Shown here in pieces: positions 1-64,000 of a DNA stretch of 64,000 nucleotides. Source of the stretch: Meghimatium bilineatum (taxonomy: Eukaryota > Mollusca > Gastropoda > Stylommatophora > Philomycidae); contig CM067317.1 in assembly GCA_034231615.1 (NCBI GenBank), forward strand, positions 49,062,282 to 49,126,281. Direction: 5' to 3'. Positions within the stretch are counted from its first letter, which is position 1; each line of letters begins with the position of its first letter. The notes below the pieces were generated by a model, which worked only from the letters and a program-made list of their open reading frames with translations, had not been told where the DNA came from and searched no databases. A program made the position numbers and the translations under genes.

Positions 1-250
1 GGGGACTTTTAATGTTTTATATCTATTATGTTGCGTTATTTGTTTAACAATGACAATTGATAATACGCATTTGAGATATTTGAACCTAGGAAAGAAAATA
101 CTCTTCTTCTGCTGGTGTAATCAAAGGTTCTTCCCTTGTGTTGTTATATTCAAGCGGGGTCTCACATTGTAAAACATGAAGGGGGCTTTTAATGTTTTAT
201 ATCTATTATGTTGAGTTATTTGTTTAACAATGACAATTGATAATACGCAT
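1..250. repeat. 180-bp tandem repeat, left end (cut by window)
   Basis: About 1.4 units of the 180-bp repeat are visible. The first bases repeat again at 181. The last unit ends at 247-250, the mirror of 9757-9760 in the right arm. The array must continue to the left of the window. Confidence 0.9.
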
Positions 251-950
251 AATATGAGACATGGCTAAGAAGAGTGTACCAAGTTTAACACGGGAAAATG
301 TTTGCCAGTTAATCACGAAATATGAAGTAGTATAGAGGGTTAAAATTTATGGAATGACCTCTTTTGTGGTGTTGAAAATTATTGTGCTGGGTGGTTAATC
401 TAACTCATATAACAAAAATGTTCTCAGTATATTCACACTAGCTTCTATCACATTCTACCATGTTTAATATTTTCTTAGTATGTTCTCACTAGGCTCTGCA
501 ACTATTTTCTCACTCCGCGCTTTAGCCATAGTCGCTGGGGGGTCTCTGTATGAGCTTCAACTATGTTCTACCATATTATTAGTATGGTCTCGCTAGCTTC
601 TAATATTGTCATCTTTGGTCCAATATATTCTTAGTATATTCTCGGTAGGTTCTTCAATTATGTTCTCAGTCCCCACTTCAATTATGGTCTCTCTCTTTCA
701 AGTTATTTTTCTCCACCAACAGTTCTCATAATAACATATATCCCACACCGCAAACGTCATGTTTATAAGTTTTCTAAATTAGCAGATCACATGAAACCAC
801 ATTTCACCACTTTTACACTAATCCACATAGCGTGTTTGACAAGTTTTTTCTTTGTGGACCACAATAATTTAGCACTTTACACAAGAACACAACCAGCTTT
901 TCTTGACTTACATGGTAAATTGTTCTATTTGTATGTACCAACATGCTTGA
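251..950. other. Non-coding part of left arm
   Basis: No ORF of note. Between about 412 and 697 there is a degenerate internal repeat built from words such as TTCTCAGTATA, TATGTTCTACCAT and CTAGCTTC, spaced some 30-60 bp apart. The same sequence is mirrored at 9310-9595. Confidence 0.6.
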
Positions 951-1202
951 CTAGCTTATGACCCCAAACCATGATGGGGTTTCTAATTTTATCTTGGTCT
1001 GTGTATAACCCTTGTATAAATCAGTTCTGGGCGCAGCAGGTCTACCTATAACGAATATATAGAGATCGAAGTTTCTGTTCTTCTTGATCTGTGGATAACT
1101 TCGGAGTTCTGTACCAGTCAATAACTTGAACCTCTGTAGTTTATAGAAGGTTTCTTTGTAACAAGACAAAGCATATACTACAACGAAACAGACAATACAC
1201 AT
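951..1202 (-). CDS. Small membrane-anchored ORF, left copy
   Basis: Same 83-residue protein. Here the frame is open five codons further upstream of the ATG because the left arm has one extra base. The common ATG is the more likely start. Confidence 0.4.
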   Translation of the reverse strand: MCIVCFVVVYALSCYKETFYKLQRFKLLTGTELRSYPQIKKNRNFDLYIFVIGRPAAPRTDLYKGYTQTKIKLETPSWFGVIS

Positions 1203-1281
1203 ATACAAATATAACAATGATTAAACCCGAACCATAAAGACGTGACAGACATTAATTTTTTTCCCAGAGATATAAAACATA

Positions 1282-1287
1282 TTTATT
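1282..1287 (-). terminator. Poly(A) signal AATAAA, left arm
   Basis: Mirror of 8722-8727, on the minus strand. Confidence 0.4.
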
Positions 1288-1351
1288 TATGATTCGCGTA
1301 CATTTTTCCAAAATAATTAAGAAAGAAAAAAAAGGTTCATGGTATAATTGA

Positions 1352-1489
1352 CTATTCATAAAAACGAAGCACAGTTGGTTGTAGTATTCGTCTCGTGATT
1401 GGCTTCTTCTTTTTCTGTTCTGGTTGGTTGTGGGTTGCTACAGGCGTCTCAGGTACATATGTGGGTTTGTAGTCGGACGGGCGATACAT
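1352..1489 (-). CDS. Small basic ORF, 45 residues, left copy
   Basis: Mirror of 8520-8657, equally open. Preservation in both arms is weak support only, because the arms are nearly identical overall. Confidence 0.35.
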   Translation of the reverse strand: MYRPSDYKPTYVPETPVATHNQPEQKKKKPITRRILQPTVLRFYE

Positions 1490-1507
1490 CTCTAGATTAC
1501 CATAATA

Positions 1508-1834
1508 CTACTCTGTGGTTGTAGACATTTTGTTGGCTGTATTAGCAACTGTGTTTGATGCTGGAGCAGTTGAATCGTGTTTTGTGTCAAAAACACCACA
1601 CACTCTATCAAATTCTTTCAGAATGACCTCTCGGAGGTCTACGAGGTCTACAAAATCTTGACGACTCATTGTGATGCCTGTTCTAGTTGGATACTTTATA
1701 TTTGCATCACCATAGTAGCGCCGAACATGGATAAGTGGTCTCTTGAATGATGTTACGGCTACAGCATTAACACCATCACCTAATGGTTTTATAATATCAT
1801 TGGCTCTGGAAAAATCGGTAGTTGAGGAACTCAT
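1508..1834 (-). CDS. PC4/SUB1-like coactivator, left copy
   Basis: Same 108-residue protein as the right copy. The upstream region differs by one base just before the ATG (the complement of AATAATTAGG here, AATAAGTAGG on the right). The duplicated ACTGTCATTTCAATA box is kept. Confidence 0.65.
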   Translation of the reverse strand: MSSSTTDFSRANDIIKPLGDGVNAVAVTSFKRPLIHVRRYYGDANIKYPTRTGITMSRQDFVDLVDLREVILKEFDRVCGVFDTKHDSTAPASNTVANTANKMSTTTE

Positions 1835-1984
1835 ATTCCTAATTATTGAAATGACAGTACACCATATTGAAATGACAGTTCATTTTCCCAGTGTATGACT
1901 GTGAAACGTGGAAATATAAGCGGCAGTGGCACACCAAGCCCTTTTAACATTAATAGAGCAAGAAAAAATGGTGTGTTAGTCAAC

Positions 1985-3299
1985 TTAATCATTGGGCTGG
2001 CTCAAAGCTTTTTTGAAATGATGAGGTCTGTCTAAAGTGTAAGCCTGACTATTATTTCTTCCCTGTTCGTAGTGATCTATGATCTTACGTCTATGGCTGC
2101 TATCAAGCACTGGTGAAATGACCGACTCAAGCCCCTTGACCCGCCTTTGAAACCGTTCCCGGTCTAAAGCAAAATAACTTCTTGTACCATGATGATCTTC
2201 AGCCACAAAAATATAAGTAGTTATCAATTTACCACCTGTAGCAAAATGAACCTGTAGAGTAAACAAAAGGATTATCCATTAGCTCGGATTGTTACAGTTA
2301 CTTATAGGTTATCACACTTAAGAAAAAAAGTTCGCATTAGCTGTACGGGCATATTATTATACACTAGTTACCCCACCACGAATATAATCCTACACGGTGT
2401 AGTGATATCATAGGAAGAAAAAGTACCACAACAAAATAGTCTCTGTTCGGTAATGCTATTATTATTTTTTTTTCCAAAGGTTAGCCTAAACACAAACGAC
2501 TAAACCCCAATTACGACCTTACAACAACAACCAATATATATGTATACATACACATAATACCTTTCTACTACCCTGTTTTCTTTCAGTTCCTGAGACAGCG
2601 TGACAACGGGCGATGGTAGTGGTAGAATAATCACGCTCCCATTTAGCATTAATCTGACTAAGTGATGGTAAACATGATTCTAGACTATTGGGCCCTGACT
2701 CGCCGGCTAGCTGAATGGTTTTTGTCTCTGATGATGGGTCTGATACGGCTTCACTTCTGGGTTTAAAGAGCGTGGCTAGCGTTAAAGACGAATTAAAGAC
2801 AGAGCAGCTTATCGGGGACATCGACATATCTTCATTGTCTGACCACCCATCACTGTCTTCATTACTACCAACGCCCTCAGTTGCCTCAGAAGCTGAACAC
2901 CAAGAAAAAAGGACCCCAAGTGGACATCTATCGATCTGCATTTTCACTGGCGATGTTGGTCGTATCGGTTTTTCGTTGTTGGAATTTAAAAGGCACTAAT
3001 GATGGAGAAGCCACACCTACCAGCTGCCTACGGGTAATGTTAGTGTCTATAAGAGTGAGGTGTATTATAGGGTTTGTGTGCCGCCTTCAACATTAACCGC
3101 TACCAGTAATAATCTGCCGAACTAGCTAAACTCACCGGCACCGCATAAACAATAGCTAAACATATAGGGTAGCTTGTTATGGGGTGGTACCTGAGCGATA
3201 CATAGTGAAAATTTTAGTAATGTGTAACCTATACATAAAGGATGAAAAAAGGCTAACCTTCGTCATTGTCTTAATCATGCGCACCTCTGGGAATGACAT
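1985..3299 (-). CDS. Probable three-exon gene of unknown function, left copy
   Basis: Mirror of the right copy. Exons read 3299-3258, 2995-2561 and 2251-1985 on the minus strand, with the same splice signals and open frames. The stop and all four splice sites are preserved. Exact retention of introns in both arms argues against the element being a processed cDNA copy. Confidence 0.5.
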
Positions 3300-3363
3300 C
3301 TCAGCACGGGCTATAAATACGAAAGCATATGATTCTGATACTAACAAACGAGCAAACACCTAG

Positions 3364-3372
3364 TTTTATATA
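3364..3372 (-). promoter_or_regulatory. TATA box before three-exon gene, left arm
   Basis: Mirror of 6637-6645, upstream of the left copy on the minus strand. Confidence 0.45.
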
Positions 3373-3969
3373 CGAACCAGCTACACCAATCGACTGTATT
3401 GCACTATTGAAGCACAACCGAATAGGCAATACAGGTTTGGTACTGTGCACACATTTGGAGTAACCCATTCATCCCATTGGGTGATGTGTGTATATTTGTA
3501 TTACCAAACATTAAAAAAAGCATACGTTATCGGTACTTACTAATAGAAACTACCGGAACTTTGTCATTTTGAAGAATGACTTATGTAAGTAATGTTGTTA
3601 ATATCTGAATAGGTTGTTTGTTATTCTAACAGGATTTTCGATCAGTCTTGTTTTTGTCTCTTCTTCAGACATGTGTTAACGGGCACATTCTCTACCTTTT
3701 CTATGGTATTTTGATGTTAAATTTAATGTCTGACATGTGTGAAATTCTATAGGGTCTTGGTTGTTGGTCCGTTTTGGTAGTTGCCAGCATGTGGGCGTGG
3801 AAACATGTTGGTGTAAATGTGAATACATTTGTGTAATTTTTGGTGTGTATAGATACACTAACATCCCGGTGATATATTGGGGTCTTATTTATTACTATTG
3901 TTGTGGTCGTTGTTTATGTATATTGTTTGAGCTGTGTATGTATAGCCTGAATATGAGTTAGGGCTAACT

Positions 3970-4683
3970 ATGTTTGGTATCTGCTTTGGAATTGGATTAT
4001 TTACGCAGTCCATCTATTCTCCACAGACCAAGACGTCCACCAAAACCTACCGGTGTGTTCAATGCTTGAAACCATTCAGTCGCCTTTACACACTGCACAG
4101 ACATACACAAGATCTTCACCTTAAAAAAAGACATAACTGTAATGTTTGTGTTAATGTTTACACAGACGCTTCAACATTAAGACAGCACAGGCAGAAGTGT
4201 CATACGCCCCAATTAGTAACAACGGATGGCACTTTTAAACCTAGCGAGGGGCATCATAGTAATTTAACACCAACCAAGAACATGATACTAGTTGATCCCC
4301 AGGTGGTCGAAGCCTTGCTGTATAAAACAGTCTATAAACCCCCTGATTCTTTAACTTATTCTATGGGTGAGTTGGACCAAGAAATGCGGGCGGTTTTAGT
4401 TCGTGGTGATTTAACCAATCACGAAAAATCTAGACTATACCAAAAAGCATTACAACAGTATTTGAATCGACTCAGTCAATACAAAAACACACCTCTGAAG
4501 CTATTAGAGAGCACGCAGTGTTCGGTACCAAGTGCCTCAATACAGAAAGATGAAGAACTAACGGAGAAAATTCCAGAGAAAGTCGAAGTGATGCCTAAGA
4601 CGCCACGACTTCAACATAGGCGGGCATCTAAAAGAACAAAAAGTAAAACAATGGACAAAAGTCTGATTTGGGATAAGTGGTAG
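3970..4683 (+). CDS. Two-finger C2H2 zinc-finger protein, left copy
   Basis: 237 residues, reading towards the axis. Finger 1 has C29, C32, H45 and H50; finger 2 has C57, C60, H73 and H78 (both C-x2-C-x12-H-x4-H). They are joined by a short LHLKKRH linker. Residues of about 105-165 form a predicted helical segment with the pattern LDQEM, RGDL, EKSRLYQ and ALQQYL. The last 30 residues are basic (RRASKRTKSK), like a nuclear localisation signal. AG acceptors after codons 13 and 18 leave open that the true start is in an upstream exon. AATAAA follows the stop near 4764. A DNA-binding or regulatory role is inferred from the fingers. The segment resembles, from memory only, proteins encoded by repeated elements in invertebrate genomes. 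Confidence 0.8.
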   Translation: MFGICFGIGLFTQSIYSPQTKTSTKTYRCVQCLKPFSRLYTLHRHTQDLHLKKRHNCNVCVNVYTDASTLRQHRQKCHTPQLVTTDGTFKPSEGHHSNLTPTKNMILVDPQVVEALLYKTVYKPPDSLTYSMGELDQEMRAVLVRGDLTNHEKSRLYQKALQQYLNRLSQYKNTPLKLLESTQCSVPSASIQKDEELTEKIPEKVEVMPKTPRLQHRRASKRTKSKTMDKSLIWDKW

Positions 4684-4882
4684 AAAAAACTGTAGAAGGC
4701 AACGCCCCATTACACAACAAATTGTCGACTGTTCAAACAAATATGATACTTATATAACATTAATAAAAAATAATAATAATAATAAAACCACAACGATGTT
4801 GTTGTATTTTATCTGTATTTGTGTATTTGTGTGTGTGTGTGACTATATGTAAAAAAAAAGATTGCTCATAACATAAAACTAG

Positions 4883-5124
4883 GCCGGTTTCCCCCCCTAG
4901 CACGGGATCCCGTGTAACACGGGGGTCTTTCATCATGTATCTACACCGGATCCAGCGCTGCACGGGCCCGTGTAACACGGGATCCCGTGTAGGTCCAAGA
5001 TGATAAAACCCATGTTACACGGGATCTCGTGTTACACGGGCCCGTGCAGCGCTGGATCCGGTGTAGATACATGATGAAAGACCCCCGTGTTACACGGGAT
5101 CCCGTGCTAGGGGGGGAAACCGGC
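4883..5124. other. Palindrome axis with nested CACGGG/CCCGTG dyads
   Basis: The axis is a GC-rich island in AT-rich DNA. Perfect dyads CACGGGATCCCGTG lie at 4901-4914, 4976-4989 and 5093-5106, and CACGGGCCCGTG lies at 4961-4972 and 5035-5046. A one-mismatch copy is at 5018-5031. Some are separated by TAA or TTA. The unpaired loop is 4992-5015. A run of seven C or G followed by the complement of GGCCTAG flanks the island on each side. Clustered identical dyads at a head-to-head junction suggest binding sites for an origin- or terminus-binding protein; that role is inference. Confidence 0.7.
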
Positions 5125-5325
5125 CTAGTTTTATGTTATGAGCAATCTTTTTTTTTACATATAGTCACACACACACACACAAATACACAAATACAGATAA
5201 AATACAACAACATCGTTGTGGTTTTATTATTATTATTTTTTTTTATTAATGTTATATAAGTATCATATTTGTTTGAACAGTCGACAATTTGTTGTGTAAT
5301 GGGGCGTTGCCTTCTACAGTTTTTT

Positions 5326-6039
5326 CTACCATTTATCCCAAATCAGACTTTTGTCCATTGTTTTACTTTTTGTTCTTTTAGATGCCCGCCTATGTTGAAG
5401 TCGTGGCGTCTTAGGCATCACTTCGACTTTCTCTGGAATTTTCTCCGTTAGTTCTTCATCTTTCTGTATTGAGGCACTTGGTACCGAACACTGCGTGCTC
5501 TCTAATAGCTTCAGAGGTGTGTTTTTGTATTGACTGAGTCGATTCAAATACTGTTGTAATGCTTTTTGGTATAGTCTAGATTTTTCGTGATTGGTTAAAT
5601 CACCACGAACTAAAACCGCCCGCATTTCTTGGTCCAACTCACCCATAGAATAAGTTAAAGAATCAGGGGGTTTATAGACTGTTTTATACAGCAAGGCTTC
5701 GACCACCTGGGGATCAACTAGTATCATGTTCTTGGTTGGTGTTAAATTACTATGATGCCCCTCGCTAGGTTTAAAAGTGCCATCCGTTGTTACTAATTGG
5801 GGCGTATGACACTTCTGCCTGTGCTGTCTTAATGTTGAAGCGTCTGTGTAAACATTAACACAAACATTACAGTTATGTCTTTTTTTAAGGTGAAGATCTT
5901 GTGTATGTCTGTGCAGTGTGTAAAGGCGACTGAATGGTTTCAAGCATTGAACACACCGGTAGGTTTTGGTGGACGTCTTGGTCTGTGGAGAATAGATGGA
6001 CTGCGTAAATAATCCAATTCCAAAGCAGATACCAAACAT
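5326..6039 (-). CDS. Two-finger C2H2 zinc-finger protein, right copy
   Basis: Translated identically to the left copy over all 237 residues. I noticed one silent G/A difference in the penultimate lysine codon (AAG left, AAA right). Both copies are intact, so neither has visibly decayed since the arms were formed. It reads towards the axis and is divergent from the three-exon gene starting near 6710. The 670-bp gap between the two starts is the likely shared promoter region. Confidence 0.8.
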   Translation of the reverse strand: MFGICFGIGLFTQSIYSPQTKTSTKTYRCVQCLKPFSRLYTLHRHTQDLHLKKRHNCNVCVNVYTDASTLRQHRQKCHTPQLVTTDGTFKPSEGHHSNLTPTKNMILVDPQVVEALLYKTVYKPPDSLTYSMGELDQEMRAVLVRGDLTNHEKSRLYQKALQQYLNRLSQYKNTPLKLLESTQCSVPSASIQKDEELTEKIPEKVEVMPKTPRLQHRRASKRTKSKTMDKSLIWDKW

Positions 6040-6636
6040 AGTTAGCCCTAACTCATATTCAGGCTATACATACACAGCTCAAACAATATACATAAACAAC
6101 GACCACAACAATAGTAATAAATAAGACCCCAATATATCACCGGGATGTTAGTGTATCTATACACACCAAAAATTACACAAATGTATTCACATTTACACCA
6201 AAATGTTTCCACGCCCACATGCTGGCAACTACCAAAACGGACCAACAACCAAGACCCTATAGAATTTCACACATGTCAGACATTAAATTTAACATCAAAA
6301 TACCATAGAAAAGGTAGAGAATGTGCCCGTTAACACATGTCTGAAGAAGAGACAAAAACAAGACTGATCGAAAATCCTGTTAGAATAACAAACAACCTAT
6401 TCAGATATTAACAACATTACTTACATAAGTCATTCTTCAAAATGACAAAGTTCCGGTAGTTTCTATTAGTAAGTACCGATAACGTATGCTTTTTTTAATG
6501 TTTGGTAATACAAATATACACACATCACCCAATGGGATGAATGGGTTACTCCAAATGTGTGCACAGTACCAAACCTGTATTGCCTATTCGGTTGTGCTTC
6601 AATAGTGCAATACAGTCGATTGGTGTAGCTGGTTCG

Positions 6637-6645
6637 TATATAAAA
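6637..6645 (+). promoter_or_regulatory. TATA box before three-exon gene, right arm
   Basis: TATATAAAA lies 65-73 bp upstream of the inferred ATG at 6710, a usual TATA-to-start distance for a short 5' leader. It faces away from the axis and is the clearest core-promoter motif in the arm. Confidence 0.45.
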
Positions 6646-6709
6646 CTAGGTGTTTGCTCGTTTGTTAGTATCAGAATCATATGCTTTCGTATTTATAGCC
6701 CGTGCTGAG

Positions 6710-8024
6710 ATGTCATTCCCAGAGGTGCGCATGATTAAGACAATGACGAAGGTTAGCCTTTTTTCATCCTTTATGTATAGGTTACACATTACTAAAATTT
6801 TCACTATGTATCGCTCAGGTACCACCCCATAACAAGCTACCCTATATGTTTAGCTATTGTTTATGCGGTGCCGGTGAGTTTAGCTAGTTCGGCAGATTAT
6901 TACTGGTAGCGGTTAATGTTGAAGGCGGCACACAAACCCTATAATACACCTCACTCTTATAGACACTAACATTACCCGTAGGCAGCTGGTAGGTGTGGCT
7001 TCTCCATCATTAGTGCCTTTTAAATTCCAACAACGAAAAACCGATACGACCAACATCGCCAGTGAAAATGCAGATCGATAGATGTCCACTTGGGGTCCTT
7101 TTTTCTTGGTGTTCAGCTTCTGAGGCAACTGAGGGCGTTGGTAGTAATGAAGACAGTGATGGGTGGTCAGACAATGAAGATATGTCGATGTCCCCGATAA
7201 GCTGCTCTGTCTTTAATTCGTCTTTAACGCTAGCCACGCTCTTTAAACCCAGAAGTGAAGCCGTATCAGACCCATCATCAGAGACAAAAACCATTCAGCT
7301 AGCCGGCGAGTCAGGGCCCAATAGTCTAGAATCATGTTTACCATCACTTAGTCAGATTAATGCTAAATGGGAGCGTGATTATTCTACCACTACCATCGCC
7401 CGTTGTCACGCTGTCTCAGGAACTGAAAGAAAACAGGGTAGTAGAAAGGTATTATGTGTATGTATACATATATATTGGTTGTTGTTGTAAGGTCGTAATT
7501 GGGGTTTAGTCGTTTGTGTTTAGGCTAACCTTTGGAAAAAAAAATAATAATAGCATTACCGAACAGAGACTATTTTGTTGTGGTACTTTTTCTTCCTATG
7601 ATATCACTACACCGTGTAGGATTATATTCGTGGTGGGGTAACTAGTGTATAATAATATGCCCGTACAGCTAATGCGAACTTTTTTTCTTAAGTGTGATAA
7701 CCTATAAGTAACTGTAACAATCCGAGCTAATGGATAATCCTTTTGTTTACTCTACAGGTTCATTTTGCTACAGGTGGTAAATTGATAACTACTTATATTT
7801 TTGTGGCTGAAGATCATCATGGTACAAGAAGTTATTTTGCTTTAGACCGGGAACGGTTTCAAAGGCGGGTCAAGGGGCTTGAGTCGGTCATTTCACCAGT
7901 GCTTGATAGCAGCCATAGACGTAAGATCATAGATCACTACGAACAGGGAAGAAATAATAGTCAGGCTTACACTTTAGACAGACCTCATCATTTCAAAAAA
8001 GCTTTGAGCCAGCCCAATGATTAA
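6710..8024 (+). CDS. Probable three-exon gene of unknown function, right copy
   Basis: I infer exons 6710-6751, 7014-7448 and 7758-8024. Intron 1 (6752-7013) begins AAG|GTTAGC and ends CATCATTAG. Intron 2 (7449-7757) begins AAAG|GTATTA and ends TTACTCTACAG. Both are phase 0 and the frame stays open, giving about 247 residues. Exon 2 is acidic and serine-rich, a low-complexity region (NEDSDGWSDNEDMS) typical of regulatory proteins. Exon 3 looks like a compact folded domain (TYIFVAEDHHG, YFALDRERFQRRV). A TATATAAAA lies 65-73 bp upstream of the ATG. I do not recognise the family. Exons 2 and 3 could instead be separate short ORFs. Confidence 0.5.
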
Positions 8025-8174
8025 GTTGACTAACACACCATTTTTTCTTGCTCTATTAATGTTAAAAGGGCTTGGTGTGCCACTGCCGCTTATATTTCCA
8101 CGTTTCACAGTCATACACTGGGAAAATGAACTGTCATTTCAATATGGTGTACTGTCATTTCAATAAGTAGGAAT

Positions 8175-8501
8175 ATGAGTTCCTCAACTACCGATTTTTC
8201 CAGAGCCAATGATATTATAAAACCATTAGGTGATGGTGTTAATGCTGTAGCCGTAACATCATTCAAGAGACCACTTATCCATGTTCGGCGCTACTATGGT
8301 GATGCAAATATAAAGTATCCAACTAGAACAGGCATCACAATGAGTCGTCAAGATTTTGTAGACCTCGTAGACCTCCGAGAGGTCATTCTGAAAGAATTTG
8401 ATAGAGTGTGTGGTGTTTTTGACACAAAACACGATTCAACTGCTCCAGCATCAAACACAGTTGCTAATACAGCCAACAAAATGTCTACAACCACAGAGTA
8501 G
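8175..8501 (+). CDS. PC4/SUB1-like coactivator (ssDNA-binding), right copy
   Basis: 108 residues. Residues of about 28-78 match the layout of the PC4 C-terminal domain. A basic strand (PLIHVRRYYGD) is followed by a glycine turn and the GITMSRQDF strand-helix, then a helix (LVDLREVILKEF). PC4/SUB1 dimers bind single-stranded DNA and act in transcription and repair; viral and transposon versions often coat replicating DNA. The first 25 and last 25 residues are serine/threonine-rich tails. Two copies of ACTGTCATTTCAATA, 21 bp apart, sit just upstream of the ATG (8130-8165). The assignment rests on motif layout, not on a search. Confidence 0.65.
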   Translation: MSSSTTDFSRANDIIKPLGDGVNAVAVTSFKRPLIHVRRYYGDANIKYPTRTGITMSRQDFVDLVDLREVILKEFDRVCGVFDTKHDSTAPASNTVANTANKMSTTTE

Positions 8502-8519
8502 TATTATGGTAATCTAGAG

Positions 8520-8657
8520 ATGTATCGCCCGTCCGACTACAAACCCACATATGTACCTGAGACGCCTGTAGCAACCCACAACCAACCAGAACAGAAAAAG
8601 AAGAAGCCAATCACGAGACGAATACTACAACCAACTGTGCTTCGTTTTTATGAATAG
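8520..8657 (+). CDS. Small basic ORF, 45 residues, right copy
   Basis: ATG to TAG lies 18 bp after the PC4-like stop, in a different frame. It is proline- and lysine-rich (EQKKKKPITRR) and ends VLRFYE. It may be a separate small protein on the same transcript or a 3' exon; no family is recognised. The AATAAA at 8722 follows. Confidence 0.35.
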   Translation: MYRPSDYKPTYVPETPVATHNQPEQKKKKPITRRILQPTVLRFYE

Positions 8658-8721
8658 TCAATTATACCATGAACCTTTTTTTTCTTTCTTAATTATTTTG
8701 GAAAAATGTACGCGAATCATA

Positions 8722-8727
8722 AATAAA
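8722..8727 (+). terminator. Poly(A) signal AATAAA, right arm
   Basis: AATAAA lies 65 bp after the 45-residue ORF and would serve a PC4-like/45-residue transcript. The mirror lies at 1282-1287. Confidence 0.4.
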
Positions 8728-8804
8728 TATGTTTTATATCTCTGGGAAAAAAATTATGTCTGTCACGTCTTTATGGTTCGGGTTTAATCATTGTTATATT
8801 TGTA

Positions 8805-9056
8805 ATGTGTATTGTCTGTTTCGTTGTAGTATATGCTTTGTCTTGTTACAAAGAAACCTTCTATAAACTACAGAGGTTCAAGTTATTGACTGGTACAGAA
8901 CTCCGAAGTTATCCACAGATCAAGAAGAACAGAAACTTCGATCTCTATATATTCGTTATAGGTAGACCTGCTGCGCCCAGAACTGATTTATACAAGGGTT
9001 ATACACAGACCAAGATAAAATTAGAAACCCCATCATGGTTTGGGGTCATAAGCTAG
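8805..9056 (+). CDS. Small membrane-anchored ORF, right copy
   Basis: 83 residues from ATG. The first 15 residues (MCIVCFVVVYALSCY) form a short hydrophobic segment, like a signal anchor. The rest is basic, with RSYPQIKKNRN and GRPAAPRTDLYKGY. It is the outermost ORF of the arm. A 1-bp deletion lies just upstream compared with the left arm, so only the frame from this ATG is shared. Function unknown. Confidence 0.4.
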   Translation: MCIVCFVVVYALSCYKETFYKLQRFKLLTGTELRSYPQIKKNRNFDLYIFVIGRPAAPRTDLYKGYTQTKIKLETPSWFGVIS

Positions 9057-9756
9057 TCAAGCATGTTGGTACATACAAATAGAACAATTTACCATGTAAG
9101 TCAAGAAAAGCTGGTTGTGTTCTTGTGTAAAGTGCTAAATTATTGTGGTCCACAAAGAAAAAACTTGTCAAACACGCTATGTGGATTAGTGTAAAAGTGG
9201 TGAAATGTGGTTTCATGTGATCTGCTAATTTAGAAAACTTATAAACATGACGTTTGCGGTGTGGGATATATGTTATTATGAGAACTGTTGGTGGAGAAAA
9301 ATAACTTGAAAGAGAGAGACCATAATTGAAGTGGGGACTGAGAACATAATTGAAGAACCTACCGAGAATATACTAAGAATATATTGGACCAAAGATGACA
9401 ATATTAGAAGCTAGCGAGACCATACTAATAATATGGTAGAACATAGTTGAAGCTCATACAGAGACCCCCCAGCGACTATGGCTAAAGCGCGGAGTGAGAA
9501 AATAGTTGCAGAGCCTAGTGAGAACATACTAAGAAAATATTAAACATGGTAGAATGTGATAGAAGCTAGTGTGAATATACTGAGAACATTTTTGTTATAT
9601 GAGTTAGATTAACCACCCAGCACAATAATTTTCAACACCACAAAAGAGGTCATTCCATAAATTTTAACCCTCTATACTACTTCATATTTCGTGATTAACT
9701 GGCAAACATTTTCCCGTGTTAAACTTGGTACACTCTTCTTAGCCATGTCTCATATT
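9057..9756. other. Non-coding part of right arm
   Basis: Mirror of 251-950. It holds the same degenerate repeat (9310-9595) and no convincing gene. It separates the outermost small ORF from the 180-bp array. Confidence 0.6.
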
Positions 9757-10477
9757 ATGCGTATTATCAATTGTCATTGTTAAACAAATAACTCAACATA
9801 ATAGATATAAAACATTAAAAGCCCCCTTCATGTTTTACAATGTGAGACCCCGCTTGAATATAACAACACAAGGGAAGAACCTTTGATTACACCAGCAGAA
9901 GAAGAGTATTTTCTTTCCTAGGTTCAAATATCTCAAATGCGTATTATCAATTGTCATTGTTAAACAAATAACGCAACATAATAGATATAAAACATTAAAA
10001 GTCCCCTTCATGTTTTACAATGTGAGACCCCGCTTGAATATAACAACACAAGGGAAGAACCTTTGATTACACCAGCAGAAGCAGAGTATTTTCTTTCCTA
10101 GGTTCAAATATCTCAAATGCGTATTATCAATTGTCATTGTTAAACAAATAACTCAACATAATAGATATAAAACATTAAAAGCCCCCTTCATGTTTTACAA
10201 TGTGAGACCCCGCTTGAATATAACAACACAAGGGAAGAACCTTTGATTACATCAGCAGAAGAAGAGTATTTTCTTTCCTAGGTTCAAATATCTCAAATGC
10301 GTATTATCAATTGTCATTGTTAAACAAATAACTCAACATAATAGATATAAAACATTAAAAGCCCCCTTCATGTTTTACAATGTGAGACCCCGCTTGAATA
10401 TAACAACACAAGGGAAGAATCTTTGATTACACCAGCAGAAGAAGAATATTTTCTTTCCTAGGTTCAAATATCTCAAA
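9757..10477. repeat. 180-bp tandem repeat array, right end
   Basis: Four units with an exact 180-bp period start near 9761, 9941, 10121 and 10301, at about 98-99% identity by eye. Each contains an AT-rich part and a stretch that includes GTGAGACCCCGCTTG. The array forms the outer boundary of the palindromic element; after 10477 the sequence changes to AT-rich DNA without the repeat. Confidence 0.92.
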
Positions 10478-10880
10478 ATACACGTGATTATACGAATAAT
10501 TATTTGTATATAATAATAATTTATAATATTACTAATAATATGCTTTTTAACATAAATATGTTTCTAAATACAAAAACGCTGTATAAGTAACAGAAAAAGT
10601 TCTCTGCTTATAACACACAACATATGTAAAGAGAGAGAGAGAGAGAAAGAGCGAGAGAGAGAAAATAGTCTTAACGCTCGTTTTAAAGAAACCCGCACAC
10701 TAGTTTCAGTGTGAGCGTGGTTATCTGATTAATTATCACCCGCTGGGCTTCCATGCGCTGACCACGGACTAAATTGAGATACACCGGGTTTTAATGGTTT
10801 GCAGCTGTTCGGCTTACCTGACCTCGGCCATCGTTATGCTACCAGCTTTAGTTAAATAGATGTTAGTTTTATTTTCAATG
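10478..10880. other. AT-rich flank with GA microsatellite
   Basis: Immediately outside the 180-bp array. It contains a TAATAAT-rich stretch (10495-10550) and a (GA)n run at 10630-10672. No gene seen. Confidence 0.6.
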
Positions 10881-10889
10881 TGTATTTAT

Positions 10890-11092
10890 ATAAAGCTTGC
10901 TACATAGGCATATATTTAAACGGGTTCTTCATATATTTCGTTGAACGTGTTGAATTGTTTGTTTCTTGGTTTAATTTATATGGAAATACCATAAAGCTTG
11001 CTACATAGGCATATATTTAAACGGGTTCTTCATATATTTCGTTGAACGTGTTGAATTGTTTGTTTCTTGGTTTAATTTATATGGAAATAACA
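10890..11092. repeat. 101-bp direct duplication
   Basis: Two adjacent copies beginning TAAAGCTTGCTACATAGGCA at 10891 and 10992, nearly identical. Confidence 0.85.
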
Positions 11093-11664
11093 TTTCACGG
11101 CCATTCATTAGACACCACACACGCCTGTTTTATAAATAAACCAATACAACGCATGGTTTAAATGTGGGTGCGATAGTCCACTAATCTGAACGAGACAAAA
11201 TTTCTGGTGTGGAAAAGTTTCTATGGAAATACCATTTCACGCCCATTCGTTAGACACCACACACACATGTTTTATAAATAAACCAATACAACGCCTGGTT
11301 TAAATGTGGGTGCGATAGTCCGCTAATCTGAACGAGACAAAATTTCTGGTGTGGAAAAGTTTCTTAATTAGAATGTTGAGGTCGACACAAGTTCAGCTGA
11401 TGTATGTGTCATTTTCTTTATCTTGGCTTATCAGTCTAAAGGTGAAGCACAGGTTACACAAATTGGCCTGTTTTATAAATAAACCAATACAACGCATGGT
11501 TTAAATGTGGGTGCGATAGTCCGCTAATCTGAACGAGACAAAATTTCTGGTGTGGAAAAGTTTCATAATTAGAATGGTGAGGTCGACACAAGTTCAGCTG
11601 ATGTATGTGTCATTTTCTTTATCTTGGCTTATCAGTCTAAAGGTGAAGCACAGGTTACAAAAAA
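11082..11664. repeat. Complex tandem duplication (~140 bp and ~100 bp modules)
   Basis: A module containing AACGCATGGTTTAAATGTGG and ending GTGTGGAAAAGTTTC occurs at about 11082, 11223 and, shortened, 11467. A second module starting near GAGGTCGACACAAGTTC follows the second and third copies (about 11365 and 11564). No coding sense recognised. Confidence 0.75.
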
Positions 11665-11869
11665 CCACACACACACACATTTTAATTCTCTAACACATAC
11701 TCCACACATAATAGCAGTACCAATGCTAGTTCTTTGACCGGTTTAAACCATAGCTAAATAACGCAGTGGAAAATTTTCAGCGGAAAAAACCGGGATCCGC
11801 GCGCCCCGAACCGGGCCCGGGTGGGGTATCTCGCGCCGCCCCATCCTACTGGCTGACAATCTGGTGTGT

Positions 11870-12165
11870 TGGTGTGTTGCTAACAATACTTTCTTCTTTG
11901 AACCATCTAAATGTTGCGCATTGGTGCGCAACAATACTTTCTTCTTTGAGTCATCTAAATGTTGCGCATTGGTGCGCAACAATACTTTCTTCTTTGAGCC
12001 ATCTAAATGGGGCGCAACAATAATTTCTTCTTTGATCCATCTAAATGTTGCGCGTTGCGTGCGCAACAATACTTTCCTCTTTGAGCCATCTAAATGTTGC
12101 GCGTTGTTGCGTGCGCAACAATACTTTCCTCTTTGAGCCATCTAATGTTGCGCGTTGTTGCGCAA
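11870..12165. repeat. ~45-bp array with a hairpin in most units
   Basis: About six units with TACTTTCTTCTTTGAGCCAT, each followed by an inverted repeat (TTGCGCA-TTGG-TGCGCAA type, variable loop). Open frames on both strands here are products of the repeat and should not be read as genes. Confidence 0.8.
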
Positions 12166-13615
12166 ATATGCATCAAGTCATGCGTATATAACTACTTACA
12201 AGTTTAATTATGTTCATACGTGAAGGTGGATATTATATGAGTTTATCTTATACAGAAAACAAATAAATCCAGATAATGGATGTTCTCAGTCTTAGTCCAG
12301 ATAATGGAGTCTCGGTACCAGAAAAGGAAATAAATAATTAACAACACTCTAACATGTCACTTATGCTGCGAGATGTAGATAGAAAGTTTTTGTCCACTTC
12401 TCATTAGCAGCAGTGATAAAATAGTAATGCTGAAATCGGATACGTAAGGCCGAAGTGCATATATATCGTAACCAGGCTCAAAATCTTTACAAGATATTAT
12501 GTTTTCCAAACTACATCCTGACAACATACAGGAGTTTAAGAGCGAGTATTTAGAAGAAATATTACACAATTTTTGTTAGGTCCTGTAATTTGTTATTGAG
12601 AAATGGATAAATGAATTAACGCGAAACGGATATAACAAACTCTGTAAACGGATATAATACACGTTATAACACATTTTAACGAATATAACAACTGTGAACG
12701 GATATAACAAACTCTTCATTTTTGACTAGCCTTTGAAGTCGACACTACGATTAATCTTTCTCCCGCCACCCCCCCTCCCCCGACTTCTTTCTGCTCTACC
12801 AATAAGCCAGTAAGTCCTACAATATGTATACAGTAAACTGTGTTTTAAACGGAGCGGCAAGGAACTGAGATATTTTCCGTTAAAGACTTGTTTCCATTTT
12901 AATGAAAGAGTGATGTGAAAAATTTAACTAGACATGCGTGTAACTGAGATAAAATATTTGTATTCGTGTAATTATTAACACTACGGTATAGGTGATGAGA
13001 GATAATCGTGTGCTGTACAGAACAATACAAATAATTGTACCTTTAAGATTGATATCGTTTTTATGTGCAGGCTCTCTCTTCAATCGTAATCTTTCATGTG
13101 AAAGGCTGGAGTGCTAACAGAATTTACACCACGGCGTAAGATCTTTCCTATTATTTTTGTGTTTTTTATTGACTGGTGAATAAAACTATTAATAAATGAC
13201 CATTGAAAATCATAGCAATATTTGGAGTGGCCTAACACACTGATGATGCACACAGTCCCGTTAAATCAAAGTTCGCGCTTGAGTATAAGAGCCAATAAGA
13301 GCCAAATCATAATAAACTTTGCAGTATCTAGCGTACTGATACAGAGAGTGTCTCGCACTACCAAGGTAGATGTTCAAACGTAACCGCATGAAAATGTACA
13401 ACCTTACTGACCAGAAAGTAAATGACAACTTTCTGAACGTATTTATATTGTCCAGAAATTCATTACAGCAATAAATATTGGTTTGGTTGCTATATTCTCA
13501 AACGGATATGCTACCAACAACAGTAAAATTTGATATTACTACCTTTTGATGTTTTCGTGGGACAAACTAAACATCAATTCCTTTTTTCTGAGTGACTTTG
13601 TTCACAAAATTCATG
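12166..13615. other. No gene recognised
   Basis: Unique-looking AT-rich DNA. It contains a minus-orientation remnant of interspersed family A near 12500-12550 (complement of CTCCTG..TTGTCAGGATG), a small repeat of AACGGATATAACAA (12620-12715) and C-rich runs near 12765. No convincing exon. Confidence 0.5.
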
Positions 13616-13619
13616 GACA

Positions 13620-13800
13620 TGTCAATTGTACAAGTTTCCTGTTCTGTTTACTGCAGTAACGGATAGGTGAATTGTGCAAAATTCCTGTCCTGTTTACCCG
13701 TTTACTGCAGTAAAGGACAAGGCAATTGTACAAGTTTCCTGGCCTGTTTACTGCAGTAAATGACAGGTGAATTGTACAAAATTTCTGTCCTGTTTACTGT
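13620..13800. repeat. ~55-bp degenerate minisatellite
   Basis: Three to four copies of a unit with AATTGTACAA and CCTGTTTACTGCAGTAA. Confidence 0.7.
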
Positions 13801-14012
13801 CATCCACCTGTTCGTGACCATATATACTAATTAGTCAAACAAAACGTACATTGTATGGTGCAGTGCGGTGCGCTCAATCAATTGCGGATGTTAGTCCAAT
13901 TTGATTATTTCAGAGCATTTAACAATTAAAATAACATAACTGAGATAGCAGTTATGACTTTCCAGCCACTAAATATATGTACATACACACATACACATAT
14001 GAGGTTAACAAA

Positions 14013-14225
14013 AGAATAGCGATATCTAGATCCGCATTTCGAATACTACGCAAAATCGTATAGGACAGTAGGGTCTCAAATACAGTCAAGCTTTCAGTTT
14101 ACCAAGCAACTGTAATACCATCGCTTATTTATGCCCAAGGAATACGGATAGTATATGCCAGAAACGCTACGAGATAACACCTCAACTGCCTTTCAAAGAT
14201 ACTTAATATGCACAACATAATGCTA
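14013..14225 (+). pseudogene. LINE ORF2 fragment (post-RT region)
   Basis: The plus frame reads SAFRILRKIV, then after a stop VKLSVYQATVIPSLIYA. This is the post-RT segment of a LINE ORF2 (usual pattern LxVYxAxVLPxLLY). In-frame stops and truncation show that it is dead. It is followed head-to-head by a minus-strand fragment of the same region at 14396. Confidence 0.6.
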
Positions 14226-14395
14226 TATGGGAAACTCCAGACAACCAACCCCCCCCCCCCCCCGATCGGAGGACAGAAGAATTTTAAGGACACGCTTAAG
14301 ACTACACTGACTCATTTCAACGTATACACTGTTTGTTGTTCGTCCATCACAAGTGATGATGACCATTTGTTACATCCACTTTTGAAAATTCAATT

Positions 14396-15202
14396 TTAGT
14401 TATGTCCTTGATTATGAGTTCGTAGATGGCTAATAAGCCCTATTCGAGCTGTAAATGTCCCTGGACAGTTTGGACATGGAATGACGACTGTAGACGGATC
14501 TTGGTCTATCCGTGACTTTCTAGCTGCTCTCCGCTGTTGAGTTGCTGCATTTCTTTTCTTTTCACAAGATGATGCGCTCTTTTTTATTTTAGAACGCCAT
14601 GTAGATCTATTTTGTGCAAGTTCTTCCCATGTATCGTGGTCTATTTCAAAGGCTTTCAGTGAGTTCTTTAACGAGTCCTTGTAGCGCTTCCTTTGGCCAC
14701 CTTGAGATCGTATACCCTTCTCTAGCTCACCATAGAGAAGTATCTTTGGCAGACGATGGTCTGGCATACGTACCAAATGACCTGTCCAACGAATCTGTGT
14801 CTCCATCAGGATCGTGTCAATGCTTGGGATACCAGCTCTATCAAGGACAGTGGTATCTGGAATCTTGTCTTGCCATCTGATGTTCATAACTTTTCTGAGA
14901 CAATTTGTATGAAAATGATTGAGTTTTTTCACATGACGTCTATACACAGTCCATGTTTCACTAGCGTATAGCAGCACTGGAAGTACCACTGCTCTGTAAA
15001 CAACGTATACATTATTTCCTAGGACAGCCTTACACAAGACAGATCCAACTGACGTTGCAGTCATCAGTTGTTCTGCTGCTATAATGCTTATCAATGCTAT
15101 AATGCTTATCAATGCTATAATGCTTATCAAAGCAATACTGCTTATCAAAAACGTGCATGTAGAAATGCAAGAGCTTCTGGACATCTTACAGGCTCCACCC
15201 AT
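14396..15202 (-). pseudogene. LINE ORF2 C-terminus with C2H2 finger
   Basis: Open for 268 codons, but the first 45 or so are read from an 18-bp repeat. The conserved part has AVVLPVLLYASETWTVY, CLRKVMNIRWQDKIP, IRWTGHLVRMPDHRLPK, LYGELEKG and KRYKDSLK. It ends in CPNCPGTF..L..H...H, a terminal C2H2 finger found in some LINE ORF2 proteins. The endonuclease and RT palm are missing, so this is a 5'-truncated copy with an unusually well-preserved 3' end, perhaps a recent insertion. Confidence 0.8.
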
Positions 15203-15270
15203 GCATGATCGGAAGCAATAACAAAGGCATTCATTAATGATTTGTCTTTAGTGTTTTTAGTTTTACATCA

Positions 15271-15703
15271 TATTAATCATTAGCGTGTAAAGTCATACTT
15301 ATCATTAGCGTCTAAAATCATATTTATCATTAGCGTCTAAAATCATATTTGTCATTAGCGTCTAAAATCATATTTATCATTAGCGTGTAAAATCATATTT
15401 AGCATTAGCGTCTAAAATCATATTTATCATTAGCGTCTAAAGTCATATTTATCATTAGCGTCTAAAGTCATATTTATCATTAGCGTGTAAAATCATATTT
15501 ATCCTTAGCGTCTAAAATCATATTTATCATTAGCGTCTAAAATCATATTTATCATTAGCGTCTAAAATCATATTTATCATTAGCGTCTAAAGTCATATTT
15601 ATCATTAGCATCTAAAGTCATATTTATCATTAGCGTGTAAAATCATATTTATCCTTAGCGTCTAAAATCATATTTATCATTAGCGTCTAAAATCATATTT
15701 ATA
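15271..15703. repeat. 25-bp minisatellite, ~17 units
   Basis: Unit TCATTAGCGTCTAAAATCAT plus ATTTA, with G/T and A/G variants. It lies just upstream of the LINE fragment at 14396-15202. A separate 18-bp repeat (ATAATGCTTATCAATGCT) lies at 15080-15140. Confidence 0.9.
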
Positions 15704-18134
15704 ACCCAATAAAACTGCACTACAATATTGCTTTCTTAAATCGTAATTTGCAATCTCAGTGTAAAAGAGGTTAAAAAGAGTGTTGAATATTGACTTCATT
15801 GTATTCGAATTTCCTCATATGTAAGTCATTCCCCACAATGACGCCGCATGCCACCTGACGAGAGCACCACTCAAAGCGCGTAGCAATGTAGCTTCAAGCG
15901 TTAATCCACAAGAATCTCGGAAAAAATGTACTTTTCAAACAACACCTCACGAATATTATTTTAGCTTCCGACCTTTTGAATACTGGGCAAACGGCTCCAC
16001 CACTATTCTACGGAGATCCCCAAAGATCACTCAATGTATCGCATTTTATTTAGTAATGTTACGTTGAATTGATGGGCATCACTGATCTCTTCAACTTTTG
16101 ACAGACATTAACCATTTACCCCCGTATACATATCTAATGCTAGAGAATGCTAGAGTCATTTAAACAGTATAGGAACCCAGCAACTTTACACGTGTAGACA
16201 TTGTTCACAACTCGAGCGAAACGGCTGAACAATTCCTTATTGACTGCTCCTTCCTCTCAACTGCAAGGAAATGCTTGTACAGACACCCTTAACAATCACT
16301 ATCTCGCCTTACGTATCACTAAGTCAACATCAGAAGTCTTGTACTGTTTTAAGAATGACATTGATCTGGCTAGAGTAGAAATACGCAGCAGCAATTTGAT
16401 ATCGTCTACAGCATCAACATAGACGAACGTTCTAACAACGTTTCAGTATATAACAAGGTTTTTCGAATTGGCTACACACATACAGAATTTATCGGCGTAA
16501 TGCGCAGATCTAAATTGAGGTTGTAGTAGTTTATAATGGAATACAGGTTACTATGGAGAGCCAATCAACCCATTGCTCGTCTCCAAGTCGTTGATAAGCT
16601 CACAAGAATGTTAAAACCGATATAGTGCGTTATCAGTAGGCTCCGCAAGCAAAAGGGCAGAATGTCTCACCAGTAGGCAATCTCCATACTACAGCAATCC
16701 AGTAGTAGATAGCATATACATATATACATTGTATACTGAGGATTTACTCTTGTGGAAACCACAGAGTCCCTTAACATTGTGTTTACAGATATTGTTTTAT
16801 TCCTTCTGAAACCTGGAGTCTTCTGTTTATTAAATACAGTTCTGGAAGAAACTTCCGTTGTTTAATTGTATTTCAATTTTTTTGTGTGTTTTACTTATGC
16901 AGTCGATACTTTGATTTTGTATATTTGTTATATTTGAAAAAAATTAACTGCATTGTATTTTTAATCGTTTTTGTTTACATATTTTTCCCGTAAACAATTT
17001 TGCTTACCTCTATTCTTTATTTGCACTCCTCCCCCCCCCCATCGACCAAAACTATCAGCGAATATAAAAGCTCTGGTGTTCGTAGTTCTTGGTGATGAGA
17101 ACAACCCAACACAAAAATGTATTGTTTCTTGCAACGTTATAAAAGACGTTATTACAGAACGGAGTACTAACTCCTTTTACTTCACCGCGTAAGACCAATC
17201 CAACTATTAGTGTGCTTTTCATTGTATGAGAAAATAAATTATATTTGAAAAATAAAAGTCATAGCAAGTGGAAATGTATCTGGCAGTGACGCTGCACTCA
17301 GGTTACATGAATGTATGATTAAACTGATACACTCGGCAATATAGGAAGTACTCTGTGGATAGCAACAGTTACACTGACCAGTAACCTGTTGCGTGACTCA
17401 CAATTTGAAGACCTACTAGGAAAATGAAAACAAACACCCATATGTAACGATTTTGAACATGTCCGTGCTTTTCGTTGGTAAATATGTTTATACTTTGTGT
17501 CGTCTTCTAACACCGACCAATGCACGGAAATTACCGGATACATGAGGTAAAAATACCTGTTTTCATTGCACTCGTATATACATACACTATTGTGAAAAGT
17601 ACGTTGTCACCTGTGTATTTCTCGCACAGAGAAACGTTAATTTTAGTTCTGATTAGGAAATGCCTGCTTCCAATCAGTGTTAAAATTTCTGGGAACTAAA
17701 TTTCTCAGAAATCTACAAAATGTATATGTTACAGCGTTCTCTAAAACAGAATCCTATAATTCACTGCTGGTAAAATGTTCAATTTGTTTTTTCTATTTTG
17801 AGTTCATGAAATAGAAAAATGAATTAGCGCAGGTAATGGAGTTATGGAATTATAGACTTCCTGGAAGGATTCTGTGTAGGAAAATGTTTAAGACATATGT
17901 TTTGTGGTCACGAAGTAGCGTATGGAATTAAGAGTAACAACGTCTGGCTAACAAGTGCAATTTTCGGAGATCGCTGAGAATTATTACTCGAAGATTAGAC
18001 AGTATTTTTGAGTAGATATCTCTCGGTCGAATATTTTATGTACTGTTAAGAAGAACATAGTACGTATGGGGCACCAGAGAATAAGTACACAGCTCTCTGA
18101 GAGTTTAAACCGTTAATTAATTCAATTGGGAAAT
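15704..18134. other. No gene recognised; weak LINE remnant
   Basis: Mostly unique AT-rich DNA. A plus frame near 16200-16290 reads SSETAEQFLIDC and STARKCLYRH, resembling the end of a LINE ORF2, but it is broken. A C-run lies at 17029-17041. A minus ORF at 17319-17543 shows no domain. Confidence 0.4.
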
Positions 18135-18420
18135 TCTTCTTCTTCTGCGTTCGTTCTCAAACTCCTGCAGATTAGCAGGATGTAGTCCGGAGAACGGAAT
18201 GCGTTGTGTCATAGTTTACATCATTGCTGCGATATCTGCGCCTTTCAGCCTAACACATCCGACTTCAGCATGGCTTTGGGTCACTGACCCTATGTGGGGT
18301 GGGACAGCTAACTCCATCCCATAACCTCCTTAGTCGCCTTTTACGACATGCGTGGAAGGTAAATAGTGTTGCTATTCTTTCCTCCCCTTTCAGGCCCCGG
18401 CAGCACACGGGCGAGGAAAT
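18135..18420 (+). repeat. Interspersed repeat family A, long copy
   Basis: Starts CTTCTTCTTCTGCGTTC, then CTCCTGCAGATTAGCAGG, GTAGTCCGGAGAACGGAATG, GCCTTTCAGCCTAACACATC, and ends near GGAAGGTAAATAGTG and CGGCAGC. The same order of words recurs at 59640-59925 and in pieces elsewhere. It is non-coding and SINE-sized, but I see no tRNA head. Confidence 0.75.
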
Positions 18421-18639
18421 TCTTCTGGTCTAGGATACGCATATCTGCTTTTACGTAACTGAAAATATTGATCAGTCGGCTTCGCAACAGTTCAAAGAAA
18501 TAGTCGAGGCAATAAATCGTCTTCACGGTGAGATTCAGTTACAATTCATGGAAAGATAAAGCGAGTCTCTCTATACTTTTAATCCTATGCAGTAATTAGG
18601 AAGCATACTTAAAAATAGAAACTATATTACTTTTTCTGT

Positions 18640-18780
18640 CATATTCATTGGTGACTTTCTGGATACTTTGAGTCGACAACCAATGAAAATCATTCAAAAG
18701 TTCAACTAGTATCACTTTTAAAGGAATATATTTCATGATCCACAGAGATTAATAATTGACGAGAGACTCGGATAAACTGA
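18640..18780. repeat. Interspersed repeat family B copy (palindromic, MITE-like)
   Basis: A CATTGGT..GACAACCAATG dyad followed by AAAATCATTCAAAAG and ATAATTGACGAGAGACT. Further copies lie at 32135, 32515, 44095 and 59325. Confidence 0.6.
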
Positions 18781-19394
18781 TACATAAAGAGATACAAGTA
18801 AAAGTATCAGCAAAGTAAAATATATCACTACACACACCATCAATAAACAAATAAATAAATAGGAAAATACATAAAAATAACAATTGTTTACATTGTTATT
18901 TCAAAATCACAAAATTTTTATGGTTTTATAAAAACCGTTTTGTTGTCGTCTACTTTTGTCAATTCCCCCCCCCCCCCCCCCAAACATCCCCTATTGTTGT
19001 AACAACTTAACTGTGAAACGCATTCAGACCCCCACCCCCAATTGTTGACGTAATATATGGACTCCCCGATATTACAAAATAGACATCACGATAGATATCA
19101 TGCTTTACAAATGTAGACAACATATTTACAAGATAGACATCATGATATCAGGAACCATTATCATTTGTTCTATAGAACATTTAAGCGATTACTTGTTGAG
19201 TTACGATTCTTGATCGTGCCACGTTCATAAACAATGTAACACTGACACGAATTTATCATAATGTTAATTGGTTTGAAGTAGTTATCACGCATTTTAGCTT
19301 GCGCTATTTACAAATATAGAATGATATCATATTAAGGAATATTTTTAAAAAAATAAACAACCTTTTCTTGCACTCTAGTATAAATTTATTTATC
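18781..19394. other. No gene recognised
   Basis: AT-rich DNA with a C-run at 18966-18980. Nothing coding seen. Confidence 0.5.
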
Positions 19395-19625
19395 ATCATT
19401 AAGTGCCGTCTCCGCAACGAAGGTTGGCTGCAGCAGGCAATTCCAGCATCCCGTGTCTCTTGTCTTGGTGGTGCAGTCTGCTAGACTGTAACCTGACCAT
19501 CTTGTGATGTTACTCACCAACTTGTATATCTTGCTTGCCTCCCCTCCCACTACCCACAAGTAAGGTCCTCAACATAGTATCATGTCTTTTAACATATCCA
19601 AAATATTTTATTTGCTTAAAAAAAA
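19395..19625 (-). pseudogene. LINE ORF2 3' fragment
   Basis: The minus strand reads KRHDTMLRTLLVGS and, after frame changes, a DDI-type tail ending near a cysteine-rich stretch. This matches the FGHxxRHD..E/VG region found after the RT domain in other fragments of this window. Frames are broken. Confidence 0.5.
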
Positions 19626-20039
19626 TGACTTTAGAAAAAAATAATTGTGGTAAAAATGATCAGCATATTTCTTCACAGACATTTAACTGTTTTTATTGAA
19701 ATTCTAATAAGATTATTAGCAATGCGTCCCCTACATGTTTCCTACATGCATATATATATAGAGAGAGAGAGAGAGATAAGTGTGTTCCAAAGCTTTCTTT
19801 CATACAAAGAAAAACCCCAACTCTCAGCTTCAGTCAGCGACAACAGAAGAGTCGATTCATTAGCTGGTGAAACTTTAGTGAATGACACACCAACGAGAAA
19901 GAGAGAACTGATTTAATTAGGCGAAACGTGCAACATAAAATGTATTCACCACCACGTTCCACTTTTCACCTGTTGGGTTTCAGTTTTTCTGCAGTCAGTA
20001 CATATTATGGTGAGTCAAATAGACATGTCACACTACACA

Positions 20040-21151
20040 ACGTATAAAAGGAGGCTGAAAAAACCAATGTACACATGCAGAGAATGATGGAACTGGGAGT
20101 GACAAGGAAAAGGGGAGGAAGTGCGTCCTCTATAAATATCAGAACCCACAACTAACGACTGGCTGGGACACAGAGAGTATATACTTTTAGCAGGCTGCAA
20201 GAACTAACAATTGACTGGGACACTTCGCTTATATACTTTTAAAAGGCTAACATAACTAAGAACTGACTGGGACACTTCGCTTATATACTTTTAAAAGGCT
20301 AACATAACTAAGAACTGACTGGGACACTTCGCTTATATTCCTTTAGAAGGCTAACATAACTAAGAACTGACTGGGACACTTCGCTTATATTCCTTTAGAA
20401 GGCTAACATAACTAAGAACTGACTGGGACACTTCGCTTATATTCCTTTAGAAGGCTAACATAACTAAGAACTGACTGGGACACTTCGCTTATATTCCTTT
20501 AGAAGGCTAACATAACTAAGAACTGACTGGGACACTTCGCTTATATTCCTTTAGAAGGCTAACATAACTAAGAACTGACTGGGACACTTCGCTTATATAC
20601 TTTTAAAAGGCTAACATAACTAAGAACTGACTGGGACACTTCGCTTATATACTTTTAAAAGGCTAACATAACTAAGAACTGACTGGGACACTTCGCTTAT
20701 ATTCCTTTAGAAGGCTAACATAACTAAGAACTGACTGGGACACTTCGCTTATATTCCTTTAGAAGGCTAACATAACTAAGAACTGACTGGGACACTTCGC
20801 TTATATTCCTTTAGAAGGCTAACATAACTAAGAACTGACTGGGACACTTCGCTTATATACTTTTAAAAGGCTAACATAACTAAGAACTGACTGGGACACT
20901 TCGCTTATATACTTTTAAAAGGCTAACATAACTAAGAACTGACTGGGACACTTCGCTTATATTCCTTTAGAAGGCTAACATAACTAAGAACTGACTGGGA
21001 CACTTCGCTTATATTCCTTTAGAAGGCTAACATAACTAAGAACTGACTGGGACACTTCGCTTATATTCCTTTAGAAGGCTAACATAACTAAGAACTGACT
21101 GGTACACTTCGCTTATATTCCTTTAGAAGGCTAACATAACTAAGAACTGAC
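20040..21151. repeat. 52-bp minisatellite (~19 units) seeded in family D element
   Basis: The unit contains GAACTGACTGGGACACTTCG and exists as variant a (TATACTTTTAAAAGG) and variant b (TATTCCTTTAGAAGG). Variants come in blocks: two a, five b, two a, three b, two a, four b. The 5' flank (20040-20165: ATGATGGAACTGGGAGTG, ACTGGCTGGGACAC) matches a single-copy relative at 37120-37230, so the array grew from one box of a dispersed element. Confidence 0.85.
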
Positions 21152-21503
21152 GGGGGGCACCGAACGTATGAACGTGTAAATGGTTCATAAAACTAACAAA
21201 TTGACAGGCTTTATTTTTCTAAACAGCTATTACATCCACTATCATCATTAGTACAACTTCAAAGATTGGTTTTACAGGTCAAGAACAAATTCACATTGTA
21301 CTTACCAAATGAAATTGAGTTTTATTATTGCCACCAAAGAGAGTACAATGTAATGTGCAAATCGTTGTATAAACATACAAAGGCTTTATCGTGGAACCGT
21401 TGGCAAAAATCAGTATTTATGATAAACAAATATACATGATAAAGTAAACTTTAACACAAATAAACGAAAAACTTGAATTGCCAGAAAATGAGTGAATATT
21501 TAC
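21152..21503. other. No feature seen; possible 3' extension of last visible exon
   Basis: Unique AT-rich DNA. If the donor at 21503 is not used, the minus-strand frame of the adjacent exon runs about 20 codons into this stretch before a TAA. Confidence 0.4.
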
Positions 21504-21602
21504 GAGATTTCTTCATGTACTTGCTCCCCATTGTGAAAGCAGGAGCTCTGGGCATGCTGACTTTAACGATATCTGTGTCCAGATAATCTGCCGGACCTGG
21601 AA
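21504..21602 (-). CDS. SHIPPO-repeat gene, visible exon 8
   Basis: 99 bp. The acceptor is CTATAATCTCTAG and the donor is AAATCTC|GTAAAT. It encodes PGPADYLDTD, then PRAPAFTMGSKYMKKS, a textbook unit. The intron before it is about 10.7 kb. It may be the last exon if the weak donor is ignored, since the frame then runs about 20 codons to a TAA; otherwise further exons lie below 21.5 kb. Confidence 0.85.
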
Positions 21603-21679
21603 CTAGAGATTATAGATGATTTCAGTGATATAAAACGTATTTGATCAGTATGTTTCTGCAATGTTTGTGGTTTAGTATT

Positions 21680-22085
21680 TATTTTTAAACTCTCCATGAC
21701 TTCTCCATGAACTCCCACCACTTCTCCATGAATTATCCATGAGTTATCCGTGAATCCTCGGAAATATCCAGAACTCCCTCTGAACTTCCCTGAACTCTCC
21801 ATTAAATCTCGCTGAACTGTTCATAAAGTGTACATGAACTCTCCATGAACTCTCCTTGAACTCTCCATGAATTGTTCCTGAACTCTCCATTAATTTTAAC
21901 CTAACTCTCCATGAATTATCCCGGAACTCCCCATGAATTCTTCACGAACTCTCCGTGATGAACTCCCCAGAACTGTCACTTAAACCTTCATGAAATCTCC
22001 CTGAACTCTCAATAAAATATCCTGATCTCCAGGAATTTTCCATGAACTACACAAGAACTACATAAACTCCCCATAAATCTTCCTA
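21680..22085. repeat. ~15-bp degenerate minisatellite (AACTCTCCATGA)
   Basis: More than twenty imperfect copies of AACTCTCCATGA and relatives, ending at the LINE fragment that follows. Confidence 0.75.
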
Positions 22086-22139
22086 AACTATCCATAGACT
22101 GTATGAAGTCTCCCTAAACGCTCCATAAGCTGTTCCTAA

Positions 22140-22382
22140 CTCTGCGTTCCTATATTGCTCTCCTTCTGAGTATATTATTCTAAAATCTTTTGATATTATG
22201 TTACCTGCTCCCAGATATCTCATCTCACATAGACCTAGTATGTTGATATTCATTCTGCTCATTTCCTGCTTTATATTATCTAATTTTCCTAAGTCTGTCA
22301 GTGTCTGAATGTTCCAGGTTGCAATCTTGATTGACTTGCATTTGATGGACTTTCTTATGGGAACGAGTATGTTATGGGACAT
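22140..22382 (-). pseudogene. LINE endonuclease (APE-type) N-terminal fragment
   Basis: The minus frame from 22382 reads KSIKIATWNIQTL, then MNINILGLCEMRYLGAGN. The WN motif and the LGLCE motif are the first two conserved blocks of apurinic-like LINE endonucleases. It stops after about 80 residues. It is the only endonuclease start seen here; all other LINE pieces are RT or C-terminal. It is probably part of a 5' segment cut off by rearrangement. Confidence 0.7.
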
Positions 22383-22503
22383 GTTATGTTAAATAAAACA
22401 TGGGATATAAAACATGGGATATAAAACATGGGATATAAAAAATGGCATATAAAACATGGGATATAAAACATGGGATATAAAACATGGGATATAAAACATG
22501 GGA
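22383..22503. repeat. 17-bp minisatellite (ACATGGGATATAAA)
   Basis: About seven units abutting the endonuclease fragment. Confidence 0.85.
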
Positions 22504-22984
22504 CTTTACTCTTTATTATTTGAGGGCAAAGATTAGATGAACGTGCTATGAGCATGTTTAGCCATACTCTCACACCGCGGTGCACACAAATAAACACTAT
22601 ACACTATACACTGCAATGATATCAGCAGCGAATATATTGCCGTTTTTCTAGTAATTGCCACTGAAACAATACTTTATTCTGATATATATGACAATGTGGC
22701 AACTCAACGCCTGATGATAGTGTTGTTATTTATAACACGGCACAAATAAATATTTTGGGACATTTCGAATTTTAAACAATATTTGTATTTAAAAATTCGA
22801 ATCTCATGGCAACCCTGGTATCTGTTTGGCAACGATCTTGGATTTACTTATCCTGTAAGTAGGCGTTTGAGAATGACCACAGCGGAAATTTCTCCCCCAC
22901 ATCCACATGCCTTTCTGAAACACAGTTTTTATATTTTGCATGGATGGTTTTGTGGTTTTAGAATATATATAATTATTTGCGGGT
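22504..22984. other. No gene recognised
   Basis: Intronic AT-rich DNA. Nothing supported. Confidence 0.5.
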
Positions 22985-23290
22985 AGAAGAGTTCTCTGGA
23001 GAAGACCTTCGTTTGTGCTGTTCGTAAGCTTGTTCCTGTGGCTTTTTTTAAAATTCTGTGATCTATCTTTTACATGGCCTGTCTCTGGTATTATAGCCGT
23101 GGTGTCTATGTGTCATAGCCATTTGTGGCATGCTGTCTGTTGGTAGTATGAAACCCACTTGTTCTATCATCTTTTTATGTGTTCCAATACTGGTATTATT
23201 TTGGTTATCTGTCTGATGTTATCGTTTCTAATTCTATCTCTTAATGCCACTTCGAGTAGTCCTTGCTTATATTATGAGGACCTTTGCTAC
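22985..23290 (-). pseudogene. LINE ORF2 C-terminal fragment
   Basis: The minus strand near 23270-23165 reads LLEVALRDRIRN, a motif shared with fragments at 38690 (VSLRDKIRN) and 53150 (VSLRDRIRN). The lower part resembles 52380-52620. The frame is broken. Confidence 0.55.
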
Positions 23291-25435
23291 TCAAACTTAT
23301 TAGCTTCCAAATACGGTCGGCATGTCAGCGATATGGGCTTTACATATTTGTGTGTATGTATCTGTTACAACTTTAGATGGTTGTCAACATTCACAAATAT
23401 GCTTTATGAGCAATGCATATTCACATTTATAAGCGTCTGAAACACGTTCACATTAGGTTCAGTCTTCCAAAATTTCTCCGTGTCAGATACCAAGCGGTGG
23501 ACGTTTGCAAATAACACTGCGGCTCCTTAATTACTCCCTGGTGTGAATATGGATTAGCGCTAGTGTCCAGAACGATCATTAGTAACTGATGCCACCTGTT
23601 TACCTGGTATGTTTACAGTAGTTCCCCCCCCCCCCTGACACAGTAGTATATCTCTAGATAAAAAGCGGCGTTGATTAAGGAGCGAGTGGAAATTTTTATC
23701 TGCCCTGACAGCCTGATTTTTAAATATTGTATCTGGAATAGTTTCAATGTTTTCGTTAGAGCTAGAGATGAACTTAGTGTATGACAAAGCTCTACAACTT
23801 AGTATATAGAAGCAGAGTCTGTTTTAACGATAGTTCACATTGACTATTGCGGTATGTGTTATTTATTAATCACCTATAGCCAACACGATTAGACACATGG
23901 GATACTCACATAGACACACACACACACACAGAGAGAAAGATTTTATGCTTTAATTTTACTGTCCTGCTATGGACGTTCATGTATGTATGGTTGCGTTTAT
24001 ATTGTGAGATATTGACATTATGATGAAACACACAAAGTGTATGGAACCAGTCTTAAGTGAATTCGATGACATCTTGCACCGCATGCACTGGTAGGGGTAG
24101 TAAGACGTCTAGATGCACCGGATACTTTCACTGTAAAATTCCATGACCTTCTATCTGGAAAAGACATCTACACGGATAGGGAGAGTACCTTTAACCATAG
24201 CTTAGATATTTTCCACCAATTATCTCCTTTTTGACGAATCAGATGATCCGTTGGGCTGTTTGACCTTGAACTTGACCTGAAACGTCGGTGATTCTTTTCT
24301 CTTGACGAATCCACACACAATTCCATCCCTATACTACTACTTATTCTTACTACTTAATACTACTCACGTAGGCAGAGACGCTATATAGGCCTACACGTAA
24401 ACAACATGATAAATAATAGACAAGAACCTCTACGCTAGGAAAGATTTGCGCGGAATTGATTGATAACACCGATAGTTATAAAACACGCACTGCTTAACTA
24501 AGCAATGTGTATGTAAGTCTATCAGTAACGACACCGATCAGGTGAGCATATAAGCGTATTAACAGCATGGAGGTAAGAAGGACAATGTTTACCTGTGTGG
24601 GTGCATGTTGGGATAGTCTATCTCATAATCACTTTAATCAGAACACAAATATTGACATTGCATTATAGCGAGATTAGATCTGTTATTCGAAGTGTCTACT
24701 TGTTTTATCTGTGGAAGAGCTAGATTTATCTATCGCGTTCTGTTTCTTCATCTATTTCTATACGACCTGTATGTTTATTACGACTAGTTTATTTTTTTAT
24801 CTATAGCAGAGGTAAAGATGTTGTCAATGTTCACCAAACTACTGAAATTACTGCTGAGTTCTCTCTACTCTTGGCAGAATTTGGCAGGATAAACATAAAC
24901 TTATAACTTATTAATAACATCAGTGTTGACAAAAATACGGCCCGAGGGCGAATAGCTATTTCGTCTAACACCCAAGGCTGGTATGAAAGTACCACGTGCA
25001 ATGGCCCCAGAGTGCAATGGCCCAAGAGCCCAGAATATATAGGCCTACAACTTGGAGACACAAATGATTAAGAAAAACAAATATTTGGCTCCGTACCACA
25101 TGAAAAAAGTTCAATCCGTGCCGCTGATAAAAAAACAGGTTGCGTACAATGCCTTTCTAATGTACAAATATTCTAATGCCTCAATACCTTGACTATGTCA
25201 GAACGTCCATTGATGTATCCATTCATTTTGACACTGTGGCCACGCTCCCCAGTGTATCGGCTCTCACATTATCCCCAACACCCGCATATCATGTCACGAA
25301 TATACAGTTTATGTTTCTGAGCATAGATTGTGACCACCCATTAACGGTCGACAACTCGCACAAAGAGACAGTATTTTATGTTAACCGTAATACGTGTGAC
25401 ATGTGATGTATTCTGTCTATAACATTTTCTTGTCA
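23291..25435. other. No gene recognised
   Basis: Intronic DNA with a C-run (23626-23637) and a short CA/GA run (23908-23935). A minus ORF at 24831-25061 has no recognised domain. Confidence 0.45.
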
Positions 25436-25439
25436 ATGA

Positions 25440-25700
25440 ACCCCTTGAACCCTTCTCTGTCTTGGGCGATGCGGCTTGCATTTTCCATCACGTATTCATA
25501 TCATCTTTAATGTCGTCAGTCCATCGTCTTCTTGGTATGCCTTTCCTCCTCCACTCAGGTACTCTGCCCTCCATTATTTGTCTTTCTAAACAGTTGTGTA
25601 TCTTTATATGACCAAACAGGTGTAGTTTTATTTTTGCTATTGTGTTTAGTAACCAACATTCTGGAATCTTCAATGTGTTTATAATATCTGAGTATTATGT
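25440..25700 (-). pseudogene. LINE ORF2 C-terminal fragment
   Basis: The minus frame reads PECWLLNTIAKIK, LFGHIKIHNCLER, IMEGRVPEWRRKG and RRRWTDDIKDD. This is the LFGHxxRH..EGxx..R.RRRWxDDI pattern of LINE 3' ends, close in type to the copy at 33335-33922. Confidence 0.75.
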
Positions 25701-25999
25701 ACACGGATATATTCGATACCCATATTATGTATATCGAATGTAGCCAACGTTTGTTAGTGAGTCCGCCAGATTTAGTGTTTTCATGTGGCATTCCTAATAT
25801 TTTTTATTGGCAACAGATTTTTATTGATGGTAGCTATCTCCTCTCCAATTTAATCGATACGATCTGAATAATGTATACTGCACATGTTTTTTTCATTAAA
25901 ACAATACATCCGCTTCATGTTTTTTAAAGTTGATAAACAAAACTTTGTTATTTAATTATTTTCTTTTTAAACTCCTACCGGATCTCTCTTAAATCAGGA

Positions 26000-26115
26000 C
26001 AGTGTGATGACTAGTTTTCTAGCAGCGTGTAGTTCAAACAAGTAAAATGCGTTATATCGGTGTTTTATTAGCGCTAAAGGTCCGACACGTCTGACTTTGG
26101 CGGTGGTAACTAATA
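26000..26115 (+). repeat. Family A fragment
   Basis: Contains AATGCGTTATATCGG and GTCCGACACGTCTGAC, matching the middle of family A (compare 55420-55475). Confidence 0.45.
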
Positions 26116-27849
26116 CGTTCAGCGTGTTATCACTTCCAGTGAATGGTGTTCGTCTTTAACCATATCACCAGTAGTCCAGCTGTACGAGAGAACTAGTTTC
26201 TGTACTAAACGATGATAAACAACAACAAAGCTAATATCATAATACTTGCTTTACATGTTTGCCGCTTTCTATGTTGATATCGGAATAGCCGCAGACAGAC
26301 GCACATTCCATTATATTTAAGTCACTACAGCAAGAATATTCTGTGCTGAAGGCTGCGTTATGGATAGGGAATACTACTAAATTCTTTCACTGCAGCAAAA
26401 CATATGCAACATTTATTTACAAAGTTGTATTTATAAGGCGATGTCCATTCATTCCGCCAACATTGGAAGAGGGGGGGAGGGGACGAGACTGAAATGTTTG
26501 AGAGTTGTTGAGGAGAGAAAAGGGGTGGGGGTAAAAACATTGTCCACGTAATTTATTGGACAGCTTCTTAACCCATCTGTCGAAGAAAAAATATCCTTCT
26601 TAGAAATGTCTACAATATGCTTTTATTCAGGTGATATGTTCTTTTCAGAATGCTGTCTTCCTTATGAACTAAATCAAAACATATGCCTACGTTTCGGCTG
26701 ATAAGTCTTAGTAATTGTTAAATATAACGCTAAGCATCTCAATTCGTTTCTATTAAAAATATGAACTCTCCGTGAGTTTACTTGAATAAAAGGACATTTC
26801 TAAACCGAAGGTGGCACACTGTTTTGGGGGCGTGTTGCGCCTTTTTCGTTGTTTAAGGCTAAAAGGTCACTCCCACCACTTCTTATTTAATCCATTCGAG
26901 CTCAAAGTTGTGTTGATATTAGATCATAGGTGCGCATGATACATTTTGATCTGTCTGGCAGGCCTGAAACTAAATGGCTTAACCTGACGGATTATCCCTA
27001 TTCCTGGTCTAAGCACTCTCAAATGTGTTTTGAAAGTCCATCGTCGTCACTGTCAGCCCGTCCTAATTACTTCCTGAAACAATACCTTCCATTATTAGCT
27101 TCTTCAATATTCTTATCTATGTATGTGGCCAAAATGTTCTCTTTCTTGCTATAATATTGTTCAGGAGCCAACTCTTTTTACGTTTAGTGTCATTAGCCGC
27201 TGAATAAAACAGCGACACTACACACTCTCTGGACTACATTCTGCTGGAAATGTAATAGGATCGTACAAGAGATTCCGTAGTTGTAACCTTCGATAACAGT
27301 TACCATGTTGTTCCGACAGGCCGACGTTGTGCTTGAACTAGTTACGAGCACGACGTGGGTGGGCTGAACAACAAAGAAACCTGTCGCAAGGGCCAGAGTT
27401 GTGCTCTGATGTCGACGTCTGTTTCGGATGCATTGGACTAGAAACAACATCGAGTCGAATGGCTGCTGGAACAGAGGGCGGAGCACTTACGGGAATGCCC
27501 CACGTGCTGTGAGGCCAGCTTTCTAATCAAGACTCAAGACTCAAGAGATTCAGTGGAAGTTTGAGAGTGAACGTTGAAAAAGAAATGATACCTTTAATCG
27601 CTGTTTGATTCGTCTTTTTTCACTGTCCATTGTATTTTCAATATCTTTTTTAGTATCTCATTTCGAAGGAAAATGTTCTCTTTAAATACACTAAATGTTA
27701 AACATTCCTGGCACACGGCTGGTAAAGCCACCTGTAAACGTCTAGTATGTTAAAGTATCATGTAGCACACGATACAAAATACGCTACGAAAATAAACTTA
27801 AAAAGGATATTGCTTGGTAAAAGACTTAAATAAATATTTCTGCTAAAGA
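26116..27849. other. No gene recognised; family A remnant
   Basis: Intronic DNA. A minus-orientation family A piece lies at about 27215-27285 (TGGACTACATTCTGCTGG). An A/G-rich run lies at 26466-26530. The minus frame at 27060-26950 has a vague PG-rich look but no usable splice sites. Confidence 0.4.
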
Positions 27850-28270
27850 TGTACTGTAGTAGCAGTAGGTTCTAACAAGTATAGGTCACTAGTCTTGCTA
27901 AGGCTGTAGTAAGATTCAGATCTAACTTGGTAACAAACCTAGATCAAAAGTCCTGCTGAAATTGTGCGAAGAACAAGATTCAACGTGATAACAAACATAA
28001 ATGAAAATCCCTGCTAAAGTTTTAGAATGAATCAGATCTAACGAGGTAACAAACACAGATCAATAGTCCAGATAAATTTGTCGGAAGAATGATCTATAGA
28101 GCTAAGAAACATAGGTCAATAGTCTTGCTAAAGATTGTGCATGAATCAGATATAACTTGATAACAAACATAGATCAATAGTCCTGCTAATGTTGTAGAAA
28201 GAATCAGAAATAACTTGATAACAAACGTAGATCAATAGTCCTGCTAAAATTGTAATAGGAATAAGATCTA
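27850..28270. repeat. ~60-bp degenerate minisatellite
   Basis: Six to seven diverged copies of a unit with AACAAACATAGATCAA and AGTCCTGCTAA. Confidence 0.75.
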
Positions 28271-28724
28271 GCCTCACCATATGATGACGATACATACTAA
28301 CCAATAATCATAATGATAATAAAAAGAATATGTGGCGGTGTAGATCTACTTTTGTCAGGAAGCAAATACAAATTACCTACTGACTGAACAATTCTTGGAA
28401 TGTTGTAGAATCTGATAACAGAGATAGGGGAGATGATAAGTATAACATCCACGTCAAGAATGTGCTTGCTGTCTCCCTTTAAAGTTTTGTTTTTTAAAAA
28501 TCGTTCAAAATAATCGTTCATCCACGACTCCTGCTGTCTATCAGATCAATTTTTTTCTGTGTTCATTCATGAAATTCCTTATTAGCAATAATATTTGTTA
28601 GAGTGTAAACAATTCCCCGTTTATGTTTATTTTCGTGAGTTATTGGTATTTCGTATTCATTCCACATTCCTACGTTTTACTCTCTCTGAGAAGGTAGCTT
28701 CTTGTCAAATAACGAGATAACACA

Positions 28725-28915
28725 CTCCAGTGTCGGGACACAACCTATATGCACATACCACAATGAGAAACATGAAACACGGAAAAATGCAACAAGAATT
28801 TAGACCCAGTAACATAGGAGGTCTACAGATTACAGAAATTACATACGCAGTCGACACAGTTCTATTAACATCAAATGAAAAATCCTTAAGGAAAATAAAG
28901 TCAAACAATTAAAGT
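28725..28915 (+). pseudogene. LINE RT palm fragment
   Basis: The plus frame reads LQITEITYAVDTVLLTSNEKSL. It is the RT block that holds the catalytic Y/F-x-D-D, here YAVD, so one catalytic Asp is lost. It belongs to the same family as the inverted copy starting at 28925. Confidence 0.65.
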
Positions 28916-28924
28916 GTTTTGTTG

Positions 28925-30215
28925 TTGTCTTGTGACGTATTCTTTCCAGAACGTACTCTTCCTTATGAATCTCCAGAAATCCGCGCGGTATCTGGCAAGT
29001 TGTTCCGTGTGCTCTAGCGACATCAGCGACATCTTGGTCTATGATTGCCTTTTCTGCATTCTACCGCCCCCTCCAACAACACACTTTCCCCATCATCGAG
29101 TTTCTTCACATGGCCGAAAAAACTCAACTTCCTTGTTAATATGGTGTTTAGAAGCAGCCCTTTTAGACGTTGATTTGTCTTAGCACGTTTTGTTTGGTGT
29201 TTCTTGCTGTCCATGGTGTTCTCAGGACTCTTCTATAGTACATTATTTCGAAAGCCTCCATTCTCTTGGCTGTAGTTGTATTTATTGTCCATGTTTCGCA
29301 GCTGTAGGTCACCACTGGGAACACATATGTACCTAACAAACATACCTTAGTTTCCGTATTTGCACTGTGAACAGTTTTTTTCGGTTGTTTTAATTTGAAC
29401 ATCAATATTGCGGCTTTCCTTCTGATCTCGACTGCTAAGTCTCCTGCATTGTTTACGTTAGCTTCTAGATATTCCAAATTTGTTACTTCTAAAACACAGT
29501 TATCAATATTAATTCTAGGTTTTGTTTTCACTCTGTCGGTTGTCCTTACTTTTGTCTTGTTCATGGTTAGAAACAGGTTTTATTTTCACTCTGTCGGCTG
29601 TCATTACTTTTGTCTTGTTCATGGTTAGAAACAGGTTTTGTTTTCACTCTGTCGGCTGTCATTACTTTTGTCTTTTTTCATGGTTAGAAACATGTTTTAT
29701 TTTCACTCTGTCGGTTGTCATTACTTTTGTCTTGTTCATGGTTAGAAACAGGTTTTGTTTTCACTCTGTCGGCTGTCATTACTTTTGTCTTTTTTCATGG
29801 TTAGAAACAGGTTTGATTTTCAGTCTGTCGGCTGTCGTTACTTTTGTCTTTTTTCATGGTTAGAAACATGTTTTATTTTCACTCTGTCAGATGTCATTAC
29901 TTTTGTATTTTTTTCATGTTTAGAAACAGGTTTTGTTTTCACTCTGTCGGTTGTCATTGCTTTTATTTTTTTCATAGTTAGAAACAGTTTTTGTTGCTCA
30001 ATTAAAAATATTTTTAAATATTTGATTATGTTCAGAAAAGTTTTCTAATTTGATGTTAATAGAACAGTGTCATCAGCGTATTTTATTTATGGAATCTGTA
30101 GTTACTATGTTACCATCTACTATGCTAGTGGGTCTGAATACTTGATAGATTGTTTCGTGTTTCACGTTACTGATTGTGGTATCTGCGTATGTGTTGAACA
30201 GGTATGGCGACATTG
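28925..30215 (-). pseudogene. LINE ORF2 (RT to C-terminus) split by an internal minisatellite
   Basis: The minus strand from 30215 reads SPYLFNTYAD, then IKYADDTVLLTSN near 30080 (intact YADD), then KAMTTDRVKT. After eight copies of a 58-60-bp repeat it resumes with NLEYLEANVNNAGDLAVEIRRK, VVTYSCETWTINTTTAKRMEAFE, YYRRVLRTPWTARNTKQ, and after a frameshift LSFFGHVKKLDD. Stops and frameshifts make it inactive. Confidence 0.8.
29520..29990. repeat. 58-60-bp array made of LINE coding sequence
   Basis: Eight units with CACTCTGTCGGCTGTCATTA and CATGGTTAGAAACAGG. On the minus strand each unit encodes the MNKTKV..DRVKT piece of the surrounding LINE ORF2, so the array is an in-place expansion of that segment. 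Confidence 0.85.
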
Positions 30216-30429
30216 CACATTATTATAAGGCATGACACCTTGTGATGACAAGACATTACTTAGAGCTAGAGTTGAGGGTAGAAAAGAATAAGAGGTAGGC
30301 AAAGATACATGTAGGAAGGAAACATGACGTGAAGGACAGATTACAGTCTAGCATAGTGCAATAACAAAGCAATACACAGAGCTTTGGAGGTCTATTACAG
30401 ACAACCTTTCACCTTGTACAACAATTCTT

Positions 30430-30850
30430 CTTCGTCAATTCGCATATTCCTTCAGATTAGCCGGATGTTACCAGTTTATCTATATATTCGCAAACTCCTG
30501 CAAATTAGCAGGATGTCACCAGTCTATCTATCTATTCGCAAACGCCTGCAGATTAGCAGGATGTTACCAGTCTATCTGTCCAATGGCAACCTTCTGCAGA
30601 TTAGCAGGATGTTAATAGTCTTTCTATCTATTCACAAACTCCTGCCGATTACCAGGATGTTACCAGTCCATATATCTATTCGCAAACTCCTGCAGATTAG
30701 CAGGCTGCCACCAGTCTATCTATCTATTCGCAAACTCCTGCAGATTAGCAGGATGCTACCAGTTTATCTATCTATTCACAAAGTCCTGCAGATTAGCAGG
30801 ATGTTAGCAGTCTATCTATCTATTCGCAAACACATGCATATTAGAAGGCT
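30430..30850. repeat. ~59-bp array derived from family A
   Basis: About seven units, each with ACTCCTGCAGATTAGCAGG followed by a (CTAT)n spacer. The box is the 5' part of family A (compare 18165). Confidence 0.8.
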
Positions 30851-30899
30851 GTCACCAGTAGACCACAGGGAGTTGTCACGATTTACAGCTTGGTTGCGA

Positions 30900-32134
30900 T
30901 AACTGTTCCTGTTAGATCAAGTTGAATCTCTGTAAGATGGCATAGAGAATCTCAATATCAAATTCTCTATTAGTGACTTGTCAGGATATGAAAGTCAGGT
31001 CAGTGTTGCTGGTCTTTGTTTCCCATTCAGGCCCAGTTTACGTATGGTAACAAATAATCTCAAACAGTACAGACTGTTTTCATTTTGATAATTGTCCATT
31101 TATTTACTTGTCCATTTCTTCTCCTGAAATTATAAACATAATTTATGCATCCGTATCTTTTGAATAATAAACGTTTGGAAAATTGAGATATTCTAATCTA
31201 GCCCTTGTGTTGCCAGGGTTCGAAATGGGAGCAAAGAATAGCAGTACAGTTTACGTTGTCTGAATTTCGCAAACGGCGGCTAAGTAGACTACCGGGTTAA
31301 GTTGGATGTCATATAGAGATAAAGTAACCCAGAAGTCATAATTATTTTACGTGTCAGGCTGAAAGGCGCAGATATCGCAACAATTATCAACAAATGACCC
31401 ACAATTTGTTAAAGTAATTTAATGGAAAGCGTATGACACATATGACGATGAAAAACTAAAGTTCTTGAAAATGTCTTCATTACAAGCAATATGTTCTTTT
31501 TAGAATGCTGCCTGTTCTTATGAACTAAATCAAAACATATGCCGACGTTACGACTGATAACTCTTAATAATTGTAAATATAACATGAAACATCTTAATTC
31601 TTTGCGATTACAATATGAACTCTGTGAGTTTACTTGAATTAAAAGGACATATCTAAACCAAAGTTGGGCGAACTGTTTTGGTGGCACAATACAAAGCATT
31701 CCGTTCTCCATACTCTTGCTAATCTACAGAAATCGGAGAACGAAAACATACAAAAGAACGTCTGGACACGAAGCAACAACATGAACATATGAAACGGGCT
31801 CTAAAGGTGTAGATTGACTTCACTGTACGCGAATTTAGTTATATGTATTCCGTTCCTCTCAAAGAAGCGCATGCTGTCTGCAGAAAGTACTTCTCATAGC
31901 ACGTAACTCCGTAACTAAATCGATAATCCCAAGAAATCTTCGGGAAAGAAACCAGTTTGTAAATAAGTCGTCACGAGCCAAATTATAACACACAAAATAT
32001 TGAGCACAAAGCTAACAGATTAACCACAAAAATTATATCATTAGAGGAGATTCGAGTCCCACGTCAAGTATATAGTCCTTGTAGATGCATCAATAATAAA
32101 TCTTCATAAGAGACGCTTTTTGACTATGCCCATG
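30900..32134. other. No gene recognised; family A remnant
   Basis: Intronic DNA. A minus-orientation family A piece lies near 31350-31385 (AGGCTGAAAGGCGCAGATAT, exactly complementary to 18230-18250). Confidence 0.5.
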
Positions 32135-32265
32135 TTTTTCATTATACATTTTGTACTGACAACCAATAAAAATAATGGGAAATATTAAATATCGTCACTT
32201 TCAAAGGATGCTTCCTGATTAGTCATCATGACTGTATAATTGACGAGGGACTTAACCAGTACAGA
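32135..32265. repeat. Family B copy (MITE-like)
   Basis: Contains TTTTTCATTATACATTTTG, GACAACCAATAAAAAT and TATAATTGACGAGGGACTT, collinear with 18650-18780. Confidence 0.55.
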
Positions 32266-32324
32266 ATGAAGGTTATGGCTAGCATCTCCACATTCGACGA
32301 CTGAAGAAGAAGAAGCAAAAATAC

Positions 32325-32429
32325 CTTCATGGCAATCCTTCTCTACGTATCTAATTGAAAACGTTTTGGCATTCTTAAGTAGGTCTCTGGAAATGTTATA
32401 CTGATTTGGTGCTGGACCGTCTGCTCGAA
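32325..32429 (-). CDS. SHIPPO-repeat gene, visible exon 7
   Basis: 105 bp. The acceptor is TTTTTTTTCCTCAG and the donor is CATGAAG|GTATTT. It encodes RADGPAPNQYNISRD, then KTFSIRYVEKDCHE. The first proline of PGP is Asp here (DGP), a degenerate core, but the Y and the FSI block are kept. Confidence 0.8.
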
Positions 32430-32514
32430 CTGAGGAAAAAAAACATTAACAAAAATGTTTATATAACAACAGTGTCTTTCTTAAGTTATACAGCCCTGCT
32501 TGGTCATCGGGGAT

Positions 32515-32660
32515 CATCATTTTAAAGTGATGTTCCTGACATTTTCCCTGATTTTCATTGTTCACTTTGTGTAAACTCTGTGTCGACAGGCTATGAAGAT
32601 CATGGAAAAGTTAAATGCATCACTTTACAAGGATGATTCCCAATTACACTCACAGGTCCA
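32515..32660. repeat. Family B copy (MITE-like)
   Basis: Contains GATTTTCATTGTTCACTTTG and GTCGACAGGCTATGAAGATC, collinear with the other family B copies. It lies 86 bp upstream of exon 7. Confidence 0.55.
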
Positions 32661-32944
32661 ACAATAACGATGATCATGCGTAAGGGGGATGTCCATAAAA
32701 AAAGTCAACAATATTTATCAACTATTTTTCAACCAGCGCCTTTCCTCCTGTCAACAACCGTCAAGAATTCAGACACCACAACTACTTGGTTATACCAACA
32801 AATTTACCCCTCCCCCTCACGAGCCCCTAATTATTATAATTTTTTGTGGGGGGGGGGGAAGTACTGAAAACTTACTTGTTTTTTCACATTTTGTACAATT
32901 GTTTTAAATTCATAAATGTATTGTTGCATGAAAAAAAATAATTA

Positions 32945-33215
32945 AAATTCACTTCTGGCGGTAGTAAAACGGCGTAAAATTGTTTGGTTTGGACATGTGA
33001 CAAAACACGACTCTCTCTCTCCTTCGAAAATTATTTTGCAAGGAAAAGTCGAGGGTGGAAAGAGGAGATGAGGCCAGAGAAAAAAATCCTTGATTAATAA
33101 CATCAAGGAATGGTCTAGACGTGATTTTTCTACATTTCTTCGAATGGATGAGGACAGAACTGTGTGGATGACATTTTGTGCTGATCCCTCCGATCCGGAC
33201 GAGTTATGTGTCTTA
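32945..33215 (+). pseudogene. LINE ORF2 3' end fragment
   Basis: The plus frame reads LAVVKRRKIVWFGHVTKHDSL, ILQGKVEGGKRR, then after a stop SLINNIKEWSRRDFSTFLRM. Same family as 35845, 50265 and 54640. Confidence 0.7.
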
Positions 33216-33334
33216 CTATTATTAAAGATACCTTCTTCTCAGAGAGATCTAGAATCATAGTGTAAAACCGGCAATCTTCTTACAAACTAGACTACCATGT
33301 TTTCAAATCACGCCGCTATAGTCTGGATACCGCT

Positions 33335-33922
33335 TTGCAGATATTATTATATTTAGGAACTCAAATAAACAATGCGGGGGACTGTGCAGTTGAGATCAAG
33401 AGAAGAACGGCAATGGCGCTGGCAAAATTAAAACAGATAAAGAAACTATGGCATGGTACTAACATAAGAACCAAATTGTTTTTACTACGAACATGTGTAT
33501 TTCCTGTGACGACATATGGATGTGAAGCATGGACACTAAATAAAACAGTGGCCAAGAGAATAACATAATTTGAATTAAAGTGTTGTAGAAGAGTTTTGAG
33601 AATACCATGGACAGCGAAGAAAACAAACCAGGAGGTGTTACGAACAATTAACGTCCAGGAAGGCTGGCTTCTGAACACTATATTAAAGAAAAAGCTAGTT
33701 TTTTTCGGTCATATTAAGAGACACGACGGCATGGAGAGAGTGTTAAAGGAGGGGATGATAGAAGGCAACAGGGGCAAAGGCCGACCAAGACGCCGTTGGA
33801 CAAAAGACATTCAAGAAAGCCTGCGCATGTCACTAGACGATGCAGGACAACTTGCTCAAGACCGCGGAGAAATCAAGAGATCCATAGGAAAGACTACGTT
33901 CTGGAAAGAATATGTCACTTGA
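33335..33922 (+). pseudogene. LINE ORF2 C-terminal fragment, broken in two
   Basis: 33335-33568 reads YLGTQINNAGDCAVEIKRRTA, FPVTTYGCEAWTLNKTVAKR and ends at a TAA. 33596-33922 continues RIPWTAKKTNQEVLR, NTILKKKLVFFGHIKRHDG, GRPRRRWTKDIQESL, LAQDRGEIKRS. The second part is an unusually clean LINE 3' end. It matches 28925-30215 and 25440-25700 in type. Confidence 0.8.
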
Positions 33923-34464
33923 TGAATGATGATATTACCTGTGTATCCCAATCACACAGTTATAGTCTGGACATAACTGTGCAGATATTACCTGGGTGAC
34001 TTAACAAAAAATATGTAGTGGGTTTATAACTTACGTCGGGAAATGCATCTGTTTAAAATCTGTCAACTGATGATATTTTCTTATCAGCATAATAGGTGGA
34101 TAGTCTGAGTTGAGTAAGGGCTGACTCACTCATCGGCCAAAAAAGATGACATGAGTTCGATACTCACTACCCTGTGTTAAGTAAACATTTTACTTTCTAT
34201 TTTTCTTCTTCTCCAACCTAATGTCAACAACTGTCAGGAATTCAGGGATCCTCCCAACTGCTTAATTTTGCCAACTGCCAATTTTGTTGCAAGATAAAGT
34301 AAAAAACTATCTGTTTTGCAAACAAACAAAAATGCATGTTTTGTTTTTCATTCATCCGGTTAATTTTGATAAATTTGATAACGAACGCAGATGAATAAAT
34401 AATTTTCTAATTTAAACCATAAGTGGTGCATAGACAAATGCATTGTTGACATCAATATTTGTCA
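33923..34464. other. No gene recognised
   Basis: Intronic AT-rich DNA. A weak tRNA-like B-box (GAGTTCGATACTC, about 34152) is present without a credible A box. Confidence 0.4.
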
Positions 34465-34987
<523 letters not shown>

Positions 34988-35844
34988 ATTTATATATCTA
35001 TCAATCTAGTCTAAATAGAGATTTGTGAGTAAAACCTCATTACATGACGATGTTCCAAAACTTAACCATCTTTACCTGTAGCTATCTTTCTCTATCTTTC
35101 GTTATTTTTCACAATCTGTCCAGTCTTTCCTACCCAGCGTTTCTATCCATCTTGAATTTTTCCTTCAACTCTCCACCACCTGCTTTATGTTTTGCCAGAA
35201 TTCCTACCTTTTTCTGTCGGTAAAACTGTCTTCCCTGTTTATTCTTGGTAGTTTCCTTCGATCTGTGTTCTGTATAATTTCCTCTGCCTATATAATAACG
35301 TATTTCGTTCCGCTATTCTCTTTCTCGTCGGGTTACGTTCGTGCATTGCTATTTGTTTATTTTCCCTAGTACTAAAATACATGATCTGATTTTCTAAAGA
35401 GATGAAGCGGGATTGAACACTCCAAACATCCCCTTATCCACAAGTCATGCTGAAGTCGGATGTGTCAGTTCGAAAGGCGTAGCAATCACAGCAAAGCTGT
35501 AAACCGTTACACGACCAGGGCCGTATAATGTGATAACCTTAAGGAGGGAGTGTTACCGTAAACCCATATCTCAAAATAATGTTCATGTGTCTGTTTTAGT
35601 GTGTACATTTCACTATTGGTCGGCATTTTTATGAAAAATCGTGAAAGAATGGGTTTTTGTCGACTTTTGACTAAGCTCTTAACACTAAATTCTTATTAAG
35701 TTCTGATTTGTTAAGGTGGTTGGGGTTAGTCACCCCCAAACCTATTCACCCCCATATATATGGACCTGTTAGTTAGAGGAGATGGGCACCACTAGCTAAA
35801 CCTTTTGCCCACTGAAATACTACAATGGATAATCACACAAAGAA
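34988..35844. other. No gene recognised; family A remnant
   Basis: Intronic DNA. A minus-orientation family A piece lies at about 35440-35500 (TCATGCTGAAGTCGGATGTG). Confidence 0.45.
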
Positions 35845-36295
35845 CTGTATAGGTCGCTGGTGCTTTCTGTTGTGTTGTATGGTTGTGAGAGTTGGACACT
35901 CACTGCGGACATGGAGAGAATATTACAGGCTTTCGAGTATAAATGCTACAGAAGAATTCTACGAATTTCCTATAGGGAACATAAGACCAATGTGTACGTA
36001 AGAAATAAAGTAGAGATGTGTGCAGGTGTTCAGGAGCCATTGCTTTCAATAGTGAAACGACGAAAACTAGCATGGTTCAGACATGTATGCAGGCACGATT
36101 CCTTGTCAAAAACAATACTGCAGGGAACTGTCGAGGGTGGAAGAAGCAGAGGAGGTGAAAATAAAAACATGGACCGACAACATCAAGGAATTGACAGGGC
36201 TAGATATTTCCACACTCATCCGCATCGCTGAGGATAGAATTCGCTGGAGGACTCTGTGTGCTGAAGCATCCAATGTGGTACCCCTACGACCCTGA
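35845..36295 (+). pseudogene. LINE ORF2 3' end fragment
   Basis: The plus frame reads LSVVLYGCESWTLTADMERIL, AFEYKCYRRILRISYREHK, IVKRRKLAWFRHVCRHDSL, LQGTVEGGRSRG. A frameshift near 36140 moves the rest (TWTDNIKELTG, LIRIAEDRIRWR) to another frame, ending VVPLRP. It was nearly intact before the frameshift. Confidence 0.8.
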
Positions 36296-37089
36296 AGGGT
36301 TATGGGTTTATTGATATGGTCCTGATCACACAAAGTATGTTATTCTCCGTGTTACATCCTGGTAATATGCAGGAGTTTGAGAATGAACACAGAAAAATAA
36401 TAATAGCAGGATCAAAACAAGTAACAGAGAATGTGTTGATGATCTTCTTGATTGCAATGACAGAAACGGAATAGAGAAGAGAACACTCCTCTTGATGGAA
36501 ACTCTATCTTCACGACTGTAAGATAAATTATTCTGAGCAGGAGGAATGCCAGCGTTTTATTTATACACTTTTTTTTAAACCATGTAACAGAAATCCATTT
36601 TTTTTTGTTGCAAGTAACTAGTTACACTTTCACACAGACTACAGGTAAATGATAAGGAAAAATGTTACACAGGTAACCAAGTCTGAGAAGGTAACTAGAG
36701 ATTATGTGAATTTATTACTAAATGTATCAGTAAGTAAAGAGAAGTTGTGACGGTGTGGTAAAGGGCGCGTCCAAGACGGCCAAGGTACTGGGTTCGTATA
36801 TCACCACATGCAATTGTGCATCCTGAACAAGAAAATTGTTCATAAATGACAAACTACTGAACGCTTCTATATTGCATAGAAAATCACTACGGCCACAACA
36901 TTCTAGATTGATTCATTTCTTAGAGAGAAGATTTGAACAAGGTTTGATCAGTTGAAATCAATTCGAATCGAAATATAAATCCTGGAATTTTCTCAATACC
37001 ACCAATCAGCATCTCCAACAGTACTGATATTTTAGTTAAAGCTGCCAAAGTGTATTTTTTCAAGTCGCCATCAATATCTACCAGTACAA
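36296..37089. other. No gene recognised; family A remnant
   Basis: Intronic DNA. A minus-orientation family A box lies near 36350-36395 (ATGCAGGAGTTTGAGAATG). A weak tRNA-like stretch lies at 36742-36805. Confidence 0.45.
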
Positions 37090-37275
37090 CCAATCTGACA
37101 ATATACATGTACAAAACAATGATTGAGATGGGAGTGTCTAGGAAGTTCTTCTACTCTGGACAGTTCAGAAAAGCCACAACCAACAACTGGCTGGGACACC
37201 TGCGCTTATATAATCTTAAACGATGGCGGAATGGCAAACAGTGTACTTTTGTGGAATGCCCATTTTACAGTGAAA
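37090..37275 (+). repeat. Family D element, single copy
   Basis: ATGATTGAGATGGGAGTG, CAACTGGCTGGGACACCTGC and TTATATAATCTTAAA match the flank and unit of the 52-bp array at 20040-21151. The plus frame ends CTFVECPFYSET, like the cysteine-rich end of a LINE ORF2. Confidence 0.65.
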
Positions 37276-38339
37276 CTGGTTCCTAAACATGATTAAAAAA
37301 CATACAACATAAAAATTGCGCATACATTTTGTATATTTCCTTAGGGGCACAAATACTTGAACAAAATCTGACCAGTTACATCTTCTTGTTGCATGGACCA
37401 TTAGGCCTATGTTGCTGTCTCTCTGTCTGTCTATCTGTCTGTCTGGAGAAGATAATAAAGGAGCGGATGATGCCAGGGAGACGAGCACGAGGCAGAGCAA
37501 GAAGAAGATGGACGTAAGACATCAAATATCACTAAAACATGACAATAACAGAAACACGAAGACTGGCTCAAGATAGACAGAAGTTTTGAAAGGTTGTGAT
37601 GACTGTGATGACTGTTACAACCTGTTCAGGATACGCTACCTGATGATGAATTAGGAGGGGTAGGTGGAGTGGTGTGGGGCCTCCAGGGATTTCTTTTACG
37701 CTTCTAAGATTCTCAACGTTTCGCAATGCTTTGAGAAGAATACATTCAGGAAAAAAAAGGGGGGGGGGGGTTGTGGAAAAGTATTTGTTCAGATGAAGTA
37801 TTATTCGTCTTCTGAATTCGCGCTCTGATATCCAACAAGTACGCGTGATTTCCACCGGCGATCAAGAAGTAAGGCGTGTTGCAAGTGTCCCTGAAGAATT
37901 GTGTTATGTTTGACCTACCGGCCCAGCACATACGATTTCGGCATAAATTTTTATTCGGGTGCGCTCCCCTAGCCCTGTGACAACCTTTGTATTTTTTTGC
38001 CAGACGACGAATGTGTATGGACTCTACACCGTGACGGTTTATCACGCACTGTACCCATGGACTTAACAGCGTGACTTTGATGGTCATAGAAACTTGTTCG
38101 CAGAATTAATTCGCTGTGATTTGATTAATGATTAACTACGTGTTTGATTAATCTCGTGTTTCTTGTTGGTCCCTATTTATATACTTGGATTCGCCTTGGC
38201 TATTTGTGGCATGCGATTCCAAGAATATAAATAGTAACCAAAGGTTTGTACAAGCATAATAAAAAAGTAACGAATGAAGGCCTAATTAATTATATGCAAT
38301 GGTCTTTTAATTTTATTACAGATGGTAATGTTTACGTGC
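37276..38339. other. No gene recognised
   Basis: A LINE-like end (RRARGRARRRWT, plus strand near 37480-37515) follows a short CTGT run. The minus frames at 37568-37855 and 37746-38087 are open but show no domain. A G-run (C-run on minus) lies at 37760-37769. Confidence 0.4.
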
Positions 38340-39005
38340 ACAGATGAAGTGTTTTAGAGATTTCCCAAGAGAAAATGCCCACTATACATGCATGGAGAAT
38401 ATCAACATACAGATAAACAATAAACAACTAAAACAAGTAGATGAATTCAAATATCTGGGCAGCACATTGAGATATGACAACAAACAAGAAGCAGAAATAA
38501 ACGCAAGATGTAATAAGGCCTGTCAGGTCATTGGTCAATTAACACTAAAAGATTTTACACTAGAAACAAAGAAAGTGCTTTTCAACACCATTTTCTTACC
38601 AACATTGTGTTATCAGTGTCAAACTTGGACATTAGATTCTAGAACAATTCATAAGATTAACACCACTTAAATGAAATGTGTGAGACGTATGATTGGAGTT
38701 AGCTTGAGAGACAAAATCAGGAATGAAGCACTAAGGAAACAATTCGGGATCAAGTCAACAATAGAATACATCCAGAAACAACAAGTTAAATGGTACGGCC
38801 ACATAACCAGACAAAAAGAGCAAAGTATTATCCACACAAAAAACACTTAACGAACGATACGAAAACAGTCGACCTAATGGACGCCCTCGTAAAAGGTGGA
38901 TAGATAGTGTATTAGAGACACTCGGAAATATAACAGCGGAAGAGGCAAATAGAAAGGCAAAAGACCGTACAATCACTCTCCCCTCAACACCGAAATGCAC
39001 ATGAG
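38340..39005 (+). pseudogene. LINE ORF2 C-terminal fragment
   Basis: 38344-38670 reads KQLKQVDEFKYLGSTLRYD, EAEINARCNKACQVIGQL, TLCYQCQTWTLDSRTI and stops at TAA. It resumes MKCVRRMIGVSLRDKIRN, KQQVKWYGHITRQKE, and after a frameshift GRPRKRWIDSVLETLG. Family with CYQCQTW, shared with 43460-44040 and 55590-56090. Confidence 0.8.
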
Positions 39006-39074
39006 GACAGAAAGAAGAAGAAAAAGAAGAAGATGAAGATACATGCATGTTATATATAATAAGTCAGGCGTTCT

Positions 39075-39440
39075 CATCCTTTTAAAACGGTGAGCACCGC
39101 CCAGATATAACATTGAGTGTGCGAACACCATAACATATAACATTGAGTGTGCGAACACCATAACATATAACATTGAGTGTGCGAACACCATAACATATAA
39201 CATTGAGTGTGCGAACACCATAACATATAACATTGAGTGTGCGAACACCATAACATATAACATTGAGTGTGCGAACACCATAACATATAACATTGAATGT
39301 GCGAACACCATAACATATAATATTGAGTGTGCGAACACCATAACATATAACATTGAGTGTGCGAACACCATAACATATAACATTGAGTATGCGAACACCA
39401 TAACATATAACATTGAGTGTGCGAACACCATAATATATAA
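39075..39440. repeat. 30-bp minisatellite, ~12 units
   Basis: Unit CATAACATATAACATTGAGT plus GTGCGAACAC. Because 30 is a multiple of 3, long open frames run through it on the minus strand; they are artefacts. The flank at 39065 (GGCGTTCTCATCC..GTGAGCACCG) and the complementary CGGTGCTCAC at 39690 might be decayed hAT-like ends. Confidence 0.95.
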
Positions 39441-39747
39441 CATTGAGAGTGAATACATATAATAGGATGAAAGAGAAATTGAAAAAAAAGTGAACGTGAA
39501 ATGTATCCATATAACCTGTTTTATGATACGGCACCCAGTCTCTCGTTTCTTTTTCCCCATAATCGTGAATAGCAATAGTTTGTCGGTTTTTGTGCAACAG
39601 TTTGAATTGTAAAGGGAACTCATGATAGTTAGGGCTCGCGAATACTTTTAACTCGCATAGCAAGAATACACGTCATTGCGAGAGCACCACGGTGCTCACG
39701 AGCACAGCGTTTATAACACTTGTATTATACGTTTCTAACTGCATAGT

Positions 39748-40008
39748 AAAGTAACCCATAACATTTATTAATGCCGTAGGGGTGTGAGATGTTAGCGATC
39801 TCATATTTCAGAGGCTCTGCAAATGAGGACGGTAGCCATCTCCTCTCCCTCGCAGTCTTTACTTCCCGGATTAATATGGTACCCACTTAAGCCTGGATCG
39901 ACCTGGGAGCCGTTGCGATCTGAAAAACATTTCCGCCTCAACTGGGGAATGAACCCAGGACCACTCATATGCGAAGCCAGTGCGCTAACCATTGCTCTAC
40001 ACGCCTCC
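39748..40008 (-). repeat. tRNA-derived SINE (minus strand), with target-site duplication
   Basis: Complement of the SINE at 49373-49644, with the same GGCGGAAATG, CGATCCAGGC-type and GGGAAGTAAAGACTGCGAGG blocks. It is flanked by CTAACTGCATAGT (39735-39747) and CTAACCGCATAGT (40009-40021), a 13-bp duplication with one mismatch. The tRNA A-box region is more diverged than in the other copy. Confidence 0.85.
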
Positions 40009-40102
40009 CTAACCGCATAGTGGTTGGAAAATAGTTAGCTATTCAGACCTTTCATATACGGAGGTAATTTTTTTCTTAAAATACATCACAATTTTAACTT
40101 AC

Positions 40103-40216
40103 AATTAGAGTATACAGAACTTGGGTACGTTGGCTTGTCTTTGATCGACATTGTGTATGCTGGATTTCTTTTCTTGATTTTATCATCTGAATAACTGTAG
40201 GGTCCAGGCCGTTTCT
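40103..40216 (-). CDS. SHIPPO-repeat gene, visible exon 6
   Basis: 114 bp, the longest exon. The acceptor is TTGTTCATATCAG and the donor is CTAATT|GTAAGT. It encodes KRPGPYSYSDDK, RNPAYTMSIKDKPTYPS. A complete SINE sits only 82 bp into the downstream intron (39748-40008), without disturbing the donor. Confidence 0.9.
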
Positions 40217-40504
40217 CTGATATGAACAATGAATATGGCAGCAATAAGTACATTTCAGACATCGGTACAGTTCAAAGTAAATTATGTGCAATTAAATTAT
40301 ATACAAGGTGTCTATAAAATCGTCGTGATTTAAATATAAAAAAAAAATGTGTGTGTTCATTCTTGATTAGAAACCAGTATCACGGAAGGTTCCCATACGT
40401 TCTTTGCTCTCTGTCCCCGCACCAATTCAAGAGTATGCAGACTCAAAGCCACAATTAGATGTTGATTATGTGAGCTTGGAATCTTACTATATGGCACATT
40501 ATCC

Positions 40505-40985
40505 CTTTCAGCCCTCATCACTGGTTATTCTCATCACTGGTCCTCATCACTGGTGGTCTTCATCACTGGTCCTCATCACTGGTTATTCTCATCACTGGTC
40601 CCCATCACTGGTCCTCATCACTAGTCCTCATCACTGGTTATTCTCATCACTGGTCCTCATCACTGGTGGTCTTCATCACTGGTCCTCATCACTGGTTATC
40701 CTCATTACTGGTTATCCTCAACACTAGTCCTAATCACTAGTTATCCTCATCACTGGTCCTCATCACTGGTTATCCTCATAACTGATTATCCGCATCATTG
40801 GTTATCCTCATCACTGGTTATCCTCATAACTGATTATCCGCATCATTGGTTATCCTCATCACTGGTTATCCTCATCACTGGTTATCCTCATCACTGGTTT
40901 TCCTCATCACTCGTTATCCTCATCACTGGTTATCCTCATCACTGGTCCTCATCACTGGTTATCTTCATCACTGGTTATCCTCATT
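40505..40985. repeat. 16-17-bp minisatellite (TCATCACTGGTTATCC)
   Basis: About thirty units. On the minus strand it is the 3' extension of the retroelement fragment at 40986-41176. The same repeat in the opposite orientation fills 41876-42170. Confidence 0.9.
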
Positions 40986-41176
40986 TCTATCATTCTATGT
41001 AAGTGCACGTTATCACCTCTAGCATCGGCTTCTTCATTCTGTAGTAAATCAATGACTGCCCTTATCGCTTCTTGTACTGCGCAACCAGCCCCAGCATTGC
41101 CCACCACTGAGTCTGCTCTGTCGTTGCCTTTGAACCCTCCATGACAGGGCAACAAATTCATTAACAATAAATACAT
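40986..41176 (-). pseudogene. Retroelement RNase H C-terminal fragment
   Basis: The minus frame reads LLPCHGGFKGNDRADSVVG, the last block of LINE RNase H domains (usual H-x-G-I-x-G-N-E-x-A-D). The tail RAVIDLLQNEEADARGD leads straight into the 16-bp repeat. A second copy of this tail lies inverted at 41797-41880. Confidence 0.65.
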
Positions 41177-41796
41177 TGTACAATCGAGTTAGTAACGTGA
41201 CCCAATGTGTCAAATATGACGTCATCGAAAGTTGTGTATATCCGTGGTTCAGTTTACAGAGTAAATCAGGAGATTATTGTTAAGTACAGATTTAACTTTT
41301 CTTCTTTTGAGTGACCAATACGATAATCAATACAAGGTAGCTGCGTGAAACGTTAACAACAATTGTACTACGTGAAACAGTTTTTATAATCGCTTCAATC
41401 AGACACGACGGACTATAACTAAAACTAATCGGTAATGATGTGCACACAAGAAAACATTCACATTACAATATACAAAACATATTCAACGTTTCAACCAAAA
41501 GGTCTTATCAAGATTCCCAAAACACCAAAAGACGACGAATGGAAATTATCACAACAAACAAAAGTATTCAACGGAAATATGGAAATGAGATGCCGAAAGG
41601 TCAGGAAGTACATAAAAAACGTAAATTTATTTGGAAACAAAACGAACAAAAAGATGAATAAATGACGGAACAAAAAGAATAAAAAGACCACACCAACCCA
41701 GTACTAGACTTAAGAGTGGTCGGAATTGAGTCCAAAAGGCTTGAGTGTACCCAATTAAAAAATAAGACGATTTTCTAGAGCGTACCTAGGCTTAAT
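41177..41796. other. No gene recognised
   Basis: Intronic A-rich DNA between two inverted retroelement tails. Plus frames at 41435-41665 are lysine/asparagine-rich from base composition and show no domain. Confidence 0.4.
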
Positions 41797-41880
41797 AAGG
41801 GCAGTCAATGATTTATTACAGAATGAAGAATCCGATGCTAGAGGTGATAACATGCACTTACATAGAATGATAGAAATGAG
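41797..41880 (+). pseudogene. Second copy of retroelement tail
   Basis: GGGCAGTCAATGATTTATTA through CATAGAATGATAGAAATGAG matches the complement of 40978-41062 with few differences, then enters the repeat array. Confidence 0.75.
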
Positions 41881-42170
41881 GATAACCAGTGATGAGGATA
41901 ACCAGTGATGAGGAAAACCAGTGATGAGGATAACCAGTGATGAGGATAACCAGTGATGAGGAAAACCAGTGATGAGGAAAACCAGTGATGAGGATAACTA
42001 GTGATGAAGTAACCAGTGATGAGGATAACCAGTGATGAAATAATCAGTGATGAGGAAAACCAGTGATGAGGATAACCAGTGATGAGGATAACCAGTGATG
42101 AGGAAAACCAGTGATGAGGATAACCAGTGATGAAGTAACCAGTGATGAGGATAACTAGTGATGGGGATAA
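41876..42170. repeat. 16-17-bp minisatellite (GATGAGGATAACCAGT)
   Basis: About seventeen units, inverse orientation of 40505-40985. Bounded by a LINE tail on the left (plus strand) and a Penelope-like 3' end on the right (minus strand). Confidence 0.9.
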
Positions 42171-42845
42171 TCAACGGTGGTACAGGATCTGATGCGGTGA
42201 CCTGAATATCAAGAGCACCATAATGACCATCATCGTTGAAGTTTGTGGCCACAGGAGTAGGTGTTATGGGTTTGATGGCGTGATGATGGTTACAAAAGCG
42301 ATCGCTCAATCTTAAACCGGTTTCCCCGATGTACTGTTTTTCGCAGTGTTTACATATGATCATGTAAATGACATTACGGGGTTCACATGTAAAGGTCTCA
42401 TCGATGGAGAAAGTGGCCTTGGGAAATGAAATAGATCGCATCTGAACCACTTAAGGACATATATAGCAACGGCCACGTGAGCAACGTACAGTGCAAAAAT
42501 GGCTGGGAACAGAAGACTTAATTTGGCTATGGACCAAGATGTCCTTCAGTTTCTGTCGTGCCTATAAGTGACCAGAGGTAAGTTGTGGAAAGCGGCACAC
42601 GTGGCAGGATCAGACTGGAGAAGGGAATAATGTTTAAGCATGATGCATCGGACACAAGAGATATGGGGATAAAAGGTAAAAACAAGTTTAACTCTATCAG
42701 GGGAGGAGGAAGAACCCTGAGAGTTAGTCATTTCAAGTCTCGATACCTTGACTAACTCTCTGAGTTCTTCCTCCTCCTCTGAATTGTACGCATATGACAA
42801 AACAAGGGCAACGAAATTGAGTGTGAGACGTACATAGTCATATTA
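42171..42845 (-). pseudogene. Penelope-like element fragment with GIY-YIG endonuclease
   Basis: The minus frame 42800-42546 reads FTFYPHISCV, MLKHYSLLQSD, PLVTYRHDRN, the conserved linker after the RT of Penelope-like elements. After a frameshift it continues LKDILVHSQ, CSRGRCYICP, a stop, FTCEPRNVIYMIICKHC, then YIGETGLRLSDRFCNHH. The VIYMI and YIGETG pair is the GIY-YIG signature, with the downstream R-x3-H. The RT itself is absent. Confidence 0.85.
42704..42775. repeat. 27-bp imperfect hairpin
   Basis: Arms 42704-42730 and 42749-42775 are complementary with 2-3 mismatches around an 18-bp loop. It lies within the Penelope-like fragment, in the segment that encodes an acidic EEEEELRELV stretch on the minus strand. 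Confidence 0.75.
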
Positions 42846-42894
42846 CTATATATGCACATAGGACATATATATTCAAAAGTCATTCAGAGAGAGC

Positions 42895-44055
42895 AGTAGA
42901 ACCCCAGAAAATAAGACAGAATTTGGTTTCAGGAAAGGCAGGGGATACACAGATGATATTTTTGTACTGCTCTTGCAGAGCGAAAAGATATTTGAATAGA
43001 ATAATTATCTAAACATCATAGTCTGCATCGACCAAGAAAAGGCATTCGAAAGAGTTCACAGAGAAAACTGTAGCTAATATTGGAGGACAACGAAATACAT
43101 GGACAATTATTAGACAACATGCGAGCTTCATATAAAAACTGCATAATCAGAACTACTGAGGGCACAACAGATCAATTTGATTAAAAAAACTGCATACTAT
43201 CACCACTTCTGTTTGTAACATACATGAACTGAAGAGGCAGACCCAAGAAACGAATCCACCCCTGCAGCTACATTAAATGAAAAACACAGCTCACTTAACA
43301 AACTGTTATTTACAAACGATTAAATTTTAATATAGAAATCTAAAGATGAATTACAGCAGCATACCCAAGTATATAGTCTGTATATGCTCCATACAGACCT
43401 TCTCCATACAGACTGCGAACAGAGACCATTAGGATATGCAGAACACCAAGTCAGCTACATGTATATGTAAATGGTACAGAACTGAAGCAGGTCTCAAAGT
43501 TCAAATATTTAGGAACCGTCTTTACAGATGATGTCAAACTTAATAGAGAGATCGAGTCAAGATGTCAGAAAGCCAATGTCAAACTTACCCGCTGTCGTCA
43601 ATATTCAAACACCCATCAATCTGTGTGGCGACACAACGACAATTAATAAACAGCATTTTACACCAACTGTGTTATCGATGTCAAACATAGATCTTGACCA
43701 AAACACTAGCGAGAAAGATTACAGTCTGTGAAATGAGATGTTTGAGGAAAGATATAAATGTCATGAAAAGAGCCGACAGAGAAATGAAGATATCAGAAAA
43801 GAAATAAATACCATCTCCAGTCAAGACAACACTGAAAGACAGCAAACCAGGTGATTTGGTCGCTTCATGAGAAATCGAACCAAAGCAACTAGCTCTTCGT
43901 GATTACATCATCAGAAGATCGGGCTACAAGCCAAGAGGAAGACTGAGAACTAAATGGATAGAGGCAATAAAAGAAACCTTAAAGAGAGACGGCTGACCGT
44001 GGCCAATACCACCCAACTGGCCAAAGACTAACAACTCCAACTTCCCCCACGACGC
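42895..44055 (+). pseudogene. Decayed LINE RT to C-terminus
   Basis: Frames read FRKGRGYTDDIFVL and CIDQEKAFERVHRE (RT blocks 2-3, with D for the catalytic Asp), later FKYLGTVFTDDVKLNREIESRCQKA and WIEAIKETLKRDG. Many stops and frameshifts. Same CYRCQT family as 38340 and 55590. Confidence 0.7.
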
Positions 44056-44094
44056 TTAACAGCACAAGTGCAAATGACAATATATAGATAGATA

Positions 44095-44260
44095 TAATGG
44101 GAAACACGATCTCTTAATTACTTATTTGACTATTCCCGTTACTTTTGTTGGTCACTATAATTACACTTTGTGTGACAGCCAATGAAAATCAAGGGAACAG
44201 TGAAGTGAGTAACTTGACCGAAGGCGTGTTTTCCCATTAGCAAATGAACATGTCTTATAT
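44095..44260. repeat. Family B copy (MITE-like)
   Basis: Contains TTTTGTTGGTCACTATAATT, ACTTTGTGTGACAGCCAATG and AAAATCAAGGGAACAG, an imperfect dyad shared with 59325-59480. Confidence 0.65.
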
Positions 44261-44279
44261 ACTGCCGAGAGTCACAATT

Positions 44280-44590
44280 TATGTTGGTCTAATTCTGATT
44301 ACGAGCATGGCACAATTAACAAAAAAGTTGGTCTAATTCTGATTACGAGCATGGCACAATTAACAAAAATGTTGGTCAAATTATAATTATGAACATGGCA
44401 CAATTAACAAAAAAGTTGGTCAAATTATAATTATGAACATGGCAAAATTAACAAAAAAGTTGGTCTAATTCTGAATATGAGCATTGCACAATTGACAAAA
44501 ATGTTGGTCTAATTATGATTGCCAGCATGACACAATAAACAAAAACATTGTTCTAATTCGATTACAAGCATTACACAATTAACAAAAAGT
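44280..44590. repeat. 44-bp minisatellite, ~7 units
   Basis: Unit with GTTGGTCTAATTCTGATTAC and GCACAATTAACAAAAA, diverging towards the right. Confidence 0.85.
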
Positions 44591-44696
44591 ACATAATCTT
44601 CATTCTCTCATGGATGGTCAGAACTAAGCAAAGGAGATATTGCTACTAGACTTGAGTCGTTTCAAACACATTTGAAATTTCAAATCAAAGCTATAC

Positions 44697-44792
44697 CTAG
44701 ACGAGTGTCGAACCATCTGTACTTCATTGTAAACCCTGGCTCGTCAAGTCGTATACCTGCGCTGTTGTAAACATCAGGACCTGGGGTGTTAT
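44697..44792 (-). CDS. SHIPPO-repeat gene, visible exon 5
   Basis: 96 bp. The acceptor is CCCTTTGTTTTAG and the donor is CGTCTAG|GTATAG. It encodes NTPGPDVYNSAG, then EPGFTMKYRW. The split codon with exon 4 (T+AT) gives Tyr. Confidence 0.85.
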
Positions 44793-45149
44793 CTAAAACA
44801 AAGGGACATAAGAAATTTTTTAATGTTGATCTCCGTTATACCGCAATGTGCTCTTTTATTACGTTTCAAAATTAGAAATAAGAGTAAACATTTCCTGTTT
44901 GCCTTCTGACATTCAAACTAACATTAGACTCAGTGAACGCTTCTGTCAACTTCTGCATGGTAATAACAATGTATCACCAGCTACTTTAATTCAATGCCAG
45001 CAGGGGATGTTTCTTACTGTACTAATGCAATTTCTGTCTTACAAGCATTTGACAACAATAAACTGCCAGACATTAGGGAAGCCATACAATAAGTGAGTAT
45101 CTAAAGAAGGGTAGTACTATAGTTGATACCTCCCCACTGTGTTTTACCA

Positions 45150-45380
45150 GGAAATTAGGAGACAAATATGCTGACACAATATGGAGTAACACGGAAACAA
45201 AAGGACAAAGAAATCACCTTCCACGAAAAGAGGACCATCATCAAAGATATTAGGAAAGTTAACAGGAAATTAGGAGACAAATATGCTGACACAATATGGA
45301 GTAACACGGAAACAAAAGGACAAAGAAATCACCTACCACGAAAAGAGGACCATCATCAAAGATATTAGGAAAGTTAACAA
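45150..45380. repeat. ~116-bp direct duplication
   Basis: GGAAATTAGGAGACAAATAT to the following GAAAGTTAACA occurs twice in tandem (about 45150 and 45265). Confidence 0.85.
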
Positions 45381-45403
45381 TACAAAAGACAACTATCACT
45401 ATC

Positions 45404-45760
45404 TTGACAGAGCTGAGCACGGACACGGCACAACCGACTAAACAGCCACTTAAAATAGACTGGTTCCATTACCTCTGTACATGTGAACAGGTAGCACAGA
45501 CCGATGAAAATATTTCTATGAGACTTCATAACATTAAAGCAATTAAAGGAGAAATACTGGTCCACAGAGACGGATATCCGCAGAAAGCTGCACAAAGGAG
45601 ATTTCAAATACAACAGTTTGTATCTAAAAAAGCGGACTTTCTGTGTAGACACGTTGTAGACACGTTGGACTGGTACGAAAAGAAGACTAGCTATTTTTAT
45701 ATGTATAATGAAAGTAAAATAGAGACAAAATATAATATATGCAGACAAGAAAAGTACTGA
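45404..45760 (+). CDS. Unrecognised 118-codon open frame
   Basis: Not a clear repeat product. It has no membrane segment; composition is mixed, with KIDWFHYLCTCEQ and RDGYPQKAAQRRFQI. There is no PGP motif and it lies opposite to the host gene strand. It may be an internal linker piece of a retroelement. I do not assign a function. Confidence 0.2.
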   Translation: MTELSTDTAQPTKQPLKIDWFHYLCTCEQVAQTDENISMRLHNIKAIKGEILVHRDGYPQKAAQRRFQIQQFVSKKADFLCRHVVDTLDWYEKKTSYFYMYNESKIETKYNICRQEKY

Positions 45761-45867
45761 GGTTATGGTATCTGGATTACCAGAACCGCGACCTCTGCTA
45801 TATTTTGAAGGTTGTAAAGCTCTGATGTAACCACATTGACCAACTTCCACTGATTAAAGGCGTACAC

Positions 45868-46228
45868 CTTACCACACGAGGTACTTCTTGCGAACCGTAC
45901 GGCACGAAGTACTTCTTGCGCACCTTTCCACATTAGGTTCTTCTTGTGCACACTACCACACGAGGTACTTCTTGTGCACACTACCACACGAGATACTTCT
46001 TGTGCACCCTATCACACGAGGTACTTCCTGCGCACCCTACGGCACGAGGTATTTCTTGTGCACCCTACCGCACGAGGTACTTCTTGTGCACACTACTGCA
46101 AGAGGTACTTCTTGTGCACCCTACCGCACGAGGTACTTCTTGTGCACACTACCACACGAGGTACTTCTTGTGCACCCTACCGCACGAGGTACTTCTTGTG
46201 CATACTACTGCAAGAGGTACTTCTTTAT
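45868..46228. repeat. 28-bp minisatellite, ~13 units
   Basis: Unit ACGAGGTACTTCTTGTGCAC plus CCTACCGC. Open in several frames because it lacks stops. A CACACA-rich degenerate repeat (CCTAGCTCTCACACA) follows to 46490. Confidence 0.92.
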
Positions 46229-46490
46229 TATAAGTCCACATACTTCATCTGAACGCGACCGACACCCACAATTCTCAAAATCTCACACACAAACTTATTT
46301 CTCACACAAACGTATTTCTTATAATAATCACACAAACCTAGCTCTCACACAGACCACACACACCCAGCATTCACACATATCACATAGACCTAGCTTTCAC
46401 ACATCACACAAACATAGCTCTCAGAAATATCATATAGACCTAGCTCTCACACATCCCACAAACATAGCTCTGACAAACGTCACATAGACT

Positions 46491-47306
46491 TCATCAAAAT
46501 ACTATACATCATAAATTGTTACTTTGTTACGATACGTATATATTATTACGTATAAATTGTTACTTTGTTACGATACGTATATATTATTACGTATAAATTG
46601 CGTCTTGTTGAGGGTCATTTAGCAATAAGAAGACGCTACGAGTTAAATATTTTCTCAGGAATGTGACATTTCAAGCGATCATATCACAGCATCGGAAGAT
46701 TGTCGTTTGCGTAAAATTACTTATATATTACGTATATACTCAAACCTCGTCAGCAAACTTCAAAGAACTATCACATAATTCACACAGCGCACTCAACTAT
46801 GACCAATCGCCTGTAGGTCTATAGTCCTACCAACATAACTTAAATACGTTATTTGAGTCATGTTTTCAATTATTGCCGTGATATATTCGTTGGAAACTAT
46901 ATTCGGTGTGTCACCTGCCATGACGCGGCTCCAGTATATATAGTACTGTTGAAACACGTCCACTTGCTAACTTCACTAGCAAAATACATGGGAATAATAG
47001 AAAACATGACCAAAAAGACCTGTTGGAATTATGTGTGGTATGTCTTCCGTTTATCTCCTTATATACTCGGCAATCTATCTATTGTCATTTCCAATTGTTC
47101 CGTTAAGCGTCACCGTATTTACGTGGTATTTCAGAGTTTTTTAAAATAGTTTTTTGGCCATTTGTTCCGTATATATTCCATATACAATTCCGCATATACG
47201 CCGTATATATTCCGTATATATTCCGTATATATTCCGTATATATTTAGTATATATCCCGTATACATTTAGTATATAATTCCGATAGTATATCAGTAGCAGT
47301 ACTTAC
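46491..47306. other. No gene recognised
   Basis: A 41-bp duplication (ATAAATTGTTACTTTGTTAC, 46512-46595) and an 11-bp GTATATATTCC repeat (47165-47280) lie in otherwise unremarkable intron. Confidence 0.6.
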
Positions 47307-47408
47307 ATCTCAAACGGAAAGCAGGAAAAGGGGATCCGATGCTAAACTTTGGACCGCTGCTAAAAGTGTCTTTTACACTGTAGCTTTGTGGGCCAGGTCC
47401 TGGTATTT
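47307..47408 (-). CDS. SHIPPO-repeat gene, visible exon 4
   Basis: 102 bp. The acceptor is GTGTGTGTTTACAG and the donor is AGAT|GTAAGT, a consensus 5' splice site. It encodes IPGPGPQSYSVK, SSGPKFSIGSPFPAFRLR. This is one of the most canonical units, with PGPGP, Y and the FSIG block. Confidence 0.9.
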
Positions 47409-47519
47409 CTGTAAACACACACAGGCGAAATAATGAATTTCCAGTAAATGCCTTCTACAAAATAAGATGATTGGTTTAGTTAGTTGCTTGGTAACAGTTG
47501 TTTCTATTGTCATGTTTTC

Positions 47520-48180
47520 ATGATAATCAGTAAGTCAATGTCAACGGAACCGGTGATGGGAGAAAGTACTCCCTCTCCGGAAAGATTAGAAGAACGCGTA
47601 ATCGGCAACTGACTGGGAATTTTGTTCCCAATCACGAATAAAGAATCTACGGAACAGGGGTCGTCGAGGTCAACGGAACAGGTCACAACGGAACAGGTCA
47701 CGACGGAACAGGTCACCGAAATGACGAAACAGCGGAACTCCCAAGGGGGAGATGATTGACCAGATGTCTGGTCAAAAACCACTCTCCATCTGTGAGATGG
47801 CTTGGGCACCAATAACTCTTCCATAGGCAGCAGCCAAGTTCAAACAGGTCAGCGGAGCGTGTCAAGGTCACAGGAGCACACAAGGGTAAAAGGAAGATAT
47901 TTGTGGAAAAAGTCTGGACAATGATGAAAAACCACTCTCCCCATCTGTGTATGGGGTGAACGTCACCAATTACCAACGAAGCAGGAAACATAGGATCAGC
48001 CAAGGTTAAACGGAGTACTTGATTTGGAACAAGGGAGATAATTGGTGAGACATGTCTGGCCAATGGTGAAAAAGTACCCATCCCCCTATGTATATAGGTC
48101 TGGGGTACCACTTCGCAAAGAATTAAGCCCAGATTCATACACGCCACGTTGTCTCGCTACCCTTACCAGGGTATGTGGTA
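47520..48180. repeat. Degenerate ~110-bp repeats, unknown element
   Basis: Three diverged copies of GTCTGGNCAATGGTGAAAA and ACCACTCTCCCCATCTGTG lie near 47755, 47910 and 48050, plus short GGAACAGGTCAC repeats (47680-47715). Open minus frames here are not credible genes. Confidence 0.55.
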
Positions 48181-48204
48181 CAAGATAGATCAACTACAGA
48201 CACA

Positions 48205-48565
48205 TTTCCGCTGAGTTATCTAGATCTTCTCTAAACTGGTCCAATAAATAGCACATGATCTATCTAGATCTTCTCTAAACTGGTCCAATAAATAGCACAT
48301 GATCTATCTAGATCTTCTCTAAACTGGTCCAATAAATAGCATATGAGCTATCTAGATCTCTAAACTAGTCCAATAAATAGCACATGATCTATCTAGATCT
48401 TCTCTAAACTGGTCCAATAAATAGCATATGAGCTATCTAGATCTCTAAACTAGTCCAATAAATAGCATATGATCTATCTAGATCTTCTCTAAACTGGTCC
48501 AATAAATAGCACATGATCTATCTAGATCTTCTCTAAACTGGTCCAATAAATAGCACATGAGCTAT
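48205..48565. repeat. 44-bp minisatellite, ~8 units
   Basis: Unit with TCTAGATCTTCTCTAAACTG and GTCCAATAAATAGCACATGA. Some units lack TTCT, giving length variants. Confidence 0.92.
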
Positions 48566-49360
48566 CTAACATATATAGGTGAAGGCCATGCTAAATGTTT
48601 ATCTAAAGATTTCAAGATGTTAGAAGGTCATGGGACATTACAGTGAATTATTTTCTGCTGTACCTAGACGTCACGCCTACTCATACTAGAGTGTGTGGTA
48701 CAGGGGCAGTTTATCGAATCTGCTTCAGTCTGTGCCCATGCCCCTCATGTGCTATTGCTTCATCACAATGTCAGAATCCTACTATCTTTAGCTGATACTA
48801 TTTAGTTTATCTAAACAGAGACATGCATACACATCATGGCCGCTACACATCATGGCCGCTAAACATATATTTAGGGAATACCTCCTTTCTTACTTCACCG
48901 TATGAATTTCCATAGAATTCCAATAAAATTGAAGAATATATTCACGATTGAAGTAGCGCGCGCTCTATATCTCGCGCTCTCTCTGTATCTCTCTTTCTCT
49001 CTCTCGCTCTGTCTATGTGAGCACTAAACGGCTTAATGAACAGATCACTATCAGCAGAATAACATGCAGGCATCATGTGTAACATGGCCATAAAAATAGA
49101 AGCGTAGTACAACGGGTTAGACCTTGATGGAACCAGTGTGTTGGTGACTCACCTTAGTCGACCTACCTCTAACATAGCATCCAGATTTCAGCTGGACAAT
49201 GTAGATAGTGACCCCAAACACAATCAAGCAATCATAACCTTCAGCTCTACCTATCTGAACTCACTCTGTAAACTTTAAATAAACCAGCAGATGTCACATT
49301 CTGCCTATGTGACCACTAAAACATTTCCCCACTAAAACTACAACCCTTTTCAATGGCTTA
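48566..49360. other. No gene recognised
   Basis: Intronic DNA with a CT-rich run at 48965-49012. Confidence 0.5.
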
Positions 49361-49372
49361 TACACAATTTTT

Positions 49373-49644
49373 GGGAGGGGAGCCGCGTTAGCGCAGTGGT
49401 TAGCGCACTGGCATCGCATATGAGTGGTCCTGGGTTCATTCCCCAGTTGAGGCGGAAATGTTTTCAGATCGCAACGGCTCCCAGGTCGACCCAGCCTTAA
49501 ATGGGTACCGTATTAATCCGGGAAGTAAAGACTGCGAGGGAGAGGAGATGGCTACCGCCCTCATTTGCAGAGCCTGTGAAATGTGAGATCGCTAACATCT
49601 CACACCCCTACGGCATTAATAAATGCTATGGGTTACTTTACTTT
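49373..49644 (+). repeat. tRNA-derived SINE with 12-bp target-site duplication
   Basis: Flanked by TACACAATTTTT at 49361-49372 and 49645-49656. It has a Pol III A box (TAGCGCAGTGG, 49389-49399) and B box (GGTTCATTCCC, 49433-49443), then a body (GGCGGAAATG, AGGTCGACCCAGCCTTAA, GGGAAGTAAAGACTGCGAGG) and a TTACTTTACTTT tail. Full length; the second copy is at 39748-40008. Confidence 0.93.
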
Positions 49645-49656
49645 TACACAATTTTT

Positions 49657-50264
49657 AATTCGTAGTATTTAAAAATAAATAAATAAATATTGACAATAAA
49701 GACATTTGAGTCGTATGGCAACCCTGCTCTAGTCAGAGAATTTATACAGAAATGCTTCTCTGTAAATATTAATAATGTCTGGTTGCTAATAATATTTATT
49801 GTCTGGTAACAATGTCTATGTCTCGGAAAAGTACTCATATTAACGAAACGGGTGAAATAGCATTAATAATAATTAAATTCTCTTTCGGTTGTTCCTTACA
49901 AGATGCTAATTTATTATAAGAGAAATAGTGAAACAGATGTTAAAAGGAGAATAGTCGTGGTTACAAATATTTTTGCTGTTATGAGGAAAATATTAATATC
50001 TAAACAATTTACAAACAATTTCTACATGAAAATTATAAATGCCTGAATGGTAGTGTTGATTTTGTTGTTGTTTTTTGTGTGTGTATATACAATGGAAGAA
50101 ATAAATGCTTAAATGTACTAGAGATATAAAACCGCTTCATCAGCTCTTAGCACTGGGCTGTTTGATCTTGATCTGATGTGTTGGTGATTCGTTGCCATTG
50201 ACGAATCCAACGAAGCAATAGTTATCCGTGTGTATATACTTTTAAAACGTCATGTGTATATATA
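49657..50264. other. No gene recognised
   Basis: AT-rich intron with TAAATAAATAAATA near 49672. Confidence 0.5.
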
Positions 50265-50640
50265 ATAAAAATGTTACAGGCAAATTATACGAATTCCTTA
50301 TAGAGATCATACGAAAAAAGTGTACGTTAGAAATAAAATAGATATATGTGTGCAGGCCCACAAGAACCACTTCTTTCAATAGTGAAACGACGAAAACTGG
50401 CATGGTTTGGACATGAATGCAGACATGATTCCTTGTCAAAAATAATACTGAAGGGAACTGTCAAAGGTAGAAGAAGCAGAGTAGGAGAATCTAAAACATG
50501 GACAGACAACATCAAGTAATGGACAGGACAAGTATTTTCCTCACTCTTCCGCATCGTTGAAGGTAGAAATTGCTTGAGGTATCTTCCTACTGCAGCATCT
50601 AATGTGGTACCCATTAGGCGCTGACGGGTTTATAGATTGA
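50265..50640 (+). pseudogene. LINE ORF2 3' end fragment
   Basis: Plus frames read IPYRDHTKKVYVRNKIDIC, TTTCAATAGTGAAACGACG (IVKRR), WTDNIK and NVVPIR. Collinear with 35960-36295 but more decayed. Confidence 0.7.
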
Positions 50641-50811
50641 AATAAATTATCAATTATACGAGTGTGCACCCAAATTGGTCACTTTTAACAGATAAAACAA
50701 GATGTCTGACAGGAATATGCACTTTTATCAGCTTTGTTCTTGTATCCAGTTAAAACTTATTGCAAGCAATTGATAATATTCGAGGAATTTTAGTTGTGAA
50801 AATAACATTTA

Positions 50812-51260
50812 AAAAAACTTGAGACATGTAGATGACACTGTTCTGATTTCCACACGTGGGAAACATCTACAAGAACTAATCAACATAATAGTACCAGAAA
50901 GAAAACACAAATGACTTTTATTAAATAGCAAGTCAGAAGTGATGGTTGTTTGTAAGAAAAAATTCCCCAGCCTGCAAGCTAACAGTGAATCACTCAAACA
51001 GGTCCACTAATTTGCATATTTAGGAACAACAATGACATCAGATGAAAAAAGTTCAACATTATATTCTTATCTAGAAAAAGAAAAGGGCAGAAAAAAAGCA
51101 GGATTCCTAAAAGTGTCAAATATACTGTGTAGAATGTCCCGGTTTGAGAAGTGAGGAAGAGAGTTCTTCAGGGCTAATAACGCTGATTCTAACATGAATG
51201 CGAGTCTTGGACAAGAAATAAACAGGATAGTGAAAGAAAAGGAAAAAATAAGTTTGGTTC
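50812..51260 (+). pseudogene. LINE RT palm to thumb fragment
   Basis: The plus frame reads LRHVDDTVLISTRGKHLQEL (VDD in place of YADD, with both Asp kept), LLNSKSEVMVVCKKK, FAYLGTTMTSDEKS. In-frame stops. Confidence 0.7.
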
Positions 51261-51429
51261 TATAGTTAAATGCTGACAATATCATAGACGGCTAGAACAC
51301 TGATGAGGAGGTGCTGAGAGTCAAATTTGAGACGTGGGTTTCTTAATAGTATCCCACAGAGACAGCGTTATTTATATTTATACGTTATGAGACATAACGA
51401 GGTATGTATATAATTCTTACAACATACAA

Positions 51430-51795
51430 TATATGGGGCAAGAGACATGAAGAAAATCATAAAATATTAGATAGTCTGACATCATGGCATGCAAATATAT
51501 TAGATAGTCTGACATCATGGCATGCAAATATATTAGATAGTCTGACATCATAACATGCAAATATATTAGATAGTCTGACATCATGGCATGCAAATATGTT
51601 AGATAATCTGACATCATGGCATGCAAATATATTCGATAGTCTGACATCATGGATTGCAAATATATTAGATAGTCTGACATCATGACATGAAAATATGTTA
51701 GATAGTCTGACATCATGGCATGCAAATATATTCGATAGTCTGACATCATGGATTGCAAATATATTAGATATTCTGACATCATGACATGCAAATAG
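51430..51795. repeat. 33-bp minisatellite, ~11 units
   Basis: Unit TAGATAGTCTGACATCATGG plus CATGCAAATATAT. 33 is a multiple of 3, which explains the open minus frame. Confidence 0.93.
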
Positions 51796-52119
51796 TCAAC
51801 AACGATCCTGATGTAATATACTACTAATAGATTGATATCCTAAAGGGGAGTTTACCGCTTACAATTACAGATGGTTTACGGCTTTAACGAGTTAATTTGT
51901 TTATGGACTTTGATTTACAACACTTCTGAAATGGGTCCAGTCCATGTTTACTGGAAGATTGCGACAAAAGTCTCATATCAGATATTATATGTTAAAAATG
52001 GTTATGTTCACTGCATTTTCTAGAAACGATATTGTGAAACAAAGAACAAACACAGCACCTTGATAGCATTGGTGTTAAAATAAAACAGTACCACTGACAG
52101 AGAAAGAACATCTACTAAC

Positions 52120-52200
52120 CTGTCAATCGGGCTTTCTTTATATCACCCATAGACCACATCGGACCTGACATCTTCGTTTCGACACAATATCGCTGAGGAC
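52120..52200 (-). CDS. SHIPPO-repeat gene, visible exon 3
   Basis: 81 bp, the shortest exon. The acceptor is TTCATCGTTTCACAG and the donor is TTGACAG|GTTAGT. It encodes PQRYCVETK, SGPMWSMGDIKKARLT. The glycine of its PGP core comes from the split codon with exon 2. The second block (GPMWSMG) replaces the usual PAYTMG. Confidence 0.8.
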
Positions 52201-52369
52201 CTGTGAAACGATGAAATAAATGAAAAATTGGATCAATTCATTTCATTGGTAGTTTTATTTGTTTTAAGCAAATAACAATTGTGCCCCAACACCCTCAAAT
52301 ATAATACCGTTTATATTTTTTCACAAGCCCTCACATACCATACTGAATATATTTCTTAAGTCCATACAT

Positions 52370-53450
52370 CTTTATTCTATCTTTTCGCTGTATACACCTT
52401 TATGCCTTGCAGCGTTAGAAGATTTCTCTGGAGATGTTTTTTTGTGTGCTTCATATATGTTTGTTTTGGTTGACTTTTTTTCTGAAATCCATCGTTTACA
52501 AGGTCTGTCCGGGCTTTTTATCCATCGTGTCTGTATAGTATAAAGCTTTTTGAGGGGCACTGTCTATTGGTTGTCTGGAAGCATGTGAAAACCACTTCAT
52601 CTGTTGTCTTCTGATGTAATCCAGGATTATGTTATGTTATGTTCCTCCAGGGCCATAGGCGGCGCATAGGGCAGAAACCATAGCTTTCCATTTCTGTCTT
52701 TGTGTTGCCAGGTCTTTCAATTGTTGCGTGTTGTTTAGGTTCATTGACATGCCTTCTCTATTAATGGTTCTTCGTAGAGTTTCTCTAGGTCTCCCTCTTC
52801 TTCTTACTCCAGGTGGCACCCAATATAGTGATTGCTGGGGAATTCTTAGGCTGTTCATTCTAAGAACATGGCCGATGTAAGTCCAACGCCTTTGTCTAAT
52901 GAAGGAAGATATATAGGTTTGTTTGCTTTCCTCTCTTATAGTAGTATTAGATTTAAAGTCACTCCACTTAACGTTCAGAATGGTACGTAGGCATTTGTTT
53001 TCAAAGGAGTCGAGTCTTTTATCTGTGGCTTTTGTGGCTTTCCAACTTTCGCACCCATATGATAGAATAGCACCCAATCCAGGATTGGCATTGTGTTTTT
53101 TAGTCTTCTGATGTTTTCGTTTCTGATTCTGTCTCTTAAGCTTACTCCAAGGATTCTACGTAGACAAGCCATTTCTGTTCTGTTTTCTTTTGGAATCTGT
53201 TGTTAGTGTCTATGTATGACATTGGTAGCATAGTGATGGTATGGTGATCGTTTTAAAGACCTATAATGCAGTTTTTGTGTTTATGCTGATATATTTGTTT
53301 TTGAAAATAGGAGATATCTCTCCCAATATCCGGTATGATATGTTGCATCACTGTTGGATTTATTTGGTGTTTTCCCATTGAATAATGCTTCCAACATACG
53401 TGAATTATTTCACTTAAGTTGTTGATCATCGATTAGAATAGTAAGATTTT
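52370..53450 (-). pseudogene. LINE fragment (LRDRIRN family) hosting another LINE
   Basis: Upstream half (minus, above 53086): ACLRRILGVSLRDRIRNENIRR then KNTMPILD. Downstream half (below 52618): YIRRQQMKWF, ALYYTDTMDKKPGQT. The halves rejoin at LD-Y across a 447-bp insertion (52629-53075), giving the same order as 38690-38800 (STIEYIQKQQVKWYGH). Confidence 0.8.
52629..53075 (-). mobile_element. 5'-truncated LINE insertion with 11-bp target-site duplication
   Basis: Flanked by AATCCAGGATT at 52618-52628 and 53076-53086. The minus frame is open and reads GAILSYGCESWKATKATDKR, FENKCLRTILNVKWSDFK, RQRRWTYIGHVLRMN, GRPRETLRRTINREG, MVSALCAAYGPGG, stop. It ends in an (ACATA)n-type tail (AACATAACATAACAT). 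The open frame and exact duplication mark it as the youngest LINE copy here. Related to the tail at 58560-58870. Confidence 0.92.
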
Positions 53451-53759
53451 TTCCTGTTTTTTTTTTTGCGATTGTCATGTGCTCGATTTTTTCCTATCTT
53501 CATGTTAAAGTCCATATATGTTATGTGGAGTATATTTATATGCTGTTGTTGTTGTTCTCTTGTTGTTGATATTATTTCTTGATCGTCTGGAAACGGAAGT
53601 TCGCTCAGGAGGTTGTTTAGGTTATCTTCTTCATTAGTGTTGGCAATTTTACATACACCTATATGTAATGAATAACATATATGTAATGAATAACAAGGAA
53701 GATAGAACACATCATTGTCGCACGCCAGCGATTCCATGCTGATTGTGTTTCTCTTAACC

Positions 53760-54170
53760 CCTCACATGCTGTGATGAATGTGTTTCAAGCCTACATACCA
53801 TGATGAATGATGTGTTTCTCTAAACCCCTTACATACCATAATAAATGTGTTTCTCTTAACACCCAAAATACCATGGTGGATATATCTATCTCCACACGTC
53901 ACATACCATGGCTGAACATGTTTTTTTCTCAATAGTTCACATACAATTCTGAATATTATTTCTCTAAAACGCTCGTTTAGCATTGTGGGTATTTTTCTCA
54001 AACCCTCATATACCAGGATGTACATGCTTTTTCTCTAAAGGGCAATGTGAATTATGAAAGTGAACACAGTGAATTCTGATAATTCTCTGAGCAATGTGAG
54101 TTCTGAAAGTGAACACTGTGAATTCTGATAATTATCTGAGCAATGTGAGTTCTGAAAGTGAGCAAGGAAG
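53760..54170. repeat. Degenerate minisatellites (~43 bp, then ~47 bp)
   Basis: 53760-54030 has diverged units with CATACCATGATGAATGTG and TTTCTCTAAACCC. 54040-54165 has two units with GTGAATTCTGATAATTCTCT and GAGCAATGTGAGTTCTGAAA. Confidence 0.7.
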
Positions 54171-54212
54171 ACAGGAACAGTAGTATTTATAAAGAACAAG
54201 AAAAAGACACGT

Positions 54213-54321
54213 GTCCCATTCAAACCAGGACCAAATAGTTTAGACATGTCGCATTCAAACCTGGACCAAATGATTTAGACACGTCACATTCAAACCTGGA
54301 CCAAATGATTTAGACATGTCC
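54213..54321. repeat. 35-bp minisatellite across an exon/intron boundary
   Basis: Three units with CATTCAAACCTGGACCAAAT and GATTTAGACATGTC. On the minus strand each unit carries the sequence around the 5' splice site of exon 2 (CCAG|GTTTGAATG). Confidence 0.85.
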
Positions 54322-54403
54322 TTATGCTTGTAGCCAAACGACTGTGGTTTCTTTAGCCATTCTTCTGAAGATACGTTATAGTCCGGACCAGGATTTTGAG
54401 GAT
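54296..54403 (-). CDS. SHIPPO-repeat gene, visible exon 2 (donor in a 35-bp array)
   Basis: 108 bp. The acceptor is TTTCAAACACAG. It encodes PQNPGPDYNV, then KKPQSFGYKHKD and SKSFGP. The donor is GGTCCAG|GTTTGAATG. The last 26 exonic bases are the first unit of a 35-bp minisatellite that continues into the intron, so copies of the same donor recur at 54261 and 54226. Only the first copy leaves phase 1. Joining it to exon 3 creates GPGPQRY, the expected repeat core, which supports this boundary. Confidence 0.8.
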
Positions 54404-54639
54404 CTGTGTTTGAAATAAACAAATATTTAGTATTGTGAAAATGCAGTGATTATTACAAATAGTTATAATGTAGCAAATGCGTTATTCTTATCACCACCAT
54501 TATCATTACTATCATCATTGTTTGAATTCTGTTAATTTCGAATTGAAGTTAATATCACAATCAGAACTGGATTTATCAGAACAATTTTGCTCTATTTTCA
54601 CTGCCTAGTACCATATTTCCAAATGTGGTTAATGGTTCA

Positions 54640-54900
54640 TGGTTTGTAATGTATGCCGGCATGATTCATTGTCCAAAACGATACTTCCTGGAACAGTCGA
54701 GTGTAGAACAAGCAGAGAAGACCAAAGAACAGCATGAGCAGACAACATCAATTAATGGTCTAAATTTGTCCTCACTCATCCGCATCATTGAACATATAAA
54801 TCGCGGAAGGACTGTGTGTGTTGATGCATACAATGTGGTGCCCATACAACCCTGACTCTGTTGATGTGGTGCTCATACGATCCTGACGGGTTTTACGTTT
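54640..54900 (+). pseudogene. LINE ORF2 3' end fragment
   Basis: Plus frames match MYAGMIHCPKRY (compare MYAGTIPCQKQY near 36083), LSSLIRIIEH, NVVPIQP. Frameshifted. Confidence 0.6.
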
Positions 54901-55109
54901 ATAAATATATATGGATCATTTATTAATCTGTCTCTTTACAGCTTTCATGCGATCTTTTATAACATTCCACCTTGGTTCTCCTTTAAGCTACCGGGGTCTT
55001 ACAGGGGAGCAAAGAATGGTATCGCAATATAGCCATAATAGACAGATAAGGAGTACGGGTTTTGGATTCACCGCTCCAATTCAAGAATTATGATGTGACT
55101 AGGCAGTAT

Positions 55110-55270
55110 GAAGACCCTTTTCTAGACTACTGCGAGGACCCATGTCTAGGCTACTGCGAGGACCCATGTCTAGGCTGCTATGAGACTCATGTCTAGACTG
55201 CTGAAAAAAATCCATGTCTGGCCTGCTTGGAGAACCCGTGTCTGGACTGTTGGGAGGACCCACGTTTGAA
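55110..55270. repeat. ~24-bp degenerate minisatellite
   Basis: Units with GAGGACCCATGTCTAGGCTA and CTGC. Related units reappear at 55475-55545. Confidence 0.75.
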
Positions 55271-55309
55271 CTGCTGAAAGAAACCATTTCTAAATTGCTG
55301 AGAGATCAC

Positions 55310-55475
55310 ATGTCTTCTTCTTCAGCGTTCATTCTCAAACTCCTGATGGATCTCTATTGCAGTAGGACAATGGTCCTATTATATTTCCAGCAGGATATAG
55401 TCCAGAGAATGGAAATGCAATGTGTCGTAGTTTTATTTGCGCCAATGGCCCGACACAACCGTCTTTGGCGGTAAT
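55310..55475 (+). repeat. Family A copy, partial
   Basis: CTTCTTCAGCGTTCATTCTC, ATAGTCCAGAGAATGGAAAT and CCCGACACAACCGTC follow the family A order. Confidence 0.6.
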
Positions 55476-55589
55476 CACATGTCTAGATTTCTGAGAGATC
55501 GCATGTCTAGATTGCTGAGAGAACTCACGTCTGGACTGCTGGCAAATAATCAGCGTTTTTATCTGCAGTATGCCACAATATTGCAAGAC

Positions 55590-56090
55590 AGTCATATCTA
55601 ATCTAGGCAGCATTTATTCCGAAGATGGAAGACTAGACAGAGAAATAGAAACAAGGTGCCAGAAAGCAAACACAGTGACTTACCAACTTTCACCATTACT
55701 TCTTCACCCACAGATCAAAATGGAAATTAAAAAACAGATAATATCTACAAGTTTTATACCAACACTGTGCTACCAATGTCAAACATGTGAAATTAAGTGC
55801 CTGAGAAAAGCTGCAATGGTTACCAAACAAGATAAAATAATAAATGAAGGAATTAGGTATCGAAGATATTGAGAGACAGAAAATAAAATGGTTCGGTCAC
55901 CTTATGAGAATGAAGCCAAACCAAACAACAATAAGAGCATATAACACAAGAATATCCGGGCGTAAGGCCAAAGGTAGACCAAGAAAACGGTGGATAGAAA
56001 ACATCAAGATAGCCGTGACAAAATGGACTAAATACAACCTCGGCGACACATCTGGCATGGGAACGACAGCTTAAGCTCCCACCCGTACGC
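55590..56090 (+). pseudogene. LINE ORF2 C-terminal fragment
   Basis: Plus frames read NLGSIYSEDGRLDREIETRCQ, TSFIPTLCYQCQTC, a deletion, IKCLRKAAMVTKQDKI, then IERQKIKWFGHLMRMKPNQ, GRPRKRWIENIKIAV. The deletion after CYQCQT removes the usual W-T-L segment. Confidence 0.8.
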
Positions 56091-56229
56091 TTAACGGCAA
56101 GTTTGAACGCGATCAAAAATCATTCACCTGGGAAAGACAATAGTCATATTGAAGTTCCTTCCTGGGTAGAGAACCGAAATCTTATAATTCAGTAAAATTT
56201 ACTCAAGTAATTTATCTTCAGTGCACTAC

Positions 56230-57065
56230 TAGTCATCATCAGAGTCTGCTTGCAAAGCCACCCTCAAAGCAGGTTATGATGTCTATATAGAATATCCATG
56301 AGAACATCTGTTTGATGCCTGTGGAAAGATATGGTCTAATTATGAAGCCGAAATAACAGAACTATGTGTTGCATTGTACCAACTGTAGACCATATTTGAT
56401 GTTTTTCTATCAGAAGTCCAAAACATTGTGATTTTTAAAGACTCTATGCCCGCTCTTCAAGCATTAGAATGTGATGGACATTGTAAGCTTGAGCTAGTTC
56501 AGTATATCACCATGCAAACCAGCTACTTACATCTTATAAAGTCAGAATTTTTATGCAGTGCATTCCTGCTTACTCAAACACACCAGGAAATAACAAGGCA
56601 GACAGACTAACAAAAAACGGGAGCGAGACAAGAACAGCCATATACACTAACGACCATGCACACAGTTAAAAAAATGATGTTGAAATCTGATTACAATGAG
56701 AATTGGATGAACAGATGGGCCACGGAAAACACGTGGACGGAAATGTATAAATATATGACTAGTTCAAATCCTAAAGGCAACATCAACCTCCTGGGAAGGA
56801 AAGACCAGAGTATCGTTTTCCAACTTCGCACACAACATGTATAGCTTAGCAATCACCTAAACAAAATACAATCACAAAACACTCCAGGGTGCTGGATGTG
56901 CACTCATCCCTATGAAACTGTTTACCTTCACCTTTTTGAATGCCCAGCGCTGGATGACATCAGGAAAATGTTTTCCCTCCGAGACCAGATCAATGGAACA
57001 TCTTCCACGGAACAATACAACAGCTCACATACACATGCATATATTTCACACAATGGCAGTACATT
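56230..57065 (+). pseudogene. LINE RNase H domain and C-terminal tail
   Basis: Plus frames read IFKDSMPALQALE (block with the catalytic Asp), NTPGNNKADRLTKNGSE (terminal RNase H block), [57 protein letters not shown]. This is the RNase H plus zinc-knuckle end of a jockey/I-type LINE, with stops. Confidence 0.8.
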
Positions 57066-57084
57066 AAAGTACATGAGACACTGA

Positions 57085-57185
57085 ATCAGCAACCAACCAA
57101 TGAACCAACCAACCAACCAACGAACCAGCCAACCAACCAACCAACGAACCAACCTACCAACCAACCAACGAACCAACCAACCAGT
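57085..57185. repeat. AACCAACC-type tail repeat
   Basis: (AACC)n with AACGAACC variants directly after the RNase H element; probably its expanded 3' tail. Confidence 0.85.
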
Positions 57186-57199
57186 CATCATCAAGTTGG

Positions 57200-57470
57200 A
57201 TAGGTTGCAGAAATCACAGCCTTTCAAAAATCCTGTCGATATTGAGTCAATCTTCCCTGCTCTGTGAGTGTGATCTTCAGGTTGTCTTTGATGTCTTGTG
57301 TTCATTTTCTTCACGACCTACTTCTTTTTCGTTGCCTTGGCACCATCCCCTCCATTATGGTCTTTTTTATGCTGTCAAGCTGTTTGATATGGTCAAAATA
57401 TTGTAGTTTTCTAGAGACAACCTTGTTGTTTAACCAGGTATTTTCTTTTACTTTCAATTTTCTCAGAAAA
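57200..57470 (-). pseudogene. LINE ORF2 C-terminal fragment
   Basis: The minus strand reads WLNNKVVSRKLQYFDHIKQL, IMEGMVPRQRKKK, then RHQRQPEDHTHRAGKIDSI after a frameshift. Confidence 0.65.
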
Positions 57471-57639
57471 ATAAATTGTGATTTATTGGTGACCTCTTTT
57501 GGTCAACGGTATTCTAAGGGTTCGACTGTAACATTTTGTTTCAAATTTTACAATTTAATTTTGATTCTAACTTTATTGATGATTTTTCACGATTCACATC
57601 CATGTATACCACTGAAGACACATGGCTGTAGGCTGAAAT

Positions 57640-57745
57640 AAAAGAGCAGCACAACGCTGGTAGTAGGACATCTAGTAGGACCTGCACTCTGCTATAAGAG
57701 AGATCCAGCGAGAGTTTGAGAATGATCGCTAAAGAAGAAGAAAGA
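57640..57745 (-). repeat. Family A fragment
   Basis: Complement of the family A 5' end: GAGAGTTTGAGAATGATCGC followed by AAGAAGAAGAAAG. Confidence 0.45.
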
Positions 57746-57784
57746 GAAGACATTCATATATCGTGACTGGCAATACACAGGCTC

Positions 57785-58870
57785 TATGATAAATTCTGTA
57801 GATTTTCAGAAGGCTTTCTATAGTCTTCACAGACCATCTCTCTGGAAAATTCTTACGCTTTGCGGCATCCCGACGAAATACATCAATATCATAAAAGCTT
57901 TTTACTCCGATACAGTTTGCAGTGTAAGAACAGAAAGTGGCTTTTCCAGCTGGTTCTTAGTAACAACGGAAGTAAAACACGAATGTGTTTTGTCCCCAGT
58001 ACTGTTTTTCATCGCGATTGACTGGGTGATGAGGAAATGCACAGACCAAAAACAGCTAGGAATCAAATGGGAAAACAACAAGACCCTGGAAGATCTAACC
58101 TTCGCAGAAGATATTGCTCTCCTGAGTTTAACACACCAAGATCTTCAAGAAAAAACAGAAAGAATAAATTTTTGGGCCCAACAGATATGCCTTCAAATAA
58201 ACACACATAAAACAAAAATAATGAATTTTACCGGCCTGAGAGAATCAATTAAACTAGATGATAATATACTAGACAAAGTTTCAAATTTCGTATATTTAAG
58301 GAAGCAAGACGGGTATACCAACTCAGAAATCAAGTCTCGAATCGCTCTCGCCTGCCTCCAACGCCTTTAACAAACTCTCAAGCATCTGGAAATCGATGAT
58401 AGGAAGTAAACACACCAAACTGCGACTATTCAATGCAAGTGTGATTCCATCATTGACATATGGAAGATAATGTATAATAATAATGGATAAGAAGTCAGTT
58501 GCTTCAATAATAGATACCTCAGAGAAATCACAAATACTAATTGGAAAGACTTCAAATCAAACGACACACTAAGAGAGGATGCAAAACAAGAATACGTGAC
58601 GAGCATCATCAGAAAACGCCGCTGGACATACATTGGCCAGTACTTAGACTGAAGGAAGACAGAATTTCACGACAAGCCTTCATGTGGACACCAGACGGGA
58701 AAAGAAAACAGGGAAGACCACAAACAACGCTCAGAAGAACATTTATGAATGAATTAAAATCAACGGGCATAAATGCACAAGACATGCAATCCCTAGCAAC
58801 TGACCGACAGGCATGGAGAACTATGACATCCGCCCTATGTGCCGAACTTGGCAAAAGAGGAACTGACTGA
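57785..58870 (+). pseudogene. LINE reverse transcriptase to C-terminus, longest RT in window
   Basis: 57786-58370 is open: SVDFQKAFYSLHRPSLWKI (catalytic D in FxKAF), GIPTKYINIIKAFY, ECVLSPVLFFIAIDWVM, LTFAEDIALLS (FAED for FADD, so the first catalytic Asp is lost), NTHKTKIMNF, FVYLRKQDGYTNSEIKSR. Later frames give NTNWKDFKSNDTLRE, RRWTYIGQ, GRPQTTLRRTF, SLATDRQAWRTM, ALCAELGKRG. The tail matches 52629-53075. Frameshifts near 58375 and 58500. Confidence 0.85.
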
Positions 58871-59122
58871 CTGAAAGACAGTTGGTTTTGTTATTCCTTT
58901 TGTAGCTCAGACATAGACCTATGTATTTTCACTTGTATATGTTTATTAGATACAATGGTCAACCTCCGTCTGACATTTTCAAAACCATCAACACTAGTGG
59001 CTCGTACAATTATCATGCACTATTGTACATCAGAACTAGAATAATTCCTGGATCAGACCATAAAGCTATGCACCCACCTGGCATTAAAGCTAGCGCGCTG
59101 CACAGTCCTGGTGCGCATTCAC

Positions 59123-59209
59123 CTTTCGGTTTTAGTCTCATGGTGTACGCTGGACCCTGCGAAATATCTCTTGGAACCATGTAAGCTGCGGGGCCAGGAT
59201 AATCGTATC
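59123..59209 (-). CDS. SHIPPO-repeat gene, visible exon 1
   Basis: 87 bp, phase 1 at both ends. The acceptor is CTGAACTGTAG and the donor is CGAAAG|GTGAAT. It encodes YDYPGPAAYMVP, then SQGPAYTMRLKPK, a canonical repeat with PGP, Y, and the PAYTM block. It is the most 5' exon I can find; earlier ones should lie beyond 64 kb or in repeat-obscured DNA. The last base G joins AT of the next exon to make an Asp codon. Confidence 0.85.
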
Positions 59210-59324
59210 CTACAGTTCAGAAAAAAGCACACAATTTATATAGGAAAGAGGAATAATAGACTTAAAGTTGCAACAACAATATCTACGTACTAGCTCAGCA
59301 TCGACATATAAGACCTATTGACTA

Positions 59325-59480
59325 ATGGGAAATCAGTACTTCTAAAATGACTAATGTGACTATTTCCTTGATATTCATTGGCTGTCACACAAAGTATAAC
59401 TATAGCGACCAATGAAAATCACGGGACAAATGAGTCATTAATAAAGCGTGTCCTTTCTGGAAAGATCTGAAAATCACAAA
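59325..59480. repeat. Family B copy (MITE-like)
   Basis: TTCATTGGCTGTCACACAAA and GCGACCAATGAAAATCACGG form a dyad. It is in inverse order to 44095-44260. Confidence 0.65.
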
Positions 59481-59639
59481 ATCAATATCTTACAGGAATT
59501 TTGAGTTCGCATACTCTTGGTTCGCTTCTGGAACAGAGAGTTGAACACTTATGGGACTGTCCTGTATGCCACGATGTTGATTTCTAATCAGAATATAGGG
59601 GGTATATTTGTATATAGGCGTGGTGTTCCAGCTTTTCTT

Positions 59640-59925
59640 CTGTTTCTTTGTTGGTTCTCACACTTCTGCAGATAAGCAGCATGTAATCCGGATAATGGAA
59701 TGCGTTATGTCTTGACTTATTTATGATATAGGCCTTTTTCAACCCAACATATCCGGTTTCAACATGGCTTCTGGGTCGTTTTGACCCAATAAGGGATGGA
59801 TCAGCCAAAACTCTCTGATTAGCCATCTACGACATGTATGGAAGGTAAATAGTGCTGCTATTCTTTGATGTCCTTTCGGGCCGCGGCAACGTTCGAGATA
59901 GTTGTTCGTAGGCTACCAATCACAT
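59640..59925 (+). repeat. Family A, long copy
   Basis: CACTTCTGCAGATAAGCAGC, GTAATCCGGATAATGGAATG, CAACATGGCTTCTGGGTC, GACATGTATGGAAGGTAAAT and GGGCCGCGGCAAC are collinear with 18165-18415. Confidence 0.75.
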
Positions 59926-60059
59926 TAAAGGATGCAATAGATTAATGGTATCAATGTTGATGGATTTTGATGCATGATCTCAGCGGGCGAGGAACTGTTC
60001 TGTTCAGAAGGACCATTTATATACAATAATAATAATAAATTCATAACCAATCAGGCTCG

Positions 60060-61615
60060 TAGGGATATCACATTGAAATATTTGATGCAGAAAGATATTC
60101 ACATCAGATTCGTAGAGGTATCCCATTGAGATATTTGATGCAGAAAGATATTCACATCAGATTCGTAGAGGTATCACATTGAGATATTTGATGCAGAAAG
60201 ATATTCACATCAGATTCTTAGAGGTATCACATTGAGATATTTGATGCAGAAAGATATTCACATCAGATTCGTAGAGGTATCACATTGAGATATTTGATGC
60301 AAAAATATATTCACATCAGATTCGTAGAAGTATCACATTGAGATATTTGATGCAGAAAGATATTCACATCAGATTCGTAGAAGTATCACATTGAGATATT
60401 TGATGCAGAAAGATATTCACATCAGATTCGTAAAGGTATCACATTGAGATATTTGATGCAGAAAGATATTCACATCAGATTCGTAGAGGTATCACATTGA
60501 GATATTTGATGCAGAAAGATATTCACATCAGATTCGTAGAGGTCACATTGAGATATTTGATGCAGAAAGATATTCACATCAGACTCGTAGAAGTATCACA
60601 TTGAGATATTTGATGCAGAAAGATATTCACATCAGATTCGTAGAGGTATCACATTGAGATATTTGATGCAAAAATATATTCACATCAGATTCGTAGAAGT
60701 ATCACATTGAGATATTTGATGCAGAAAGATATTCACATCAGATTCGTAAAGGTATCACATTGAGATATTTGATGCAGAAAGATATTCACATCAGATTCGT
60801 AAAGGTATCACATTGAGATATTTGATGCAGAAAGATATTCACATCAGATTCGTAGAGGTCACATTGAGATATTTGATGCTGAAAGATATTCACATCAGAC
60901 TCGTAGAAGTATCACATTGAGATATTTGATGCAGAAAGATAGTCACATCAGACTCGTAGAAGTATCACATTGAGATATTTGATGCAGAAAGATATTCACA
61001 TCAGACTCGTAGAAGTATCACATTGAGATATTTGATGCAGAAAGATATTCACATCAGATTCGTAGAAGTATCACATTGAGATATTTGATGCAGAAAGATA
61101 TTCACATCAGATTCGTAAAGGTATCACATTGAGATATTTGATGCAGAAAGATATTCACATCAGATTCGTAGAGGTATCACATTGAGATATTTGATGCAGA
61201 AAGATATTCACATCAGATTCGTAGAGGTCACATTGAGATATTTGATGCAGAAAGATATTCACATCAGACTCGTAGAAGTATCACATTGAGATATTTGATG
61301 CAGAAAGATATTCACATCAGACTCGTAGAAGTATCACATTGAGATATTTGATGCAGAAAGATATTCACATCAGACTCGTAGAAGTATCACATTGAGATAT
61401 TTGATGCAGAAAGATATTCACATCAGATTCGTAGAGGTCACATTGAGATATTTGATGCAGAAAGATATTCACATCAGATTCGTAGAGGTCACATTGAGAT
61501 ATTTGATGCAGAAAGATATTCACATCAGATTCGTAGAGGTATCACATTGAGATATTTGATGCAGAAAGATATTCACATCAGATTCGTAGAGGTCACATTG
61601 AGATATTTGATGCAG
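60060..61615. repeat. 53-bp minisatellite, ~29 units
   Basis: Unit with ATCACATTGAGATATTTGAT, GCAGAAAGATATTCACATCA and GATTCGTAGAGGT. Variants: GACTCG for GATTCG, GTAAAGG or GTAGAAG for GTAGAGG, and a 2-bp-shorter unit (GGTCAC for GGTATCAC). Variant order recurs, pointing to amplification of multi-unit blocks. Confidence 0.97.
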
Positions 61616-61624
61616 AAAGAATTA

Positions 61625-61770
61625 TACACATCTCTATCCTCTTTTATCCTGATGAGTTTGAAAACTTTACACCGTATCCACTCCTCGATATTATCCGGTC
61701 ATGTCTTTTTTTCCGCCACGTCTTTTCCACCCTCCACCCTACCCCGAGCAACATCTTTTGTCATCTAGGA
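61625..61770 (-). pseudogene. LINE ORF2 3' end fragment
   Basis: The minus strand reads GRVEGGKDVAEK, then DNIEEWIRCKVFKLIRIKEDRD, the same 3'-end pattern as 33050-33170. Confidence 0.6.
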
Positions 61771-62094
61771 ATGTTTCATCACGTGCATGTACCACTGGGA
61801 TTGACGTCGTTTCACTATTGCTAACATTCGTGACCAGCTAATACATAACCTTTGTAACAAGAGTGTATTGAAAAAGAATATTTATGCATATTAGTAACTA
61901 TTTTAAAGCCTTAATCTGTAATGCATTTCTATTTTATTGCATTAATTTGTTATGTATTGATAACATATGTTGACATGTATCTGTTATATAATGTGTTGAA
62001 CTTGTAAGCGCACATATATTAACGTATATCAGCTATATAACGTATACAAGTGAAGAAAATATTTAACACTTAATCAACAGTAAGCAAGAAAACA
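61771..62094. other. No gene recognised
   Basis: AT-rich DNA with no supported feature. Confidence 0.5.
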
Positions 62095-62200
62095 AAATCA
62101 TATTACTTAGCCTAAATCACAGAAAGACAGAAGTGATAGTTATTTCTAAGAAAGAGACTACCCCAGCAGAAAACATCCGTGAATAACTTAATAATAAAAT
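62095..62200 (+). pseudogene. LINE RT remnant
   Basis: The plus frame reads LNHRKTEVIVISKKE, the N-x-x-KTE block after the RT palm. Confidence 0.45.
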
Positions 62201-62429
62201 ATTTAACAAATTTAAGCTAAAAAATACACGGGGACCCAGATAAAATCAGTTGCAATTTTTTTTAAAACCAACAGAAGCACAAAATAAAATAAATATGTTT
62301 ATATCTATATTTAGCTCTAACATTTGAGCAGCAATAGCGCCGTCGTTTTGGACCTAGTCAACGCGAGCAGCAGCCAAACCGTCTACGCTACTCAGAACGG
62401 AGCATGCTAGTGCTGGTGATATATAGTGC

Positions 62430-62720
62430 ATACTTTTATCTCTTACTACACTTACTTTTATCTTTTACTTCACTTAATTTTAACTTTTACTTCACTTACT
62501 TTTATCATTTACCTCACTTACGTTTATCTCTGTCTTAATTTACGTTTATCTCTTACTTCACTTACGTTTATCTCTTACTTCACTTACGTTTATCTCTTTC
62601 TTCACATAGTTTATCTTACTTCACTTACTGTTATCTCTTACTTCACTTACGTTTGTCTCTTACTTCACTTACTTTTATCTCTTACTTCACTTACTTTTAT
62701 CTCTTATTTCAACCTTTTTC
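62430..62720. repeat. ~24-bp minisatellite (CTTACTTCACTTACGTTTAT)
   Basis: About twelve units, some shortened. Confidence 0.9.
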
Positions 62721-62929
62721 CTCATGGTAAACCTTTTACATTTGCCCCAATTGATATCTCCTCCAATGTTGTACTTATTTGGAGACGTGTTTCCCTTGTC
62801 TGTGGAGAGATAAACAATGTTTCATTAGCGGACACAAATTACAAGGATCAACGTTTTGTGCATGTGTAGATGTATTTTATGATAGCTTATATTCTATGAT
62901 AAGTTATAGAAGAATTAATCGTTATAAAT

Positions 62930-64000
62930 ATATTGTAGTTTCTTTCTCAACCAGAACAATACACAAGGCAGACTCATATTGTAGTGTTTTTCTCAACCAG
63001 AACAATACACAAGGCAGATTAATTTTGTAGTTTATTTCAACCAGAACAATACACAAGGCAGACTCATATTGTAGTGTTTTTCTCAACCAGAACAATACAC
63101 AAGGCAGATTAATTTTGTAGTTTATTTCAACCAGAACAATACACAAGGAAGACTCATATTGTAGTGTTTTTCTCAACCGGAACAATACACAAGGAAGACT
63201 CATATTGTAGTGTTTTTCTCAACCAGAACAATACACAAGGCAGACTCATATTGTAGTGTTTTTCTCAACCAGAACAATACACAAGGCAGACTCATATTGT
63301 AGTGTTTTTCTCAACCAGAACAATACACCAGGCAGATTAATTTTGCAGTTTATTTCAACCAGAACAATACACAAGGCAGACTCATATTGTAGTGTTTTTC
63401 TCAACCAGAACAATACACAAGGCAGACTCATATTGTAGTGTTTTTCTCAACCAGAACAATACACCAGGCAGATTAATTTTGTAGTTTATTTCAACCAGAA
63501 CAATACACAAGGCAGACTCATATTGTAGTGTTTTTCTCAACCAGAACAATACACAAGGAAGACTCATATTGTAGTGTTTTTCTCAACCGGAACAATACAC
63601 AAGGAAGACTCATATTGTAGTGTTTTTCTCAACCAGAACAATACACAAGGAAGACTCATATTGTAGTGTTTTTCTCAACCAGAACAATACACAAGGCAGA
63701 CTCATATTGTAGTGTTTTTCTCAACCAGAACAATACACAAGGCAGACTCATATTGTAGTGTTTTTCTCAACCAGAACAATACACAAGGAAGACTCATATT
63801 GTAGTGTTTTTCTCAACCGGAACAATACACAAGGAAGACTCATATTGTAGTGTTTTTCTCAACCAGAACAATACACCAGGCAGATTAATTTTGCAGTTTA
63901 TTTCAACCAGAACAATACACAAGGCAGACTCATATTGTAGTGTTTTTCTCAACCAGAACAATACACAAGGCAGACTCATATTGTAGTGTTTTTCTCAACC
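62930..64000. repeat. 46/44-bp two-variant minisatellite, runs off the window
   Basis: Variant 1 (46 bp) has GACTCATATTGTAGTGTTTT; variant 2 (44 bp) has GATTAATTTTGTAGTTTATT. Both share TCAACCAGAACAATACACAA. About 23 units are visible and the array is cut by the window edge. Confidence 0.97.

Follow-up and report, generated by a model that had tools for sequence, protein, structure and literature searches.

Extent of the palindrome

At the start of the window (the whole 64,000-nucleotide stretch of the Meghimatium bilineatum genome analysed here) lies a large palindromic element, each arm of which carries a C2H2 zinc-finger gene, a PC4-like gene and a probable spliced gene. The features are as follows.

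1..12196 in the window, no strand: palindromic element, whose left end lies 2191 bp beyond the window's edge (G000:C20:49060090-49074477)
1..249, minus strand: left-arm part of a 180-bp repeat array, extending beyond the window
1508..1834, minus strand: PC4-like protein, 108 aa, matching PF02229
1985..2251, minus strand: PPP1R15/GADD34/DP71L-like exon 2 (PP1-binding region), start taken from the predicted splice
2561..2941, minus strand: PPP1R15-like gene, predicted exon 1 (a prediction with coordinates derived by hand)
3970..4683, plus strand: C2H2 zinc-finger protein, 237 aa, left arm
4898..5108, no strand: axis, with nested ACACGGG(NN)CCCGTGT palindromes and a short asymmetric loop at about 4991-5015
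5326..6039, minus strand: C2H2 protein, right-arm copy
7068..7448, plus strand: PPP1R15-like predicted exon 1, right arm (mirror of 2561-2941)
7758..8024, plus strand: PPP1R15-like exon 2, right arm
8175..8501, plus strand: PC4-like protein, right arm
9757..10477, plus strand: right-arm array of four 180-bp repeats, internal to the element
11882..12165, no strand: tandem repeats of 48 bp in the outer end region
12166..12196, minus strand: right terminus, read inward AGTAGTTATATACGCATG...
12197..12202, no strand: 6-bp target-site duplication tacaag, with its partner directly left of C20:49060090

Comparison of window positions 1-10006 with their own reverse complement gave 99.64% identity around an axis near 5003. 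A previous reading of the locus, made from the sequence only, had described two near-identical mirrored arms of about 5 kb; the palindrome is confirmed, but its size was underestimated, as the full inverted repeat in the chromosome spans C20:49060090-49074477 (14,388 bp, window positions -2191 to 12196) with arms of 7.19 kb, and the window cuts the element. The right end had been placed at 10477, which is the edge of the internal 180-bp repeat array, the true end being 12196. The mirrored gene set was recovered for the C2H2 and PC4-like frames, present in both arms, and for the probable spliced gene, and the main genes are indeed without a stop in either arm of this copy; however, one small frame, at 951-1217, is unequal between the arms (88 versus 83 codons), with two single-base indels nearby.

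Genes in the arms

The PC4-like protein matched PF02229 with an E-value of 2.9e-5 and 23.9 bits, slightly below the curated cut-off of 25. It had no relative in the protein database (one candidate), and its structure model was uninformative (mean pLDDT 42.1). For the C2H2 protein, a single relative, P0001, was found in the protein database at 67% identity (127 candidates), and none in the viral-contig scan.

The arm gene of two predicted exons probably encodes a PPP1R15/DP71L-like protein; the likeness to PPP1R15/GADD34 had not been recognized in the sequence-only reading. Its exon 2 matched PF10488 below the cut-off of 26.1 (E 9e-4, 19.4 bits), and the top two of four matches of the protein to the PDB were PPP1R15B (E 0.011) and DP71L (E 0.14). 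The predicted splice joint yields RKVHF, a candidate for the RVxF PP1-docking motif that precedes the conserved PP1-binding region in this family. With our own sequence patterns, 14 of 18 arms show the predicted intron, 309-330 bp long and placed at 2252-2560 in the left arm of this copy. Such an intron is unusual, as intact Mavericks were reported to have none (PMC8097293).

Ratios of dN/dS were calculated among nine left arms, excluding any copy in which the gene had a stop or indel and any pair separated by fewer than 12 changes. They ranged from 0.25 to 0.37 for exon 2 and from 0.37 to 0.56 for PC4 (small counts), and reached 1.56 in some pairs for C2H2.

A family of inserted palindromes

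The element belongs to a family with dozens of copies in the genome, spread over many chromosomes. Among 150 scored matches (of 242 candidates) to the GADD34-like exon in the 1.61-Gb genome there were at least 64 minus/plus pairs, 61 of which are spaced 5.3-5.9 kb apart. Ten copies were fetched and nine analyzed, L035/L036 being dropped from all counts owing to 100 Ns and broken matching blocks; the nine complete copies are 13.1-15.0 kb long.

All nine are flanked by an exact 6-bp target duplication and have the ends 5'-AGTAGT...ACTACT-3'; in three of them the edge was shifted by 1-2 bases by eye, and copy L037 sits in a local repeat. Since the target duplications flank both ends, the palindrome is the whole element, and the earlier suggestion that it is only the terminal inverted repeat of something much larger was discarded. 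Furthermore, as the duplications close every copy exactly at full palindrome length, the palindrome was inserted as such. A genome search for the end motif retrieved 96 + 94 places, compared with 1 + 3 for the backwards control. Among 100 of these places listed there were 41 pairs, 27 of them spanning 13.0-15.6 kb, and only 4 of the 27 contain a listed GADD34-like pair. A 6-bp target duplication together with 5'-(AGT)2//(ACT)2-3' ends is the end signature published for Mavericks (PMC8097293).

Within a copy, the two arms diverge by 0.00-0.26% (nine copies), so the copies look recent, whereas divergence between copies reaches about 9%, a figure that omits the rows for L031, which were inflated, up to 12.5%, because its axis region differs and was trimmed alike. 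In eight of the nine copies the two arms are sisters, and in L037 a mosaic (recombinant) boundary is present in both arms. Because copies differ by up to about 9%, the arms of one copy hardly differ and the recombinant boundary occurs in both, the arms seem to be re-copied from one arm between insertions. The two arms of L025/L026 are 0.13% apart, a greater distance than the 0.07-0.09% that separates them from another insertion, which indicates that arms can drift independently after insertion. Stops in the GADD34-like pairs, counted by eye, affected both arms in 8 of 64 and one arm only in 3 of 64; other damage included a C2H2 stop in the C4 copy, a deletion and a stop in PC4 in the C3 copy and, in L037, an exon 2 interrupted by an insertion. 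The axis loop, slightly altered, recurs in six of the nine copies, and the dimer itself therefore looks inherited, with only the arms being equalised.

Polinton relatives and missing genes

A 19.6-kb element on C12 with the same end motif, of which about 9.6 kb was read, has genes for an ATPase-like protein and an rve integrase, as well as one whose product is homologous to the C-terminal half of the C2H2 protein (42% identity); no information can be drawn from its own target duplication, which falls within a TA repeat. Copy L037/L038 of the palindrome holds a truncated ATPase gene of this element's type (88% of 90 residues, 90.4% of 282 bp). The ATPase had no relatives in the viral-contig scan and no match in the phage collection. 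The sequence-only reading was correct that this is not a complete known Polinton, but it had missed the Polinton-type ends, the target duplication and one gene domain.

PolB (PF03175) gave 19 matches in the genome, none of them inside the nine copies or on C12, and none of eight PolB loci matched the arms at the DNA level. The eight arms listed likewise lack a frame of PolB size or of capsid size, the truncated ATPase lying in one of them. No frame of integrase size occurs in the eight left arms listed, in which the longest frame, of 245 codons, is C2H2.

Origin of the palindromes

We consider it likely that the element belongs to a family of non-autonomous derivatives of Polintons (Mavericks), which are virus-like transposons; its members are palindromic over their full length and would be replicated and integrated in trans. 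The earlier ideas of a head-to-head dimer and of a virus-like gene set both fit this reading. Since Polinton ends are present but no Polinton polymerase was found, the family has probably spread using machinery borrowed from its relatives; the identity of the helper and the route of replication we infer as follows. The retrovirus-type integrase of a helper Polinton would insert the palindrome, and the helper's protein-primed PolB would copy it starting at its ends. The displaced strand, being self-complementary, would snap back on itself as a hairpin of 7 kb, with the GC-rich axis as its closed end, and copying of this hairpin, or mismatch repair, would make both arms identical again, after which integration would fix a new, nearly perfect palindrome. 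Selection would keep the PC4-like, C2H2 and PPP1R15-like genes, possibly because they help with replication and with double-stranded RNA transcribed through the axis. Points that weigh against this reading are that no intact helper combining PolB with these ends came to light, that the axis loop looks inherited, that the C2H2 ratio is high in some pairs and some copies are damaged, that the PC4 and PPP1R15 profile matches fall below their cut-offs, that an intron is predicted, and that only 4 of the 27 end-motif pairs contain a listed GADD34-like pair.

More tentatively, such elements may represent heritable self-complementary DNA satellites of Polintons, whose mobile form would be either a hairpin that snaps back or a linear palindromic DNA, possibly packaged in the capsid of a helper Polinton. 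Among the regulators that they bring with them would be a cofactor of eIF2-alpha phosphatase, acting to dampen the shut-down set off by their hairpin RNA, and the equalising of arms in each replication round would amount to a self-correcting genome; we regard this wider picture as possible but doubtful.

A DNA virus or element of the hairpin type, independent of Polintons and using its own replication system, integrated as head-to-head dimers and merely sharing Polinton ends, would account for the hairpin-like axis formed by the nested palindromes, for the lack of PolB matches and integrase-size frames noted above and for a gene set of its own that includes the PPP1R15-like gene. It is nevertheless an unlikely source, as the target duplication, the end motif, the shared gene domain and the ATPase fragment all indicate Polintons; moreover, hairpin telomeres of the parvovirus or poxvirus type are absent from the integrated ends, which read AGTAGT..., the hairpin-like sequence being central. 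We give still less credence to the idea that the terminal inverted repeats of a Polinton remnant lengthened within the chromosome in a foldback-like manner, the arms being kept alike by chromosomal gene conversion: the tandem arrays in the outer arms and the near-identity of the arms would suit it, but the exact duplications at full palindrome length in all nine copies and the divergence between the arms of L025/L026 argue against it. Near-perfect palindromes carry a recognized risk of misassembly, and the sequence-only reading had called for a fold-back artefact to be excluded, which it is, because the two flanks differ yet share a matching 6-bp duplication (in nine of nine copies, one inside a local repeat), and dozens of copies lie across many chromosomes.

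Many long palindromes are fragile chromosomal sites (PMC7999016); here, a mobile family with recent-looking copies normally exists as 14-kb palindromes. Replication in trans by Polintons would make this a case of a Polinton satellite within an animal germ line, and would offer direct, datable evidence on the extrachromosomal replication of protein-primed animal DNA elements. The recombination boundaries common to both arms make the idea of re-copying testable by sequence alone.

Comparison with known systems

The palindromes resemble vertebrate Mavericks in the 6-bp target duplications, the 5'-(AGT)2//(ACT)2-3' ends and the virus-like size (PMC8097293). With the local Polinton-type element they have a domain of the C2H2 protein in common, and one copy also holds a piece of an ATPase gene like the one found there. 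Polintons, however, have short terminal repeats on a non-palindromic body, whereas here the inverted repeat covers the entire element, which has a probable intron and PC4-like and PPP1R15-like genes; PolB gave no match in the nine copies, and the eight arms listed show no frame large enough for an integrase or a capsid. Among the open-licence papers listed, mostly as titles and abstract starts, none describes palindromic Polintons, which is a weak basis for novelty.

Foldback transposons such as Galileo likewise have very long inverted repeats and tandem repeats, but differ in their target duplications and transposase and are not virus-like. The protein-primed linear DNA of adenovirus yields palindromic defective genomes; to our knowledge these are not integrated, not multi-copy and without conserved genes of their own, and the papers listed in our literature search name none. 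Adeno-associated virus (AAV) is a parvovirus and not protein-primed. Its snapback subgenomes are self-complementary defective genomes that are replicated in trans and form head-to-head dimers, but they are subgenomic particles, whereas the palindromes described here form a heritable chromosomal family (PMC8235507).

Extent and family of the palindrome

The window lies at C20:49062282-49126281 in a 1.61-Gb genome assembly of 32 contigs (G000). Self-alignment of window positions 1-10006 with their own reverse complement gave 99.64% identity, confirming that the inverted repeat is real. The sequence-only reading had described a palindrome with ~5-kb arms, but the window truncates the element, the true span of which is larger (negative positions lie to the left of the window's start):

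C20:49060090-49074477 (window -2191 to 12196), complete palindrome, 14,388 bp

Position 10477, where that reading had placed the end of the palindrome, falls inside the element, at the point where four tandem 180-bp repeats stop. The 180-bp repeat has 125 matches in the genome, spread across many contigs and frequently in inverted pairs.

A genome search was also made with exon 2 of the probable PPP1R15/GADD34-like gene that each arm carries (the GADD34-like exon). Because 150 of 242 candidates were scored, the resulting counts are lower bounds: among these 150, at least 64 minus/plus pairs were found by eye, with a median spacing of 5,745 bp (61 of the 64 listed pairs at 5.3-5.9 kb), and 22 scored matches remained without a partner. 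Ten copies were fetched and nine analyzed, the tenth being left out for its Ns. All nine are palindromes, of 13.1-15.0 kb, and whole-arm comparison, omitting the final 100 bp at the axis, revealed 0-18 substitutions (0.00-0.26%) and 1-11 indels per 6.4-7.4 kb between the left and right arms of a copy.

Every one of the nine copies starts with AGTAGT, ends with ACTACT and is flanked by an exact 6-bp target duplication (tacaag, atcgtc, gacgat, tacatt, cacatg, agagtg, accgta, cacttg and gactgc), the printed edge having been shifted by 1-2 bases by hand in three of them. Left and right flanks are unlike each other in every copy except L037, which is inserted in a local repeat and whose target duplication is less informative. 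An assembly fold-back artefact, a concern raised when the palindrome was noticed, would show one flank twice; it is excluded by the differing flanks (L037 aside) and the 6-bp duplications.

Elsewhere in the window, two tandem arrays with a 16-bp unit (CCTCATCACTGGTTAT; 40696-41065 and 41795-42173) lie in inverted orientation to each other and are ~90% alike. Open frames at 14396-15247, 35833-36231, 52637-53155 and 57726-58370 resemble fragments of LINE reverse transcriptase, judging from their motifs, and a weak Rfam tRNA match at 49382-49454 (32 bits; no ARAGORN call) is perhaps a SINE.

Genes of the arms

In each arm the C2H2 gene points to the axis, and the PC4-like and PPP1R15/GADD34-like genes point outward. 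The PC4-like protein falls slightly under the cut-off for PF02229 (E 2.9e-5), as exon 2 falls under that for PF10488 (E 9e-4). A solved-structure search with exon 2 listed four entries to E 10, of which the top two were PPP1R15B (E 0.011) and DP71L (E 0.14). An RVxF-type motif, RKVHF, would span the joint of the predicted splice. This joint was sought with patterns of our own; the first set gave no product, and the second gave one in 14 of 18 arms (none from L023, L024, L026 and L032).

Between copies, dN/dS was 0.25-0.37 for exon 2, 0.37-0.56 for PC4 and 0.30 to 1.56 for C2H2, using left arms and pairs with at least 12 changes. The underlying numbers are low, exon 2 having 6.5-10 synonymous changes in each pair. 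Damaged genes also occur: C2H2 has a stop in the copy on C4, PC4 a deletion and a stop in that on C3, and exon 2 an insertion in L037. By eye count, exon 2 carries a stop in 11 of the 64 listed pairs (both arms in 8, one arm in 3). A 136-codon open frame without a Pfam match lies between the PC4-like and PPP1R15-like genes of copy L021 (4407-4814; arm 3615-4022); it is listed in five of eight arms, has 91 codons in L037 and is not in the frame list of the window copy.

Polinton-type relatives in the same genome

With up to one mismatch allowed, the end motif AGTAGTTATATAGGGATG has 96 + 94 occurrences in the genome, compared with 1 + 3 for the backwards control. Among the 100 places listed there were 41 pairs and 18 unpaired places, and 27 of these pairs span 13.0-15.6 kb. 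A listed GADD34-like pair lies inside four of these 27; the remaining 23 need not be palindromes. On C18, a 44.7-kb pair (21999133-22043828) encloses a GADD34-like pair and one further single copy, probably as nested or composite insertions. Two longer pairs lie 10 kb apart on C12, and the PolB profile has a match in a long open frame on C24:

C12:28295861-28315483, end-motif pair, 19.6 kb
C12:28325535-28344854, end-motif pair, 19.3 kb
C24:19408539-19410569 (L043), PolB (PF03175) in a 1,350-codon open frame

About 9.6 kb of the 19.6-kb element was read, as both ends and two 4-kb pieces. It encodes an rve integrase (PF00665, E 3.2e-15), a DUF1280 protein and an ATPase-like protein; the last has no Pfam match and is presumably the Polinton packaging ATPase, judging from its motifs and neighbouring genes. 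The same element also encodes a 112-aa protein that shares 42% identity with the C-terminal half of the C2H2 protein carried by the palindrome. In their longest blocks, its ends are ~80-88% identical to those of palindrome L027 and ~70% to those of L019 and L021; its target duplication falls in a TA repeat and is uninformative. Furthermore, copy L037/L038 (two arms of one palindrome) holds part of this ATPase gene (88% over 90 residues, 90.4% over 282 bp). PolB has 19 matches genome-wide, none of them within the nine palindromes or on C12.

How the arms stay alike

Within the inner 4.6 kb, copies diverge by up to ~9% (distorted L031 rows excluded) and arms of the same copy by 0.00-0.23%, the two arms being sisters in eight of nine copies. 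In the ninth, L025/L026, the arms are 0.13% apart and 0.07-0.09% from another insertion; arms therefore drift independently once inserted. L037 is a mosaic relative to L027: over the initial 1.2 kb of the region compared, the two differ by 0.0-1.2%, and past that point by 3.5-5.6%. The arms of L037 match each other along the whole region (0.0%, with 0.2% in the final block), which means that the mosaic boundary is common to both, and one arm must thus have served as template for the other between successive insertions. The axis loop TAGGTCCAAGATGATAAAACCCATGTTA, or a near variant, is found in either orientation in six of the nine copies examined (absent from L029, L031 and L033), which suggests that the dimer form is inherited and did not arise at random sites.

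Proposed mechanism and comparison with known systems

In the most likely cycle, the protein-primed polymerase of a helper Polinton would copy the element starting at its ends, and the displaced strand would snap back on itself as a hairpin, with the GC-rich axis as its closed end (predicted fold of 211 nt, -131.7 kcal/mol, as any palindrome would give likewise). Repair or copying inside the hairpin could equalise the arms, after which the helper integrase would insert the palindrome and generate the 6-bp duplication. Transcripts that continue through the axis would fold up as long hairpin RNA; speculatively, this might be a reason for carrying a PPP1R15-like gene.

In the part of the open-licence literature that was surveyed, no palindromic Polinton is described. 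For vertebrate Mavericks, passages of PMC8097293 name 5'-(AGT)2//(ACT)2-3' as the most frequent motif of the ends, together with 6-bp target duplications, and tie the repeated end motif to protein-primed replication; the palindromes bear the same signature of ends and target duplications. The element works like a non-autonomous Polinton, yet it is not a full member, because the PolB profile has no match in the nine copies, the eight left arms listed show no frame large enough for an integrase and, unlike that of a Polinton, its body is itself palindromic; the sequence-only reading was right that it matches no complete known Polinton. In form, the nearest analogue is the snapback subgenome of AAV, as portrayed in sections of PMC8235507.
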